Assembly (NCBI RefSeq): GCF_003977615.1
Contig: NZ_RYZR01000005.1
Coordinates: 62,001 to 126,000 of the forward strand
DNA length: 64,000 bases
DNA from: Dyella dinghuensis
Lineage (GTDB): Bacteria > Pseudomonadota > Gammaproteobacteria > Xanthomonadales > Rhodanobacteraceae
Direction of reading: 5' to 3'
In this document: one piece after another, positions 1 to 64,000 of the stretch
Layout: each line of letters opens with the position of its first letter
Numbering within the stretch: position 1 is the stretch's first letter
Notes under the pieces: generated by a model
What the model was told of the DNA's origin: nothing
Seen by the model: only the letters and a program-made list of their open reading frames with translations
The model's database searches: none
Translations under genes and position numbers: made by a program

Positions 1-615
1 TTCACCGCGACTTATCAGGTACTGCGCGATGGCGAAGCGATGGGTCAGGCAACCATCACGCTGAAATCGCTCGGCAATGGCGAGTACGAATACAGCAACC
101 AGATGAAAGGCACCTCTGGATTGGCCGCCATGCTCGGCGCCAACTCCAATGCCGTGACACGTTTCCGCTGGCACAACGACACGCTGGAAACGGAAAACTA
201 CACATCCAAAGTCAGCGCACTGAAAACCAAAGAGCGCACGATGCAGGTGAACTGGACCAGCAATCAGGTCACCGTCACCGACAACAAAGGCACGAATAAC
301 TACGCGGCAGTCCCAGGCATGGTCGACGGGAATACCTTTCCGCTGGCATTGGGTCTCGCATTGGCCAGTGGCAACCAGAGCGTCACGCTACCGGTCGGCG
401 TGAAACAGCAGGTCGAGCATCAGCAATACAAAGTGCAGGCATCGGAATCGGTCCAGGTTCCTGCGGGCACCTTTAACGCCGAACGCGTGGCCCGCACGGA
501 TTCGGACAAACACTTCGAAGCGTGGTACGTGAAGCAATACCCGCTCCCGGTGAAGCTGGTGCAAACCGAAGGTGGCGATCTGACCATGCAGCTGAGTCAA
601 TTCAGCGCCAACTGA
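1..615 (+). CDS. DUF3108 domain protein, 5' end outside window
   Basis: The reading frame is open from base 1 and stops at 615, so the start codon and any signal peptide lie before the window. The visible 204 residues look like a DUF3108 protein: a beta-rich fold with the pattern FTATYQVLRDGEAMGQA near the beginning and a late EAWYVKQYPLPVKLV segment, as in periplasmic proteins of this family. The function of DUF3108 is not established. The gene converges on murA, with a shared hairpin between them. Confidence is good for the family and low for any role. Confidence 0.75.
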   Translation, partial: FTATYQVLRDGEAMGQATITLKSLGNGEYEYSNQMKGTSGLAAMLGANSNAVTRFRWHNDTLETENYTSKVSALKTKERTMQVNWTSNQVTVTDNKGTNNYAAVPGMVDGNTFPLALGLALASGNQSVTLPVGVKQQVEHQQYKVQASESVQVPAGTFNAERVARTDSDKHFEAWYVKQYPLPVKLVQTEGGDLTMQLSQFSAN

Positions 616-617
616 GC

Positions 618-649
618 AAAAAAAACGGGCCGCATCAGCGGCCCGTTTC
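618..649. terminator. bidirectional intrinsic terminator between DUF3108 gene and murA
   Basis: A 9-bp stem ACGGGCCGC/GCGGCCCGT (625-633 and 638-646) with an ATCA loop. Seven A residues precede it, which become a U-tract for minus-strand transcripts (murA), while a short TTT follows on the plus strand. It lies exactly between two convergent genes. Confidence 0.8.
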
Positions 650-673
650 GTATGCGACCGTCACGTCGGCAAG

Positions 674-2219
<1,546 letters not shown>

Positions 2220-2396
2220 TGTTCTTCCACTGCGGGGGATCCTGAACGCCGGCACCCCTTTGTTAAGAGGTCAGCCATTGGCGTCAGGCATCAAGATAGA
2301 ATGCGAATATGCCATGTTAATGGAAATCTGCTGTCGCAGAAACGACACGGGGTGCCCCAACCACGGCGAGCACCCCCTAGCCGTCAACGAGGACGC

Positions 2397-3407
2397 ATGA
2401 ACGCACCTATCGCCAAGCCCAAGTCCGCCCGGGTGGATGCCGCCGCCATCGTGCGCAGCGCACGCACCGTGATCGCCACGGAAGCGGCCGCCATTCGCGC
2501 GCTTGAGCCCCGCATCGACGATGACTTTGTCGCCGCTTGCGGGCTGATCCTGGGCTGCAAAGGGCGCTTGATCGTCACCGGCATGGGCAAATCCGGCCAC
2601 GTGGGCCGCAAGATCGCCGCCACCATGGCCTCCACGGGTACCCCGGCCTTCTTCGTCCACCCGGGCGAAGCCAGCCATGGCGACCTGGGCATGATCCTGC
2701 CGCAGGACGTGGTGCTGGCCCTGTCCAACTCCGGCGAAACGGACGAGATCCTCTTCATCCTGCCGGTGATCAAGCGCCAGGGCATCCCGCTGATTGCCAT
2801 CACGGGCAACCCGGATTCCTCCCTCGCCGGCCAGGCCGACGTGCACCTGGACGCCGGTATTTCCGCCGAGGCCTGCCCACTGGGCCTGGCCCCGACCGCC
2901 AGCACCACCGCCGCCCTGGTGATGGGCGATGCGCTGGCCATCGCACTTCTTGAGGCCCGCGGGTTTACCTCTGACGACTTCGCGCGTTCTCATCCCGCCG
3001 GCAGTCTCGGACGGCGTCTGTTGCTGCACATCAGCGACGTGATGCACACGGGCCCCGGCATCCCCACGATCTCGCCCGAAGCCAGCCTCACTGAAGCCTT
3101 GATGGAAATGACACGCAAACATTTGGGCATGACCGCCGTGATCGACAGCGATCAGCGTCTGCTCGGCGTGTTCACCGACGGTGACTTGCGTCGCGCTCTG
3201 GACGACGACGGCGTCGATCTGCGCAATGCCAAGGTCAGCGATCTGATGACGCGCGGCCCGAAGGTGATCAGTGCCGACAAGCTCGCCATCGAAGCGGCGC
3301 AGCTGATGGAGAAGTATCAAATTCACGCCCTGCTGGTGGTCGATCACGATCAACGCGTGGTGGGCGCCCTGAACATTCATGACCTGCTGCGCGCGCGCGT
3401 GGTCTGA
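2397..3407 (+). CDS. kdsD: arabinose-5-phosphate isomerase (KpsF/GutQ family)
   Basis: Interconverts D-ribulose 5-phosphate and D-arabinose 5-phosphate, the first step toward KDO for lipopolysaccharide. The 336 residues hold an SIS sugar-isomerase domain (about 40-190, with VTGMGKSGHVGRKIAAT and ALSNSGETDEI) followed by two CBS domains (about 205-265 and 275-335, the first with LLGVFTDGDLRRAL). The frame is open much further upstream, but the ATG at 2397 gives the family length and divides cleanly from ibaG, which diverges. kdsC follows after 12 bp. Confidence 0.95.
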   Translation: MNAPIAKPKSARVDAAAIVRSARTVIATEAAAIRALEPRIDDDFVAACGLILGCKGRLIVTGMGKSGHVGRKIAATMASTGTPAFFVHPGEASHGDLGMILPQDVVLALSNSGETDEILFILPVIKRQGIPLIAITGNPDSSLAGQADVHLDAGISAEACPLGLAPTASTTAALVMGDALAIALLEARGFTSDDFARSHPAGSLGRRLLLHISDVMHTGPGIPTISPEASLTEALMEMTRKHLGMTAVIDSDQRLLGVFTDGDLRRALDDDGVDLRNAKVSDLMTRGPKVISADKLAIEAAQLMEKYQIHALLVVDHDQRVVGALNIHDLLRARVV

Positions 3408-3419
3408 TCGGAAAAAAGC

Positions 3420-3968
3420 ATGCCCAAGGATTATCTCGCCGACCTTCCCGCCGATCTGCTTGCACGCGCCGCGAAGATTCGTCTTGCCGCTTTCGATGTG
3501 GATGGCACGCTGACCGATGGCCGCCTGCTGTATAGCGAGAGCGGTCACGAAACCAAAGTCTTTCATGTGCACGACGGTCTGGGCATGAAGCGCTTGCAGG
3601 CCCATGGCATCGAAGTGGCGATCATCAGCGCACGCATCAGTCACCCGGTGGCCTTGCGCGCCGAAGAACTCGACATCGCCCACGTTTATCAAGGGCAGAA
3701 CAACAAGCGCGAGAGCCTGCAACAAATCATCGAAGCGTTGAATCTGCAGCCCGAACAAGTGGCGTTCGTCGGTGACGATCTTCCGGATATTCCGGCAATG
3801 CGCATTGCGGGACTCGCCATCGCGGTCGCCAACGCGCATCCCTGGGTGGTCGAACAGGCGCATTGGCAGACGCGTCTTGGCGGCGGCTTGGGTGCCGTGC
3901 GCGAAGTGTGCGATCTGCTTCTGCACGCGCAAGGCAAAACGTCCGCAGAGAAGGAGCACTGGCGGTGA
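3420..3968 (+). CDS. kdsC: KDO 8-phosphate phosphatase
   Basis: HAD-superfamily phosphatase that removes phosphate from KDO 8-phosphate in the cytoplasm. Its 182 residues match the small cap-less tetrameric type. Motif I is AFDVDGTLTDGRL with both nucleophile-region aspartates, and motif III/IV is FVGDDLPDIPAM. It sits between kdsD and lptC, the standard order, and its stop codon overlaps the GTG start of lptC by 4 bp, implying coupled translation. Confidence 0.95.
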   Translation: MPKDYLADLPADLLARAAKIRLAAFDVDGTLTDGRLLYSESGHETKVFHVHDGLGMKRLQAHGIEVAIISARISHPVALRAEELDIAHVYQGQNNKRESLQQIIEALNLQPEQVAFVGDDLPDIPAMRIAGLAIAVANAHPWVVEQAHWQTRLGGGLGAVREVCDLLLHAQGKTSAEKEHWR

Positions 3969-4630
3969 ATCTGCGCCAATACCTGCGCGACAATCGAATC
4001 ACGGTGGCCATTGTTGTGCTGGCCGTCCTGGCGCCTGCGAGCTGGTTTCTCGAACGCTGGGTGGAAGGACCGCCTGCGGTGAACGACTTCGTCGGCCCAC
4101 CTGTTTCCGACTACGAGCTTTACACCTCCAAGGTGTGGAGCTACGACGTAAACGGCATGTTGAATTTCATCATGACCTCGCCCCGCATGAACCGCCGCGG
4201 CGGCGATGAGTCGCTGTACATCAATGCGCCGGAGTTCACGATCATTTCCAAGAAGCCCGGCATCCCCAACTGGCGGGGAAATGCCCCTTTTGGCTGGGTC
4301 AACAAATCCGGGACGCTGATGCGCCTGGATAATGCGGTCTACATGTGGCGACCTGCCTATGCGCAAGGTCCCATGGCAACATTATGTACCTCCAATGTCA
4401 CTGGCTGGCCGAAAGAGAACCGCATGGAAACCGCGGATCCGGCCACCATGACGCAGGGTGCAAGCGTAATGAATGGCGTCGGCATGCGTGCCAACCTCAA
4501 CGATAACCATCTGGAGTTGCTCCATGACGTGCACGGCACGATGTATTCCAGCCAGAACAACGCTACGGCTAAGCCTGTTGACTGCCGGGCTCTTCTTGCT
4601 TCTGCAACCGGCGCTGGCACGGCAGGATGA
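3965..4630 (+). CDS. lptC: LPS export protein LptC
   Basis: LptC is the bitopic inner-membrane component that passes lipopolysaccharide from LptB2FG to LptA. The 221-residue product starts at GTG 3965, overlapping the kdsC stop. One N-terminal membrane helix (about residues 12-27, ITVAIVVLAVLAPASWF) is followed by a periplasmic beta-jellyroll domain containing SYDVNGMLNFIMTSPRM. The identification rests on topology, length and position between kdsC and lptA more than on a sharp motif. Confidence 0.88.
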   Translation: MNLRQYLRDNRITVAIVVLAVLAPASWFLERWVEGPPAVNDFVGPPVSDYELYTSKVWSYDVNGMLNFIMTSPRMNRRGGDESLYINAPEFTIISKKPGIPNWRGNAPFGWVNKSGTLMRLDNAVYMWRPAYAQGPMATLCTSNVTGWPKENRMETADPATMTQGASVMNGVGMRANLNDNHLELLHDVHGTMYSSQNNATAKPVDCRALLASATGAGTAG

Positions 4631-5210
4631 TCGCAACCAGCCGATCAACGTCGTGCATGCCAACAGCATGGATGGCTACAACCAGCCCAACTCCATCAGC
4701 ACCTTCACGGGGAATGTCCTGATCACTCAGGGAACCATGAAGCTGACGGGTCAGCTCGCAAAAATTTACACGGCGAAGGAAGACACCTCCGTCGATCACA
4801 TCATTGTGACCGCAACGCCGCAGAAACAGCCGCACATCGAGCAGATCGACGACAACGGCAACCTCATGACCGGCGACGCGGATCAGTTGTATTACGACAA
4901 CGTCAACAGCATCGCCATCCTCACCGGACACGCGCATGTGTGGCAGCAGAACAAGGGCGAGTCGTTCGGCGCCAAGCTCACCTACAACACGCAGACCGGT
5001 TACATGATCGGTGAAAGCGGTAACGAAGGTCAGGTACACATGACCTTCCTGCCCAAGCAGAAACCGTTGCCCCCGCCGAAGCATGGCGCGGCCCCTGCAC
5101 CGGCGGCCGCGCCGGCCAAGCCCGCTGCAAAAACCCCGGCGGCAGCTACTAAACCGGCCTCCGCCTCCAGTTCACCGGCACCTGCCAGCAGCGCGCCGAG
5201 CAAGGAATAA
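4524..5210 (+). CDS. lptA: LPS transport periplasmic protein LptA
   Basis: LptA forms the periplasmic bridge for lipopolysaccharide. A signal peptide is visible ([19 protein letters not shown]), then an OstA-like domain with [17 protein letters not shown] and [16 protein letters not shown]. The C-terminal 50 residues are a low-complexity Ala/Pro/Lys tail, longer than in E. coli. The start is uncertain: ATG 4524 gives a reasonable signal peptide but overlaps lptC by 107 bp. A non-ATG start nearer 4570 is possible. Confidence 0.88.
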
Positions 5211-5217
5211 ACGCTAC

Positions 5218-5934
5218 ATGCTTTCCGCAGAAGGTCTGCAAAAAAGTTTCCGCGCGCGCCAGGTGGTGCGTGACTTCCAGTTCTCCATTCGCCAGGGCGA
5301 AGTCGTAGGGCTGCTCGGCCCTAACGGTGCCGGTAAAACGACCTGCTTCTACATGATCGTGGGTTTGATCGAAGCCGACGGCGGCCTGATCAAGCTCGAC
5401 AAGCAGGACATCACCGGCCTGCCCATGCACGCGCGCGCGAAGCTGGGCATTGGTTACCTGCCGCAGGAAGCATCGGTATTTCGCAGACTTAGCGTGTCCG
5501 ACAACATCATGGCCGTGCTGGAATTGCGCGAGCCGGATCAGCGCAAGCGCGACGCGCAGCTGGAAAGCCTGCTGGACGAATTGAAGATTTCGCACATCGC
5601 CGGCCAAAAAGGCATCAGCCTTTCCGGTGGCGAACGCCGCCGCGTGGAAATTGCCCGCGCGCTGGCCGCCGAACCGCGCTACATGCTGCTGGACGAACCC
5701 TTCGCCGGTGTGGACCCGATCTCGGTCGGTGAAATCCAGCGCATCGTGCGCCACCTCAAGGAACGCGGCATTGGCGTGCTGATCACCGATCACAACGTGC
5801 GCGAGACGCTGGGTATTTGCGACCGCGCCTACATCATGAATGAAGGCGAGGTGCTTTCGCGCGGCACGCCGGCCCATATCCTGGCCGACGAGAAAGTGCG
5901 CGAGGTCTATCTGGGCCGCGAATTCAGGCTCTGA
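5218..5934 (+). CDS. lptB: LPS export ABC transporter ATP-binding protein
   Basis: Cytoplasmic ATPase that powers LPS extraction by LptFG. The 238 residues carry Walker [10 protein letters not shown], signature [15 protein letters not shown], Walker [14 protein letters not shown], and the switch histidine in [10 protein letters not shown], the usual LptB pattern. The ATG at 5218 lies 7 bp after lptA. rpoN follows after 115 bp, which is the conserved order in proteobacteria. Confidence 0.97.
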
Positions 5935-5974
5935 ATTCAGGCACTAAGTTGCGCCGTGTCACGCTCGTGCAATG

Positions 5975-6000
5975 AGCCACCCCATCCGGGCATGGGGGCT
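5975..6000 (+). other. hairpin between lptB and rpoN
   Basis: CCCCAT and ATGGGG (5980-5985, 5992-5997) form a stem with loop CCGGGC, flanked by further partly complementary bases. No T-tract follows, so it is an RNA hairpin of unknown role rather than a clear terminator. Confidence 0.4.
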
Positions 6001-6049
6001 ATGGCCGCCGCTCTATTTATAGGGTTAGGATGACCCTAAACTCGTTCCC

Positions 6050-7537
6050 ATGGCAGGCATGAAACCCGGACTGCAGTTTCGACTCAATCAGCAACTGGCT
6101 CTTACGCCCCAATTGCAGCAAGCCATCCGGCTACTGCAATTGTCGCAACTGGAGCTGGCAGCGGAGTTGCGTCAACTCGCAGAGAGCAATCCCCTGCTCG
6201 AATTTGAAGAAGACGCCGACGCCGATCAGGAAGAGCTCGACGGCGAAAGCGACATCGATAACGACTTCGACATTCCCACCTCGTCCGCGAAAGAAACATC
6301 CGCGACGAGCGAGAACGACGAGGCCCCGGAATGGACCGAAGCCGATATCGGCTCGGACGAACCGATCGACTTCTCCTCGAGCAACGGCAGCAGTAACAGC
6401 AGCAGCCAGAGCAATCGCGACGATGACGGCATGGAGCCGCAGAACGCCGCACCGGAATCGCTGCAAGAACATTTGATGTGGCAATTGAACCTCACGCCGA
6501 TGGATGGGCGTGCCAAGGCGATTGCCACCGTGCTTATCGACGCACTGAATACGGACGGCTATTTGGGTGAAGGCCTGGATGCCGTTCTCTCCGCACTGCC
6601 GCCGCATCTGAAAGCCACGCTGGATGAAGTGGAAGCCGTGCGCCGCCAACTGCAGCGCTTCGATCCTGCCGGCGTCGGCAGCATCGATCTGCCAGACTGC
6701 CTGCGCGCCCAGCTGGAGCAGTTCGACCCAAGCACGCCCTATCTCGATCTCGCACTGAAAATCGTCCAGCACGAACTGGAGCTGCTGGCGCGCAACGACA
6801 TGGGCAAACTCGCCCGTCGTCTGCACGCCAGCGAGGAAGACACCACCGCCGCCGCCATCCTGATCCGCAGCCTGGACCCGCGGCCCGGCGCCGCGATGGA
6901 TACCACGCCGGTGGAATACGTCGCGCCCGACGTCTATGCGCGCAAGGAAAGCACCCGCTGGCGCGTCTTCCTCAATCCGGACAGCCAGCCGAAGCTCAGC
7001 CTGAACCAGCATTACTGCAGCCTTATCGCCCGCGCACGCAGCGATGACGCCAGCTGGATGCGCGGACAGCTCCAGGAAGCACGCTGGCTGATTAAAAGTT
7101 TGGAGTCGCGTGCCGAAACACTCTTAAAGGTGGCCGACGCCATCGTGCGCCGGCAAAGCGCGTTCCTGGACTACGGTCCGGAAGCGATGCAGCCGTTGGT
7201 GTTGCGCGAAGTGGCCGAAGAGGTGGGTATGCATGAATCAACGATTTCACGTGTAACGACCCGCAAGTACATCCACACGCCGCGCGGCACGTATGAGCTG
7301 AAGTATTTCTTTTCAAGCGGTGTCTCCACGGAAGATGGCGGCAGCGCATCCGCAACGGCGATTCAAGCCATGTTGCGCAAGCTTGTCGACGGTGAAGATC
7401 CGCGCAAGCCGTTGTCCGATCAGGCTCTCGCTGAAGAACTTCACGGCAAGGGCATTCAAGTTGCACGTCGTACAGTCGCGAAATACCGAGAAATTCTGCG
7501 TATTCCCAGTTCAAGTGAACGACAGCGTAGTAGCTGA
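6050..7537 (+). CDS. rpoN: RNA polymerase sigma-54 factor
   Basis: Sigma-54 recognises -24/-12 promoters and needs an AAA+ activator. The 495-residue protein has region I (LQFRLNQQLALTPQLQQAI), an unusually long acidic/serine-rich region II (about residues 45-140), the core-binding part, an HTH, and the C-terminal RpoN box ARRTVAKYREIL. Start is ATG 6050 or the ATG at 6059 (MKPGLQF), which matches the family better. A sigma-54-dependent regulator and a consensus sigma-54 promoter occur later in this window. Confidence 0.97.
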   Translation: MAGMKPGLQFRLNQQLALTPQLQQAIRLLQLSQLELAAELRQLAESNPLLEFEEDADADQEELDGESDIDNDFDIPTSSAKETSATSENDEAPEWTEADIGSDEPIDFSSSNGSSNSSSQSNRDDDGMEPQNAAPESLQEHLMWQLNLTPMDGRAKAIATVLIDALNTDGYLGEGLDAVLSALPPHLKATLDEVEAVRRQLQRFDPAGVGSIDLPDCLRAQLEQFDPSTPYLDLALKIVQHELELLARNDMGKLARRLHASEEDTTAAAILIRSLDPRPGAAMDTTPVEYVAPDVYARKESTRWRVFLNPDSQPKLSLNQHYCSLIARARSDDASWMRGQLQEARWLIKSLESRAETLLKVADAIVRRQSAFLDYGPEAMQPLVLREVAEEVGMHESTISRVTTRKYIHTPRGTYELKYFFSSGVSTEDGGSASATAIQAMLRKLVDGEDPRKPLSDQALAEELHGKGIQVARRTVAKYREILRIPSSSERQRSS

Positions 7538-7573
7538 ATACTTACTACCTACGCAAACGTAACAACTGGGAAC

Positions 7574-7601
7574 TTGCGACTAAACGGAACGTTCTTATAT
7601 T
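7574..7601 (+). promoter_or_regulatory. candidate sigma-70 promoter of hpf
   Basis: TTGCGA (7574-7579) and TATATT (7596-7601) are separated by 16 bp in the rpoN-hpf gap, matching 4/6 and 5/6 consensus bases. It would start transcription about 95 bp before hpf. Confidence 0.45.
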
Positions 7602-7700
7602 CAAGAGTAAGGTCTAGCTTCATGGTGCAAAAACCGTTTCACGGCGGTTCGCGCATCAGTCCACGCCGCCCAGGCGGCCTGCCAATGAAGGAGGCGCATC

Positions 7701-8024
7701 ATGCAACTACAACTCAGTGGTCAAAAGATCGATGTCACACCGGCTTTAAGGGAACATGTGACAGCCAAACTCGATCGATTGACTCGCCTCGACGACCGCA
7801 TCGTCAGCCTTAACGTCGTTCTTTCGGTCAGCAAGCTCCAGCAACGCGCTGAAGCCACTATGAACGTCACAGGCAACTCGCTGCACGCCGAAGCCATCGG
7901 AACGGACATGTACGCCTCGATCGACATGCTTTTCGACAAACTCGTGAACCAGCTTCGTCGATACCGTGAAAAGCTCTGCGACAAGCACCAGCATGAGGCT
8001 CGCGAGATTCGCCAAGCCGTTTAA
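7701..8024 (+). CDS. hpf: ribosome hibernation promoting factor, short type
   Basis: A 107-residue ribosome-associated protein of the RaiA/HPF family that binds 30S subunits and promotes 100S dimers in stationary phase. The family pattern is seen in [15 protein letters not shown], then [15 protein letters not shown], and a C-terminal [13 protein letters not shown] helix. No long-form C-terminal domain is present. The ATG has a very strong AAGGAGG site at 7687-7693. It lies directly after rpoN, as in E. coli and pseudomonads. Confidence 0.95.
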
Positions 8025-8032
8025 TACGCCCC

Positions 8033-8057
8033 AGCCCGCCCCACGCCGGGGCGGGCT
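8033..8057 (+). other. strong hairpin after hpf
   Basis: A perfect 10-bp GC-rich stem AGCCCGCCCC/GGGGCGGGCT with loop ACGCC starts 9 bp after the hpf stop. It lacks a T-tract, so it may be a pause or an mRNA 3'-end stabiliser rather than a classic terminator. It sits where ptsN would be expected. Confidence 0.5.
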
Positions 8058-8164
8058 CCCGCCCTGCTCCAAGCCGCGCGATGACGCGCCGCAGCGCACA
8101 AACTGGCACAATGTTCCTGCCGCCGCCTCCTGCCCAGGTCACCTGGCGGCACAAAGGAACGCTT

Positions 8165-9115
8165 TTGGACCGCCTCACCGCTCGACAACTCTATGACGAC
8201 ATCCATGAGCGCATGGCGCTCCGATGGGTCGCAGGTATGCGCGGCGAAACGCGCGTGCTGGAGTACGGATCCACGCCCGCCCGGCGCCCGTCGCTGGTGG
8301 GTTATCTCAATGTCATCTACCCGAACAAGATCCAGATCGTCGGCACGGAAGAGCTGAGCTACCTCGACGGCCTGGATTCGCGTCAACGCTGGGAAGTGAT
8401 CCACAAAGCGGCCGCAACGCATCCGGTCGCTTTCATCGTCACCAAGGATCAAACCATTCCGTCCGACCTGCGCGAAGTGGCGGAAGAAACCAATACGCCG
8501 TTGTGGATCAGCTCCAAGCGCGGTCACGAATTGCTTACCTGGATGCAATATCACCTGGCGCGCACCATGGCGCCGCGCATTACGCTGCATGGTGTGTTGC
8601 TGGAAGTGTTCTCCATCGGCGTGTTGATCACGGGCGAGGCGGGTTCGGGCAAAAGCGAACTTGCGCTCGAGTTGATCAGCCGCGGACATCGCCTCGTTGC
8701 CGACGACGCGCCCGAATTCACCCTGATTGCACCCGACGTCATCGACGGTGCCTGCCCCGAACTGCTGCAGGATCTGCTGGAAGTTCGCGGCCTGGGCATC
8801 CTCAACGTTCGCGAGATGTTCGGCCACACTTCGGTGAAGACATCCAAATATCTGCGCCTCGTCGTGCATCTGAAACCGATGCGCGAAGGCGATCATTCCG
8901 ATGCGCTCACACGTCTTACTGGCGACGTCGGTCATCGCGAAATCTTCGACGTAAAAGTGCCGATGATCACCCTGCCCGTCGCGCCAGGCCGCAACTTGGC
9001 GGTGCTCGTGGAAGCGGCGGTGCGCAGCCATATGCTGAAGAGCAAGGGCATCGATCCGGCCATGAGCTTCATGGATCGGCAGGCTCATCAAATGCAACGA
9101 CTTCCACCCTGGTGA
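8165..9115 (+). CDS. hprK: HPr kinase/phosphorylase
   Basis: Phosphorylates and dephosphorylates HPr on its regulatory serine. The product has a Walker [15 protein letters not shown], the following VADDAPEF, and the C-terminal [17 protein letters not shown] signature that distinguishes HprK. I chose TTG 8165 because it gives 316 residues, the length I recall for the Xanthomonas orthologue, and AAAGGAAC lies just before it. ATG codons at 8111 and 8081 in the same frame would add a proline-rich extension without a good ribosome site. The HPr target is encoded 1.3 kb downstream. Confidence 0.93.
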
Positions 9116-9119
9116 TGTC

Positions 9120-10013
9120 ATGAACGAGAACGGGAGTTTCATGGCTGCCGAGGATCCGAATGCCATCCATCTGGTCGTGCTCACGGGCATGTCCGGCGGC
9201 GGCAAGACGGTAGCGCTGCGCGCGCTGGAAGATCTGGAGTTCTACTGCGTCGACAACCTGCCCAGCGCACTGCTTCCGGAGTTGGTGGAAGCAGCCACGC
9301 GCGGCGACAACCGCCGCCGCCGGATCGCGGTCGGCGTGGACGTGCGCAATCGCGACGAAGATTTTCATCACATGCCGCAGGTGCTTTCCGCGCTTGCTGC
9401 CAATGTGCACGTGCATCTGATCTTTCTCGATTGCAGCGATGCGGTACTGACGAAGCGTTTCTCGGAAACGCGGCGGCGTCATCCGCTCGCATCGCGCCGC
9501 ATGTCGCTGGCCGATGCGATTGCGCAGGAACGCCGCCTGCTGCGTCCGCTGATGGCGATTGCCGAACGGGTGATCGATTCCAGCGATCTCAACGTGCATC
9601 AGCTGCGCCGCCTCGTCGCCACCGGTTATGCGCAAACGACAGCGGGTCTCACGCTGATGTTTCAATCGTTTGCCTTCCGCCGCGGACTGCCGCTGGATTC
9701 GGATTTCGTATTCGACGCCCGCTGCCTGCCCAACCCGCACTGGGAACCAACCTTGCGGCCGCTATCGGGCAAGGACGGTCCGGTGCGCGACTTTCTCGAT
9801 CAGCAGTTGCTCGTCGGCGAATACTTTGCCGACACCACGCGCTGGCTCGATGCATGGCTGCCCCGCTTCGAAGCGGACGACCGCAGCTACGTGACCATTT
9901 CCATCGGCTGCACCGGCGGCCGCCACCGTTCCGTCTACCTCGTCGAGAAGCTTGCCGCGCATTACCGCACTGGCCGCGAAAGCGTTCTCACTTTCCATCG
10001 TGAACTCGAGTGA
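9120..10013 (+). CDS. rapZ: RNase adapter / nucleotide-binding protein RapZ
   Basis: A P-loop protein that in E. coli guides RNase E to the GlmZ small RNA and thereby controls glucosamine-6-phosphate synthesis. Walker A is TGMSGGGKTVALRALED, followed by YCVDNLPSALLPEL. The C-terminal part has SIGCTGGRHRSVYLVEKL, the RapZ signature. 297 residues if started at 9120; the internal ATG at 9141 is an alternative. The gene starts 4 bp after hprK stops. Confidence 0.95.
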   Translation: MNENGSFMAAEDPNAIHLVVLTGMSGGGKTVALRALEDLEFYCVDNLPSALLPELVEAATRGDNRRRRIAVGVDVRNRDEDFHHMPQVLSALAANVHVHLIFLDCSDAVLTKRFSETRRRHPLASRRMSLADAIAQERRLLRPLMAIAERVIDSSDLNVHQLRRLVATGYAQTTAGLTLMFQSFAFRRGLPLDSDFVFDARCLPNPHWEPTLRPLSGKDGPVRDFLDQQLLVGEYFADTTRWLDAWLPRFEADDRSYVTISIGCTGGRHRSVYLVEKLAAHYRTGRESVLTFHRELE

Positions 10014-10056
10014 TATCCATGTTGTCACTAACAAACCCAACCGTAGCCGCTGCGCC

Positions 10057-10449
10057 ATGACCGTCGGCGTGCTACTGATGACCCACGAGTCGGTCGGCCA
10101 GGCGCTGGTGAAAGCAGCACGTCATGTGCTGCCGAAGCTGCCGCTGCGTGTCGCCACCGTGGAGGTACCGGCTCGCGCCGATCCGGATGTGATGCGCACG
10201 CTGACTGCCAAGCATGCGCGTGAACTGGATCACGGCGATGGTGTGCTGGTGTTGGCTGATTTATACGGCGCCACGCCCTGCAACATCGGGCTGTCGTTGA
10301 GTACGGTCGGAGTAAGGCTACGCTGTGTATCGGGTTTGAATCTTCCGATGTTGCTGCGTGTTCTCAATTACGCCGACAAGCCGCTGGATGAACTTGCTGA
10401 AATCGCGGCCAGCGGCGGCCGCGGAGGAATTTTCATAGACCATGCTTGA
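10057..10449 (+). CDS. PTS EIIA component, mannose family
   Basis: A 130-residue EIIA(Man)-fold protein. The phosphoryl-accepting histidine is His10 in VLLMTHESVGQAL, and VLADLYGATPCNIGLSL is the usual following motif. No EIIB, EIIC or EIID gene is present, so it is probably a regulatory phosphate acceptor rather than a sugar transporter part, as known for Xanthomonas and Neisseria. The start at ATG 10057 fits the family; the open frame extends into rapZ. It overlaps the HPr gene by 8 bp. Confidence 0.9.
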   Translation: MTVGVLLMTHESVGQALVKAARHVLPKLPLRVATVEVPARADPDVMRTLTAKHARELDHGDGVLVLADLYGATPCNIGLSLSTVGVRLRCVSGLNLPMLLRVLNYADKPLDELAEIAASGGRGGIFIDHA

Positions 10450-10711
10450 AAAAGAGATTGTTGTCTCCAACAAACTGGGCTTGCATGCCCGCGCATCGGC
10501 GAAGCTGGTGCAGCTCGTGCAAGGTTTCAAATCCACCGTCTGGTTGATCAGCAGAGGCCGCGAAGTGAATGCCCAAAGCATCATGGGCGTGATGATGTTG
10601 GCCGCAGGTATCGGCACACCGCTGACGGTTCGCGCCGATGGCCCGGATGAAGACGCAGCGCTGAAAGAAGTGGTGGCGTTGTTCGATCGCAAATTTGACG
10701 AAGGAGCGTAA
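10442..10711 (+). CDS. ptsH: phosphocarrier protein HPr
   Basis: An 89-residue HPr. The catalytic histidine lies in NKLGLHARASAKLVQ, and the regulatory serine target of HprK lies in NAQSIMGVMML. It takes phosphate from EI and passes it to the EIIA encoded immediately upstream. The 8-bp overlap with that gene indicates translational coupling. Presence of both HprK and a Ser-46-type HPr in one operon shows that serine phosphorylation is likely used here. Confidence 0.96.
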   Translation: MLEKEIVVSNKLGLHARASAKLVQLVQGFKSTVWLISRGREVNAQSIMGVMMLAAGIGTPLTVRADGPDEDAALKEVVALFDRKFDEGA

Positions 10712-10835
10712 GCATGGTGCAAGGCACGGACAACGGAAAGCATGAAGCGCGAAACGCCATCTCTGTGGCGCAGCGCGACCATGTTTCCAACGCCCGTTCC
10801 CTGCTCGCCATTGCGCCCTCGCTGGAACATTGCCG

Positions 10836-12566
10836 ATGAGGCAAATCCTCTCCGGCACCATGGCAGCGCGCGGCATGACCCTCGGTCGTGCACGGCTGGT
10901 TCAACCCAGTCGCTATCAAGTCGATACGCGCCCGTTGACAGAAGAGGAAATTCCTTCCGAACTTGAGCGCCTGCACGGCGCACTCGCTACCGCGCGTCAT
11001 GAGTTGCATGAACTGCGCGGCAAACTGCACGGCGCTTTGGCGCGCGAGGTGAACGAATTCATCGATGCGCACAGTTTGTTGCTCGATGACGCCGAGCTGT
11101 TACGCGGCCTCGATGAAATGATCACCATCGGCCGCTATCGCGCCGGCAACGCGCTGAAGAAACAGCGCGACCGTCTTGCGAACGTCTTTGCGGCGATGGA
11201 CGACCCGTATCTGCGCAGCCGCATGGAGGACGTCGACCAGGTGATCGGCCGCGTCGTGTCCGCCTTGCAACGCCAGACCAGCGCCGAAGAACGCAAACTG
11301 GCTGCGCGTGTCGGCGAGATTCTTGTGGCCGACACACTGGCGCCTGCCGACATGGCGCATCTGGCCGGCAATGGCCTACTGGGCGTGATCACCAGTTCCG
11401 GCAGCCCCTATTCGCACAGCGCCATCCTTGCACGCAGCTTGAGCCTGCCGATGCTGGTGGGTACACGAGACGCCTTGTCGACCATTCACGACGACGATCT
11501 GATCCTGCTCGATACCGAGCACGGTGAAGCCGTCGTGCATCCCACGGCGCAGGATCTCGCCCGCTATCGCGCATGGCAACGCGAAGCGGCGGCAGAAGGG
11601 CGCCGGCTGGCGAGTCTGGCCAACGCACCGACGCGCACGCGCGACGGTATCGACGTGCGGCTGCTCGCGAATGCCGAATCCACCACCGACGTCGCGCTCG
11701 CGCGATCGCGCGGCGCCGATGGCATCGGTTTGTACCGCACGGAATTCCTGTTCCTTCGCCACCGGCACCTTCCGTCCGAAGACGAACAGTTCATCGCCTA
11801 CCGCGATGTAGTGCTCGGCATGGGCGGTGCGCCAGTCACGATACGCACACTCGATCTTGGTGCGGACAAGGCCGATGCCGCCGGATTGGTGGTTCGTGGC
11901 GAAGAGAACCCCGCACTCGGTGTGCGCGGTGTGCGTCTTTCGTTGCGTCACCCGGCTGTTTTCACGACCCAGATTCGCGCCATTCTGCGCGCTGCCTGCT
12001 ATGGCCCGGTACGCGTGCTGGTGCCGATGGTGACGCAGCCGGATGAATTGATCGCGGTGCGTACGCTGTTCAAGCTGGCGCGGCAGGATCTCAAGCGCGA
12101 AAACATCGACCTACCGGAAAAACTTCCGCTGGGCGCCATGATCGAAGTGCCTGCCGCCGCGATCAATGTGCGCGCACTGCTAGAGCACGCCGACTTTCTC
12201 GCCATCGGCACCAACGATCTCGCGCAATATGTACTCGCTGCCGACCGCGGCAACGATGCGCTGGAAAACATCTACAACCCGCTGCAGCCCGCACTGTTGC
12301 GATTGCTTTCGCACGTTATCTCGGCAGGCCGGCGCGCGGGCAAGCCCGTCAGTCTGTGCGGTGAAATCGGCGGCGATGTGAATTTCACCGCGCTGTTGTT
12401 GGCGTTGGGTCTGTGCGAATTCAGCATGCATCCGAGTCAGATTCTGCACGTACGCGATCGCCTCGCTACGCTGGACCATGCACTTCTGCGCCGTCACGCG
12501 CCACGACTGATTCGCGCGCACACGCACGAACAAGCCGAAGAGTTGCTAGCCAGTCTGGTGCAGTAA
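10836..12566 (+). CDS. ptsI: PTS enzyme I (phosphoenolpyruvate-protein phosphotransferase)
   Basis: Transfers phosphate from PEP to HPr. The 576-residue product has the N-terminal HPr-binding helical part, the phosphohistidine motif SPYSHSAILARSLSLPMLVG, and the C-terminal PEP-binding barrel with GIGLYRTEFLFL, NPALGVRGVRLSLR, IGTNDLAQYVLAADRGN and the active-site cysteine in LCGEIGGD. ATG 10836 is preceded by TGGAA. A 124-bp gap separates it from ptsH, larger than elsewhere in the operon; nothing convincing is encoded there. Confidence 0.96.
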   Translation: MRQILSGTMAARGMTLGRARLVQPSRYQVDTRPLTEEEIPSELERLHGALATARHELHELRGKLHGALAREVNEFIDAHSLLLDDAELLRGLDEMITIGRYRAGNALKKQRDRLANVFAAMDDPYLRSRMEDVDQVIGRVVSALQRQTSAEERKLAARVGEILVADTLAPADMAHLAGNGLLGVITSSGSPYSHSAILARSLSLPMLVGTRDALSTIHDDDLILLDTEHGEAVVHPTAQDLARYRAWQREAAAEGRRLASLANAPTRTRDGIDVRLLANAESTTDVALARSRGADGIGLYRTEFLFLRHRHLPSEDEQFIAYRDVVLGMGGAPVTIRTLDLGADKADAAGLVVRGEENPALGVRGVRLSLRHPAVFTTQIRAILRAACYGPVRVLVPMVTQPDELIAVRTLFKLARQDLKRENIDLPEKLPLGAMIEVPAAAINVRALLEHADFLAIGTNDLAQYVLAADRGNDALENIYNPLQPALLRLLSHVISAGRRAGKPVSLCGEIGGDVNFTALLLALGLCEFSMHPSQILHVRDRLATLDHALLRRHAPRLIRAHTHEQAEELLASLVQ

Positions 12567-12577
12567 CGCGTAAGCCG

Positions 12578-13453
12578 TCAGACCGACTGCAGGAACGCTT
12601 CCAACGCAGCGCCGCGGTATTTTTCCCGATGCAACAGAATCGAAAGCTTGCGGCGTAAATCCAGGAACGGCGTTTTCAGCGCAACCAATCGCCCAGTGGC
12701 GACAGCATCGACAACGGCCACTTCCGGCAGGCATGCAATGCCCAGTCCCGCCGTCACCGCTTGCTTGATGGCTTCGATCTGATCGAGCTCCATCACGGTT
12801 TCGCCCGGCGGCAACTGCGCCAAAGCGCGCTCGCTGGTCGTGCGCGTGGCCGAGCCCGGTTCGCGCAATACCCAACGTTCGCCCGCAAAATCTTCGGGCT
12901 TCAGACTGCGTTTGCGAGACAACGGATGATCCGGCGGTGCGCACACAACCAGCGCGTCGTCACGCCACGGCCGTACTTCCAGCAGCGGATGCGTGACGGG
13001 GCCTTCCACGCATCCCACATCGAGACTGTGATCGAGCATCGCTGCAGCGATATCGCCCGTATTCGCCACCCGAAGACGAATGGCGACCTGTGGATGCGCG
13101 CGCACGAAGTCGCCCAGCAGTTCACCCACGCGATAGTTGCCGACGGTATTACTGGCACCGATGCGCAGGTCGCCCGCGAGCGAGACAGTTTTGCCCGCGG
13201 CCCGGCGTCCAAACTCGGCGTGGCGCTCGAGTAGCTCCTGCGCCAGCGGCAGCAACTCCCGTCCGCGCGGGTTTAGGCGCAACCTCCCGCGCTCCCGGTC
13301 GAACACGGGCGCATCCAGCTGACGCTCCATTTCGGCCAGGGCCATGCTGGCTGCGGGCTGGGTGAGGTACAACCGCTCGGCAGCAGCGCGGACGCTGCCG
13401 TGCAGGGCGATTTGCACGAAAACCTCTAACTGCCGCAGGCTGACGTTTAGCAT
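12578..13453 (-). CDS. LysR-family transcriptional regulator, YeiE-like
   Basis: A 291-residue LysR regulator: winged HTH at residues 1-65 (LRQLEVFVQIALHGSVRAAA, LTQPAASMALAEMERQL) and a periplasmic-binding-like effector domain after residue 90. It diverges from a YeiH-type transporter gene with an AT-rich 89-bp spacer, the same arrangement as yeiE-yeiH in E. coli. Control of that transporter is therefore likely. It converges with ptsI, the stops being only 11 bp apart. Confidence 0.88.
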   Translation of the reverse strand: MLNVSLRQLEVFVQIALHGSVRAAAERLYLTQPAASMALAEMERQLDAPVFDRERGRLRLNPRGRELLPLAQELLERHAEFGRRAAGKTVSLAGDLRIGASNTVGNYRVGELLGDFVRAHPQVAIRLRVANTGDIAAAMLDHSLDVGCVEGPVTHPLLEVRPWRDDALVVCAPPDHPLSRKRSLKPEDFAGERWVLREPGSATRTTSERALAQLPPGETVMELDQIEAIKQAVTAGLGIACLPEVAVVDAVATGRLVALKTPFLDLRRKLSILLHREKYRGAALEAFLQSV

Positions 13454-13542
13454 CAGCTTATTTTATACATTTAATTAGATATTTCAAATTTTCTTTATCG
13501 ATGGCGGCACGGACAATACGTCCAAACCCGAGGTATCCCGCC
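13454..13542. promoter_or_regulatory. divergent LysR/yeiH promoter region
   Basis: The first 45 bp (13454-13498) are strikingly AT-rich compared with the surroundings, as in LysR-type operator regions. I could not fix a single T-N11-A site because several overlap. GAGG at 13530-13533 is the ribosome site for the ATG at 13543. Confidence 0.4.
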
Positions 13543-14583
13543 ATGAACGCCACATCCATCCCCATGAAGAACATCCCGACCCTTCGCCTGAACGTATCCG
13601 GCCTTCTGCTGGCCGTCGGCATCTCCCTGGCGGCCTGGTGGCTCGGCCGCGCCGTGCCGCTCATTGGCGGCCCGGTCTTCGGCATTGTGATGGGCATTCT
13701 GGTGCGCAACCTGCTCTCGCCCAGCGAGACCTTTACGCCCGGCATCCAGTTCGCCAGCAAATACATCCTGCAGTGGTCGATCATCGCCCTGGGATTCGGC
13801 CTGAGCCTGACTCAGGTCGCCAAGACCGGACTGGAGTCGCTATCGGTAACGCTGGTGACGATGACCACCGCCTTCGTCACGGCGCTGGTGCTGGGACGCT
13901 TGATGAAGGTGCACAACAAGCTGCAGGTGCTGATTGGCGTCGGCACGGCTATTTGTGGCGGCTCGGCAATTGCTGCCATCACGCCCATCATCAAGCCTGA
14001 CGATCACGACACGGCATTCGCGATCTCGACGATCTTCCTGTTCAACCTCGTCGCGGTGCTGCTGTTCCCGTTGCTCGGGCACATGCTGCATCTTTCCGAT
14101 CTCGGCTTTGGACTATGGGCGGGCACGGCGATCAACGACACATCATCGGTGGTTGCAGCGGGCTACAGCTACAGCACGGCCGCGGGTGACTACGCCACGA
14201 TCGTGAAGCTGACGCGTGCAACGCTGATCATTCCGATCTGCCTGATTCTTGCGATCGTTGTCGCCGTACGCGAAAAGCGCGCTGCCAAGCAGACGGGCGT
14301 CACCGGCGACTTCAGTCTCGCCCGCATCTTTCCCTGGTTCATCCTTTGGTTCCTGGTGGCATCCGGTTTGCGCACGGCAGGTTTCGTTCCGGCATCGTTG
14401 CTGCCAGTGCTGCACATCGCGGCGGAGTTCATGATTATCGTTGCGCTTACCGCGATCGGCTTGTCTGCCAATTTGCGCAAGATGGCATCGACCGGCGTAC
14501 GCCCGATTCTGTTGGGACTTGGTGTGTGGGCAGCAGTGTCGATCAGCAGCCTGCTGGTGCAACTGGCCATCGGACAACTTTGA
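13543..14583 (+). CDS. YeiH-family putative sulfate exporter (UPF0324)
   Basis: A 346-residue inner-membrane protein with about ten hydrophobic segments. Family features include GPVFGIVMGILVRN near the N terminus, VGTAICGGSAIAAITPII in the middle and GTAINDTSSVVAAGYSYS further on. The family is annotated as putative sulfate exporters, but the substrate is not proven here. The ATG at 13543 has a GAGG site; ATG 13564 is an alternative. The neighbouring divergent LysR gene is its likely regulator. Confidence 0.88.
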   Translation: MNATSIPMKNIPTLRLNVSGLLLAVGISLAAWWLGRAVPLIGGPVFGIVMGILVRNLLSPSETFTPGIQFASKYILQWSIIALGFGLSLTQVAKTGLESLSVTLVTMTTAFVTALVLGRLMKVHNKLQVLIGVGTAICGGSAIAAITPIIKPDDHDTAFAISTIFLFNLVAVLLFPLLGHMLHLSDLGFGLWAGTAINDTSSVVAAGYSYSTAAGDYATIVKLTRATLIIPICLILAIVVAVREKRAAKQTGVTGDFSLARIFPWFILWFLVASGLRTAGFVPASLLPVLHIAAEFMIIVALTAIGLSANLRKMASTGVRPILLGLGVWAAVSISSLLVQLAIGQL

Positions 14584-14593
14584 AACGCTGTGC

Positions 14594-14728
14594 TCCCTCT
14601 CCCCTGCGGGGAGAGGGCTGGGGTGAGGGGCCAACCTAGCGTCACCACCACGTCGAAGCGCAATTGCGATGCCACCGCATCGCAAGATTGACCCCTCACC
14701 TCAATCCTCTCCCAAGAGGGGAGAGGAG
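14594..14728. repeat. paired C/G-rich palindromic repeat (REP-like, family A)
   Basis: Two inverted copies of a CCCTCTCCC-GAGAGGG hairpin plus a TGAGGGG tail (14594-14632 and 14690-14728) flank a spacer that itself folds (TTGCGATG/CATCGCAA). The element lies between convergent yeiH-like and tsaB genes. Related copies occur near 21998, 23858, 43547, 44342 and 56229. Confidence 0.7.
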
Positions 14729-14736
14729 GAAAAGAG

Positions 14737-15423
14737 TCAGCGTCCCTGCTCAGCCAGCGTCAACGCGACCTTGTCACGCAAATACACTGGCAACGCGAGT
14801 TCAGGTGCATGTGCACGGCCAGCTTTGAACTCGCTGACCGCCAACGTCGCAACGTGGCGAGCCTGGGGATAACGCGCACCATCCGCAGAGCGAGGATCGA
14901 TACCCAATCTCTCGCGCAAAGCGCTCGCATAAGTAGCCCAGCCCGTGCCGACAACGTGCCACGTATTGGCCTGTGGCAATTGCAGCGATTCGGCTGTGCA
15001 CACGCGCTCTTCGTCCAACGCAATCAATCCGCCGTTGTCGTCGCGCCGATAGCTGACCGCATAGATTTCGCCCATGCGCGCATCGATCACCGCAAGAATG
15101 GCCGCATCGTCTTCGGGCGCTTCAAGCGCCAGCGCCGCGAGCGAAGAAATGGTCACCACGGGCAGATCGAGCGCCATGGCCATGCCTTGCGCCAGTGACA
15201 CCGCCAGACGCACACCGGTAAACGCGCCAGGCCCACGACCCACCGCAATGCCGTCCAACGCATGCCTGCTGATGCCTGCTTCGGCCAGCAGTTCGTCCGC
15301 CATCGGCAATACGCGCTCGGCGTGCCGACGCGGCGCCAGCTCGGTGCGGGCAACGACGTCTTCACCGTGCACAAGCGCAACGGAGCAGGCTTCAGTCGCA
15401 GTTTCGATGGCTAGCAGGTTCAT
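14737..15423 (-). CDS. tsaB: tRNA threonylcarbamoyladenosine biosynthesis protein TsaB
   Basis: TsaB partners TsaD and TsaE in making t6A37 in ANN-decoding tRNAs. The 228 residues begin LLAIETATEACSVALVHG, the ASKHA-fold first strand, and contain GRGPGAFTGVRLAVSLAQG, the diagnostic TsaB motif. A degenerate active site is normal for TsaB. The gene follows the 15450-16403 gene by 26 bp on the same strand. Confidence 0.95.
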   Translation of the reverse strand: MNLLAIETATEACSVALVHGEDVVARTELAPRRHAERVLPMADELLAEAGISRHALDGIAVGRGPGAFTGVRLAVSLAQGMAMALDLPVVTISSLAALALEAPEDDAAILAVIDARMGEIYAVSYRRDDNGGLIALDEERVCTAESLQLPQANTWHVVGTGWATYASALRERLGIDPRSADGARYPQARHVATLAVSEFKAGRAHAPELALPVYLRDKVALTLAEQGR

Positions 15424-15449
15424 CGTCGCATTCTCGCACTTGTGCGCGC

Positions 15450-16403
15450 TCAGTACCGCTTCGCTTTAGGGTTGTAGTAACTGGTGTCAGATGCATCAAG
15501 CAATTGACGCATGGCCGGCCCAACGTGCTTGAACCCGTGCGCGGCGAGCACTTCTTTCTTGCCAGGAATATCGTACTGACCGGATACGCCCGGATGCGGC
15601 CGGCCATCGGCAGGAACATCTGCCGGACGCGGAAGTTGTTCGGGCCAGTGCTGCGCATGCAACGTCAGTGCGGGACACCAGTGACGATTGTCCGGATGCA
15701 CCGGCTCGCGTTCCTTGATGTGGATGATCCCGCGTTTGTCGAATTCTTTGACGAAACCCTGATAAAAATCGTACTCGAGCGTGTTGTCGATCGTCGGCTG
15801 AACCGCATCGAGCATCGTGAAAAAGCGCGGATCGTTGCGTGCGATAAAAAACTGCGTCGACAAGGTGTGCTTGCGCTTGACGTAAAAATCGTTGCCCACA
15901 GCGCTGGCGATCGATGCCAAGCCCAGCTTCACTTTTGCAAACGGATGATGCAACCGACGCCACTGCGGGCGTTGATCGGTGCTCCATGTCGATGCAGCAA
16001 GATGCGCCTCCGGATGACGATCCAGCAGATCGATATAGCGCGTGATGATCTCCTGGTTGAACACCCAGGTGTCGGCTTCGATATGCAGCAGATACTGCGG
16101 GTTGTAGATCTCCACCGCCGCGCGACACGACTGCTGCAATAGATTCAGCGCACCATAGATGATGGTGCGCGGCTGGCAACGAACCAGCACGTCTTCCATG
16201 TGCGGTTCATACGTCGGGTCGGAACACGCATGGACGATCGGCCATGGCGCGGCATAGTTGAGCTTGATGATCTCCTGGTTGATTCGCGCGCAATCGGGCC
16301 GCTCATGGTTGGTCATGCACACGACCACCCTGGGACGCGGCGTCACCGTGGCTGGCACGGGCAGACCGGCGGTCGCGATATCGACTTCGTTCCTGATTTC
16401 CAT
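15450..16403 (-). CDS. uncharacterised protein, possibly GT-A glycosyltransferase-like
   Basis: I do not recognise this 317-residue protein with certainty. It begins with a basic/proline stretch and a beta-strand RPRVVVCMTNHERPDCAR. The segment PQYLLHIEADTWVFNQE resembles the acidic DxD-type region of GT-A glycosyltransferases, and STWSTDQRPQWRRLHHPF follows. No membrane helix or signal peptide is visible. ATG 16403 was preferred; an in-frame TTG at 16436 would add 11 residues. It is probably co-transcribed with tsaB and diverges from valS. Confidence 0.5.
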   Translation of the reverse strand: MEIRNEVDIATAGLPVPATVTPRPRVVVCMTNHERPDCARINQEIIKLNYAAPWPIVHACSDPTYEPHMEDVLVRCQPRTIIYGALNLLQQSCRAAVEIYNPQYLLHIEADTWVFNQEIITRYIDLLDRHPEAHLAASTWSTDQRPQWRRLHHPFAKVKLGLASIASAVGNDFYVKRKHTLSTQFFIARNDPRFFTMLDAVQPTIDNTLEYDFYQGFVKEFDKRGIIHIKEREPVHPDNRHWCPALTLHAQHWPEQLPRPADVPADGRPHPGVSGQYDIPGKKEVLAAHGFKHVGPAMRQLLDASDTSYYNPKAKRY

Positions 16404-16507
16404 GCGTGAGCGGTCGCCCTGTGCGAGAGTCGTCAAACCAGCTGGGCACTATAACGGAAGCAGACCGGCGCCCCGCTGACGCCCCACCGGGCCAGTTTGC
16501 CCGCGTT

Positions 16508-16536
16508 TTGGCAGGCCAGCTCCGGCCCTTTACAAT
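16508..16536 (+). promoter_or_regulatory. sigma-70 promoter of valS
   Basis: TTGGCA (16508-16513) and TACAAT (16531-16536) are 17 bp apart, each matching five of six consensus bases. Transcription would begin near 16543, giving a leader of about 50 nt before the ATG at 16593. Confidence 0.7.
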
Positions 16537-16592
16537 GGATGCTTTACGCCTACCCACGCGTGCCGGACCCGGCGCGCAAACGCGAGTCCCCG

Positions 16593-19421
16593 ATGGAAAA
16601 GAGTTTCGAGCCCCGCCCGATCGAGTCGAAGTGGTATGCCCGCTGGGAAGCCAGCGACGTATTCCGCCCGTCCGGCCATGGCGAGCCGTACTGCATCCTA
16701 CTGCCGCCGCCGAACGTTACCGGCACCCTGCACATGGGCCATGCGTTCCAGCAGACCGTAATGGACATGCTGATCCGCTACCAGCGCATGCGCGGCATGA
16801 ACACGCTGTGGCAGGTCGGTACCGATCATGCGGGCATCGCCACGCAGAAGATCGTCGAAAATCAGCTCGCGGTGGAAAGCAAAACCCGCCATGACCTTGG
16901 CCGCGAACCCTTCGTCGAACGTGTGTGGCAGTGGAAGGACGAATCCGGCTCCACCATCACCAATCAGATGCGCCGCCTTGGCGTCGCGGCGGACTGGTCG
17001 CGCGAACGCTTCACGATGGACGAAGGTCTGTCAGCTGCTGTGCGCAAGGTGTTCGTCGATTGGTATCGCGCCGGTTTGATCTATCGCGGCAATCGCCTGG
17101 TGAACTGGGACCCTGTGCTGGGTACGGCAGTGTCCGATCTTGAGGTGAATAACGTCGAGCGCGACGGCCACATGTGGTCGATTCGCTATCCAGTCACCGG
17201 CAGCGACGAAAGCGTTGTCGTCGCCACCACGCGTCCGGAAACGATGCTGGGCGACGTGGCAGTGGCCGTGCATCCGGACGATGAGCGTTACCAGAAGCTG
17301 ATCGGCAAGATGCTGACGTTGCCGCTTACCGGCCGGCAGATTCCGGTGATCGCCGACGACTACGTCGACAAGGAATTCGGCACCGGCTGCGTGAAAATCA
17401 CGCCTGCGCACGACTTCAACGACTACGCCATCGGCCAGCGTCACAAGCTGACGCCGATTGAGATCTTCACGCTCGACGCGAAGGTCAACGCGAACGCGCC
17501 CGCGAAATATCAGGGCATGGATCGCTACGAGGCACGCAAAGTCGTGCTCGCTGATCTCGAAGCGGCTGGTCTGCTCGTCGAAACCAGGCCGCACAAATTG
17601 CAGGTTCCGGTGAGTCAGCGTTCCGATGCTGTGATCGAACCGATGCTCACCGATCAATGGTTCGTCGATCTCACCAGCGACAAGCAGAAAGATGGCCGTC
17701 CCGGCGGCCGCAAGGCGATCACCGAACCGGCGCTCGACGCTGTGCGTTCGGGCGAGGTCAAGTTCGTGCCGGAAAACTGGACGACGACGTACACGCAGTG
17801 GTTGGACAACATCCAGGACTGGTGCATCAGCCGCCAGCTGTGGTGGGGCCACCGCATTCCTGCGTGGTACGACGAAGCGGGCAACATCTTCGTCGGCGAA
17901 GACGAAGCCGACGCACGTAAGCACGCGACCACCGCACCGGTCGGCGCACTGAAGCAGGACGAAGACGTGCTGGACACATGGTTCAGCTCAGCGCTGTGGC
18001 CTTTCTCCACGCTCGGCTGGCCCGCCAACGGTCCGGTGAAGAACGAGCGCGGCGACGTGGTCGCAAACTGGGAAGCCGACAAGATATTCCTGCCGAGCGC
18101 AGTGCTCGTCACCGGCTTCGACATCATCTTCTTCTGGGTCGCGCGCATGGTGATGGCGACCAAATACTTCACGGGCAAGGTGCCGTTCCGTGAGGTGTAC
18201 ATCAACGCCATCGTGCGTGATGCGGAAGGCCAGAAGATGTCCAAGTCCAAGGGCAACACGCTGGACCCGCTGGACCTGATCGACGGTATCGAACTGGAAC
18301 CGCTGGTGGAAAAATCCATCAAGTCGCTGCTGATTCCGCAGGTGCGCGAGAAAGTCGAAAAACGCATCCGCAAGGATTACCCGAGCGGCATTCCCGCCAT
18401 TGGTACCGACGCGCTGCGTTTCACCTTCGCTGCGCTGGCAAGCTACAGCCGCACCATCAACTTCGACATCAAGCGTGCCGAAGGCTACAAGGCGTTCTGC
18501 AACAAGTTGTGGAACGCGGCGCGCTTTGTGTTGATGAATCTTCCGGAAGGCGAATTGCCCGCGCCATCCGGTGCGCCGGCGACGGAAGCAGAACGCTGGA
18601 TTCTCACACGCCTGAAGCAAACGCTGGGCGAAGTCGAACAGCATTTCATCACGTATCGCTTCGACTTGCTTGCGCAAGCGCTTTACGAGTTCACCTGGAA
18701 CGAGTTCTGCGACTGGTTCCTCGAATTGTCCAAGCCTGCGTTGAACGGCGATGATGCCGCTGCTGCCGCGTCCACGCGCCACACGCTGGTCGTGGTGTTG
18801 GAAACTGTCTTGCGCGCGCTGCATCCGATCGTGCCGTTCATCACGGAAGAAATTTGGCAATCGGTGGCGCCGAAACTCGGCATCAAGGCCGACGGCATTT
18901 TGCAGCGCTCATGGCCCAACGCCAGCGATATGCCTGCCGATGAAGCCGCCACGGCTGAAATCGAGTGGTTCAAGAACGTACTGAGCGGCATTCGCCGCAT
19001 TCGTGCAGAAATGAATATCGCACCGGGCAAGACGATTCCGTTATTGCTTGCCGATGGTGACGCGACCGATCGCGCACGAGCCGCGAAGTTCGCTGCGCAG
19101 ATCAGCTTCCTCGCACGTGTGGACGCGCCGCAGTGGATTGCATCCGGTGCTGACGAACCAGCTGCCGCGGCAGCCGTGGTCGGTTCGATGCGCGTATTGA
19201 TTCCGCTCGCCGGACTGATTGATCTGAGTGCCGAAAAGACGCGTCTCGCGAAAGAAATCGCACGCATCGAAGGTGAGATCAAGAAATGCGAGAACAAGCT
19301 GGGCAATGCGAACTTCGTCGCTAATGCGCCGGCTGAGGTGGTGGCGCAGGAGAGACAGCGGATTGCCGACTGGGGTACACAGGCCACGGCGCTGCGAGAG
19401 CAGATGCAAAAGCTCGGTTGA
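16593..19421 (+). CDS. valS: valyl-tRNA synthetase
   Basis: Class I aminoacyl-tRNA synthetase of 942 residues. The HIGH motif is [13 protein letters not shown] and the KMSKS motif is [14 protein letters not shown]. An editing domain lies between, and the C-terminal coiled-coil arm is seen in [19 protein letters not shown]. The ATG at 16593 gives [15 protein letters not shown], the family start; the frame is open upstream to 16497, but the extension overlaps the promoter. Confidence 0.98.
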
Positions 19422-19439
19422 TCGCTTCCGGAAAAGAAA

Positions 19440-19475
19440 AAAGCCCGCGTTCCTCACGGACGCGGGCTTTTTTTG
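19440..19475 (+). terminator. intrinsic terminator of valS
   Basis: AAAGCCCGCGT and ACGCGGGCTTT form an 11-bp stem around a 9-nt loop, followed by a run of seven or more T residues. It begins 18 bp after the valS stop. Confidence 0.9.
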
Positions 19476-19478
19476 CTC

Positions 19479-19580
19479 GTCATTCCGGCGTAGGCCGGAA
19501 TCCAGTAACGGATGAGCTGAAAAATTCGGAAGAATATGGAGCGCTTTCGCCACTGGATTCCGGCCTACGCCGGAATGACG
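19479..19580. repeat. paired REP-like repeat (family B, central T)
   Basis: GTCATTCCGGCGTAGGCC at 19479 and its inverted copy ending at 19580 flank a 44-bp spacer. Each arm can fold on itself (ATTCCGGC/GCCGGAAT) and the two arms are complementary to each other. Same family at 54878-55020 and 59638-59740. It lies between convergent valS and rimI. Confidence 0.8.
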
Positions 19581-19584
19581 GGCA

Positions 19585-20055
19585 TCAAGGAACATCAAAC
19601 TCCAACGCCATCACAATGGCATCTTCGCGCCCGTTGTGCGCCGGGTAGTAACGCGGACGCCGTCCGATTTCGCGAAACCCCATCGATTCATACAACGTCT
19701 GCGCATTCGGATTCGACGGCCGGACTTCCAGAAACACGCGTTCGGCGCCGTTCCATCGTGCGATATCAAGCAACCGCTTCATCAGATGGCGGCCGAAACC
19801 TTGCCCGCGCTGCAGCGGATCGATGCAAACGTTGAGAACATGCGCCTCACCGGCACCCACTGACAAAATGCCGTAACCGATGATCTTGCCATCCATGCAT
19901 AGCACCCACGAGGGGTGTCCCGCGCGCAGGCAGTCGCCGAAGATGCCTAACGTCCAGGGAAAATCATAGGAACCGTTTTCAAGTTCGCTGACGCGCGGCA
20001 AGTCCTCGCGCCGCATAGCGCGCATCTCCAGCGAGGGACGCGCCACGGCAACCAT
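19585..20055 (-). CDS. rimI: ribosomal protein bS18 alanine N-acetyltransferase
   Basis: A 156-residue GNAT enzyme. The acetyl-CoA motif is VCIDPLQRGQGFGRHLMKRL, and the RimI-type end FLEVRPSNPNAQTLYESMGF follows. RimI acetylates the N terminus of ribosomal protein S18. Its start codon overlaps the stop of the preceding gene by one base (TGATG), so the two are translationally coupled. The rimI-tsaB functional pairing is common, but here tsaB lies 4 kb away. Confidence 0.93.
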   Translation of the reverse strand: MVAVARPSLEMRAMRREDLPRVSELENGSYDFPWTLGIFGDCLRAGHPSWVLCMDGKIIGYGILSVGAGEAHVLNVCIDPLQRGQGFGRHLMKRLLDIARWNGAERVFLEVRPSNPNAQTLYESMGFREIGRRPRYYPAHNGREDAIVMALEFDVP

Positions 20056-20525
20056 CAGGACGCCCCGGAAGCTCCCAGCGCGCGACGCATGCTACGCAAC
20101 GCATGCCACAGACGGCGCTTGGAAGCGGCTTGAGAAAGCAGTTCATTGGGTGCATCGGCGAGGACGATATGCGCATCGCGCATGACGTCGGCCGGCAAGG
20201 CACGCCCCAGCGCGTGCGCCTGAGGCTCTCCGAACACGAGATACGCCTGAGCGTGTGGTACCTGCATCGCATCGGTCACTTCGATGCGTGCCGCGCGGGC
20301 GAGACTCGGCCCGAAAGCGCACAGCGCACGCCCAAGCAGATCTAGCTCACGCACTGCACACCCATGCGGTAGCACGACTACCACGCTGGTGCTGGACGGC
20401 AGCTCCATCGTTACCGGTTGTGCGATGGGTTCAACCACCGCCGTCGCACGCCGCCGCCACGACACCACGCCCAGCGCGCGAAGCACGCGCGAGCGGTGCG
20501 CAGGACTGGCGACGAGTGCGTTCAT
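20055..20525 (-). CDS. probable DNA polymerase III psi subunit (HolD-like)
   Basis: A 156-residue protein with no strong recognisable domain at first sight. Its N-terminal stretch RVLRALGVVSWRRR follows the pattern of the E. coli psi N terminus (a leucine helix, then LGI/V-x-x-W-x-x-R), the segment that contacts chi. It directly precedes rimI, exactly where holD lies in E. coli. Psi links the clamp loader to SSB through chi. The call is an inference from one short motif plus synteny. It overlaps pssA by 4 bp (ATGA). Confidence 0.6.
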   Translation of the reverse strand: MNALVASPAHRSRVLRALGVVSWRRRATAVVEPIAQPVTMELPSSTSVVVVLPHGCAVRELDLLGRALCAFGPSLARAARIEVTDAMQVPHAQAYLVFGEPQAHALGRALPADVMRDAHIVLADAPNELLSQAASKRRLWHALRSMRRALGASGAS

Positions 20526-21295
20526 GCCACGCTACGCCGCGGACGTTTGCGATGCATAGCCAAACCCCACAGCGTCACCACCGGTCCGGATAGCAGATAC
20601 AAGGTAAATACCACCAGCAACACGCGTGGCGGATCCACAAAGAACGGCACCAGAACCAGCACCGCGATAAGAATCCATAGAAACGGCACGCGCCCCATCG
20701 GCAGGGATTTGAAACTGTAGTAGCGGAAATTACTAACCATCAGCAAGCCGACGATTACCGCCATGAACGGCGTGAACTTGTCGAGCGTGACGCCGGACAC
20801 TCCGAACTTATCCATACTCCAGACGAAAGACATGCACACTGCCGCAGCGGCCGGACTGGCCAACCCCTGAAAATAACGTTTGTCGATGACCTTGACCTGG
20901 GTGTTGAAGCGCGCCAGACGCAGCGCTGCGCACACGGCGTAGATAAACGCCGCCGCCCAGCCGATCCTGCCCCACGTGGCACCGTACTCGCGCAGGTTCG
21001 ACAGCGACCAGTTGTACATCACCAGCGACGGTGCCAGGCCGAAACTCACCAGGTCCGACAACGAGTCGTACTGCACCCCGAATTCGCTCTGGGTATTGGT
21101 CAAACGCGCGACGCGGCCGTCCATGCCATCCAGCAGGGCAGCCACAAACACCGCAATGGCGGCATCCGTAAAACGGCCATCGATGCTGACGACGATGGCG
21201 TAGAAGCCGGCGAACATGGCGCCCGTCGTAAACAGGTTCGGCAGGAGATAAATACCGGGGTGCCGCGGCGGCCGGACTGGCGTGATGTCGCTCAT
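20522..21295 (-). CDS. pssA: CDP-diacylglycerol-serine O-phosphatidyltransferase
   Basis: Makes phosphatidylserine, the precursor of phosphatidylethanolamine. The 257-residue membrane protein carries the CDP-alcohol phosphotransferase motif DGMDGRVAR followed by FGVQYDSLSDLVSFG, with all spaced aspartates. About seven hydrophobic segments are visible, so it is the integral-membrane type (Bacillus-like), not the E. coli peripheral type. It heads an operon pssA-holD-like-rimI with overlapping genes. Confidence 0.93.
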   Translation of the reverse strand: MSDITPVRPPRHPGIYLLPNLFTTGAMFAGFYAIVVSIDGRFTDAAIAVFVAALLDGMDGRVARLTNTQSEFGVQYDSLSDLVSFGLAPSLVMYNWSLSNLREYGATWGRIGWAAAFIYAVCAALRLARFNTQVKVIDKRYFQGLASPAAAAVCMSFVWSMDKFGVSGVTLDKFTPFMAVIVGLLMVSNFRYYSFKSLPMGRVPFLWILIAVLVLVPFFVDPPRVLLVVFTLYLLSGPVVTLWGLAMHRKRPRRSVA

Positions 21296-21443
21296 GTATC
21301 AATCCGAAACGTGATGCCGTCAGTGTAGCAGGGTGCTGCGAATCGCCTCCCCGGATCGGGTGCGCCCTGGCGGGCACAAACCGCTTCAACTCCCTGTTTG
21401 TCCACGTGCCGCTTTAGCGCATTTACCCAAACGGGACGCAAGC

Positions 21444-21467
21444 AGAACGTGCAGAAAAGCACGTTCT
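21444..21467. other. inverted repeat upstream of the DUF4124 gene
   Basis: AGAACGTGC and GCACGTTCT form a perfect 9-bp stem with loop AGAAAA in the gap between divergent pssA and the DUF4124 gene. It has no T-tract; operator or leader hairpin are both possible. Confidence 0.45.
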
Positions 21468-21555
21468 CACGATTCCGGTACCTTCGGCGCTTGAGTCCTG
21501 ACGACGCCAGCTGTTAACTAGTGCACCGCCTATACACCCGCCCCGGAGTCTGCCC

Positions 21556-21984
21556 ATGCGTCGCCTCTCGTTTGCCCTTGCGCTTCTGCTGGTCGCGCCG
21601 ATTGCCTCTGCTCAGGTCTACAAGTGGGTCGACGCCAAGGGCACCACTCATTTCTCCGAGAGCCCGCCGCCGGCCGGTACTAAATACAGCCAGGTGAACA
21701 TCGCCGCGTCCGACTCGGAAGCCGCCGCAGCGTCATCGACCGCTTTGCCCGTAAACGCACCTAACGTTCCGACCGACAGCGGCAGCCAGCCGCAGCTCAT
21801 GACCGATACGCCCCAAAACCGGGCCAAGCTATGCACCCAGCTCAAGGGAAGCATCGACGCCCTTACGGGCTCGGCCCCGGTCGTGGAACAACAGAACGGT
21901 CAACAAACACTGCTGAACCCCGATCAGCGCAAGCAGCAACTGGACGCCAGCCAGTCTCAATACCAACTGTACTGCGCGCAATAA
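21556..21984 (+). CDS. DUF4124 domain secreted protein
   Basis: A 142-residue exported protein. The signal peptide [19 protein letters not shown] is followed directly by [19 protein letters not shown], the DUF4124 hallmark, and then by an Ala/Ser-rich linker and a Gln-rich C-terminal helix with two cysteines likely in a disulfide. DUF4124 function is unknown. CGGAG before the ATG acts as ribosome site. Confidence 0.85.
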
Positions 21985-21997
21985 GCACCTTTTCGCG

Positions 21998-22021
21998 CCC
22001 TCTTCCGCGAAGGGAAGAGGG
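21998..22021 (+). repeat. single REP-like hairpin (family A), possible terminator
   Basis: CCCTCTTCC and GGAAGAGGG-type arms fold into a hairpin 14 bp after the DUF4124 stop. No T-tract follows. It resembles one arm of the C/G-rich repeat family. Confidence 0.45.
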
Positions 22022-22038
22022 AACGGCGGGCGGCCCGC

Positions 22039-22044
22039 TATAAT
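22039..22044 (+). promoter_or_regulatory. -10 element of proS
   Basis: A perfect TATAAT lies 29 bp before the proS ATG. No good -35 hexamer is found at the right distance because that position is inside the preceding hairpin. Confidence 0.45.
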
Positions 22045-22072
22045 CGGCGCTTTACCCCTGGATTCGCCGCAC

Positions 22073-23770
22073 ATGCGCCTTAGCCAATTCCACCTGGCCA
22101 CCGTCAAGGAAGTCCCTGCCGACGCCGAACTCACCAGCCACAAGCTGATGCTTCGCGCCGGCATGATCCGCAAGCTCGCCTCGGGTATCTACACCTGGTC
22201 GCCGCTGGGCCTGCGCGTGCTGCGCAACGTGGAAAAAGTCGTGCGCGAGGAAATGAACCGCGCCGGCGCCATCGAAATGCTGATGCCCTCCGTGCAGCCG
22301 CGCGAGCTGTGGGAAGAAACCGGCCGCTGGCAACGCTTCGGCAGCGAGCTGCTGAAGATCAAGGACCGCAAGGAGCAGGAATTCTGCTACGGCCCCACGC
22401 ACGAGGAAGTGGTCACCGATTTCGCGCGCAACGAGCTTAAAAGCTACAAGCAGCTGCCGGTCAATTTCTATCAGATCCAGACCAAGTTCCGCGATGAGAT
22501 CCGTCCACGCTTCGGTGTGATGCGCTCGCGCGAATTCCTGATGAAGGACGCCTATTCGTTCCATCTCAACCAGGAATCGCTGAGCGAAACGTATGAGGTG
22601 ATGTATCAGGCGTATTCGCGCATGTTTACGCGCCTGGGCCTGAAGTTCCGCGCCGTGCAGGCGGACACGGGCGCCATTGGTGGCAACGCCAGTCACGAAT
22701 TCCAGGTGCTGGCCCATTCGGGCGAAGACGCCATCGCGTTCTCGGATGGTTCGGAATACGCCGCCAACATCGAAAAAGCCGAAGCATTGGCGCCTGCCAT
22801 CAGCCGCCCTGCCCCGAGTGCAACGTTGCAGCGCATGGATACGCCGCGCGTGCGCACCGTCGACGATGTGGTTGCGCATTTCGGCATCACGCCCGACCGC
22901 GTGCTGAAGACCGTGCTCGTGCGCGGCAAGGAAGGCCTCGTTGCGCTGTGCCTGCGCGGCGATCACGACATCAACGAGGTCAAGGCCAACAAGCTGCCCG
23001 AGTTGCCCGACGAATCCGTGCTGGCGAGCGAAGAAGAGATTATTGCCGCCATCGGTGCGCGTCCCGGCTTCATCGGTCCGGTGGCGTTGCCCGATTCGAT
23101 TCCCGTCATCGTCGATCGCAGCGCCGCGGCACTCGCCGATTTCGTCTGCGGCGGCAACGCCAACGACACCCATTACACCGGCGCCAATTGGGAACGCGAC
23201 GCGCGCATCACACGCATCGAAGATATTCGCCAGGTCGTGGAAGGCGATCCTTCGCCCGATGGCCACGGCACCTTGCACATCGCACGCGGTATCGAGGTCG
23301 GCCACATCTTCCAGCTCGGCAAGAAATACGCCGAAGCACTTGACGCGACCGTTCTGGATGACCAGGGCAAGAAGCAGGTCATGCTGATGGGTTGTTACGG
23401 CGTCGGCATCAGCCGCATCGCCGCCGCCGCCATCGAACAATGCCATGACGATGCCGGCATCATCTGGCCCGAAACCATGGCGCCGTGGCGTGTGGCGGTG
23501 TGCGTGATCAATCCGAAGAACGCTCCGGAAGTGAATGCCGCTGCCGAATCGCTCTACAACGAACTCACCGCACGCGGCATCGATACGGTGTGGGACGATC
23601 GTGGCCTGCGCCCCGGCGCCATGTTTGCCGACATGGAATTGATCGGCATTCCGCATCGTGTTGTCGTCAGCGAACGCGGACTGGCTGCAGGCACGCTGGA
23701 ATATCGCCGGCGCGATGCCGCTGAAAGCAGTGCCATCACGCGCGATGAGTTGTTCGAATTGCTGGGCTGA
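22073..23770 (+). CDS. proS: prolyl-tRNA synthetase
   Basis: Class II synthetase of 565 residues, the prokaryote-type ProRS with an inserted YbaK-like editing domain (about residues 230-390, with [11 protein letters not shown]). Motif 2 is [20 protein letters not shown], motif 3 contains [14 protein letters not shown], and the C-terminal anticodon domain has [20 protein letters not shown]. The start ATG is 29 bp after a TATAAT. Confidence 0.98.
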
Positions 23771-23792
23771 GCTCGGATTTCGCTCATCACAG

Positions 23793-23819
23793 AAAAAGCC
23801 GCCGCATGGCGGCTTTTTT
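23793..23819 (+). terminator. intrinsic terminator of proS
   Basis: AAAAAGCCGCC and GGCGGCTTTTT form an 11-bp stem with loop GCAT, ending in a T-tract, 22 bp after the proS stop. Confidence 0.92.
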
Positions 23820-23857
23820 AATCTCATCAGCATCAAAGCTCAGTAACTCGCAAGCCG

Positions 23858-23966
23858 CCCCTCCCCTACGTGCAGTAGGGGAGGGTTGGGGCGGGGTGAA
23901 GCCTTCAACCTCGCGGCAAGCTCGGACAACCCCACCCCGGCCCTCCCCTGTATGCAGGGGAGGGAG
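23858..23966. repeat. paired C/G-rich palindromic repeat (REP-like, family A)
   Basis: Two inverted hairpin arms with CCCCTCCCCT and AGGGGAGGG-type stems (23858-23899 and 23930-23966) around a 30-bp spacer. It lies in the 414-bp gene-free stretch between the proS terminator and the H-NS-like gene. A minus-strand open frame across it appears spurious. Confidence 0.65.
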
Positions 23967-24234
23967 CAAATTCCAAGCAGCTAAGATTCCGCAGTAGCCT
24001 GCGTTTTCTTCGCGAATAAAAATAATCGCCCATTACCTTATTCACGCCCAAACGATTAACAAGCCTGCAATACGCAAATAGGATGATTCGTACAAATCGA
24101 ATATTCATTATCTCATCGATATTGCTTTGCAATTCCGCAATATCTAGGGGAAAATCGAGAGTACTTCCGGGCATTTACAACTAAATGCACAAGCCCGGCA
24201 AGCCCATTTACACCTTTTTACCGGAGTCGCTCTT
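23967..24234 (+). promoter_or_regulatory. AT-rich leader of the H-NS-like gene
   Basis: This 268-bp stretch is much richer in A+T than its surroundings and holds no convincing gene. It contains two nested palindromes near the coding start: GCATTT/AAATGC (24171-24188) and CCGGGC/GCCCGG (24167-24172 with 24193-24198), which can form alternative stems. CCGGAG lies before the ATG. AT-rich DNA upstream of an H-NS-family gene suggests autoregulation, which is an inference. Confidence 0.45.
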
Positions 24235-24558
24235 ATGGCCATTGATATCAAAAACCTCAACCACACTCAGCTCAATGACCTGATCAGCAAAGCCCAGCTT
24301 CGCCAGAACGAACTTCGCAAGGAAAAAGTCATCAAGCTGCGCGAGAAAGTGCACGCTTTGATCAAGTCCGAGGGTTATACCTTCGAAGATGTCTTCGGCA
24401 CGCCGCGTGTTGGCAAACGCCGTGGCACCGGTTCCGTGGCGCCGAAATACCGCAATCCGGCCGATCCGGAACAGACATGGTCCGGCCGCGGCAAGCGCCC
24501 GCGCTGGTTCAATGACGCACTGAAAGCCGGCAAGAAAGAAAAGGATCTGGCGATCTGA
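24235..24558 (+). CDS. H-NS family nucleoid protein
   Basis: A 107-residue protein: an N-terminal charged helix (LNDLISKAQLRQNELRKEK) for dimerisation, a short linker, and the C-terminal H-NS DNA-binding domain PKYRNPADPEQTWSGRGKRP, with WSGRGKRPRW as the minor-groove loop. Such proteins bind AT-rich DNA and silence horizontally acquired or inducible genes. It is monocistronic, with its own AT-rich leader and a terminator. Confidence 0.92.
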   Translation: MAIDIKNLNHTQLNDLISKAQLRQNELRKEKVIKLREKVHALIKSEGYTFEDVFGTPRVGKRRGTGSVAPKYRNPADPEQTWSGRGKRPRWFNDALKAGKKEKDLAI

Positions 24559-24580
24559 TTTCTTGCAGCAACTGCTCGGA

Positions 24581-24610
24581 AAAAAACGCCGGCTCGTGCC
24601 GGCGTTTTTT
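24581..24610. terminator. bidirectional terminator between H-NS-like gene and ThrE-type gene
   Basis: A 13-bp stem, AAAAAACGCCGGC with GCCGGCGTTTTTT and loop TCGT, gives a T-tract in both directions between two convergent genes. Confidence 0.92.
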
Positions 24611-24628
24611 ATTGATCACGTTGCACGG

Positions 24629-25891
24629 TCATAGCGAACGGCGCGGGGCAATCGTCAATTCGCCAAACAATAATCCCGCCACCAGCGATATAAGCAGCGT
24701 CACCAGCAATATTCCGGTATCGAAACCAAGCGACGCATTGCGATCGAGCAGATAAGACACACTACGAAATCCCACGCTGCCCGGCACCAGCAACAAAATG
24801 CCCGGTTCGCGTACGACCGCACCCGGCCGGCCGACATAACGCGCATAAAGATTGGCTAATGCGCTGAGCAAAAAACCACCCAGAAACACACCGAATGGCG
24901 CGCCGGGCAAATTGACGGAAATCTCGCCGCCCAGGCGCGTTGTGACATAACCGACGATGACGGCCAGAATCACCACCGGCCAGTCCCTTTTCGCCGCGCG
25001 GAACAAAATCGCAAAAGCAATCGCAGCTACCAATAGCGCCGGATAATCCACCCATCCCGGCAGCGCAGGCAGTTCGAAATCGCGCGGTTCGATATGCAAC
25101 ACCGCGCAAATCTGCGTGGCGGCAACCGTACCGAATGTCAGCTTGAGCAGTGTCGCCATGGCACCACCCATGCGCGCCATGCCGGAGACCAGATGCTGAC
25201 TGGAAATCTCGCGCACCGCTGTCGTCAACGACATGCCGGGCACCAGCACAATCAGCCCCGCAAGCACGACGGATTTGATCGCCAGCGGCACAACGAATGC
25301 GCTGACGATAATCGCCACGAGCGTCGCCACCATCGCGCAAATGGCGTCGCTGGCGACCGCCAATCGTGGCCGCGTGGCCGACAGTATTGTAATGGTGCCG
25401 ATGATCAACCCGACCGCCGCCGCCACAAACAGATCCGCCAACGACGTATGCAGAAACAATGCATCGATGGCCGCCGCCGACAAACCGTAACTGCCGATCA
25501 CCGCAGCCTTCTGTTGGCGCGTATCGGGAATCTCCAGCGCGCGCAACAGACGGAAACCTTCGCGCAAATCCAGCTCACCGGCGATGACGCGGTCGGCAAT
25601 CTCGTCGGCACGGCACAGCTTGTCGAGATTCACATCGCCGGGAAGCAAACGAATGACTTGCGTAGCACTCGCCACACGGCCCTCATCGCCTTGCGCAAGA
25701 TCGGCAAAGGAAATGATGATGGCGGTGGGGCTGGACCACACCTCCGCGCTCAGGCCAATGCGATGCGCCGAGCCGGAAATGGCCATCTCCAGGCGCGGCG
25801 ACGATGCGCCGTATTTATGCAGGCGTGTTGCCAGTTCCACCAGAAACGCGATACGCGTGTTGATGGATGTAGTCGCAAACTGAACGCTCAT
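24629..25891 (-). CDS. threonine/serine exporter family protein (ThrE-type)
   Basis: A 420-residue inner-membrane protein joining the two halves of the ThrE family: an N-terminal domain (about 1-250) with TRLHKYGASSPRLE, and LIVLVPGMSLTTAVREISSQ in the first membrane bundle, then a second bundle (about 270-415) with ILLLVPGSVGFRSVSYLLDR. About ten membrane helices are predicted. ThrE exports threonine and serine by proton antiport in Corynebacterium; the substrate here is inferred. It lies 161 bp downstream of the NfeD gene on the same strand. Confidence 0.85.
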   Translation of the reverse strand: MSVQFATTSINTRIAFLVELATRLHKYGASSPRLEMAISGSAHRIGLSAEVWSSPTAIIISFADLAQGDEGRVASATQVIRLLPGDVNLDKLCRADEIADRVIAGELDLREGFRLLRALEIPDTRQQKAAVIGSYGLSAAAIDALFLHTSLADLFVAAAVGLIIGTITILSATRPRLAVASDAICAMVATLVAIIVSAFVVPLAIKSVVLAGLIVLVPGMSLTTAVREISSQHLVSGMARMGGAMATLLKLTFGTVAATQICAVLHIEPRDFELPALPGWVDYPALLVAAIAFAILFRAAKRDWPVVILAVIVGYVTTRLGGEISVNLPGAPFGVFLGGFLLSALANLYARYVGRPGAVVREPGILLLVPGSVGFRSVSYLLDRNASLGFDTGILLVTLLISLVAGLLFGELTIAPRRSL

Positions 25892-26052
25892 GCGCCATCC
25901 ACCCTTCGACAGGTGACGGCGGAGTACGACAGTGAATAGAGGATGTCATGGGCAGGCATGGCGCCATTCTTACCTGAAGCGCGCCACTTGGGTATGCGAT
26001 GGGCTCGGCACCACGTAACGACGCCACGCTCCTCGCTTACCGGATACACCAC

Positions 26053-26499
26053 TCAAGCCGGCCTTACCTTCAAGGTTGTGCCTTCCACAGCCACCACTTC
26101 GACCGTACTACCCAGCGGCAAATCGGGCCCGCTCACCAGCCATTGGCCGTCCCCGACGCACGCCGTACCTCGCCCGTTGACGATGGCTTCGATCAACACG
26201 TAACGGTTGCCGATCAGCTGCTCAGCGCGGCGATTCAGTTTTACGTCACCGGGCTCATTGCGGTGCAGCGTTGGGCGCAGCCCATACCAATAGGCCGCGC
26301 ACGATGCGAACGCGAGTACCGCGAAAAGGATGGATTGAATCAGCATCGACAGACCCGGCACGATAAACACCAGCACACCCGTTACCGCAGCACCGATACC
26401 GATCCACAGCATGAAGTAGCCGGGCATGATCACCTCGATGGCAATCAACACCAGCGCGACGATCCACCAGATGTAATGCGCAGCAATGCTAGCGAACAT
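26053..26499 (-). CDS. NfeD family membrane protein
   Basis: A 148-residue protein with three or four N-terminal membrane helices (WWIVALVLIAIEVIMPGYF, then VLVFIVPGLSMLIQSILF) and a C-terminal OB-fold domain (GNRYVLIEAIVNGRGTACVG). NfeD proteins nearly always accompany SPFH proteins and this gene follows one by 66 bp. They are thought to help organise membrane microdomains. Confidence 0.92.
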   Translation of the reverse strand: MFASIAAHYIWWIVALVLIAIEVIMPGYFMLWIGIGAAVTGVLVFIVPGLSMLIQSILFAVLAFASCAAYWYGLRPTLHRNEPGDVKLNRRAEQLIGNRYVLIEAIVNGRGTACVGDGQWLVSGPDLPLGSTVEVVAVEGTTLKVRPA

Positions 26500-26565
26500 G
26501 GTCGACTCCCTTACCGGTTCAACGCAGGCGTGGCGAGCGGAGTTCCACTCGCCACGCCTGAGATA

Positions 26566-27519
26566 TCAGCTGATGGTCGGCGGCGTACGGCGCGCGGCAA
26601 TCTTTTCTTGCTGCTGTCCCAATGATTCCTTCGCCAGCTCGGCAATGCCCGCCAGCGAACCGAGAATGCCCGTCGCCTCCATCGGCAGCAGCAGCATCTT
26701 TTGATTGGGCGAGTTGGCCATTTCCTTCAACGCTTCGACGTACTTGTTGGCGATGAAGTAATTGAGCGCATTGACGTTGCCGTTGGCGATCGCCTCGGAC
26801 ACCATCGACGTTGCCTTGGCTTCCGCCTCGGCCGAACGCTCACGCGCCTCGGCAGCACGGAACGCCGCCTCTTTCTCACCCTCGGCCGCCAGGATGACAG
26901 ACTGTTTCTCGCCTTCGGCCTTGAGGATCGCCGCCTGACGGAAGCCCTCCGCTTCGAGAATATTCGCTCGCTTTTCACGCTCGGCTTTCATCTGCCGCGC
27001 CATCGAATCGATCAGGTCGCGCGGCGGCGCAATGTCCTTGATCTCGATGCGATTGACCTTCACACCCCACGGATGCGTGGCTTCGTCGACCACTTTCAAC
27101 AGTTTTGCGTTGATCGCATCGCGCTGGCTCAACGATTCATCCAGATCCATCGAACCCAACACAGTACGAATATTGGTCATCACCAACGCGAGTGCAGCCT
27201 GCTGCAGATTCGCCACTTCATAGGCTGCTTTGGCGGCGTCCAATACCTGATAAAACACCACACCGTCGACGCGCACGACCGCGTTGTCCTTGGTGATCAC
27301 GTCTTGGCTCGGCACGTCCAGCACCTGTTCCATCATGTTCATCTTGCGACCGATGCCGTACATCACGGGAATAAGAAAATGCAGGCCGGGCGACAGCGTG
27401 CGGATGTATTTGCCGAAGCGTTCAACAGTCCATTCGTAACCCTGCGGAACGACACGCACCAGCTTGGCCAGCACGACGAACACGAGCACGATAATGACTA
27501 ATGCAACGATACTTCCCAT
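26566..27519 (-). CDS. SPFH/band-7 protein, paraslipin (QmcA) type
   Basis: A 317-residue protein with one N-terminal membrane helix ([18 protein letters not shown]), then the band-7 domain beginning [15 protein letters not shown], and a long Ala/Glu-rich coiled coil (about 190-250) typical of flotillin-like assemblies. A very strong AAGGAGG site precedes the ATG. It pairs with the NfeD gene downstream. It starts 54 bp after the histidine kinase stop, on the same strand, so read-through from the exporter operon is possible. Confidence 0.92.
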
Positions 27520-27573
27520 GGCAACTCCTCCTTTTGATAAGGCGAGTATAGGCCAGCTTCGTTGCGTTACCGG

Positions 27574-28947
27574 TTACGCAGAGGTGGCTGTCAGAGGTAA
27601 CGCCAGCGTAACGCGCAGGCCGCCGTCTTCCCGGTTGGCGAGTGCAATGCGGCCGCCGTGGGCTTCGCTGATCTCGCGCGCCAAGGCCAGGCCAAGGCCG
27701 GTGCCGGAACGCTTGGTGGAATAGAACGGCAACAGCGCCTGCGCCAGTACCGCCTCGCTCATGCCGGGTCCGCGATCGCCCACTTCGATACGCAGTTCAT
27801 GGCCGACCGGGTGCAAGGCCAACGTCACGCCTTCCGGCGCACTACCCGACTCGTGCGCGTTCTTGATCAGGTTGATCAATACCTGTTCGATCTGCACCGG
27901 ATCGAACCAGCCTGGCTGTGGCGGAATCTCACCGCTGAGCTGGAAGCGGCAATGCAGCGCCAGTCCATCGAGAAAGGGTTGCCATTCAATCGCCACCGGA
28001 CGAGGCGCAGGAAGTTTCGCAAATCGTGCGTAACCGTCGATAAAGCCGTGCAGATGGCGAGCGCGTTCGCCAATGGTTGCGAATACGCCCGGCAAACGCT
28101 GCACATCGCCGCGACGCGCAAGCTCGGCACCGGAATGCGCAAGCGAAGAAATCGGCGCGAGCGAATTGTTCAATTCGTGGCTGACCACACGTATCACACG
28201 CTTCCACGCCGCCACTTCCTGCCTCGAAAGCTCGCGCGTCATGCGGCGGAACAGTTGCAGGCGATGCGGCCTTCCCTGCAGACGGAATGCCCGTTGCGAG
28301 AGATGGAAGGTTTCTTCGCTACCGTCCATTTCCACACTGAAAAGCGCGTCCTCGGTCCCTTCCGTGGCCTTGCGCAACGCTTCGGGAGAGTTCTCGATCA
28401 ACGTGCCGAAATGCAGACCGTTGAGACTGCGGCCTTCGTTGAACAGGTGCCGTGCCGCGATATTCGCGTACGCCACACGTCCGCTGCTATCCGTCAACAC
28501 CAATGCAACGGGCGTGTTCTGCACGACGGTATCGAGCAGCAATTCACGCTGCGCGAGATTCTGACGCTGCTCGCGGAGGGTCTGGCCCAACTCGTTGTGC
28601 ACACGGATCAGGTCACCCAACTCGTCGCGGCGATTCAAGGCGATGGAAATACTGAAATCGCCATCGCGATAACTCGCTACCGCGCTTTCCAATGCACGCA
28701 GCAGGCGTTTGACGGGCTCCATCACGATATGCCCCAGCCACCAGCACAACGGCAGCAGGATGATCGCGCAGATGATGATGCCGCCTGCTTGAGTCGGCGG
28801 GGGGATGTCCAAAGTGAGCGCGGTGTGCAGCCACTTCAACGTCTGCGGTAAAGGCCAGCTCGTCACGCCGATATAAACCAGCGCGCCCATCAGCGCGGCA
28901 AACGCAAGCAAGACAGCCAGACGCCCTTCCAGCGACCTCAACCGCAT
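27574..28947 (-). CDS. sensor histidine kinase, NtrY-like
   Basis: A 457-residue membrane kinase. Two membrane helices (about 9-28 and 55-75) enclose only a short periplasmic loop, suggesting sensing within or near the membrane. A HAMP region (about 75-130), a PAS domain (about 145-250), a HisKA motif VVSHELNNSLAPISSL and an ATPase part with NLIKNAHES, GDRGPGM and STKRSGTGLGLALAR follow. It is the partner of the response regulator encoded 124 bp upstream, and both follow the ten-permease array. Confidence 0.93.
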   Translation of the reverse strand: MRLRSLEGRLAVLLAFAALMGALVYIGVTSWPLPQTLKWLHTALTLDIPPPTQAGGIIICAIILLPLCWWLGHIVMEPVKRLLRALESAVASYRDGDFSISIALNRRDELGDLIRVHNELGQTLREQRQNLAQRELLLDTVVQNTPVALVLTDSSGRVAYANIAARHLFNEGRSLNGLHFGTLIENSPEALRKATEGTEDALFSVEMDGSEETFHLSQRAFRLQGRPHRLQLFRRMTRELSRQEVAAWKRVIRVVSHELNNSLAPISSLAHSGAELARRGDVQRLPGVFATIGERARHLHGFIDGYARFAKLPAPRPVAIEWQPFLDGLALHCRFQLSGEIPPQPGWFDPVQIEQVLINLIKNAHESGSAPEGVTLALHPVGHELRIEVGDRGPGMSEAVLAQALLPFYSTKRSGTGLGLALAREISEAHGGRIALANREDGGLRVTLALPLTATSA

Positions 28948-29071
28948 CGTTCGTCCCCATTCACGCTAGAGCGGTGCTGCATGGAAGATCTCCCTGGGAA
29001 TGCACCCGTTCTACAACACCCATGCGTGGATGTACCACTGCCGGAAGATCATGGCCCGCAACGGGTCCGAT

Positions 29072-30421
29072 TCACGCCTGCTGCGTTGCGAGCCCGTAAC
29101 GCTCCATGCGCCGGTAAAGCGCCTGTCGAGACAAACCGAGGGACTGCGCTGCGCGGCTCACAACACCATCGGCCTTATTGAGCGCCGCTTCAACCACCTC
29201 ACGGCTGGGCTCGTCGAGATTGCGTACAGCCGCCGCCGTAACCGAATGCTGCGGCAAATTGAGCTGTTCGGGCGTGATAGGCGTGTTGTTGGCCAGTAAG
29301 GAGGCTCGCTCGATCGCGTTCTTCAGCTCACGCACATTGCCGGGCCATGGGTAGGTCAGCAAGGCCTCGCGCGCTGCCTCGCTGAGCTCCGCACGGCCAG
29401 CCAGGAAATGCTCGGCCAGCGGCATGATGTCGTCGATGCGCTCGGACAAGGGCGGAAGATTCACGTCGATGACGTTGAGCCGGTAATACAAATCTTCGCG
29501 GAACGTGCCGGCGCGAATCATCGCCTTCAGGTCCGCATTGGTCGCGCTCAATACGCGCACTTTCACCTTGCGCGTACGGCCCGAGCCCAGACGCTCGAAT
29601 TGTCCGGTCTCCAGCACGCGCAACAGCTTCATCTGACCCGGCAACGGCAGGTTGCCGATTTCGTCGAGGAACAAGGTGCCCCCATCGGCAAGTTCAAAGC
29701 GTCCTTCGCGCGCCTTGTTGGCACCCGTATAGGCGCCAGCCTCGGCACCGAATAGTTCGGCTTCGATCAATTCGCCCGGCAACGCGCCGCAATTGACCGC
29801 GATAAACGCGCCATTCCGGACCGCCGAATTGGCGTGCACGATCGCCGCGATGCGCTCCTTGCCGGCGCCGTTAGGCCCGGTGATCAGCACAGGCACATCC
29901 GAACGCGCCACCTGACAGGCCAGATCCAGCGTCCGCGCCATGGCTTCGGAGGCAAACACCAGGCCGTCCAGATCGTATTTGCGCTGCAAGGCCTCGCGCC
30001 GCTTGCGGCGCTCCTGCCGCGTGCGGTTCACCTCGCGGGTGGATTCGGACAGCTCCAGCAGGTTCTCCACCGTCTGCAGCAGCTTGGCATCGTCCCAGGG
30101 TTTGGCCAGGTAATCGGCGGCCCCTGCCTTCACCAGCTCTACCGCGGTCTCCAGGTGCGTCCAGGCGGTCAGCAGGATCACCGGAAGGTCCGTGTGGCGC
30201 TCGCGCAGGGCACGGAACAGCTCCACGCCCTCTTCGCCCGAGGTCGTGTCGGCCGTGAAATTCATGTCCTGAATCACGACATCCACCGCTTCCCGCTCCA
30301 GCATCGCCAGGCCATCCTCGGGCGTCAGCGCCACAAGCGGCCGCACGTCATGCAACGAGAGCAGAAGCGACAGCGCTTCGCCCACGGCGGGGTTGTCGTC
30401 AATGATCAGTACGGTACGCAT
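29072..30421 (-). CDS. sigma-54-dependent response regulator (NtrC family)
   Basis: A 449-residue activator: receiver domain (1-120; acidic pair DD at 8-9, phospho-acceptor Asp52 in VVIQDMNF, lysine in LAKPWDD), AAA+ domain (about 145-375) and a Fis-type HTH at the end (VSRAAQSLGLSRQALYRRME). The sigma-54 contact loop reads GAYTGA instead of GAFTGA, and Walker A reads GPNGAGKER rather than the usual GESGTGKE. ATG 30421 has an AGGAAA site; the upstream ATG 30436 is less likely. It probably drives the sigma-54 promoter at 45767-45781. Confidence 0.94.
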   Translation of the reverse strand: MRTVLIIDDNPAVGEALSLLLSLHDVRPLVALTPEDGLAMLEREAVDVVIQDMNFTADTTSGEEGVELFRALRERHTDLPVILLTAWTHLETAVELVKAGAADYLAKPWDDAKLLQTVENLLELSESTREVNRTRQERRKRREALQRKYDLDGLVFASEAMARTLDLACQVARSDVPVLITGPNGAGKERIAAIVHANSAVRNGAFIAVNCGALPGELIEAELFGAEAGAYTGANKAREGRFELADGGTLFLDEIGNLPLPGQMKLLRVLETGQFERLGSGRTRKVKVRVLSATNADLKAMIRAGTFREDLYYRLNVIDVNLPPLSERIDDIMPLAEHFLAGRAELSEAAREALLTYPWPGNVRELKNAIERASLLANNTPITPEQLNLPQHSVTAAAVRNLDEPSREVVEAALNKADGVVSRAAQSLGLSRQALYRRMERYGLATQQA

Positions 30422-30501
30422 TCGTTTCCTACACATGCAGACATGGATGCAGCTCCTGCCCGAAAGGTTGCCATGACCATTTGCCTACGTATATGAAAAG
30501 T

Positions 30502-30534
30502 TGTCCGCAGCGCAGTGATCGTGTCGCGACGACA
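30502..30534. promoter_or_regulatory. candidate regulator binding sites before the response-regulator gene
   Basis: TGTCCGC (30502-30508) and the inverted repeat TGTCG-CGA-CGACA (30522-30534) lie in the 153-bp gap before the regulator gene. They resemble the TGTCCGCGGACA palindrome upstream of the adaptor promoter. No sigma-54 promoter was found in this gap. Confidence 0.3.
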
Positions 30535-30574
30535 GGGTACAGCCTCGGGGCGTATGGTCGTGCTGCCCTCGCCG

Positions 30575-31789
30575 TCAAACCGTCCTTGTCGCCACCACCG
30601 GTGGCACGGCCGCAGCGCGCAACGCGGGCGCGAGTACCGCGAGCTGGCCCAGCGTCCACAACACCACGGCAGCAACGGGAAGGTAATAGAGCGGCAAGCG
30701 TGGCACTTCGTATTGCGTCACCAGCACAAGATTGAGCGCCAACGCAAACACGATGCCGAGCAAAATGCCTCCCGTGACGATGAGGAAATTCTCGGTGAGA
30801 AAGTAACGCAGGATATCGCCACGCGTTGCGCCCACCGCGCGACGAATACCGATCTGCCGGCGCCGCTGCTGCACCCAGAAGCTGGCCAGGCCGACGATGC
30901 CCAGCGCAGTGACCAGCATCAATGCAAGGATCACCCCTAACAGCATGCCAACCATGGCGCGGTCGCGTTCGAAATAATTGTGGCGCAGATCGCTGACGGT
31001 GTTGCTGTTGGCGTGATCGAACACGACATCCGGCGCCACCTTCGCGATGACGGCAGGCGCATCACGCACGATGCGTGGTATGTCGCTCGGGTCGGCGCGC
31101 ACCAGATAGGTACCGTTGAGGAAACGTCCCGGCATGGTTGGCACAAACGCCGACCATTCCGCCGTATTCGTGCCCCGGCTTCCGGGTTGCGCGATCGCCA
31201 AATGATCGACTACGCCTATGACGCGGAAATGGAATCTATCGCACCAGAATTCCTTGCCTAGAGGATCGGCTCCCGGCCACAAGTGCGCCGCGAGTGCTTT
31301 GCTTATTACCGTGCTCGAATCATCGGCAAAATAATCATGCAGTGGCAGATAGTCAGCCGCTTGTGGCCACACGCCTTCGACAAGCTTCATACCCAGCGCC
31401 TGCACAGTACCGGGTCCGCCCTGATAGAAGTCGATCTGACCGCCCTGGATTTGACCCGCACGATCCTTGTTGATCCCGGCCGAATCGACCTGCTGCCCGA
31501 ATGGAACGGTGTTGATAACACTGACCGACTGCACGCCAGCGATGCCGTGCAATCCGGCAATGATGCGCGCATTGACGTCCGGCCCCTGAGTGTCCTCAAA
31601 ACCAGTAACGACGACCAAAGCCAACGAGTTTTCGTCTACCCCGCTAACGATGCGCATATTGCCAATCCGGTTGGCAATCAGGAAACAGGCGTTGCACAGC
31701 ACGGCACACGCAAGCGCGATTTCCAGCGCAATCAACAAGGTCGCCAGGCGATGGTGGCGTAGCGCAGCGAGAATCGGTCGGATCTGCAT
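30575..31789 (-). CDS. FtsX/MacB-type permease, short type B5
   Basis: The last of ten permeases, 404 residues. It begins MQIRPILAALRHHRLATLLI, with one membrane helix at about 18-38, a large periplasmic MacB_PCD-type domain (about 40-270), and three C-terminal helices around the cytoplasmic QIGIRRAVGATRGDILRYFL coupling segment. It ends VPPVVATRTV. The start at 31789 was chosen because the upstream open frame runs through A5. It groups with B4 (VVSGV near residue 50, LASFWV motif). A5 ends 14 bp upstream. Confidence 0.9.
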   Translation of the reverse strand: MQIRPILAALRHHRLATLLIALEIALACAVLCNACFLIANRIGNMRIVSGVDENSLALVVVTGFEDTQGPDVNARIIAGLHGIAGVQSVSVINTVPFGQQVDSAGINKDRAGQIQGGQIDFYQGGPGTVQALGMKLVEGVWPQAADYLPLHDYFADDSSTVISKALAAHLWPGADPLGKEFWCDRFHFRVIGVVDHLAIAQPGSRGTNTAEWSAFVPTMPGRFLNGTYLVRADPSDIPRIVRDAPAVIAKVAPDVVFDHANSNTVSDLRHNYFERDRAMVGMLLGVILALMLVTALGIVGLASFWVQQRRRQIGIRRAVGATRGDILRYFLTENFLIVTGGILLGIVFALALNLVLVTQYEVPRLPLYYLPVAAVVLWTLGQLAVLAPALRAAAVPPVVATRTV

Positions 31790-31803
31790 GATGACGGCGC
31801 CCT

Positions 31804-33129
31804 TTAAAGTGTCTTCAATTGCAGCGCCGGAGGAATGCGGCTCGCGCGCAAGGCAGGCAGTGCACCGGCGATCAAGCTGACCACGAGGGCGAGCAAGAAC
31901 GTCGTGAGTAACATCGTGAGATCCAGATGGGCCATATCCGCGTAGGCGGCCGGCTGACGACGCACCACCCACAGCCCGATCATCGTGAGCAACCAACCGC
32001 CAACGCCACCGAGCACGCCAATCAACCCCGCCTCGACCAGGCACTGAGCGAACACCGCACCACGCGTGGCGCCAAGCGCGCGGCGCACACCGATTTCGCC
32101 GCTGCGGCGCAGAAATTTCGCGAGCAAAAGACCCACCGTGTTGAACAGGCAAATGGCGAGAAAGGCGAATGCCAGCCATGTCTGGAGCCGCACATCGCTG
32201 GGCACCACGCCGTTGAAATCCAGCCATTGCATCAAGCCGCGCATGCGGGTGTTGTCGGCATGCGTGAAGCGGCCCAAGGCTTTCTGTTGTGCCGCGTAAT
32301 CGTCTACAAAGCGCCGATAGCTTGCGACCTTTCCAGCATCGCCGAGCTGCACCCACAGCTGCACCCAATTGCACGGCGCCGCTTCAAGGTGCCCCGGCGT
32401 CGTTGGAATGCCCCAACAGTTGAACTGGTAGAAATGACCATCGTTGATTTCCAGCCCGCTAAAGAACGGCGCCATGACGTCCTCCGGCTTGCCGTAGAAG
32501 CTGGACGTATCGCCACCGCTGAAACGACCGCCCGCCACCGCATAGAACAATGGCGACGGCCGCCACGGTTTAAGTACACCGATGATGCGCACATCGCTAT
32601 CGCGCAAACGTAAGGTGCGGCCCACGCTATTCTGACCCGCGAACAACTTGTCGTTAAGGTCCGCCGAGATCACCGCCACACGCGCATGCCTGGCGTCGTC
32701 CTCCGCGCTCCACCCGCCGCCGTATTGGAATGGCACATCGAACATCGGAAAGAAATCGGCCGTCGTCGACAGCATCGTTTCCATCAATGGCGGTAAATCC
32801 ACACCCGGCGCACGCACCTTGAGCTGACTGTCCACGATCAGTGCCTGGCGGTCTGCGCGACGACTGCTCCACAGATCCATCGCCGAGCGGTAATCCATCA
32901 CATCGGGTGGCTGGGCGTGATTGCTTTCGTTGGTTGGATCGGTATCGACCTGCGGATAGAACAGCGTGGCACTCTTGCCAGGCATCGGATCGCCCGAAAG
33001 CAGATGCATGACCGTGAGCGTGGTCATGCTGGCACCGATACCCACCGCGATCGCCAGCACCATCAACGCCGTCAGCATTTTGTTGTGCTTGAGGCTGCGC
33101 ATGGCCAGATCGATGTAATACCCAAACAT
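31804..33129 (-). CDS. FtsX/MacB-type permease, long type A5
   Basis: A 441-residue permease beginning MFGYYIDLAMRSLKHNKMLT. One N-terminal membrane helix with GIGASMTTLTV, a periplasmic domain (about 45-310), then three helices with the coupling motif EIGVRRALGATRGAVFAQ, ending IPPALQLKTL. It shares with A4 the stretch after the first helix (VLSGDP or LLSGDP, then YYPQVD or FYPQVD), unlike A1-A3. It lies 17 bp downstream of B4 and pairs with B5. Confidence 0.91.
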   Translation of the reverse strand: MFGYYIDLAMRSLKHNKMLTALMVLAIAVGIGASMTTLTVMHLLSGDPMPGKSATLFYPQVDTDPTNESNHAQPPDVMDYRSAMDLWSSRRADRQALIVDSQLKVRAPGVDLPPLMETMLSTTADFFPMFDVPFQYGGGWSAEDDARHARVAVISADLNDKLFAGQNSVGRTLRLRDSDVRIIGVLKPWRPSPLFYAVAGGRFSGGDTSSFYGKPEDVMAPFFSGLEINDGHFYQFNCWGIPTTPGHLEAAPCNWVQLWVQLGDAGKVASYRRFVDDYAAQQKALGRFTHADNTRMRGLMQWLDFNGVVPSDVRLQTWLAFAFLAICLFNTVGLLLAKFLRRSGEIGVRRALGATRGAVFAQCLVEAGLIGVLGGVGGWLLTMIGLWVVRRQPAAYADMAHLDLTMLLTTFLLALVVSLIAGALPALRASRIPPALQLKTL

Positions 33130-33146
33130 ATGGCCCCCCTATGGAC

Positions 33147-34382
33147 TCACACCGAACGCGTTGCGACGACCGGCGGCACGGCGGCAGCGCGCATCGCCGG
33201 GCCAAGCACGGCACACTGGCCGATCAGCCAAAGCAGCGCTGCGCCAACCGGCAGATACATCACCGGCAAACGCGGCAACTCGTAATGCACAATCAGAAAA
33301 AGGTTGATGCCGTACGCCAGCACCATGCCGACCACGATCCCCATCGTGGTGAGCAGGAAATTTTCAGTCTGAAAATAGCTGAGGATATTGCTGCGCGTTG
33401 CACCGAGCGCACGCCGCACACCAATGCTGTGATTTCGCTGCGACACCCAGAAACTCGCAAGTCCGACGATTCCCAATGCAGTGATGATGAGCATGGCGAT
33501 GCAAACGCCGACAAGGATGCTGGCCATTGCACGATCATTCTGGAAGAAATCGCGCCGATGCTGCTCCATGGTGCCCTTCTCCAGCACGATGCGGTTGGGA
33601 TCGAGCGCCATCAGTTTTGCGACGGCCGCTTTGAGCACCTCGTCCCGATCTTTCGGCGCGGTACGCAGCACATACACCGAGCCTTCGGCCGAACCCTCCT
33701 GGATGGGCAACACAACGCTGTATTGAGCGCCTTTTGCCATCTGCATTTCACTGGGCCTCACCAAGGTCCCCACCACGCCCACAACGGTGAGAGGGACGTC
33801 CTGGCCTATATAGACCTGCTTGCCAAGCGCCTCCTGTCCTGGCCACAGACGATCCGCTACAGCGCGTGAAACGATGGCTGGGTTAGGCTGGTTGCCTAGC
33901 TCGCCTTTATCCAGTGCCTCAACAACTTTGCTCATCGGCACATATTCTTCGGGTCGAAAGTCGCGTCCCTCGACTATCTGCGCACCCAATACACGCAACA
34001 AATTTTCGCCGTGATACATGGCCGCACTGAGACTGTCCTCCCGCTGGCTCAGCGTTAAGCGCAGGCCTGCGTTGTCGGAACCATAGTCGAACGGGATCTG
34101 GTCGATCAGCGCCGCAGCCTTGACGCCGGATATGCCTTCCAGCGCAGCAATATCCGCCGCCGCACGCGCGGGCGCGTCAGGGCGATTGCCGATGTAAGCG
34201 GTCTTCACGTACACCAGTTCCTGTTCTGCGACACCGCTGACGACGCGCATGTTTTCAAGACGCTGGTCAATCAGAAAGATGGCGTTGCAAATGATCGCGC
34301 ATGTCAAAGCGATCTCGAGAATAAGCAGGCATGCCGTGAATTTGTGGCGCCGCAAAGTCATCAGTATGGGACGAATATCCAT
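33147..34382 (-). CDS. FtsX/MacB-type permease, short type B4
   Basis: A 411-residue permease, MDIRPILMTLRRHKFTACLL at the start. The first helix contains ALTCAIICNAIFLI; RLENMRVVSGVAEQE follows as in B5. The coupling motif is SIGVRRALGATRSNILSYFQ and the end is VPPVVATRSV. The preceding helix has LASFWVSQRNHS, replacing LTSFWVGQRRRQ of B1-B3. Only one base separates it from A4, which indicates coupled translation of the pair. Confidence 0.91.
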   Translation of the reverse strand: MDIRPILMTLRRHKFTACLLILEIALTCAIICNAIFLIDQRLENMRVVSGVAEQELVYVKTAYIGNRPDAPARAAADIAALEGISGVKAAALIDQIPFDYGSDNAGLRLTLSQREDSLSAAMYHGENLLRVLGAQIVEGRDFRPEEYVPMSKVVEALDKGELGNQPNPAIVSRAVADRLWPGQEALGKQVYIGQDVPLTVVGVVGTLVRPSEMQMAKGAQYSVVLPIQEGSAEGSVYVLRTAPKDRDEVLKAAVAKLMALDPNRIVLEKGTMEQHRRDFFQNDRAMASILVGVCIAMLIITALGIVGLASFWVSQRNHSIGVRRALGATRSNILSYFQTENFLLTTMGIVVGMVLAYGINLFLIVHYELPRLPVMYLPVGAALLWLIGQCAVLGPAMRAAAVPPVVATRSV

Positions 34383-34383
34383 A

Positions 34384-35688
34384 TCAATTCGCCTTCAATT
34401 GCAGTGCGGGAGGAATGTGGCAGGCACGCCACGCTGGAAGCACGCCCGCCACCAGGCTTGCACCGATAGCCAACGCAAAGGTCGCCAGCAGCATGGGCGT
34501 ATCCATGTGGGCAAGCGGGGCGTACTCCGCCGGCTGCTGTCGTACGCACCACAACCCGAACAGAGACAGCAAAAGCCCGAGAGCACCGCCAGCGAAACCG
34601 ATGGTGCCCGCTTCGATCAATAACTGTGCAAACAAAGCGCGGCGGGATGCCCCAAGTGCGCGACGCACGCCCAGCTCATTCGCGCGACGCATGAATTTCG
34701 CCAGCATCAGACCCACGGTATTGATGAGGCACACCACCAGAAAGCCCAGAGCCAGCCACGTTTGAAGACGCGCATCGCTAGGAACGACTTTCTGGAAGGC
34801 CAGCCATTGCATCATCGAACGCAAGCGGACATTCGGCGCCCGCGTGAATCGACCCAATGCGTGCTGTTCTTCCGAATAGTGCACGAGAAATGCCTGATAT
34901 TCGCTGACGCTCGCGGCATCATCCAGTTGAACCCAGAACTGCAGCCATACGCATTGCGACCGCTCCAGATCTTCTGGGCCGCCGTTGCCGTTGCCCCAGC
35001 AATCGACCGAACCCTCGTGTCCCATGTGCGTGGCGCGCGATGTGGTCAAGGGAACAAAAATATCTTCGTCGCTGGCGTAGTTACCCATATAGGGGTCGTA
35101 GAAATGCGGATTCGGATGCCAATCGCCCAGCACGCCGATGATGCGAAAATCCGCTCCTTGCAAGCGCAACGTTCCGCCCACGCTGTTCTTGCCGCCAAAT
35201 AATTTATCGTTCAAGTCAGAGCTGATAACGACGATGTGTGCTTTGCCAGCATCCTCCGCATCGCCCCATGCATTGCCGTACTTGAACGGCAAGCCGAACA
35301 TCGGAAAGAAATCTTTCGTCGTAAACAACGCCATGGCCCGGAAGGGATCGATGCTCGACTGCGTTGGCTGCAGTGGCACCATGCCGCCGGTCATCAATGC
35401 CTGCCGCGTTGCGCGCTTCGCATTCAACAGGTTCATGCCGTCGATCCACGCTACCTGCTCCGGCGGCTCCGCGCCGGGAACGTACTTGCTGATATCTTGG
35501 GGATCGACTTGCGGGTAATAAATCGATGCGCTGCGCCCCGGCAGTGGATCGCCGGAGAGCACGTGAAGCACCGTGAGTGTTGTCATGCTCGCGCCAATAC
35601 CCAACGCAATGGCCAGCACCATCAACGCGGTGAGCATGCGATTGCGCCTGAGCCCACGAAATGCGAGATCGAGGTAATAGCCAAACAT
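34384..35688 (-). CDS. FtsX/MacB-type permease, long type A4
   Basis: A 434-residue permease starting MFGYYLDLAFRGLRRNRMLT. One N-terminal helix (LMVLAIALGIGASMTTLTVL), a periplasmic domain, then three C-terminal helices with ELGVRRALGASRRALFAQ and the end IPPALQLKAN. It starts 47 bp after B3, and marks the change from the A1-A3 type to the A4-A5 type within the array. Confidence 0.91.
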   Translation of the reverse strand: MFGYYLDLAFRGLRRNRMLTALMVLAIALGIGASMTTLTVLHVLSGDPLPGRSASIYYPQVDPQDISKYVPGAEPPEQVAWIDGMNLLNAKRATRQALMTGGMVPLQPTQSSIDPFRAMALFTTKDFFPMFGLPFKYGNAWGDAEDAGKAHIVVISSDLNDKLFGGKNSVGGTLRLQGADFRIIGVLGDWHPNPHFYDPYMGNYASDEDIFVPLTTSRATHMGHEGSVDCWGNGNGGPEDLERSQCVWLQFWVQLDDAASVSEYQAFLVHYSEEQHALGRFTRAPNVRLRSMMQWLAFQKVVPSDARLQTWLALGFLVVCLINTVGLMLAKFMRRANELGVRRALGASRRALFAQLLIEAGTIGFAGGALGLLLSLFGLWCVRQQPAEYAPLAHMDTPMLLATFALAIGASLVAGVLPAWRACHIPPALQLKAN

Positions 35689-35735
35689 CAGACACTCCTA
35701 ATCCGATGACCCTGAGTTAGCGATTCAACCGAGCA

Positions 35736-36986
35736 TCACACCGTGCGTGTTGCCACGACGGGCGGCACGTTGGCTGCACGCATGGCCGGCACCAAAACCG
35801 CCAACTGACCTAGTACCAACACCGTGGCCAAACCGACCAACACGTACCAGAAAGGCATGGTCGTCATCTCGAAGTACTGGATCAGCGCGCGATTCAAGCC
35901 GATGGCCAGCGCAATGCCAACCACTGCACCGCCACCGGCAATCAACAGATTTTCGAGCTGGAAGTAATGCCGGATATCGATCTTGCGTGCACCTAGCGCA
36001 CGACGCACACCGATCTGCCGATGACGCTGCCCCACCCAGAAACTGGTCAGACCAACGATGCCCGCCGCAGTGACGGCCAGCAAAATCAGGCACACAACAC
36101 CCATCAGCGCTGCCATACCGATGTCGGCGCGATACGCATCGGCGCGGATCGCCCCAAAGGACTTCACGCTGTCATCGTCGAGCACACGCATGGGATTGAC
36201 CCCGTACAGCGCGCCGGGTATGGCATGCATCACCGCATCCATCCGTCCAGGCTTGGTGCGTACGGCGTAACGGGAATAATTGGCGTTAAGGCGAAGCGGT
36301 TCGATCGTCGAATTCCACACGAAAGTGCTCGCCCATGTGCCATTGCTGGGAACCTGCAAGCGCGCGACCACCCCGACAATCGTGGTCGGCTTGGTGCCGC
36401 CATCGAGGTACATCGCCTTGCCGACAGCACCTTGCGGAAATAACTTATCGGCAAGTTCTTTGGTCACCATCACCAAGGAAGGTTCGGCCGGATCGCGGAA
36501 CCCCTTATTGGTGACATCACCCGCCGTGAAGTTGCGGCCGGCAACCAGCTGCAGACCCAGCGTCTTCAGGAAGTTTTCGTCGCCAAAGTAATACGTGCTG
36601 CGTGCATCGCCTTTAATCAGATCCGAACCCGGCTTCGTCGCGACAGAGCCGTTCCAGCTGCTGTCGAGCAACGGCAATGAATTGCTGGGTGTAACCGAGA
36701 CGACATCCGGCATCGCACGCAAGGCTTCGATATCTTCGCGCTGCAGCTCATCGAGCTTCTGGATGCTGGCCGGATCGTCGCCGCTCGGCGCACCGACCCA
36801 TTGCTGGCTCACCAGAATGAGATTGGATTCATCCATGCCGGTCGGGCGATTCACTTTCTCAACGCGCGAATAGATGATGAAAACGGCGTTGCAGACGATG
36901 GCAAGCGTGAGCGCGATCTGCATCGCGATCAGCACAACGCCTGATTTGTGTTTGCGTAACGCGGCAATCATGGGATGCAAGGACAT
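35736..36986 (-). CDS. FtsX/MacB-type permease, short type B3
   Basis: A 416-residue permease. The ATG at 36986 (MSLHPMIAALRKHKSGVVLI) has a GAGGAGTG ribosome site; the open frame continues upstream through A3 but is out of context. The N-terminal helix has ALTLAIVCNAVFIIYSR. LTSFWVGQRHRQIGVRRALG is the coupling segment and VPPVVATRTV the end. It is the most divergent of the B1-B3 group in its periplasmic domain. Confidence 0.9.
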   Translation of the reverse strand: MSLHPMIAALRKHKSGVVLIAMQIALTLAIVCNAVFIIYSRVEKVNRPTGMDESNLILVSQQWVGAPSGDDPASIQKLDELQREDIEALRAMPDVVSVTPSNSLPLLDSSWNGSVATKPGSDLIKGDARSTYYFGDENFLKTLGLQLVAGRNFTAGDVTNKGFRDPAEPSLVMVTKELADKLFPQGAVGKAMYLDGGTKPTTIVGVVARLQVPSNGTWASTFVWNSTIEPLRLNANYSRYAVRTKPGRMDAVMHAIPGALYGVNPMRVLDDDSVKSFGAIRADAYRADIGMAALMGVVCLILLAVTAAGIVGLTSFWVGQRHRQIGVRRALGARKIDIRHYFQLENLLIAGGGAVVGIALAIGLNRALIQYFEMTTMPFWYVLVGLATVLVLGQLAVLVPAMRAANVPPVVATRTV

Positions 36987-36997
36987 GGCATCACTCC

Positions 36998-38320
36998 TCA
37001 ATTCGATTTGAGCTGCAGCGCGGGTTGAACGCGCGAGGCTCGCCAGGTGGGATAGAGGCCCGCTAGCACCGTCGCGATGACGGCGACGATCAGGGTCAGG
37101 ATCAACAAACTGAAATCCATACGGGCGAGCGTCGCGATCTCTTTCGGGAGTACCCACGCCACGCTCTTCACCCCGACCCATGTCAGCATCAAGCCAAGCA
37201 GGCCGCCCGCCGCGCCGACAATGCCGGCCTCGATCAGAAATTGCGTATAGATCGCGTTGCGCGGCGCACCAAGCGCCCTGCGCACGCCGATTTCCGAACT
37301 GCGGCGCAGGAACTTTGCCAGCAACAAACCGGCAGTATTTACCAGGCAGACAATCAGCAAGCCGAGTGCCACCACCAGCGACACCTGTGTATCGCTCGGC
37401 GCAACATGTTGGTCTTTCAACCATGCGGGCACGTCGCGCAAGCGATTGTTCACCGGCCAGCTGAAGCGTCCCGCCTCTTTCTGTTCGCGGAAATAACCAT
37501 CCAGGTAATCTCTATACGCGGCGACATCGGCCTTTTCGTCCAGCTCGACCATGTAGGCAATCCATATGCAGGTCGATTGCTGCAGGCCAACGAACCCGCT
37601 TCCCTTCGGAATTTCGTCGCAATTGGTATTGCCATCGTTAGCTATCCCCATATCGATAGCACGCCGAAACGGAAGGAACACGTCCTCGAAATCGGTCGTG
37701 AAGCCGCCTGTGTTCACCACATCGTAGAAAACGGGCTTCGGCGCCCAGTTGTCGAGCACGCCGACAATGCGATAGTCCTTGCCTTCGATGTCGAGCGTTT
37801 TGCCGACGCTGTTCACGCCGCCAAACAATTTCTGGTTGAGTTTGCTGCTGATCACCACAACGGCTGCGCTTTGCGTATCGTCACTGGCGCTCCAACCGCT
37901 ACCGTATTGGAACGGCACATCGAACATCGGGAAGAATTCGCTATAGACAGCGTGACCCCCGACATTGATCGGATGCATGCTTCGATCGGGCGGAATGATC
38001 GACGGCGATATGTGATACATCGCCGATTGATACTTGGCGCGATGCGCACGCATGAGCGCAACGGCGTCGTTGTAATCCATTGCATTCGGCGGCTCGGTGT
38101 CGGTGCCGCCCTGGCGCGCCTTGGGCCCCCAGATATCGATCTGCGGCACGAACAGCTTCGATGATTTCCATGGGATCGGATCGCCCGAGACGGCGCGAAA
38201 CACCGAGTAAGTCGTCATGGACGCGGCCACGCCGAAGCCGATGGCCAGCACCATCAACATGGTCAAGCCTGGACTCCGCTTGAGACTGCGTACGGCCAGA
38301 TCGATGTAATAGCCCAACAT
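36998..38320 (-). CDS. FtsX/MacB-type permease, long type A3
   Basis: A 440-residue permease beginning MLGYYIDLAVRSLKRSPGLT. After the first helix (GFGVAASMTTYSVFRAVSG) comes PIPWKSSKLFVPQIDIWGP, shared with A1 and A2. Coupling motif EIGVRRALGAPRNAIYTQ; end VQPALQLKSN. A GGAGGTG site precedes the ATG. It follows B2 by 53 bp, the widest gap between pairs, and precedes B3 by 11 bp. Confidence 0.91.
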   Translation of the reverse strand: MLGYYIDLAVRSLKRSPGLTMLMVLAIGFGVAASMTTYSVFRAVSGDPIPWKSSKLFVPQIDIWGPKARQGGTDTEPPNAMDYNDAVALMRAHRAKYQSAMYHISPSIIPPDRSMHPINVGGHAVYSEFFPMFDVPFQYGSGWSASDDTQSAAVVVISSKLNQKLFGGVNSVGKTLDIEGKDYRIVGVLDNWAPKPVFYDVVNTGGFTTDFEDVFLPFRRAIDMGIANDGNTNCDEIPKGSGFVGLQQSTCIWIAYMVELDEKADVAAYRDYLDGYFREQKEAGRFSWPVNNRLRDVPAWLKDQHVAPSDTQVSLVVALGLLIVCLVNTAGLLLAKFLRRSSEIGVRRALGAPRNAIYTQFLIEAGIVGAAGGLLGLMLTWVGVKSVAWVLPKEIATLARMDFSLLILTLIVAVIATVLAGLYPTWRASRVQPALQLKSN

Positions 38321-38373
38321 GGGGCACCTCCGCCCTTTGATTGATGTTCCTCTTGCGAGGATTTCTTCTTAAT

Positions 38374-39609
38374 TCAAACCGATCGTGTCGCTTCCACCGG
38401 CGGTACACGCGACGCGCGCAACGCCGGTGCAAGCACAGCGCCCTGCCCCAGCAACAACAGCACGACAGCGCCCACAAGCAGGTACGTGCCCGACAGGCGC
38501 GCCACGTCGTAATGCGTCACCATCCACAGATTGATGCCGATAGCCAGCAAAGTTCCCACGACGACCCCAGCCACACCGATCAGCATGTTCTCCGTCATGA
38601 AGTAGCTGAGAATGTCGTTGCGCGTCGCACCCAGCGCGCGCCGGATGCCGATCTGCCGGCGCCGCTGGCCTACCCAGAAGCTGGTGAGGCCCACGATGCC
38701 GGCGGCGGTAATCGCCAGCAGCACGGCACTGACGATGCCCATCAAGATGGCCATGCCGTAGTCGCGCTCGTAAGCCTTGGCACGCACTTGCGCAAACGTC
38801 ATCTCACCGTCGTCTGGATCGAAGATGCGCATGCGGTTTTGCGCAATCAGAGCTTTTGGCACATCGCGCATGGCTGCTTCCAGTTGTCCTGGCCGCGCCC
38901 GAATCAGGTAGTGCACATAACCTGTACCTACTTCTCGCATCGGCACCAGGACTGCGTTATACGCAAAGGCATTATCGTCGCTGTCCATCATGTGCGATTG
39001 CAGTGTGTCCGTGATGCCGACAATGGTCGAAGGCGTATTGTTATTGCTGGCGTAGATCTGCTTGCCGAGCGCGTCACCATTCGGGAACAGCACTTTCGCC
39101 AGATCCTTGCTGACGATGATCGCGGGCCATCCCTTCATGTCTTGAATCGTGAGCGATTGCACTTCGTCAGGCGTGAAATTGCGGCCCGCAATCAGCTTCA
39201 CACCCAGCGTACCCAGCGTATGTTCGTCCGCCAGGAAGACCGACGCATCCGTCGTCATATGGATCTGATCGGGCGTCATGCGAATGAAGTTGTCCCAACC
39301 GGTTCCATGCAGGGGAAAACTGTTGAGCGACGTGGCGTCCTGCACGCTGCCAAGCTGATGCAACGCGGTCAGATCGGCTTTGATTTGTGCATCGATATTG
39401 TCATTGGACGAGTTGTCCGCCCAGTCAGACGTGATGACAAAAAGGTTCGACTCATTCACGCCCGACGGACGACTGACGCGGGCAATGCGCTCGTGAATGA
39501 TGAATAGCGCGTTGCACACGATCGCCAGCGTCAGCGCGATCTGGAATCCAATCAGAATCGTGCCTGCCTTATGGCGGCGCATCGCGGCGAGTATGGGTTT
39601 GATCTGCAT
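38374..39609 (-). CDS. FtsX/MacB-type permease, short type B2
   Basis: A 411-residue permease with MQIKPILAAMRRHKAGTILI at the start, helix ALTLAIVCNALFIIHERI, then SRPSGVNESNLFVIT. LTSFWVGQRRRQIGIRRALG precedes DILSYFM, and the protein ends VPPVEATRSV. It is closest to B1 (both have GRNF/GRDF-containing periplasmic domains with a HTLGTLGVKLIAG or HFLRTLGLKLIAG stretch). It follows A2 by 10 bp. Confidence 0.91.
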   Translation of the reverse strand: MQIKPILAAMRRHKAGTILIGFQIALTLAIVCNALFIIHERIARVSRPSGVNESNLFVITSDWADNSSNDNIDAQIKADLTALHQLGSVQDATSLNSFPLHGTGWDNFIRMTPDQIHMTTDASVFLADEHTLGTLGVKLIAGRNFTPDEVQSLTIQDMKGWPAIIVSKDLAKVLFPNGDALGKQIYASNNNTPSTIVGITDTLQSHMMDSDDNAFAYNAVLVPMREVGTGYVHYLIRARPGQLEAAMRDVPKALIAQNRMRIFDPDDGEMTFAQVRAKAYERDYGMAILMGIVSAVLLAITAAGIVGLTSFWVGQRRRQIGIRRALGATRNDILSYFMTENMLIGVAGVVVGTLLAIGINLWMVTHYDVARLSGTYLLVGAVVLLLLGQGAVLAPALRASRVPPVEATRSV

Positions 39610-39619
39610 CGTCGTCGCC

Positions 39620-40942
39620 TCAGTTCGATTTCAGCTGCCAGGCCGGCTGCACTTGCGCGGCGCGCCATGTCGGATAAAACGCGGCAATCACCGTCGCCAA
39701 TACCGCCACGATGAGCGTCGTAAGCAACAACGACATATCGAGATGCGCCAGACGTGCGACGTCGGGCTCGAACAACAGCCCAATCCCCTGCATGCCCACG
39801 ATCGTCAACAGCAGACCCAGCACGCCACCCGCCAGACCGACGGTGGCCGCTTCCATCAGAAACTGTGCGTAGACTTCGCGACGCGTCGCGCCGAGCGCAC
39901 GACGCACGCCTATCTCCGACGACCGCCGCATGAATTTGGCGAGCAGCAAGCCAATCGTATTCACCAGGCAGATGATGAAGAAACCGATCGATACGAACAA
40001 TGAAATGCGGCTCTCGGCAGGCACCACTTTTTCGTGATCGAGCCACTCGGTCACATTACGCAAACGCACATTCGGCGCCCATTGGAAGCGGCCGGCTTGC
40101 TGCTGCTCGGCGGAATAGGCGGTGAGAAATTCTTTATAGCGTTCCGCGTCGGCCTGCGTCGGCAATTCGGCCCAGAACGGAATCCATGCGCACTCGCGAT
40201 GCAACCATTGCTCGTCGTTCGAGAAATGGGCCGGCGCACCGCCGCAATTGTTGCGCCCGGCCATGCCGACATGGATGTCGACGGCGCGATTAACGCTGAT
40301 GTAAACCTGCGCCGGGTTGGCGAACTCCATGTTGTCGTAGGCGTCGTAATAGCGAGGCTTCGGATCCCAATGCTCCGTCACGCCGACGATGCGATAGGCG
40401 TGCATATCCAGCGTCACATCGCGCCCGACGCTGTTCGCGCCGCCGAACAGCCGCTGATTCAATGCGTCACTGATCACCGCGACCGCCGCATGACCGTCGT
40501 CATCGGCATTCGTCCACGGCGAGCCGTATTTGAACGGCACGTCAAACATGGTGAAAAAATCCGCGGTGGTCGCGTAGCCGGTTGTCGTACTCGGTAAATC
40601 GTTGGCGTTTTGCGGAAGTACCGAAGGTGCGATGTCGTAGAGCATGGTCTGATGCGGCGCCTTGTGCGCCTGCATCAGTGCGACAGCATCGGTGTAATTG
40701 AGCGCGTCCGGCGGCTCGTTGCCTGGTTCGTTGTATTGCGGCCCACGGTTGTCGATCTGCACGTTGTAAAGCTGACTGGATTTCCACGGGATGGGATTGC
40801 CCGAGACCACACGAAACACCGACCACGTAATCATCGAAGCGGCCACGCCAAAGGCAATGGCCATCACCATCAATGCGGTAAGCACAGGGTTGCGCCGCAA
40901 GCTGCGCCACCCCAATCCCAGGTAGTAAACGAACATGCTCAT
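39620..40942 (-). CDS. FtsX/MacB-type permease, long type A2
   Basis: A 440-residue permease. ATG 40942 (MSMFVYYLGLGWRSLRRNPV) overlaps the B1 stop as ATGA, so adjacent pairs are translationally coupled here; ATG 40936 is an alternative. GFGVAAS-type first helix reads AFGVAASMITWSVFRVVSG. Coupling motif EIGVRRALGATRREVYAQ, end VQPAWQLKSN as in A1. A much longer upstream open frame runs through B1 and is rejected. Confidence 0.91.
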   Translation of the reverse strand: MSMFVYYLGLGWRSLRRNPVLTALMVMAIAFGVAASMITWSVFRVVSGNPIPWKSSQLYNVQIDNRGPQYNEPGNEPPDALNYTDAVALMQAHKAPHQTMLYDIAPSVLPQNANDLPSTTTGYATTADFFTMFDVPFKYGSPWTNADDDGHAAVAVISDALNQRLFGGANSVGRDVTLDMHAYRIVGVTEHWDPKPRYYDAYDNMEFANPAQVYISVNRAVDIHVGMAGRNNCGGAPAHFSNDEQWLHRECAWIPFWAELPTQADAERYKEFLTAYSAEQQQAGRFQWAPNVRLRNVTEWLDHEKVVPAESRISLFVSIGFFIICLVNTIGLLLAKFMRRSSEIGVRRALGATRREVYAQFLMEAATVGLAGGVLGLLLTIVGMQGIGLLFEPDVARLAHLDMSLLLTTLIVAVLATVIAAFYPTWRAAQVQPAWQLKSN

Positions 40943-42174
40943 GCCGGACGCGTCGCCTCGATCGGTGGTACGCGCGAGGCGCGCAATGCGGGAGCGAACA
41001 CCGCACCCTGCCCTAACAAAACCAGTGTCACCATGCCGCCTAATACATAGGTCAGCGGCAGGAATCCCAGCGAGAAGGTTTTTACGAGCCAGAGATTGAG
41101 TCCGAACGCCAGCAAGGTGCCGATAGCGATGCCACCCAGACTGATGAGCAGATTCTCGGTGAGGAAGTAATGCAGGATGTCGCGGTGCGTGGCACCCAGC
41201 GCGCGACGCACCCCGATCTGTCGCCGCCGTTGGCCGACCCAGAAGCTGGTCAGTCCGACGATGCCGGCCGCAGTGATCGCCAGCAGCACCGCGCAGATGA
41301 TGCCCATCAGAATGGCCATGCCGCGATCGCGCTCGAAGGCTTCCTCGCGAATCTGTTGATAATTGACCAGACCGTCTTTCGCAGGAAACATGCGCATGCG
41401 GTTTTCTGCATACAAGGCTTTGGGCGCCTCGCGCATCGCGTCGGCAAGCTGGCCCGGTTTGGCCCGCACTACGTAGAACACGCCCAACGGTTGCGCCAGC
41501 CGAAGCGGCCAGATCAGTGACTGGCCTGTATACGGTGCGCTCCACGTCGATACATCCTGGCGATGCAATGTATCGACAATACCGATGATGGTAGTTGGCG
41601 TGCTGCTCATCGAATAAAACGATTTGCCCAGTGCGTCGCCATTCGGAAACAACCGATCGGCGAGGGTCTTGCTGATGATGGTCACCGGCGGAATCGTGGA
41701 TTCACGCAGGCCCATGTTTTGCACTTCGCCGGCATTGAAATCGCGGCCTGCAATCAACTTCAAGCCAAGCGTGCGCAGGAAATGCTCATCGCCTACGTAG
41801 ACGGACGCATCGGTAGTCTTGGCGGTCTGATCGGGCTTCATGGTGATGAAGTTGTCCCAGCCACCGCCACGCAAAGGGTAACCGTCGGTGGGGGTAGCGT
41901 CGGCCACGCTCGGCAATTGCCGCAACGTAGCCAAGTCCTGCTGGACCTTCGCGGCTGCCTGCTCCTTCGTGTATTGCTCGCCCCACAGGTTGGCCATGGC
42001 AAACAGGTTGGGTTCGTCCACCCCGGTGGGTTCGGCAATATGCGCCAGGCGTTGATGGATGATGTACAGCGCGTTGCACACAATCGCCAGCGTCAGCGCG
42101 ATCTGCAAAGCAATAAGCACGGTACCGGCCTTGTGCCTGCGTAGTGCGGAAAGAATCGGCTTAATCTGCATCAC
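40939..42174 (-). CDS. FtsX/MacB-type permease, short type B1
   Basis: A 411-residue permease starting MMQIKPILSALRRHKAGTVL (ATG 42174 or 42171). First helix ALTLAIVCNALYIIHQRL, periplasmic domain to about 280, three C-terminal helices with LTSFWVGQRRRQIGVRRALG, and the end VPPIEATRPA. It follows A1 by 15 bp and overlaps A2 by 4 bp. Confidence 0.91.
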   Translation of the reverse strand: MMQIKPILSALRRHKAGTVLIALQIALTLAIVCNALYIIHQRLAHIAEPTGVDEPNLFAMANLWGEQYTKEQAAAKVQQDLATLRQLPSVADATPTDGYPLRGGGWDNFITMKPDQTAKTTDASVYVGDEHFLRTLGLKLIAGRDFNAGEVQNMGLRESTIPPVTIISKTLADRLFPNGDALGKSFYSMSSTPTTIIGIVDTLHRQDVSTWSAPYTGQSLIWPLRLAQPLGVFYVVRAKPGQLADAMREAPKALYAENRMRMFPAKDGLVNYQQIREEAFERDRGMAILMGIICAVLLAITAAGIVGLTSFWVGQRRRQIGVRRALGATHRDILHYFLTENLLISLGGIAIGTLLAFGLNLWLVKTFSLGFLPLTYVLGGMVTLVLLGQGAVFAPALRASRVPPIEATRPA

Positions 42175-42189
42175 AACGACTCCCTCGCC

Positions 42190-43500
42190 TCAGTTGGACT
42201 TCAATTGCCAGGCAGGCTGCACCTGCGCAGCACGCCATGCCGGGTAGAACGCGGCCGCCACAGCGGCAAGCACCGACACCAACAGCGTCAGTGCAACCAG
42301 CGACAGATCCAGATGCGCCAGTTGCGCGATTTCCTGATCGAACAGAAGGCTCACCCCGCTCATGCCCACCGCTGTGAGCAGCAGACCCAGCACACCGCCT
42401 GCGATACCCACCGAAGCAGCCTCGAGCAGGTACTGCGTGTAAATTTCCCGCCGCGTCGCGCCAAGCGCGCGCCGCACACCGATCTCGCCGGCACGACGCA
42501 TGAACTTCGCCAGCAGCAGGCCGATCGTGTTGACCAGGCAAATCACGAAGAAGCACAACGCCACGATCAGCGAGATACGGCTCTCCGGCGGAACGACGTT
42601 CTGCTGCGTCATGAATGCCATCACATCGAGCAACCGGATGTTGGCCGGCCAGCCGAAACGGCCCGCATGCTGCTGATCGGCGGCATAGCTGGTCAGGAAT
42701 TGCCGGTATTGCTCCGCGTCACTGCGCGTATTGAGTTCCACCCACGGCATCAGCCATACGCAATTGCTTTGCAGCCATTGATCCCAACCGGTGAAGGCGA
42801 GATTGCCGCGGCAACTGTTGCGTCCGGAAGAGTCGACATGCAGGTCGAGCATGCGATTGAGCAACACGTAGAAGTCCGGCGATTCAGAGAACCCGTCTTC
42901 GCCCCACACAGCGTAGAAGCGTGGCGCAGGGTTCCAATGCTGGGCTACGCCGACAATACGATAAGCATTGCCGCCAAGGACAATTTCCTTACCGACGCTA
43001 TTGGCGCCGCCAAACATGCGCTGATTGAATTCCTTCGTCAGAACGACATCGGCGGCGCGATGATCGTCTTCGCTGGTGTTCCAGCCGGAGCCGTAAAGAA
43101 ACGGCACCTCGAACATCGGGAAGAAATCGCCTGTCACCGCATAACCGGACGCGGACGACGGAACACTATCGGCATCCCTTCCGAGCGCCGACAACATCAC
43201 CGGATAAATCAAGGTCTGGCGCGACGCTTTATGCGCGCGCATCAACGCCATCGCATCGACGTAGTTGAGCGCTCCCGGCGGCTCGCCCTTTTCGTTCTGC
43301 TGCGGCCCCCAGCTATCGATCTGCGGTGCAAACAGCTGCGAGGACTTGTTCGGAATTGGATCATCCGACACCGCACGAAACACCGAGTACGTGATCATCG
43401 ACGCGGCCACGCCAAAACCGATGGCCATCATCATCAGTGCGGTGAGCATGGGATTGCGCCGCAGGCTGCGCAGGCCAAGTTGTAGGTAGTAGGCGTACAT
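42190..43500 (-). CDS. FtsX/MacB-type permease, long type A1
   Basis: The first permease after the ATPase gene, 436 residues, beginning MYAYYLQLGLRSLRRNPMLT at ATG 43500. The open frame continues upstream through a palindromic repeat into the ATPase end, which is not coding. First helix with GFGVAASMITYSVFRAVSD, periplasmic domain (about 45-310), coupling motif EIGVRRALGATRREIYTQ, end VQPAWQLKSN. B1 follows after 15 bp. Confidence 0.91.
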   Translation of the reverse strand: MYAYYLQLGLRSLRRNPMLTALMMMAIGFGVAASMITYSVFRAVSDDPIPNKSSQLFAPQIDSWGPQQNEKGEPPGALNYVDAMALMRAHKASRQTLIYPVMLSALGRDADSVPSSASGYAVTGDFFPMFEVPFLYGSGWNTSEDDHRAADVVLTKEFNQRMFGGANSVGKEIVLGGNAYRIVGVAQHWNPAPRFYAVWGEDGFSESPDFYVLLNRMLDLHVDSSGRNSCRGNLAFTGWDQWLQSNCVWLMPWVELNTRSDAEQYRQFLTSYAADQQHAGRFGWPANIRLLDVMAFMTQQNVVPPESRISLIVALCFFVICLVNTIGLLLAKFMRRAGEIGVRRALGATRREIYTQYLLEAASVGIAGGVLGLLLTAVGMSGVSLLFDQEIAQLAHLDLSLVALTLLVSVLAAVAAAFYPAWRAAQVQPAWQLKSN

Positions 43501-43546
43501 CGGCTCGTGGCTCGTCCATGTCGGATGAATGCAATGGCGAGAGTGG

Positions 43547-43582
43547 CCCTCGCCCCCGCCCTCTCCCCGCATGGGGAGAGGG
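43547..43582. repeat. REP-like hairpin (family A) inside the exporter operon
   Basis: A CCCTCTCCCC/GGGGAGAGGG stem with loop GCAT plus a C-rich shoulder lies in the 92-bp gap between the ATPase gene and permease A1, within a transcribed region. Confidence 0.65.
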
Positions 43583-43592
43583 TGCTCGAACA

Positions 43593-44315
43593 TCAGCCGC
43601 GGATTTGTCCGGCTGCCGCGGTATAGGCTGTGTGGAAGCGCGGATCTTCCGCGAGATCCACCACCTGACCGTCGATGATGTGCACGTTGCGTTGTGCGCG
43701 CGCGGCGAGTTCCGGATCATGCGTCACCATCACGATGGTGGCGCCTTCGCGATGGATTTCTTCGAGCAGTTCCAGAACGCCGCGTGCCATTTGCGTATCG
43801 AGGTTGCCGGTCGGTTCGTCGGCTAGAAGCAGGCGCGGCGTACCCGCCAATGCACGCGCAATCGCAACGCGCTGCTGCTGACCGCCGGAGAGTTCTGCCG
43901 GATAGTGCTTGGCGCGCGACGCGAGGCCCACGCGATCCAGCGCATTCATGATGCGCTCCTTGCGCTCGGCTGCTTTCATACCGCGATAGCGCAACGGCAC
44001 TTCGACGTTGTCGAACACGTTGAGGTCGGGAATGAGATTGAAGGCCTGGAAGATGAAGCCGATTTTCTCGTTGCGGATCTTCGAGCGCGCGTTGTCGTCG
44101 AGCTGGCTCACTTCGATACCGTCCAGGTGGTATTCGCCGCCGGTGAATGTTTCGAGCAAACCTGCAATCGTGAGGAAGGTGGTTTTGCCCGAACCGGACG
44201 GACCGGTAACGGCGACGAACTCGCCTTCTTTGACGTCGATGTTGAAGTCGCGAAGTGCGTACGTCTCCACCACTTCGGTGCGGTAAACCTTAGAAAGGTG
44301 AGTCATCTTCAGCAT
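43593..44315 (-). CDS. ABC transporter ATPase, MacB/LolD type
   Basis: The only ATPase in the array, 240 residues. Walker A GPSGSGKTTFLTIAG, Q-loop FIFQAFNLIPDLNVFDNVEV, signature ELSGGQQQRVAIARAL, Walker B LLLADEPTGNLD and switch VTHDPELAARA are all intact. FtsX-type permeases of the MacB/LolCE class use such ATPases as homodimers. AAGGA precedes the ATG. It must therefore serve several or all of the ten following permeases, unless ATPases from elsewhere take part. Confidence 0.95.
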   Translation of the reverse strand: MLKMTHLSKVYRTEVVETYALRDFNIDVKEGEFVAVTGPSGSGKTTFLTIAGLLETFTGGEYHLDGIEVSQLDDNARSKIRNEKIGFIFQAFNLIPDLNVFDNVEVPLRYRGMKAAERKERIMNALDRVGLASRAKHYPAELSGGQQQRVAIARALAGTPRLLLADEPTGNLDTQMARGVLELLEEIHREGATIVMVTHDPELAARAQRNVHIIDGQVVDLAEDPRFHTAYTAAAGQIRG

Positions 44316-44341
44316 GGTTGTGTCCTTCAGTTGAGGTTTTT

Positions 44342-44441
44342 GCCCCTCCCGCTTTTCTACGGGAGGCTGGGAGGGGGTGAAGGCTTGTCGTCACTCGACT
44401 CACCCCACCCCAGCCCCGCTCTGCGTACACAGAGCAGGGAG
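44342..44441. repeat. paired REP-like repeat (family A) between adaptor and ATPase genes
   Basis: CCCCTCCCGC...GCGGGAGG-type and CACCCCACCCC-containing arms in inverse orientation fill almost the whole 132-bp gap between adaptor and ATPase genes. Arm sequences differ in the hairpin tips (CTACGGG versus GTACACAG). Confidence 0.6.
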
Positions 44442-44447
44442 TAATCG

Positions 44448-45719
44448 TCAGCGGCTGATCACGACCCGCTGTGCGCCTTTAAAGTTGTCGGTGCCGGAGA
44501 TCACGATGTTGTCGCCTTCCTTCAGGCCATCGAGGATCTCGACTTTGTCGATGCTGCTTTCGCCTACGCGAATCGGCGTCTTGGTGGCGATGCCGTCGTT
44601 GACGAGGTAGGCGTAGCTGCCGCCGGATTCGTCGACGAACGAACCGCGCTGCACCGTCAGCACGTTTTCGCGGTGATCCAGCAGAATGCGCACGGACAGG
44701 CGCTGGTTCTGACGCAGCTGCTTGGGCGTGCTGCCATCGAAGCGCACGCGCGCGGCGACTTCGCCGTTGACGACTTCCGGCGAAATGGCGCTGACGATGC
44801 CCTTCCAGGTGTTGTCGTTGCCGCTGATCTCACCCGACATGCCGATGGCAAGATCGCGCGCGAAACTTTCCGGCACCTTCACTTCCACTTCGAGCGCGGA
44901 CAGATCGATCACGCTGAGCAGTTGTGCATCTTTCGCGACAGTAGCGCGCTCGGCGATAAAGAGCTGGCCGACCTGACCGTCGACCGGCGAACGCACGTTG
45001 AGATCGTCGACCTGGCGTTGCAGGTCTTTCACCAACAGCACCTGACGATCGTGCGCGAGTTTCTTTGCCTGGATGTCGAAGGTGCCGCTGTTGTTGTTGA
45101 GGTTGAGATCGGCTTGCGCGTGCTGCAGCGCGATGTCCGCTTTTTCGACGGAGTCCTTGGCGCGATCGACGTCCATCTCCGGCACGCCGCCCTGCGAATA
45201 CGCTTTCTCGTAACGATCCAGATCGCGCTTTGCGGTTTGATCGTCGATCTTGGCGTTGTCGTACGCCTTCTGCATCTGCGACGTTTGCATGCGTGCACTG
45301 TTCTGCGAACGCATGTAGTCCACTTGCATGGCATCGGCGTTGGATTCTTCCTGCGCGAGCTTGTTGACGAGTTCGGGACTGTCGATGAGCGCGAGCACTT
45401 CGCCCTTCTTGACGTTGTCGCCCGCATGCACTTTCAGCGTCACGGCACCGCCGTAAGTGGCGTAAAGCGTGGGACTGACGGCAGCGACCACCTGGCCTTC
45501 TGCCGCGATGTCGCGAATGAAGGGACCACGCTGTACCGTGGCGAAAGCCAATCGTGAAGCACTCACCGAAGAGTCGGCTGAGAACAGTCGCGCAACACCC
45601 GGCGCAAAAATCGCCAGCACAATTACAGCCGCGACGGCACCGCCAATCCAGAGCAGTTTCTTCTTGCGGCTTGGCTTGACGTTGATCAGTCGGTCCTGGG
45701 CCGAGGTGTCGCGAATCAT
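44448..45719 (-). CDS. periplasmic adaptor (HlyD/RND membrane-fusion) of the exporter
   Basis: A 423-residue membrane-fusion protein. A single N-terminal membrane anchor (KLLWIGGAVAAVIVLAIFAP) is followed by a lipoyl half-motif (GGAVTLKVHAGDNVKKGEVL), a long alpha-helical hairpin (about 115-230), a second half-motif (VRSPVDGQVGQLFIAERATV), a beta-barrel, and a membrane-proximal domain ending GTDNFKGAQRVVISR. Start ATG 45719 has AAGGGA before it. It would link the permeases to an outer-membrane channel; no TolC gene is present here. Confidence 0.93.
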   Translation of the reverse strand: MIRDTSAQDRLINVKPSRKKKLLWIGGAVAAVIVLAIFAPGVARLFSADSSVSASRLAFATVQRGPFIRDIAAEGQVVAAVSPTLYATYGGAVTLKVHAGDNVKKGEVLALIDSPELVNKLAQEESNADAMQVDYMRSQNSARMQTSQMQKAYDNAKIDDQTAKRDLDRYEKAYSQGGVPEMDVDRAKDSVEKADIALQHAQADLNLNNNSGTFDIQAKKLAHDRQVLLVKDLQRQVDDLNVRSPVDGQVGQLFIAERATVAKDAQLLSVIDLSALEVEVKVPESFARDLAIGMSGEISGNDNTWKGIVSAISPEVVNGEVAARVRFDGSTPKQLRQNQRLSVRILLDHRENVLTVQRGSFVDESGGSYAYLVNDGIATKTPIRVGESSIDKVEILDGLKEGDNIVISGTDNFKGAQRVVISR

Positions 45720-45732
45720 GGTGTTGTCCCTT

Positions 45733-45751
45733 GGCCGCGGACAGTGCGGCC
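45733..45751 (-). other. inverted repeat in adaptor mRNA leader
   Basis: GGCCGC (45733-45738) and GCGGCC (45746-45751) form a 6-bp stem within the predicted 36-nt leader; the loop contains GGACA, the half-site found upstream. Confidence 0.35.
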
Positions 45752-45766
45752 CTACACCCGATATCA

Positions 45767-45781
45767 GCAATCTGCGTGCCA
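45767..45781 (-). promoter_or_regulatory. consensus sigma-54 promoter of the exporter operon
   Basis: On the minus strand the sequence reads TGGCAC-GCAGA-TTGC, a full match to the -24/-12 consensus with correct spacing. Transcription would begin near 45755, giving a 36-nt leader to the adaptor ATG at 45719. The operon's own regulator is sigma-54-dependent and rpoN is in the same window. Confidence 0.85.
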
Positions 45782-45847
45782 GCCGGCGAACGTGCGATTA
45801 CTTTTGCACGATCAATCACTTATAGGATGCATGCGCATGCGCGCGAC

Positions 45848-45891
45848 TGTCCGCGGACACCGGCCGGACAGCTGGACGGGCGGCGTGGACA
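45848..45891. promoter_or_regulatory. candidate upstream activator sites (TGTCC/GGACA)
   Basis: A perfect 12-bp palindrome TGTCCGCGGACA (45848-45859) is centred about 98 bp upstream of the predicted transcription start. GGACA recurs at 45866 and 45887, that is 11 and 32 bp after the first half-site, close to whole helical turns. This is the normal distance for enhancer sites of sigma-54 activators. Assignment to the array's response regulator is inference. Confidence 0.5.
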
Positions 45892-45896
45892 CGCCT

Positions 45897-46466
45897 TTAC
45901 GGGTGCAAGGACACCGATTCCGCGTGCGCGATATGCGCAGCGACATGATGGCCCAAGGGCGAGAGTTCGCTGGTCGCGTTGCGTTCGAGCACGGTCAAGC
46001 CAGCGACCTCACGCAGACGAAAGTTTACGATGCGTGCGCTATCGGGCCTGAGCATCGGCATATCTGGCGAGCCGGGCGGCTGAAGTGGCGATTCGTGCAT
46101 CGTCATCAAGGCTTCCCACGCGAGATAGTCGGTATCGGGAAGCAAATGCAGGCGCGCGCGCGGCCGACCGAAACGATCCATGCATTCGAGCCATTCGCGC
46201 GGACCGTCGTCAGTCACGGCGCTCGTCGCCATCAGCCAATGAATATCCAGCAACGGTGCAAGGGTGCGTTCGGTCACCAGCAAACCGGGTGGCAGCGCCT
46301 CGGTGATCACTTGCGCCGCGCTGTTATGCAGATAAAGCACGCTGCCGAGGCCCGGCAATTTGTGCATCAACCCATGCGGTGAAATGTGATGGAAACGCCG
46401 TGATAAAACAGTGCGCGGCGCGTGGCGGCAACGCTGTGCTATAGGCGTAGTAAGCCAACCGAACAT
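45897..46466 (-). CDS. uncharacterised protein of the hemP unit, possibly heme-related
   Basis: A 189-residue protein beginning MFGWLTTPIAQRC with a GGAG site before ATG 46466. I do not recognise the family firmly. The segment GPREWLECMDRFGRPRARLH, followed by LLPDTDYLAWEAL, resembles the repeated unit of HemS/ChuX heme-handling proteins (a W-x-x-x-D-x-x-G-R stretch). It lies downstream of hemP on the same strand, 195 bp away, so iron-regulated co-expression is plausible. No signal peptide is seen. Confidence 0.5.
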   Translation of the reverse strand: MFGWLTTPIAQRCRHAPRTVLSRRFHHISPHGLMHKLPGLGSVLYLHNSAAQVITEALPPGLLVTERTLAPLLDIHWLMATSAVTDDGPREWLECMDRFGRPRARLHLLPDTDYLAWEALMTMHESPLQPPGSPDMPMLRPDSARIVNFRLREVAGLTVLERNATSELSPLGHHVAAHIAHAESVSLHP

Positions 46467-46661
46467 GACGATCTCCCGATTGAAGACCTGGCTGGCGCAC
46501 ACATGCTGGCGAACAGGTTTAATTGAAATTCCCTTCTCCCATCGGAGCACGCGGGGAGGGCACATGGATGTGCCCGGCTCTGGGGAGCGAGGAAGGTGCC
46601 GGCAGGCGGATGAGGGTCCGGTGCTAAAGCCACCTTGAACCCGCTAGCACGAACCATCGCC

Positions 46662-46868
46662 TCACTTAGTCAAAATCAACTTCCCATTCCGCGTAAGCCG
46701 CAGGTGATATTCGCTACCAAGATGCTGAATCACCAGCTCCCGCTCACCCGCCAGCAAACGCTGACTGGAAATGCGCCGCACCGGCGATACGGATGGCGCG
46801 ACGGCTTCCAAAGCCGACAGCATCGGCGGTTGCGATGGGCGGGAGAGGGTTAGCGTGCTTGCGGTCAT
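46662..46868 (-). CDS. hemP: hemin uptake protein HemP/HmuP
   Basis: A 68-residue protein whose C-terminal half, SSQRLLAGERELVIQHLG followed by YHLRLTRNGKLILTK, is the highly conserved HemP core. HemP family proteins act in heme uptake; HmuP of rhizobia is a coactivator of the heme receptor gene. The ATG at 46868 lies 33 bp downstream of a clear Fur box. No TonB-dependent heme receptor is seen nearby. Confidence 0.93.
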   Translation of the reverse strand: MTASTLTLSRPSQPPMLSALEAVAPSVSPVRRISSQRLLAGERELVIQHLGSEYHLRLTRNGKLILTK

Positions 46869-46901
46869 GGCGCGACTCCGTCGTCAGGGTGACGATCAAA
46901 T

Positions 46902-46920
46902 GATAATGATTCTCATTTAA
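46902..46920 (-). promoter_or_regulatory. Fur box upstream of hemP
   Basis: GATAATGATTCTCATTTAA matches 15 or more of the 19 positions of the Fur consensus, including GATAATGAT and the opposing TCATT. It lies 34-52 bp before the hemP start and just past the aldo/keto reductase stop. Confidence 0.85.
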
Positions 46921-46940
46921 TAGTCAAGCGACGAGGTGAG

Positions 46941-47909
46941 TCAGGCCACGGAGCTCTCGATCCGCTGTTTCAGGGCTGCATCGATTCGCGGCAATAGATC
47001 CAAAGCACCCAGGTTTTGCTCCAGCTGTTCGCGCCGGCTGGCACCGAGCAAAACCGTCGAGACATGCGGATTGGTCAGGCACCAAGCGATCGCGAGCTGT
47101 GCCGGCGTCGTGCCCAATTCCGCAGCGATGACCGACAACTGCTTCACCTTCTCGACGCGGCTGCTGTTCTCGCCCAGCACCATATCGCGCAGCCATTCGT
47201 AACCCGGTTGCGTAATGCGCGAACCCTGCGGCACACCCTGGTTGTATTTGCCGCTCAACAAGCCTGATGCCAACGGCGACCAGATCGTGGTGCCCATCGC
47301 GTAATGTTCGTAGAGCGGTGCGTATTCCTGCTCGACACGTTCGCGATGCAACAGGTTGTATTGCGGCTGCTCGACCACCGGCGCGTACATGTGCATGTCG
47401 CGCGCGACGCGGTGCGCCTCATGAATTTCCGCGGCAGACCATTCGCTCGTACCCCAGTACAAGACCTTGCCCTGACGAATCAGCGTGTCCATCGCCGCAA
47501 CGGTTTCATCGATAGGCGTTTCCGGATCGGGGCGATGACAGAAATACAGATCCAGATGCCCCACGCGCAAACGTTCGAGTGCCTGATGACAGGCTTCGAT
47601 CACATGTTTGCGCGAAAGACCGCGCTGCGTCGGGCGTGGTTTCTCCGCTGCGCCGAAATACACCTTGCTCGATACACAGTAGCTATCGCGCGGAAAACGC
47701 AGATCGGCGAGTACATCGCCCATCAGGCGTTCGGCTTCGCCATGGTTGTACGTTTCTGCGTTATCGAAGAAATTGATACCGCGATCCCACGCAAGCGCCA
47801 TCAACTCGCGTGCTTCGGAGCGGCCGACCTGGCGTCCGAATGTCACCCACGCGCCGAAGGACAACGCGGACAACTGCAGGCCAGTGCGGCCGAGGCGGCG
47901 GTATTGCAT
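46941..47909 (-). CDS. aldo/keto reductase, Kv-beta-like (AKR6-type)
   Basis: A 322-residue NADPH-dependent oxidoreductase barrel. Catalytic residues are seen as Asp and Tyr in FFDNAETYNHGEAE, Lys in CVSSKVYFG and His in LYFCHRPDPETP. VLYWGTSEWSAAEI and the C-terminal TVLLGASRREQLEQN are typical of the potassium-channel beta-subunit-like branch. The physiological substrate is unknown. GGGAG precedes the ATG. Its stop is 20 bp before the Fur box of hemP. Confidence 0.92.
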   Translation of the reverse strand: MQYRRLGRTGLQLSALSFGAWVTFGRQVGRSEARELMALAWDRGINFFDNAETYNHGEAERLMGDVLADLRFPRDSYCVSSKVYFGAAEKPRPTQRGLSRKHVIEACHQALERLRVGHLDLYFCHRPDPETPIDETVAAMDTLIRQGKVLYWGTSEWSAAEIHEAHRVARDMHMYAPVVEQPQYNLLHRERVEQEYAPLYEHYAMGTTIWSPLASGLLSGKYNQGVPQGSRITQPGYEWLRDMVLGENSSRVEKVKQLSVIAAELGTTPAQLAIAWCLTNPHVSTVLLGASRREQLEQNLGALDLLPRIDAALKQRIESSVA

Positions 47910-48063
47910 GGATATCTCCCGATTGTGACAGCAGCTATCGAACGCTGGATATCATCGACGATGATCAGACGCCGCAAAAGCAAACGCCCCCGCAAAGGTT
48001 ACTACCTGTGCGAGGGTGCGATGTCACAAATTTGTGGACGAACGGCGTGATGAGATGGAAACG

Positions 48064-48867
48064 TCACTGCACCGTAAAATCGGTAACCGTGCTGTCAAGT
48101 GAGTTGCCCTGGTTTTGCATGTGCAGCGTCACTGCTACGTCATACTTTTCCAGATAGGCGAGCGTCATCTTGTTGGTCACCATGCCGTTGTTGTCGATGG
48201 CCTGGCAGTTGAGCTCCAGCGCCTGCCCCTGGATCGACGCATTCAACTGCGACGCACTGTAACGCTTGCCGCTCTCGCAAATGACCTGGCCCGGATCCGC
48301 AAACGTCGCCTGCCCTGCCGCACCGTACAAATAGACAAAACTTATGTGGCCATCGGTTTTCGTATCGAAATGCAGCACCTTGCGCGCCTCGATCACCGGC
48401 GAAATCGTGCTCTTGTCCGTCGGCACGTTCTGCGTCAGAAACGGAAAATAGCCGCGATACATCAGATCCAATCGCGTCGATGCCGCCGCACCGCGCGTCT
48501 GCGCGCTTTCCTTTCGGCGAACCAGACCGTGTCCAGCGTTTTCAATCGTTACTTCGACGGTATAGACACCGCCGGCATTACCTTGGCCGGTGCTCGTGAC
48601 CTGGTCGCGCGTGTGCAAAACCATTCGGTTGAACGACACGGGATCCAGATTCGCGTTGATCACTGCACTCTTCACATCGGGAGCGAGTGCGTCGGCGCTG
48701 AAGTGCTGCGAAAAATAATCAGTATCTGTATTCGATGCGCCGCTCGGCGGAAGCGGTGCTGCGCCTTGATCCATGGACTGTGCGTTGCAGTTTGAACTGG
48801 CGTATCCAGCCATGAGCACCGGGACCAGCGTTAACGCAAGAAGCTTTTTCTTCGATGCAAAGCCCAT
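48064..48867 (-). CDS. uncharacterised exported protein
   Basis: A 267-residue protein of unknown family. It begins MGFASKKKLLALTLVPVLMA, a signal peptide, with two cysteines missing a proper lipobox (YASSNCNAQ), so ordinary secretion is more likely than lipidation. The mature part has a Ser/Pro/Gly linker and then beta-rich sequence with VYTVEVTIENAGHGLVRRKE and FDTKTDGHISFVYLYG. An in-frame ATG at 48954 would hide the signal peptide, so 48867 was chosen. Confidence 0.65.
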   Translation of the reverse strand: MGFASKKKLLALTLVPVLMAGYASSNCNAQSMDQGAAPLPPSGASNTDTDYFSQHFSADALAPDVKSAVINANLDPVSFNRMVLHTRDQVTSTGQGNAGGVYTVEVTIENAGHGLVRRKESAQTRGAAASTRLDLMYRGYFPFLTQNVPTDKSTISPVIEARKVLHFDTKTDGHISFVYLYGAAGQATFADPGQVICESGKRYSASQLNASIQGQALELNCQAIDNNGMVTNKMTLAYLEKYDVAVTLHMQNQGNSLDSTVTDFTVQ

Positions 48868-49007
48868 GATCCGTCCTCTGAACGCACAATGCGCACCGCC
48901 AATCATCTTCCTCAAAACGATCGGCGAGAACAAGCTAAACAGCATGGCCGCCATGCAGAGGCTTCAGGTTCAACGTTACACGCCATTTCTTGCGATAGAA
49001 GCACGGG

Positions 49008-49505
49008 CTAGATAAGCCGCAAGACCGCCCAGAGCACGACGGCAGCGAATACCCCGGCGATCACATCGTCGACCATCACACCCAGACCGCCTTTGAGGTG
49101 GCGATCGAACCAGCGGATCGGCCAGGGTTTCCATACGTCGAACAAGCGAAATAGCGCAAAGCCTGCGACCACCGCCCACCATGGGGCGAGCAGCGCAGGC
49201 AACAGCGCGATCCACTGACCGATGAATTCGTCCCACACAAGACTGCGATGATCGTCGACACCGACTGCCCGGCCCGCTATATCGCATGCCCAGACGCCGA
49301 TAACAAAACCGACAGCGATGACGAGCAGGTTGAGCGGCAATGACAGATGACGCAGCAACAACCACGGAAGAATGGCGGCGAGCGAACCGAACGTGCCCTG
49401 CGCTTTCGGCGCAAGACCCGAACCAAAACCGCATGCCAGCCATCCCGCGGGCGTGGATAAGAGTGCGCGGCGTTGTTCTACCGTTAGTGTCTTCGCGTCA
49501 CTCAT
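49008..49505 (-). CDS. pgpA: phosphatidylglycerophosphatase A
   Basis: Dephosphorylates phosphatidylglycerol phosphate to phosphatidylglycerol in the inner membrane. The 165-residue product shows GFGSGLAPKAQGTFGSLAA, LVWDEFIGQWIALLP and FDVWKPWPIRWFDRH, the three PgpA motifs with their metal-binding acids. ATG 49505 overlaps the thiL stop (ATGA). It ends the ribH-nusB-thiL-pgpA run. Confidence 0.95.
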   Translation of the reverse strand: MSDAKTLTVEQRRALLSTPAGWLACGFGSGLAPKAQGTFGSLAAILPWLLLRHLSLPLNLLVIAVGFVIGVWACDIAGRAVGVDDHRSLVWDEFIGQWIALLPALLAPWWAVVAGFALFRLFDVWKPWPIRWFDRHLKGGLGVMVDDVIAGVFAAVVLWAVLRLI

Positions 49506-50461
49506 GATGTGAAGTGATCCCAACCACGATGCGTCAGCTCCAGCGGCTTTCCATCTGCATGTCGCACGCTCACGCCCTCGCCTTCCACGATGCGGCCTAT
49601 CTTCGTCGCACCACAACCAAGCCGCGCAAAATCCGCCTGCACGGCTGCAATGTGCTGAGTTGGTACGGTGAAGCAAAGCTCATAATCGTCGCCGCCGCTC
49701 AATGCGAAATCCCACGACGTTGTGTCATCGAAGAGATCGAGCAGTGAAGAGGAACGTGGGAGCAGCGATACATCGATCTCCGCGCCGACGCCGCTGGCCA
49801 CACAGATGTGACCGAGATCGGCGAGCAAGCCGTCGGATACATCGATACACGCGGTGGCGTGGCTACGCAAAGCCAAACCCGCTGCAACACGCGGCGTGGG
49901 ACGATTCAGGCGTTCGATGAGGAACAGCGATCGCGCATCGTCATCACCATGCTTTCCTAAAAGCTGCAAACCAGCCGCCGCATCACCCAGCGTGCCGGTG
50001 ACGAAGATCGCATCGCCCGGCTTTGCGCCGTCACGCATGAGTGCTTTGCCCGGCGGCACGAAACCGTGCACCGCAACGCTGATCGTGAGTGCGCCACGCG
50101 TCGTATCGCCGCCCACCAAGGCAAGACGATACGACTGCGCCAGTTGCGCAAAGCCGGTGGCGAAGTCGTCGATGAAATCGGCATCGCCCTTGGGCAGCGT
50201 CATGGCGAGCAGCGCCCATGCGGGCGTCGCGCCCATCGCGGCGAGATCGGAAAGATTGACGGCCAGCGATTTCCAGCCGATATCCGCAGCACGCGTGCCC
50301 GGCGGAAAATGCACGCCTTCGACCATGGTATCGATCGCGACCGCTAGTTCCTGCCCGGCTGGAACGGAAACAACCGCAGCATCGTCGCCGATTCCCAAAC
50401 GCACATCGTCGCGCCCTTGCGCGGTGCGCTCACGAATGCGATCGATAAGGGAAAATTCCAT
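49502..50461 (-). CDS. thiL: thiamine-monophosphate kinase
   Basis: Converts thiamine phosphate to thiamine diphosphate. The 319-residue protein has the AIR-synthase-like fold, with LGIGDDAAVVSVPAGQEL, AIDTMVEGVHFP, MGATPAWALLAMTLP and CIDVSDGLLADLGHI. It starts 77 bp after nusB, the classic nusB-thiL-pgpA order. Confidence 0.97.
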   Translation of the reverse strand: MEFSLIDRIRERTAQGRDDVRLGIGDDAAVVSVPAGQELAVAIDTMVEGVHFPPGTRAADIGWKSLAVNLSDLAAMGATPAWALLAMTLPKGDADFIDDFATGFAQLAQSYRLALVGGDTTRGALTISVAVHGFVPPGKALMRDGAKPGDAIFVTGTLGDAAAGLQLLGKHGDDDARSLFLIERLNRPTPRVAAGLALRSHATACIDVSDGLLADLGHICVASGVGAEIDVSLLPRSSSLLDLFDDTTSWDFALSGGDDYELCFTVPTQHIAAVQADFARLGCGATKIGRIVEGEGVSVRHADGKPLELTHRGWDHFTS

Positions 50462-50537
50462 GGCGGATTGGGTGTCAGCGATGAGGGAATGCGCAGGTCC
50501 GTAAGCGTGAGACGGCAGGACGTTCAGCGCTGTTCCG

Positions 50538-50996
50538 CTAACCGGCCCCGGGTCCGCGTTTTTCTACTCCACGCAGTTGCGCGGCGAGTTTGTCGAGCAC
50601 ACCGTTGACATAACTGTGCCCATGATCGGCACCGAAACGCTTGGTCACTTCGATGGCTTCATTGATGATCACGCGATAGGGAACGTCGGGCCGATACTTC
50701 AGCTCATAAGCCGCCAGACGCAACGCGGCGCGTTCGATCGGATCGATCTGCGCAACATCGCGATCGATGTACGGCTTGAGCGCTTCGTCGATGGCATCGA
50801 CGTGTTTGTTCACGCCATGCAGCAGATCTTCGAAGTACTCCAGGTCCGCCACTTCCATATCCTGTTCGTGGCGGAACTGATCGATCACCGATGTCATCGA
50901 GCTACCGCTCATCTGCCACGCATACAATGCCTGCAACGCACGGCGACGTGCGCGCGAGCGTGCGGCGAGATCGATGCCTTCGGGACGTTGATTCAT
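50538..50996 (-). CDS. nusB: transcription antitermination factor NusB
   Basis: Binds boxA RNA with NusE in rRNA antitermination. The 152 residues contain ARSRARRRALQALYAWQMSG at the N terminus and IDPIERAALRLAAYEL plus VIINEAIEVTKRFG, the NusB core. Its start overlaps the ribH stop by one base (TAATG). Confidence 0.97.
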   Translation of the reverse strand: MNQRPEGIDLAARSRARRRALQALYAWQMSGSSMTSVIDQFRHEQDMEVADLEYFEDLLHGVNKHVDAIDEALKPYIDRDVAQIDPIERAALRLAAYELKYRPDVPYRVIINEAIEVTKRFGADHGHSYVNGVLDKLAAQLRGVEKRGPGAG

Positions 50997-51457
50997 TACA
51001 GCTGTCCGTACAGGTTGACCATCTCAAGCGCAGCGATGGCGGCATCGGCGCCTTTGTTGCCGGCCTTGGTGCCGGAGCGCTCGATCGCCTGTTCGATGGT
51101 GTCGGTGGTGAGGACGCCAAACGCAACGGGTACGCCCGAACTGTAAGCCGCAGTAGCCAGACCCTTGGCGCATTCGCCTGCAACGAAATCGAAGTGCGGC
51201 GTGGAACCGCGAATGACCGCCCCCAACGCGATGACGGCTGCGTATTTTTCGGAGTTGGCGAGCTTGTGCGCCGCCAGCGCAATTTCCCACGCGCCGGGCA
51301 CGCGGATCAGATCGATGGCGTCGTCTTTCACGCCATGACGCACCAGCGCATCACGCGCACCGGCCACCAGCGGTTCGACGACGAATCCGTTGAAACGGCC
51401 GGCGACGATGGCAAAACGGCCTTTGGGCGTGGCGAAATCGCCTTCGATGGTCTTCAT
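50996..51457 (-). CDS. ribH: 6,7-dimethyl-8-ribityllumazine synthase
   Basis: Penultimate enzyme of riboflavin synthesis; forms icosahedral or decameric shells. The 153 residues include [51 protein letters not shown] and [15 protein letters not shown]. The rest of the riboflavin genes lie 3.6 kb upstream, separated by ldcA and a GH3 glucosidase gene. Confidence 0.97.
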
Positions 51458-51535
51458 GGTGCATGGATTCCTATGACGGGTGGGCCCGTGCGAGCCCGCT
51501 ATTTTACGGGTTTGGGTTACGGCGTGCTTGGGAAA

Positions 51536-52495
51536 TCAGGTCAATGGCGGCTCAAGCGGCTGCCGCAGATGGGGATAGCCGCTGAAATCCAGGCTCGCAC
51601 GGCGTCCGACGACCCTCAGCCGGGCCGGCACACCGAACGGGAGGGTGAACTTGTCGGCATCGTGGCCGAAGGGCATGCCCGAAAGCACCGGGATGCCTGC
51701 AATGCGGCGAATCTGGGCAAACCCGTCCGCCAGGTCATAGCCGTTGTCATAGCTGGTAGGCCGGCATTGCGTGAAGTCGCCCAGAATCAGCGCCCGCTGC
51801 CGCCCCAGCACGCCCGACAGATGCAGGTGATAGAGCAGGCGTTCGATGCGGAATGGCGGCTCGCCGACGTCTTCGACGAACAGGATGCCGCCTTCGATAT
51901 TCGGGAAGTACGGCGTCTGCAACAGACTGCAGATCATCGCGAGATTGCCACCCCACAATGGCCCCTGCACATCGCATTCGAGCCCGTCGCCGCAATCCCA
52001 GCTGGCGTTGCCGTGCGGTGCGCTCAACGTGCGCCAGAAATGACGCCAGGTAAGCGGGCTCAATTGCGGCGGACCAAAATCCGGACCGAGCATAGGACCA
52101 CCGAACGTGACCACGCCGCTCTTGGCATACAACGCCATCTGCAATGCGGTGAAATCACTGTGGCCGACGATAGCGATGGGCTGACCCGCAAGACGTTCGC
52201 GCAACGCGTCGTAGTGCACGCCTTCGAGCAGACGTGTTGCGCCATAACCGCCACGAATGGACAACACAATGTCCGGCAGCGTATCGAACGTCGCCAGCGC
52301 ATTGATGTCGGCAAGACGCTGCGCATCGCTTCCCGCGTAGCGCAGCTCGGTGCGATCGAGCACATCCAGACCATCCACCTCACAACCGGCCTCACGCAGG
52401 CGCTCCACGCCACGCGTCATCGCGTCGCGATTGTGCGGATAGCCCGAAGGGGCGATCAGACGAACGCGACAGGATGGATCGGCCTTCATGGTCAT
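51536..52495 (-). CDS. ldcA: LD-carboxypeptidase (muramoyltetrapeptide carboxypeptidase)
   Basis: Cytoplasmic serine peptidase (S66 family) that trims the terminal D-alanine from recycled tetrapeptides. The 319-residue protein has LSIRGGYGATRLL, nucleophile VGHSDFTALQ, the catalytic glutamate in FVEDVGEPPFRIERLL, and the histidine in MPFGHDADKFTLPFG, so all three triad residues are present. It follows the GH3 gene by 22 bp and they are likely co-transcribed. Confidence 0.93.
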   Translation of the reverse strand: MTMKADPSCRVRLIAPSGYPHNRDAMTRGVERLREAGCEVDGLDVLDRTELRYAGSDAQRLADINALATFDTLPDIVLSIRGGYGATRLLEGVHYDALRERLAGQPIAIVGHSDFTALQMALYAKSGVVTFGGPMLGPDFGPPQLSPLTWRHFWRTLSAPHGNASWDCGDGLECDVQGPLWGGNLAMICSLLQTPYFPNIEGGILFVEDVGEPPFRIERLLYHLHLSGVLGRQRALILGDFTQCRPTSYDNGYDLADGFAQIRRIAGIPVLSGMPFGHDADKFTLPFGVPARLRVVGRRASLDFSGYPHLRQPLEPPLT

Positions 52496-52517
52496 GAGTT
52501 CTCCTGGATGGGCATGA

Positions 52518-54752
52518 TTACGGAGCGATGTGTGCCGCGGCGACGTTTGCCTGACCGTTCAATACGAAGTCGCGCGAGGAATGGCCGACCTGAATCGGAT
52601 AGCTGCCGGCAGCGACTTGCCATTGATGTCCGGGCACATCGAACGTCGCAAGCAGACGCGGATCGACCGTCACCGTGACCGTCGTGCTCTGTCCCGGCTG
52701 CAAGCTGACTTTCTCGAAGCCAATCAGACGACGCGGTGCTTCGCCACTACCGGCAGGCATGCCGACGTAAACCTGCGGCGTATCCATGCCCGCACGCTGA
52801 CCGGTATTGGTGACTTTGAAACTCACCGTGACGCGATCGCCTTGGGAGCTGACATGCAAATCGCTGTAACCGAACTTGCTGTACGAGAGACCGAAACCGA
52901 ATGGGAACAACGGTTGCAGGTTCTTCTCGTCGTACCACTTGTAACCGACCGCAGCGCCTTCGATGTTGTAGTCGACATCCTGCGCATTGGTGAGCTGCGG
53001 GCGCGGCAACTGCTGCTCGTCCTGTGGGAACGTCACCGGCAAGCGGCCCGAAGGATTCACTTTGCCAGTTAGTACTTCTGCAATCGCCTCGCCGCCGCCG
53101 GCGCCGGGGAACCATGTTTCAACCACGGCATTGACCTTGGACAGCCACGGCATCTTCACCGGACCGCCGTTTTCCAGAACGACAACGGCATGCGTATTGG
53201 CAGCACTGACGGCATCGATCAGTGCATCCTGACCGCTCGGCAGCGAAAGATTCGGCACATCGATGCCTTCGCACGTCCACTGCGTGGCGAAAACAATCGC
53301 CACATCCGACGACTTCGCCAAGGCCGCCGCGCGAGCCGGATCGCTGCCATCGTCATAACGCACGGTGACGCCCGGCAGCAGTTTCTGCAGCGACTTCATC
53401 GGAGACGTCGGGTCGTAAACCATCCATTGCCACGTAGCTAGCCCGGGCGGTTGCGATGCGGGAATAGCTGGGCCACCGATCGGCCACACCTGTGCCGAAC
53501 CGCCACCTGATAGCACGCCGACGTCGGCATGGCCGCCAATGATGGCGATGCTCTTGACGCTGTGATTCAACGGCAGCAGCGATTGATCGTTCTTCAACAG
53601 CACGATCGCCTGCTCTTCCGCACGCTGCGACACCAGCGCATCGGCCGCTGCGTTCAGCGGCTTGACGACCGGCGGATCATCGAACAGACCGCCGGCGTAC
53701 ATCTCACGCAAAATGCGATGCACCATGTCGTCCAATCGACTGACAGTCACCGTGCCTTTCGCGAGGGCATCCAGCAACGACTTGCCAAACGTTTCGGTCG
53801 AATTACCCAGACTGTCGCCGGAGACCACATCGATGCCGGAGACCTGATCCACACCTGCAAGCGCATCGTTGACGCTGTGGTCACCACCCCAGTCGGTCAT
53901 CACCCAACCCGGATACTTCCAGTCGCCTTTGAGAACGTCGTTGAGCAGATGCCCGTTGGAGCAATCCCACACGTTGTTGACCTTGTTGTAACCGCACATC
54001 ACCGAGGCGGGATGACCACTCTCGATGGCAAGCTCGAATGCAAGCAGATCCGATTCGCGCATCGCACGTTCATCGATGTTCGAACTGACCGTGAGGCGAT
54101 TGGTTTCCTGATCGTTCAACGCGTAATGCTTGATCGTGGAAAGCACGTGCCGCGATTGAATACCGCTAATTTCGCCAGCGTCGATGCGCGAGGCAAGCAG
54201 CGGATCTTCGCCAAGGTATTCGAACGTGCGGCCGTCGCGCGGCTCGCGTGTCAGATTGATACCACCGGCCAACAGCATGTTGATGCCTTGCGAATGGGCT
54301 TCACCCGCAATCATGCTGCCGCCGGCGAAAGCGATTTTCGGATTCCATGTCGCCGCGATACCGAGCGTCGAAGGCAGTGGCGTTGCATTGCCCGCTTCGC
54401 CGCGCACGTGACGTGGCTGACCGTTTTGATCCTTAGTGGTCGGATAATTCTGGACGCCGATGCCCGCATCGTTTTCCTGCAGCGCGGGAATACCCAGCGA
54501 AGGCAGCGCAGGAACGTAACCGGCCGTACCGATGCCGCCCGGCGGTTGTTTCTCGATCATGGTGTTGTAGCTCTGCACCATGTGATGCTTGTCGTCCAGC
54601 GACATGCGTTTCACCAGCTGATCCGCGCGCTGGTCGGGCGTAAGCGAAGCGGACTGTTGCGCGATGGCGCTCGACATGCAGGCCAGCGATAGTGCCGTAA
54701 GGCATATCGTCTGCATCTGCTTGCGTCCGACTGGCAAATCCGTGACTTTCAT
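52518..54752 (-). CDS. exported GH3 family beta-glucosidase
   Basis: A 744-residue secreted glycoside hydrolase. Signal peptide in MQTICLTALSLACMSSAIAQ (ATG 54752, with a GAGG site; ATG 54713 alternative). The GH3 N-terminal barrel carries the nucleophile Asp in WVMTDWGGDHS, preceded by TIKHYALNDQETNR. The C-terminal sandwich and a fibronectin-type III-like domain (YSKFGYSDLHVSS to the end) follow. This domain set is that of BglX-like beta-glucosidases or xylosidases; NagZ is too small to match. Real substrate unknown. Confidence 0.92.
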   Translation of the reverse strand: MKVTDLPVGRKQMQTICLTALSLACMSSAIAQQSASLTPDQRADQLVKRMSLDDKHHMVQSYNTMIEKQPPGGIGTAGYVPALPSLGIPALQENDAGIGVQNYPTTKDQNGQPRHVRGEAGNATPLPSTLGIAATWNPKIAFAGGSMIAGEAHSQGINMLLAGGINLTREPRDGRTFEYLGEDPLLASRIDAGEISGIQSRHVLSTIKHYALNDQETNRLTVSSNIDERAMRESDLLAFELAIESGHPASVMCGYNKVNNVWDCSNGHLLNDVLKGDWKYPGWVMTDWGGDHSVNDALAGVDQVSGIDVVSGDSLGNSTETFGKSLLDALAKGTVTVSRLDDMVHRILREMYAGGLFDDPPVVKPLNAAADALVSQRAEEQAIVLLKNDQSLLPLNHSVKSIAIIGGHADVGVLSGGGSAQVWPIGGPAIPASQPPGLATWQWMVYDPTSPMKSLQKLLPGVTVRYDDGSDPARAAALAKSSDVAIVFATQWTCEGIDVPNLSLPSGQDALIDAVSAANTHAVVVLENGGPVKMPWLSKVNAVVETWFPGAGGGEAIAEVLTGKVNPSGRLPVTFPQDEQQLPRPQLTNAQDVDYNIEGAAVGYKWYDEKNLQPLFPFGFGLSYSKFGYSDLHVSSQGDRVTVSFKVTNTGQRAGMDTPQVYVGMPAGSGEAPRRLIGFEKVSLQPGQSTTVTVTVDPRLLATFDVPGHQWQVAAGSYPIQVGHSSRDFVLNGQANVAAAHIAP

Positions 54753-54877
54753 CTCAACCTCGCATGTGCGGAACAAAACATGGCACAGAGCATGCCATGA
54801 AGAAGGTGTTTGTTGCGGCAAATGGCAGGCTAAATGGTGATGGTCTCGTCCGCCCACACGCCGACGCCCCCCTTGCT

Positions 54878-55020
54878 CGTCATTCCGGCGCAGGCCGGAA
54901 TCCAGTGGCGATGGGGCTTGTTAGCGCGATAATGTGGCTGGCAATTGCATGCTGAGTAATCGCGTGACCGCAAAGATGACTACTGACGTCACTGGATTCC
55001 GGCCTGCGCCGGAATGACGG
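54878..55020. repeat. paired REP-like repeat (family B, central C)
   Basis: CGTCATTCCGGCGCAGGCC near 54878 and the inverted copy TGGATTCCGGCCTGCGCC ending at 55020 flank an 80-bp spacer. It lies between the GH3 gene start and the ribBA stop, near an insertion boundary of the riboflavin cluster. Confidence 0.8.
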
Positions 55021-55041
55021 GATGTGGACTGTGGCGCGTGT

Positions 55042-56136
55042 TCACTCCGCGTACTCAACCACCTCCAGCCCAAACCCAGCGAGCCCCACAAGTTTTCGCG
55101 GCGTGCCAAGCACACGCAGGCGATGCACACCCAGATCGGTGAGTATCTGCGCGCCCAATCCATGCTGACGCCATTCCTGTTGCTGCACCTCTTCGGGCGC
55201 CTGAGCCGCCGGTTGCCGGTTGAGACGGCGCAGCAGCGCATCGGGCGTATCTTCACCCGACAACACCAACAGAACGCCGCGCCCTTCATCACCGATGCGG
55301 CGCAGCGCTGATGTCACCGTCAGGCCAAGATCGTCGCGTTGAAGATGCAGGACATCCGACAACGTGTTGCGCACATGCACGCGTGAAAGCACCGGCGAGC
55401 CGTCATCCACCGTGCCGCGCACCAGTGCGAAATGCAGACCGTGACGAATCGCGTCGCGATAAGCCACCAAGCGGAACGGACCGAACTCCGTCTGCACCTC
55501 GTCTTCGTAAACGCGCTTCACCGTTTTTTCGGTTTCCAGGCGATAGCGGATCAGATCGGCGATCGAACCTATCTTGAGGCCATGCTTTTTCGCAAAAACT
55601 TCCAGCTCGGGGCGACGGGCCATCGAACCGTCTTCGTGCAGCACTTCGATAAGAACTGCTGAAGGTTCCAATCCGGCGAGCGCAGCAAGATCGCAGCCGG
55701 CTTCGGTGTGCCCCGCACGTGTGAGCACGCCGCCAGGCTGTGCTGTGAGTGGGAAAATGTGCCCTGGCTGCGACAGGTCTTGCGGTTTGGCATCCGCTTT
55801 CACTGCCACCTGAATCGTGCGTGCGCGATCGTGCGCGGAAATGCCAGTGGTAACGCCTTCTGCCGCCTCAATCGAAACGGTGAAGTTGGTGTGGTACGGC
55901 GAGGTGTTGTCGCTGACCATCGGCCGGAGACCAAGCTGGCGCGTGCGTTGCTCGGTAAGCGTAAGACACACAAGTCCGCGTGCTTCGCGCACCATGAAGT
56001 TGATGTCTTCCGGCCGCACCATTTGCGCGGCCATGATCAGATCGCCTTCGTTCTCGCGATCTTCGTCGTCGAGAATGACCACCATGCGGCCGGCACGGAT
56101 GTCTTCGAGGATTTCGGGGATGGTGTTGAATGCCAT
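55042..56136 (-). CDS. ribB: DHBP synthase (RibB) fused to a degenerate GTP cyclohydrolase II domain
   Basis: RibB makes the 4-carbon unit of riboflavin from ribulose 5-phosphate. Residues 1-205 contain VVILDDEDRENEGDLIMAAQ, NTSPYHTNFTVSIEAAEGVT, SQPGHIFPL and GVLTRAGHTEAGCDLAALAG, all typical. Residues 205-364 are a RibA-like domain, but its three zinc cysteines are gone: RVHSECLTG of RibA is RVHVRNTLS here and RCDCG is RDDLG, and the catalytic HRQEGRNIG region is replaced. GCH II must be encoded elsewhere. ATG 56136. Confidence 0.95.
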   Translation of the reverse strand: MAFNTIPEILEDIRAGRMVVILDDEDRENEGDLIMAAQMVRPEDINFMVREARGLVCLTLTEQRTRQLGLRPMVSDNTSPYHTNFTVSIEAAEGVTTGISAHDRARTIQVAVKADAKPQDLSQPGHIFPLTAQPGGVLTRAGHTEAGCDLAALAGLEPSAVLIEVLHEDGSMARRPELEVFAKKHGLKIGSIADLIRYRLETEKTVKRVYEDEVQTEFGPFRLVAYRDAIRHGLHFALVRGTVDDGSPVLSRVHVRNTLSDVLHLQRDDLGLTVTSALRRIGDEGRGVLLVLSGEDTPDALLRRLNRQPAAQAPEEVQQQEWRQHGLGAQILTDLGVHRLRVLGTPRKLVGLAGFGLEVVEYAE

Positions 56137-56228
56137 GGGTAGGTTGTCCGTTAGTCGGGCAAAACTTTTTTGGTTGCCCTGGGCTTGGATGAGGATTTGC
56201 GCAATGCGAGTGTTTCGCGCTGTGCGTG

Positions 56229-56280
56229 CCCTCACCCCTACCCCTCTCCCGACGGAAGAGGGGAATCATGTGGGGTTAGG
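56229..56280. repeat. single REP-like hairpin (family A)
   Basis: CCTCACCCC, then CCCCTCTCCC-gacgga-AGAGGGG, followed by GGGGTTAGG: a hairpin with tails of the C/G-rich repeat family, located in the ribE-ribBA gap and touching the ribE stop. Confidence 0.55.
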
Positions 56281-56917
56281 CGAAACCGTGCTGTTTTAGA
56301 AAGTTTTCATCGATGCGCGGTGCTTCGCCGTTGCCCATCAGTCGTTCGATATAGCGCGCCACCACATCCACTTCGATGTTGACGGCGTCGCCTGCGCGTC
56401 GTGCGTGGAACGCGGTGTGTTCCACGGTGTGGGGAATCAGGTTCACACCGAAACGGTTGCCTGCTACTTCGTTGACGGTGAGACTGGTGCCGTCGATGCA
56501 GATGGAGCCTTTGGAAGCGATGTAGCGCGCAAGTTGTGCAGGCACTTCGAACATCCAGCGTTGCGAACGGCCATCGGGTGTAATGGATACGACCATGCCA
56601 ACGCCGTCGACATGGCCCGAGACCAGATGTCCGCCAAGACGATCCGCCAGGCGCAACGCTTTTTCCAGATTCACGGGATCGCCAGCCTTGTGCTTGCCCA
56701 GCGTGGTGAGCGAGAGCGTTTCGTTGGAAACGTCGGCCGCGAATCCGCGCGCTTCGAGCGACACCGCGGTCAGGCATACGCCCGACACGGCAATGCTGTC
56801 GCCCAGTTGCACATCGGAAAGATCCAGATTCGCAGTATCGACATGCAGACGCACGTCACCGCCACGCGGTTCCAGCCGCGCGATGCGGCCGACGCTTTGA
56901 ATGATGCCGGTAAACAT
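56276..56917 (-). CDS. ribE: riboflavin synthase alpha subunit
   Basis: Makes riboflavin from two lumazine molecules. The 213 residues form two barrel repeats, beginning MFTGIIQSVGRIARLEPRGG, with SIAVSGVCLTAV and SICIDGTSLTVNEV as the repeated motifs. A strong GGAGG lies before ATG 56917. The FMN riboswitch lies 183 bp upstream. Open frame further upstream runs through the leader and is not coding. Confidence 0.96.
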   Translation of the reverse strand: MFTGIIQSVGRIARLEPRGGDVRLHVDTANLDLSDVQLGDSIAVSGVCLTAVSLEARGFAADVSNETLSLTTLGKHKAGDPVNLEKALRLADRLGGHLVSGHVDGVGMVVSITPDGRSQRWMFEVPAQLARYIASKGSICIDGTSLTVNEVAGNRFGVNLIPHTVEHTAFHARRAGDAVNIEVDVVARYIERLMGNGEAPRIDENFLKQHGFA

Positions 56918-57099
56918 CAGCGCACCTCCGCAACGAAGGTGAGCACGACACTGAGTTGATGATCGATCATGAAACGTTCTCCACGCACAGCGAATGTGGG
57001 AACGCCCCAAGGCATGAGGCACACGCACCGCTTGCGCGATGCATGCAGCCGTCTTCTTTCATCCGGACTTTGCGCGGCAGCGATCAACAGCTGCAACGT

Positions 57100-57220
57100 G
57101 AACCGTCGGCTCCGGCATTGGACCGGATCTGCTGACCTTCCGACAGGAGCCGGAAGCGCTCGCGGGCTCGGACCTTTCGGTCCCTACCGCCGGTGGGGAA
57201 TTCCACCCCGCCCTGAAGAC
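57100..57220 (-). ncRNA. FMN riboswitch (RFN element)
   Basis: Read on the minus strand, the RFN core is plain: CTTCAGGGCGGGGTG, then CCCCACCGGCGGTA, AGCCCGCGAGCGCT, TCAGCAGATCCGGT and the 3' part ending GGAGCCGACGGTT. It controls ribE and probably ribBA. The leader between it and ribE is about 180 nt and contains GGATGAAAGAAGACGG, which often follows proteobacterial RFN elements. ribD lies upstream of the riboswitch, outside its control. Confidence 0.93.
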
Positions 57221-57403
57221 GTTTGTTGTCGGTTTGCTGGCAAGCCAGCCCCGCCAGTTTAACACCGACCGGCCGGATGAACCCGGCGCCCGCGTGCCCG
57301 GGCGGAAACAATGCGTTCGCCCAAGCGCCTGTAAGTGCCGGAATCGAGGCTTAAGGATGCGTGGGCCGGGCTTTTCTGTCCGGCCTGGATCTTTGACTGC
57401 AGA

Positions 57404-58525
57404 TCAGCGCGTGACTCGAAAGCGATAGCGCCAGTCGTCGCCGATTCTGACCTCGTCCATGCGGCTCAATGCTGTCCGCTCTTGCATGCTTTTCAACGGC
57501 AACTGATGCATCAGCGGGCGCGCACTGTCGCCGAGTAAAATCGGGGCGACGTAAAGCAGAAGTTCGTCGGCAAGACCGGCGTCGAAGAGTGCGCCGCAAA
57601 GCGTGGGGCCCGCCTCGAGGTGCACTTCGTTGCAGCCGCGTTCGGCCAACAGATGCAAGACAGCGGCGAGATCGAGCCGATCCTCTTTCTCAGGCACAGC
57701 GATGCAATCGACATGCTGGAAGCGGTCGTCGACCGTCTGCGCAGAGTGCGCGTGCAACACGAGGGTCGGCACGCTGCCATCCAGCACATGGCTGCCTGCC
57801 GGCGTCCGCAGCTGTCGATCCACTATCACGCGCAATGGCGGTTGAAATGCGGTGTATGGATCGCCGCCTTCGGCAAAACGAACCGTAAGGCGCGGATTGT
57901 CGGCAAGCACCGTACCGCTACCCGTAAGAATGGCCGAGCTTTGCGCGCGCCATCGCTGCACATCGGCGCGTGCTGCGTCGCCGGTGATCCATTTCGATTC
58001 GCCATTCGCCAATGCCGTGCGGCCGTCCAGACTCATCGCCAGCTTGACGCGCACCCAGGGACGTTTGCGCTCGATGCGGCTGAAGAAGCCGATATTCAAT
58101 TCGTGTGCGGCATCACGCATCAAACCCGCATCGACCGTGATGCCGGCCGCGCGCAATTTTTCGATGCCACGTCCGGCGACTTGGGGGAAGGAATCTTCCA
58201 CCGCAATCACCACGCGCGCCACACCTGCAGCAACCAGCGCATCGGCGCACGGCGGTGTGCGCCCGTGATGCGCGCAGGGCTCGAGCGTCACATACGCCGT
58301 CGCACCTTTGGCGTTTTCACCGGCTTCACGCAATGCGAAAACTTCCGCATGCGGCCCACCCGCGCGCACGTGCCAGCCCTGCCCTACGACACGTTCGCCG
58401 TGCGCAATGACGCAGCCAACCCGCGGATTGGGTTGCGTGGTGTACAGACCGCACTCAGCCAGGCGCAATGCCTGCGCCATGTGCATGTGGTCAACCGCGT
58501 CGAAGGTGTCCAATCGTCGATTCAT
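57404..58525 (-). CDS. ribD: bifunctional diaminohydroxyphosphoribosylaminopyrimidine deaminase / reductase
   Basis: Performs steps 2 and 3 of riboflavin synthesis. The 373-residue protein has the zinc deaminase domain at 1-145 (GGPHAEVFAL, TLEPCAHHGRTPPCADAL) and the NADPH reductase domain after it (VRVKLAMSLDGRTALANGES, SAILTGSGTVLADNP). ATG 58525 was preferred to an upstream ATG at 58660 that overlaps the cysK leader. It diverges from cysK with 91 bp between. Confidence 0.96.
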   Translation of the reverse strand: MNRRLDTFDAVDHMHMAQALRLAECGLYTTQPNPRVGCVIAHGERVVGQGWHVRAGGPHAEVFALREAGENAKGATAYVTLEPCAHHGRTPPCADALVAAGVARVVIAVEDSFPQVAGRGIEKLRAAGITVDAGLMRDAAHELNIGFFSRIERKRPWVRVKLAMSLDGRTALANGESKWITGDAARADVQRWRAQSSAILTGSGTVLADNPRLTVRFAEGGDPYTAFQPPLRVIVDRQLRTPAGSHVLDGSVPTLVLHAHSAQTVDDRFQHVDCIAVPEKEDRLDLAAVLHLLAERGCNEVHLEAGPTLCGALFDAGLADELLLYVAPILLGDSARPLMHQLPLKSMQERTALSRMDEVRIGDDWRYRFRVTR

Positions 58526-58616
58526 GGGCGGCAAGTGTGCGCGATCACGCCCCGTTTGTCGCGTGAGGAGCTGCGGAGTACGCTCTGCGTTTCGCGACCC
58601 TAGGCGAGGACCGACC

Positions 58617-59573
58617 ATGATCCACAACAGCATCCTGGACACCATCGGCAGCACGCCCATCGTGCGCCTTCATCGCATCGCTCCCAAGCACGTCACGATG
58701 TATGCGAAGGTCGAATCGTTCAACCCCGGTGGGTCGGTAAAGGATCGCCTTGCCATCGCGATCATTCTCGATGCGGAAAAGAAGGGCTTGCTCAAGCCCG
58801 GCGATACGGTGATCGAAGCCACGTCCGGCAACACGGGTGTTGCGCTAGCCATGGTGTGTGCGGCGCGCGGCTATCATTTCGTCGCGGTGATGACCGAGAC
58901 GTTTTCGGTGGAGCGGCGCAAGCTGATGCGCGCCTATGGCGCCAAGGTGATTCTCACGCCGGCCGCGGAACGCGGCAGCGGCATGGTACGGCGCGCGGAA
59001 GAGCTGGCGAAAAAGCACGGCTGGTTCCTGGCACGCCAATTTCAGAATCCCGCCAATCCGGCCTATCACCGCAGCACGACGGCTGCGGAGATCCTGCGCG
59101 ATTTCGCCGGGCGCCGACTGGATGCATTCGTCACCGGCTGGGGGACTGGCGGCACGCTTACCGGTGTCGGCGAGATGCTGAAGCTCGCGCGGCCGGAAGT
59201 GAAGATCGTGGTATCCGAACCTGCCGGCGCGTCGCTGTTGCAGGACAAGCCTTGGCAGCCTCACAAGATCCAGGGCTGGACACCGGACTTTGTTCCCGAC
59301 GTGCTCAATCGCGGCGTGTTTGACATCGACCTGCCCGTCGATGAAGTGCAGGCGCGCGACATGGCGCGGCGACTTGCTAAGGAAGAAGGCATTTTTGTCG
59401 GCATTTCCGCCGGCGCGACGGTGACTGCGGCGCTGAAGTTTGCCGAGACGGCCGAACCAGACAGCGTGATTCTCGCAATGCTGCCGGATACGGGCGAACG
59501 CTATATCTCGACCTTCCTGTTCGAAGGTGTTGAGGAAGGTTCGGATGATGCGTGGCTTGAAAGCCTTGGGTGA
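58617..59573 (+). CDS. cysK: cysteine synthase (O-acetylserine sulfhydrylase), CysK type
   Basis: PLP enzyme forming cysteine from O-acetylserine and sulfide. The 318 residues begin with DTIGSTPIVRLHRIAP, PLP lysine in FNPGGSVKDRLAI, substrate loop EATSGNTGVALAM, and phosphate loop VTGWGTGGTLTGVGEML. AGGCGAGG precedes the ATG. It is on the opposite strand to its neighbours, between nrdR and ribD, interrupting the usual nrdR-ribD order. Confidence 0.94.
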   Translation: MIHNSILDTIGSTPIVRLHRIAPKHVTMYAKVESFNPGGSVKDRLAIAIILDAEKKGLLKPGDTVIEATSGNTGVALAMVCAARGYHFVAVMTETFSVERRKLMRAYGAKVILTPAAERGSGMVRRAEELAKKHGWFLARQFQNPANPAYHRSTTAAEILRDFAGRRLDAFVTGWGTGGTLTGVGEMLKLARPEVKIVVSEPAGASLLQDKPWQPHKIQGWTPDFVPDVLNRGVFDIDLPVDEVQARDMARRLAKEEGIFVGISAGATVTAALKFAETAEPDSVILAMLPDTGERYISTFLFEGVEEGSDDAWLESLG

Positions 59574-59637
59574 AGACCCTTCTGCTCGAATAAAGACGCT
59601 GGGAATAACCCTCAGCATCGCAATCTCGCTTTAGCTC

Positions 59638-59740
59638 GTCATTCCGGCGAAGGCCGGAATCCAGTGACCTCACCGCTTGATAGGCTTCAGCACGCTCGAA
59701 GTTTGTCGACACTGGATTCCGGCCTTCGCCGGAATGACGG
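59638..59740. repeat. paired REP-like repeat (family B, central A)
   Basis: GTCATTCCGGCGAAGGCC at 59639 and its inverse GGCCTTCGCCGGAATGAC ending at 59738 flank a 42-bp spacer. Located between convergent cysK and nrdR. Confidence 0.8.
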
Positions 59741-59803
59741 TATAGATGTGGTCTTTGCGCGTGGTTGCTTCGACCGCTTCAAACGGAAGCGGCCGGGGGC
59801 AAA

Positions 59804-60340
59804 TCAACTTTTACGCGAACGCTTGACCGCCGCCGCGGCAGCAGCCTCGCCGCCCAGCAACGAAAGCTGCAAACTTTCCAGCCCCGGCAGATCACGCTCA
59901 AGCTTCTCGATTTCCTCGCGGAACGCATGCACGTCTTCGAATTTGCGATAGACCGATGCGAAGCGAACGTAAGCCACCTGGTCAAGCTTCTTCAACTCAC
60001 GCATGACCAGTTCGCCAACATGACGCGACGTCACTTCGCGCTCGCCGCTGCGGCGCAGATCGTCAATGACCGCGCGCACGGCGGCATCGACGTCATGGCT
60101 CGCTACAGGCCGTTTCTGCAGCGCACGTTCGAAGCTGACACGCAGCTTGCGCTCGTCGAAGTTCTCGCGCCGCTCGCCGCTCTTCACAATCGCCGGAAGT
60201 TTCAGCTCGGCCGTTTCGAACGTATTGAAGCGCTCGCTGCATTGCGGACATTCGCGCCGACGGCGCACGGTGGCGCCGTCTTCGGCAAGGCGTGAATCGA
60301 TCACGCGCGTGTCTTCGTGCTGACAGAAGGGGCAATGCAT
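59804..60340 (-). CDS. nrdR: transcriptional repressor NrdR
   Basis: Zinc-ribbon/ATP-cone repressor of ribonucleotide reductase genes. The 178 residues have [20 protein letters not shown] and [13 protein letters not shown] at the N terminus (four zinc cysteines) and the ATP cone with [19 protein letters not shown]. It follows the amidotransferase-like gene by 3 bp and forms an operon with it and glyA. Confidence 0.97.
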
Positions 60341-60343
60341 GGG

Positions 60344-61063
60344 TTAAGCGGCCCTCCCAATTCGTAGGTCATCTGCGGCCTGCACGAATGCCTTGACCAG
60401 TGGCGGGCAGATGCCCCGCAAGGCGGCGCGTTCATGCTGGAACAGCGTGACTATGAAGTAAGGATGATTCTCCAGCTCCAATGCACGTACATCGTCCTGA
60501 TCGTCGACAGCAACAACATGCAGCGGGTGATCGGCAATCGCTTCGCGGAAACCGCTGCCCAAACCGTAATTGCAGTGGTAACCCTCTTCGATACGCGTTT
60601 TACCGTAAATCTCCGCAATACGCGAACCGGGCTTGAGTTGCACGTTATCGCGCACTTCAACCAGGCCGCAACTCAGCGGAATGATGACGGGCCGCGCGGC
60701 GTCGGGCGCGGTCTCGGCGTGTTCGGCATCCGACCAACCCAAGGCATTCCGTGCATACTCCACGACTGCGTGCTGAAAACCGCCGCAGGTACCCAGAAAA
60801 GGCACGCCGGCTTCGCGCGCGTAGCGAATGGCGGTGAGTGCGCCTTCCATGTCGCGATACGGGCTGGCCGGCACGCACCACAAAGCGTCGAAAGCGTGCA
60901 GTGTTTTCCCGTCACCGATGGTGTCGGTGCCCACCCATTCCCACTCGACAGGAACGCCGGTGGCATCGGAAGCCAATGCAAGCGCCTGCGGAATCGCCCG
61001 GTGAGCGACGACATTATCGTCGCGATCACCGATCAAGCCGACTCGCAGCACTTGCATGGTCAT
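60344..61063 (-). CDS. class I glutamine-amidotransferase-like protein (CTP synthase C-domain related)
   Basis: A 239-residue protein resembling the amidotransferase half of CTP synthase without the synthetase half. GVPFLGTCGGFQHAVVEYAR carries the nucleophile cysteine, and FIVTLFQHERAALRG near the end holds the His-Glu pair. HCNYGLGSGFREAI is also CTP-synthase-like. Function is unknown. Start ATG 61063 is adjacent to the glyA stop; ATG codons at 61057 and 61072 are alternatives. It sits between glyA and nrdR. Confidence 0.75.
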   Translation of the reverse strand: MTMQVLRVGLIGDRDDNVVAHRAIPQALALASDATGVPVEWEWVGTDTIGDGKTLHAFDALWCVPASPYRDMEGALTAIRYAREAGVPFLGTCGGFQHAVVEYARNALGWSDAEHAETAPDAARPVIIPLSCGLVEVRDNVQLKPGSRIAEIYGKTRIEEGYHCNYGLGSGFREAIADHPLHVVAVDDQDDVRALELENHPYFIVTLFQHERAALRGICPPLVKAFVQAADDLRIGRAA

Positions 61064-61064
61064 C

Positions 61065-62318
<1,254 letters not shown>

Positions 62319-62420
62319 TCGAGCCTCGTGGGGAATGAAGGTGGGAACGGCGGGGTTGAGTCTTGAAAGTGTAATGGTCGGGGGTGTTTGCGGCCACCGG
62401 CGGGACTTGTGGTGCCTATC

Positions 62421-62447
62421 GCGTACATTGTACCGTACAACGTACGC
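62421..62447. promoter_or_regulatory. 27-bp palindromic operator, probably of the TetR regulator
   Basis: GCGTAC-a-TTGTAC-c-GTACAA-c-GTACGC is a palindrome centred on 62434 with one mismatched pair. It sits 25 bp before the hydrolase start codon and is the type of site bound by TetR dimers (two dimers could fit). It also faces the glyA start on the other strand. Confidence 0.7.
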
Positions 62448-62472
62448 AATGGCACGCAAAGGGAGTATCCGC

Positions 62473-63549
62473 ATGACGTTCGCCCGTTCCCGGCTCGCCC
62501 ACGCCTGGCGTTGGCTTGCCCTGACGCTTTTATTCGCCCCGGCGATGCTGCTCGCGCAGACCGTCACCGGCGTGGGGTTTCATCACATCACCATCAACGA
62601 TCCGGTCAACGGCGGCACGATGCCGGGCTTGGTGTTCTATCCGACCAGCCATGCGCCGGACGAGACCGCGATAGGGCCCTACCATGTCGCCGCCACGGTT
62701 GATGCACCGGCGATTCCCGGTGCAAAACCGCTCGTGGTGATCTCGCACGGCAATGGCGGCTCGGATCTCGGTCACCACGAACTGGCGACCTATTTGGCCA
62801 GCCACGGTTTCATCGTCGCCACGCTCGAACATCCCAAGGACAACTTTCACGACGTGAGCGGCGTGGGCTACGCGCCCGTTCTGGTTGGCCGGCCGATTCA
62901 GGTCAAAGCAACCATCACCATGTTGCTCAATGATCCACACTGGAAGATGTTGATCGATACAAATCGCATTGGCGTCGCCGGTTTTTCGGCGGGCGGATAC
63001 ACCAGCTTGATGATCGTCGGCGCGGTTCCGCAATTCCGGCGCTTCATCGACTTCTGCCATCGCTATCCCAACGACAAGGACGTTTGCGGCGAGGCCAACA
63101 AGCTCACTGCGGAAGCGCAAAGTCATGGGCAGACCCTCGAACAGATGATGGATGGCGTGCAAAGCCAACTCACGCACTGGGGTGATACCGCCGATCCGCG
63201 CGTGAAAGCGGCGTTCGTCATGGCACCGCTAAGTCTTGTTTTCGACGACGCGGGCATCGAGAAAATCGATCGCCCCGTTTTCCTCTACTACGGCCAGAAC
63301 GATCATGTGCTCAGACCCAGCGCAAATGCCGAACATATCCGTCCGCTAATGAAAACGCTTGTGGCTGTGAAAATGGTGCCGCTCGCCGATCACTGGGTAT
63401 TTCTCGATCCGTGCTCGCCCGAACTCGCCAAAGATGCGAAAGAAATCTGCAGCGATCCGCCGGGCGTCGACCGCGTGAAAGTGCATCAGCAGATTCAGGC
63501 CGATGCACTAGCCTTCTTCCGCAAGACGCTTGACGTTCAAACCCAATGA
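62473..63549 (+). CDS. exported alpha/beta hydrolase, dienelactone/PAF-acetylhydrolase-like
   Basis: A 358-residue secreted hydrolase. Signal peptide [14 protein letters not shown], then alpha/beta hydrolase fold with [20 protein letters not shown] (oxyanion region), nucleophile elbow [12 protein letters not shown], acid in [13 protein letters not shown] and histidine in [10 protein letters not shown]. Its substrate is unknown. ATG 62473 was chosen for the signal peptide; in-frame ATGs further upstream would overlap the operator. The TetR gene starts 12 bp after it. Confidence 0.87.
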
Positions 63550-63561
63550 TTCGAGATCCAC

Positions 63562-64000
63562 GTGCCCAAAGCACTTAGCGACAGCGAGACTGAAGCCTTT
63601 CGCGCACGCATCTGCAGCGCCGCGGCAAAACTGTTCGTCGAAGAAGGCCCGGCGGCGATCACCATGCGCCGTCTGGCCAGCGAACTCGGATGCGGCACGA
63701 TGACGCCGTATCGCTACTACGACAACAAGGAAGAAATCATCACCGCCGTGCGTACGCGCGGCTTGAATCACATGGCAGAAGCGTTGGAAAACGCACTGAA
63801 TACGCCGGGTGATGGCCGAACGCGCAGCCGCAATGTGCGCGATGCCTACATCGATTTCGCGCGTCGCGACACGGCGACCTATCGATTGATGTTCGAATAT
63901 CCCGAAGCCAATCGCGACGACCCAGCGTATCGCGAAGCGCACGCGCGTATGTGGCGATGCATCGCCGCCGACACGCAAGTGATGATCGACGAAGGCATCA
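63562..64000 (+). CDS. TetR/AcrR family regulator, 3' end outside window
   Basis: GTG 63562 opens VPKALSDSETEAFRARICSA, followed by a TetR HTH: KLFVEEGPAAITMRRLASEL, then GCGTMTPYRYYDNKEEIITA. At least 146 residues are visible before the window ends. The ligand domain begins near residue 80 with DAYIDFARRDTATYRLMFE, a common TetR C-terminal pattern. It follows the hydrolase gene by 12 bp and probably represses both genes through the palindrome at 62421-62447. Confidence 0.85.
   Translation, partial: MPKALSDSETEAFRARICSAAAKLFVEEGPAAITMRRLASELGCGTMTPYRYYDNKEEIITAVRTRGLNHMAEALENALNTPGDGRTRSRNVRDAYIDFARRDTATYRLMFEYPEANRDDPAYREAHARMWRCIAADTQVMIDEGI

What the first reader, a model, noticed from the sequence alone, without database searches (positions are those of the whole stretch)
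30575..45719. Ten FtsX-type permeases in five alternating pairs share one ATPase and one adaptor
The sequence shows an adaptor, one MacB/LolD-type ATPase, then A1 B1 A2 B2 A3 B3 A4 B4 A5 B5 without a second ATPase. Type A proteins are 434-441 residues and end in QLK; type B are 404-416 and end in ATR. Spacing within pairs is 1-15 bp. MacB-type transporters normally use one homodimeric permease fused to its ATPase, and LolCDE uses one heterodimer. Five heterodimers on one engine would give five exporters with different substrate domains (inference). The array probably forms a modular, multi-substrate efflux or envelope-remodelling system.
Basis: partly seen in the sequence, partly recalled or inferred. 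Interest (0 to 1): 0.88.

Follow-up and report, generated by a model that had tools for sequence, protein, structure and literature searches.

The report
One ATPase serving many exporter pairs
This bacterium carries five different two-part membrane exporters lined up behind one motor protein, and its relatives carry from one to twelve, which points to a pump with interchangeable heads that share a single engine.

Summary
In detail: adaptor, one MacB/LolD-type ATPase and A1B1-A5B5. It understates the case. In 64 genomes (63 relatives I fetched, plus this one) the order adaptor-ATPase-(AB)n-sigma54 regulator-kinase recurs, with few exceptions, with n = 1 to 12. A and B are the two halves of the 'ADOP' duplicated permease; one off-array copy is a natural A-B fusion; A and B co-diverge pair by pair (r 0.83, permuted 0.07). 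This supports heterodimers. Further pairs lie away from any cognate ATPase: 52 A genes at 47 loci in 16 genomes, two of them here. Of 46 such pairs clustered, 36 group with array pairs, and 13 of the 52 carry the array's enhancer palindrome, which also marks pcm-tolC and an undescribed small-membrane-protein family. Best reading: a tripartite MacAB-TolC-like exporter whose single ATPase and adaptor energise interchangeable permease heterodimers, in cis and probably in trans. Physical sharing, export and substrates are inferred, not shown. Novelty: new variant of a known kind.

The parts
45848..45859 (.). enhancer-like palindrome TGTCCGCGGACA (proposed binding site of the sigma54 response regulator)
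   Evidence: G000:C8:107848-107859; palindrome pattern upstream of the adaptor in 51 of 64 arrays, against 2 of 700 control upstream regions
45766..45781 (-). sigma54 -24/-12 promoter TGGCACGCAGATTGCT
   Evidence: no mismatch; loose form in 64 of 64 arrays, strict form in 52 of 64; controls 23 and 3 of 700
44448..45719 (-). periplasmic adaptor (HlyD/MacA type, 423 aa)
43593..44315 (-). ATPase (MacB/LolD type, 240 aa), the proposed shared engine
42190..43500 (-). permease A1
   Evidence: AlphaFold2 model, MacB fold
40939..42174 (-). permease B1
   Evidence: AlphaFold2 model, MacB fold
39620..40942 (-). permease A2
38374..39609 (-). permease B2
36998..38320 (-). permease A3
35736..36986 (-). permease B3
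34384..35688 (-). permease A4
33147..34382 (-). permease B4
31804..33129 (-). permease A5
30575..31789 (-). permease B5
29072..30436 (-). sigma54-dependent NtrC-type response regulator
   Evidence: follows the array in most relatives (exceptions in the full report)
27574..28947 (-). sensor histidine kinase
   Evidence: same position in most relatives

Best explanation
It is a tripartite, MacAB-TolC-like exporter built as one engine with several interchangeable heads. Each A-B pair is a split ADOP permease and forms one heterodimer (inferred). Every heterodimer docks on a dimer of the single ATPase through a conserved segment near the expected coupling helix, and under the single adaptor and a TolC (inferred). 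The periplasmic domains differ between pairs and set which substrate is taken (inferred). The kinase and sigma54 regulator at the end of the operon switch on the array through one enhancer palindrome and one sigma54 promoter; in relatives they also switch on some off-array pairs and small-membrane-protein genes, and the same palindrome stands before pcm-tolC (the sites are shown, the control is inferred). Permease pairs encoded elsewhere without an ATPase borrow the array's engine in trans (inferred).
For: A matches the first half and B the second half of TIGR03434, 10 of 10; a natural 857-aa A-B fusion. Within loci, A and B distances correlate at 0.83 over 638 paralogue pairs (1000 permutations: mean 0.07, maximum 0.25); A with the upstream B 0.12 over 445. 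Array size 1 to 12 behind one ATPase in 64 genomes. Paralogues' periplasmic domains diverge more than orthologues' at equal core distance in 10 of 10 bins, some small; docking segment 71-77% identical between paralogues, periplasmic domains 31-41%. 36 of 46 off-array pairs cluster with array pairs; no MacB/LolD-type ATPase in the fetched flanks of 47 of 47 off-array loci. Enhancer upstream of 13 of 52 off-array A genes. In 11 genomes, 39 of 45 exact enhancer sites lie at arrays (11), off-array pairs (6), small-protein genes (16) or pcm-tolC (6). TolC-type gene in or beside the operon in 9 of 64.
Against: No complex was modelled and nothing was measured. A and B duplicate as one DNA unit, so co-divergence would follow even without contact. 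39 of 52 off-array A genes, including both in this genome, lack the enhancer, and some have their own regulators; 10 of 46 clustered off-array pairs group with no array pair. Two off-array pairs outside the 52 have their own ATPase (L258, L264). The enhancer is missing in 13 of 64 arrays, 11 of them single-pair. Six of 45 enhancer sites are unassigned (three of them not read), 11 of 31 listed small genes lack the enhancer, and no sigma54 box was found at the pcm-tolC sites. Slower ATPase evolution in multi-pair genomes is not corrected for phylogeny.
Confidence: 0.72

Rival explanations
1. Gene-dosage array: tandem copies of one exporter that raise the amount of a single activity, without different substrates.
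For: All pairs share one fold family and the operon has one conserved promoter site; 7 of the 12 closest within-genome paralogue pairs listed are array neighbours, so tandem duplication makes new pairs.
Against: Window paralogues are only 34-62% identical; the same groups of pairs recur across many genomes; periplasmic domains diverge more between paralogues than between orthologues.
Confidence: 0.1
2. Shared engine in cis only: array pairs use the array ATPase, while off-array pairs use other, unidentified ATPases or act without one.
For: 39 of 52 off-array A genes lack the enhancer; some have own regulators such as BlaR1-like M56 or LytTR systems; two further pairs have own ATPases; 10 of 46 off-array pairs group with no array pair.
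Against: 36 of 46 off-array pairs group with array pairs; 28 off-array A genes lie in 11 genomes with exactly one ATPase match at E <= 1e-75 (more distant ATPases checked in this genome only).
Confidence: 0.2
3. Homodimers or mixed dimers (A2, B2, or A of one pair with B of another) assemble on the ATPase.
For: MacB itself is a homodimer (PMC5985334, passages); all A share a similar docking segment.
Against: Split-ADOP homology and a natural A-B fusion; pair-wise co-divergence and median spacing of 10 bp within pairs against 55 bp between them.
Confidence: 0.12
4. Not an exporter but a set of sensors or stress transducers feeding the histidine kinase, as in BceAB-type systems.
For: Kinase and regulator follow the array in most relatives; BceB is among the structural relatives.
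Against: An adaptor in the operon, a TolC-type gene in or beside it in 9 of 64, the palindrome before pcm-tolC; best structural matches are MacB.
Confidence: 0.1

Closest known systems
ADOP family duplicated permease (NCBIfam TIGR03434)
   Same: A matches the first half and B the second half. Sister loci in relatives (L254-L257) carry fused permeases of 800-814 aa behind one adaptor and ATPase, with the sigma54 regulator in three of the four stretches; the two in L257 match TIGR03434 along its whole length, one above (629.6) and one below (599.6) the cut-off of 622.3.
   Different: Here the halves are separate genes in variable arrays, each far below the cut-off. [quoted passage not shown]
MacAB-TolC
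   Same: HlyD-type adaptor, MacB-fold permeases, MacB/LolD-type ATPase, TolC linkage in some relatives.
   Different: ATPase separate, two permease types, and many pairs per ATPase instead of one fused homodimer.
LolCDE
   Same: Separate ATPase with a heterodimer of two MacB-type permeases (PMC5985334, passages).
   Different: LolCDE works without adaptor proteins (same passages); NCBIfam LolC, LolE and LolD models score well below cut-off here.
Darobactin exporter DarBCD
   Same: DarD is the ATPase's best NCBIfam hit (258.8 bits); the adaptor hits DarC weakly (77.8 bits, not its best hit).
   Different: Both far below the cut-offs of 375 and 450 bits.
Shared-ATPase importers (MceG, FhuC, MsiK)
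   Same: One ATPase for several permeases in uptake systems (PMC9947336 and PMC10147376: titles and starts of abstracts in listings; MsiK and the general statement recalled).
   Different: Those are uptake systems; this is a MacB-type array with an adaptor.
dssA operon of Rhodanobacter R179 (PMC11928319)
   Same: An ABC transporter permease in a 17-gene operon, with orthologues largely conserved in Xanthomonadales, needed for suppression of flg22-induced root growth inhibition (abstract and passages). 17 genes would fit adaptor + ATPase + six pairs + one gene + regulator + kinase.
   Different: Identity with this array is a guess: the passages seen give no locus or sequence, and supplements were not available.

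Membership tests
MacB-type (type VII) ABC transporter | MacB_PCD plus FtsX permease with MacB fold | tested here: met
   (Pfam and models for A1 and B1)
MacAB-TolC | HlyD-type adaptor encoded with the transporter | tested here: met
MacAB-TolC | ATPase fused to the permease, single homodimeric permease | tested here: not met
   separate 240-aa ATPase and two permease types
MacAB-TolC | works with a TolC-type outer membrane factor | tested here: inconclusive
   gene linkage only: TolC-type gene in or beside the operon in 9 of 64 genomes, palindrome before pcm-tolC in 6
ADOP (TIGR03434) | score above 622.3 bits as one fused protein of about 800 aa | tested here: not met
   halves score 152-191 bits each on their own half; the off-array A-B fusion scores 341.2
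ADOP (TIGR03434) | two homologous permease halves in fixed order | tested here: met
   A = half 1, B = half 2, 10 of 10
LolCDE | LolC/LolE/LolD family scores above cut-off | tested here: not met
   LolD 219.6 of 307.75; LolC 40.5 of 473 (A1); LolE 23.5 of 439 (A5)
Darobactin exporter | DarC and DarD scores above cut-off | tested here: not met
   77.8 of 450 and 258.8 of 375
Shared-ATPase transporter set | one ATPase physically serving several permeases | not testable with these tools
   only genomic inference; complexes could not be predicted

The most novel reading that the evidence does not exclude
A plug-in exporter regulon: one ATPase/adaptor engine serves an expandable set of permease heterodimers in cis and in trans, answering one kinase-sigma54 switch, and the co-regulated 52-76-residue membrane peptides (conserved N-terminal half, more variable tail with a cysteine pair in 8 of the 10 aligned) are its secreted cargo or its specificity subunits.
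Probability: 0.3. Interest if true: 0.88.

Novelty: new variant of a known kind. Interest (0 to 1): 0.77.

Why it matters
Shared ATPases are known for some uptake systems; a MacB-type exporter whose single engine takes many interchangeable, separately encoded heads would change how export capacity and specificity are counted in genomes, and would suggest an answer to which ATPase drives 'orphan' duplicated permeases. It also gives a compact candidate regulon (one palindrome, one sigma54 box) with an undescribed small-protein family, so sharing and substrate become directly testable by gene deletion in laboratory strains of Dyella or Rhodanobacter. A link to the plant-immunity phenotype of dssA in Rhodanobacter R179 would add a biological role, but is unproven.

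Tried and rejected
Rejected: gene dosage as the main reading. Rejected: a second dedicated ATPase in the window or this genome. Considered and set aside: the 55-58% ATPase seen in many relatives as the engine of off-array pairs; in the four loci fetched (L254-L257) it sits in its own operon with fused permeases, and 28 off-array A genes lie in 11 genomes with one ATPase match at E <= 1e-75. The sigma54-like site at 37356-37371 inside A3 is taken as chance.

Led nowhere: nine literature searches (open-licence PMC papers only) gave no paper describing the array; one search was left unused. Pfam gave nothing better than E 0.017 for the small proteins, and NCBIfam E 0.0005 for one of ten (NF040661). 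The dssA link could not be checked (supplements capped at 0). A-B complexes could not be modelled (single chains only).

Biases and limits: the 63 relatives surveyed are those I fetched, not a random draw, out of 114 with an ATPase match (three of which, by E-value and the lack of A genes, seem to have only the sister ATPase). The 16 genomes were chosen because searches suggested off-array A genes. The 11 genomes behind the count of 28 are G000 and ten of those 16 (G006, G010, G024, G038, G042, G051, G066, G089, G101, G113). 'No ATPase nearby' means within the fetched flanks, about 8 kb or less where contigs end, by the array ATPase's profile at 40 bits. The clustering took 46 of the 51 off-array pairs (not those of L259-L263); the fused copy L230 was left out. 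The ten relatives were hand-picked. One search showed only part of its hits; the 31 small genes counted are those listed, including weak hits with internal stops.
Full report
What is there. All genes of the finding are on the minus strand at the stated coordinates. Upstream to downstream: enhancer-like palindrome 45848-45859, sigma54 box 45766-45781, adaptor, ATPase, A1 B1 A2 B2 A3 B3 A4 B4 A5 B5, sigma54 response regulator 29072-30436, histidine kinase 27574-28947. Pfam gives HlyD domains for the adaptor, ABC_tran for the ATPase, MacB_PCD + FtsX for A1 and B1, and Sigma54_activat with a receiver domain, and HATPase_c, for the regulators. All ten permeases are uninterrupted reading frames. Compared with one relative (G038), dN/dS is 0.023 for the ATPase and 0.09-0.14 for the five window permeases with a clear orthologue and a finite dS (A1, A3, B3, A4, B4); dS was undefined for B1, and A2, B2, A5 and B5 have only paralogue-like best matches there (0.17-0.31).

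A and B are two halves of one known protein. In NCBIfam every A matches positions about 6-401 and every B about 410-801 of the 803-position ADOP 'duplicated permease' model: A1, B1, A5, B5 and the other six. Each half alone is far below that family's cut-off, so the split proteins are not filed as members. One off-array copy, in relative G080, is a natural fusion of 857 residues, with the A profile on 1-434 (572 bits) and the B profile on 450-857 (445 bits). AlphaFold2 models of A1 (mean pLDDT 88.2) and B1 (93.9) have the MacB fold; the best solved match of both is MacB of Acinetobacter.

Pair number varies behind one ATPase. In one search, 115 of 117 family genomes have an ATPase match at E <= 1e-75; in three of them (G056, G097, G108) it seems to be only a sister type, and those three have no A gene. 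I fetched the surroundings in 63 relatives; with this genome, 64. Pair counts by number of A genes: 1 in 19 genomes, 2 in 5, 3 in 5, 4 in 8, 5 in 8, 6 in 7, 7 in 7, 8 in 1, 9 in 1, 11 in 2, 12 in 1 (G087 is cut by the fetched stretch). Adaptor and ATPase stand at one end in all 64. At the other end the regulator was not detected in G032, G008 and G087 and is reversed in G025, and the kinase was not detected in these four or in G004 and G050. Nine of the 64 have a TolC-type gene in or beside the operon by one profile; two such genes from named relatives were confirmed as Pfam OEP. Of 80 named loci with at most 10 kb downstream, 40 show a closed single-pair operon (among them Massilia, Duganella, Roseateles, Solimonas, Lysobacter, Arenimonas), 31 have two or more A genes (among them Dyella, Rhodanobacter, Luteibacter, Frateuria, Oleiagrimonas, Stenotrophomonas, Luteimonas), 8 are cut short by the contig and one (L209) has a split B. 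Exceptions to alternation: B-B tandems in G059 and L150, a broken A frame in L147. L135 looks like an inverted duplication, perhaps an assembly fault.

The unit is A-B. Over 260 pairs in 67 loci the gap A-to-B has median 10 bp and B-to-A 55 bp. Within loci, A and B distances correlate at r = 0.83 (638 paralogue pairs), against a mean of 0.07 and a maximum of 0.25 in 1000 permutations, and at 0.12 when each A is matched to the B upstream of it (445 pairs; 0.80 with its own B on the same set). The best match of a pair in another array is the same pair for A and B in 7902 of 9914 cases (chance 20%). Because A and B duplicate together, this shows joint descent; it fits contact but does not prove it.

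Constant dock, variable head. Among the seven pairs of this genome, mean paralogue identity is 77% (A) and 71% (B) in the segment around the expected coupling helix (its place is recalled from MacB-type structures), 56-57% in the membrane core and 41% (A) and 31% (B) in the periplasmic domain. At equal core distance, paralogues diverge more in the periplasmic domain than orthologues in 10 of 10 bins compared, some of them with few cases. In genomes with three or more pairs the ATPase evolves more slowly relative to the regulator (ratio 0.55, against 0.69 in single-pair genomes), which is suggestive only, since genomes are not independent.

Off-array pairs. This genome has two more A-B pairs, at C8:712551-715081 beside an M56/BlaR1-like gene and C9:247927-250480 beside a LytTR kinase-regulator pair, with no ATPase in the 15-kb stretches read. 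In 16 other genomes, chosen for having extra A genes, 117 A genes were found, 66 of them in the arrays. Leaving out one in G014 that has a complete operon of its own (L264), the 50 others and the two of this genome make 52 off-array A genes at 47 loci. In the fetched flanks of these 47 loci no MacB/LolD-type ATPase was found; four loci carry other ABC domains at 50-67 bits. One further pair, in G012, has its own ATPase (L258). On clustering of 304 pairs, 36 of 46 off-array pairs fall in groups with array pairs, for example 11 with 59 array pairs, 8 with 41, 4 with 33, 9 with 18; 10 of 46 fall in groups of their own. So the same kind of pair can sit behind the ATPase in one genome and alone in another.

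One switch. A sigma54 box lies 48-78 bp before the adaptor in 64 of 64 arrays (loose pattern; strict in 52), against 23 and 3 of 700 upstream regions of other genes of the same loci. The palindrome TGTCCGCGGACA lies further upstream in 50 of 64 and a near form in one more, against 2 of 700 for the pattern; it is missing in G041, G054 and 11 single-pair genomes. Searched genome-wide as an exact 12-mer it occurs 4 times here and 3-9 times in ten hand-picked relatives, 45 sites in all; the reversed control occurs once. Of the 45, 11 are at arrays, 6 at off-array pairs, 16 before small-protein genes, 6 before pcm-tolC and 6 unassigned, three of which were not read. In those 11 genomes 6 of 21 off-array A genes and 20 of 31 listed small genes have it. 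Of the 52 off-array A genes, 13 have the exact palindrome within 350 bp upstream, 10 of them with a sigma54 box as well, mostly 76-80 bp from the palindrome but 55 and 99 bp in two; neither off-array pair of this genome has it. No sigma54 box was found at the pcm-tolC sites.

An undescribed small-protein family. Downstream of palindrome and sigma54 box (77-81 bp apart in the sites read) lie genes for proteins of 52-76 residues with, by eye, one hydrophobic segment and, in 8 of the 10 aligned, two cysteines in the tail. Pfam gives nothing better than E 0.017, NCBIfam E 0.0005 for one of ten members. They occur in 70 of 117 family genomes at E <= 0.001: in 40 of 45 surveyed genomes with two or more A genes and 1 of 19 with one. 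This may only reflect lineage, and G023, which has neither the ATPase nor an A gene, has one hit (4e-10). MacB-type pumps are reported to export the enterotoxin STII peptide and, for PvdT, to act on a periplasmic substrate (PMC5985334, passages); the small proteins could likewise be cargo, or equally accessory subunits. This is a guess.

Substrate hints. Off-array pairs lie beside a radical-SAM protein and a C39-peptidase exporter (L250) and beside a methyltransferase gene with a short precursor-like gene (L234); peptidase-like genes (DUF885 in one confirmed case; an alpha/beta hydrolase by eye) stand in several arrays; the ATPase's best NCBIfam hit is the darobactin exporter's, below cut-off. 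Together they lean towards peptides, weakly. In PMC11928319 a Rhodanobacter permease gene, dssA, in a 17-gene operon is needed for suppression of a plant immune response (abstract and passages); whether it is this array is unknown.

Conclusion. Ordered by strength: the architecture and its variation are shown; A-B pairing is well supported; sharing of the ATPase in cis is the simplest reading; sharing in trans is supported by grouping and the common enhancer but incompletely; substrates are open.

Noticed in passing
G000:C9, locus L271:2601-2780 and 2812-3042 (+): Two tandem genes for 59- and 76-aa proteins with one hydrophobic segment behind the array's palindrome and a sigma54 box; undescribed family, several copies in many relatives.
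   Followed up: partly
L254-L257 (relatives G104, G080, G041, G115): Sister operon with adaptor, a 57-58% identical ATPase and fused 800-814 aa permeases (two in L257 confirmed as ADOP-like), with sigma54 regulator in three of four stretches.
   Followed up: partly
L250:3610-10916 (relative G010): An off-array A-B pair beside a radical-SAM protein and a C39-peptidase ABC exporter, RiPP-like.
   Followed up: partly
L234:4703-9362 (relative G104): An off-array pair beside a short precursor-like gene (by eye), two proteins without Pfam match and a methyltransferase.
   Followed up: no
L002:4425-6428 and a 128-aa gene upstream of it: Off-array pair of this genome beside a BlaR1-like M56 peptidase and a small gene that looks BlaI-like by eye; similar neighbours, by eye, at L220, L227, L232, L235 and L251.
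   Followed up: no
L270:2443-4651 and relatives L272, L275, L280, L283, L285: The array's palindrome lies before pcm-tolC in six genomes, without a recognisable sigma54 box.
   Followed up: partly
G038:C3:1660449 (L273): Palindrome and sigma54 box before a 400-aa protein that looks by eye like a serine hydrolase of the beta-lactamase type.
   Followed up: no
G000:C6:168563 (L266): A fourth exact palindrome in this genome with no sigma54 box and no clear target.
   Followed up: no
L135 (Rhodanobacter sp. C06): Head-to-head inverted copy of ATPase, TolC-type gene and pairs, possibly an assembly artefact.
   Followed up: no
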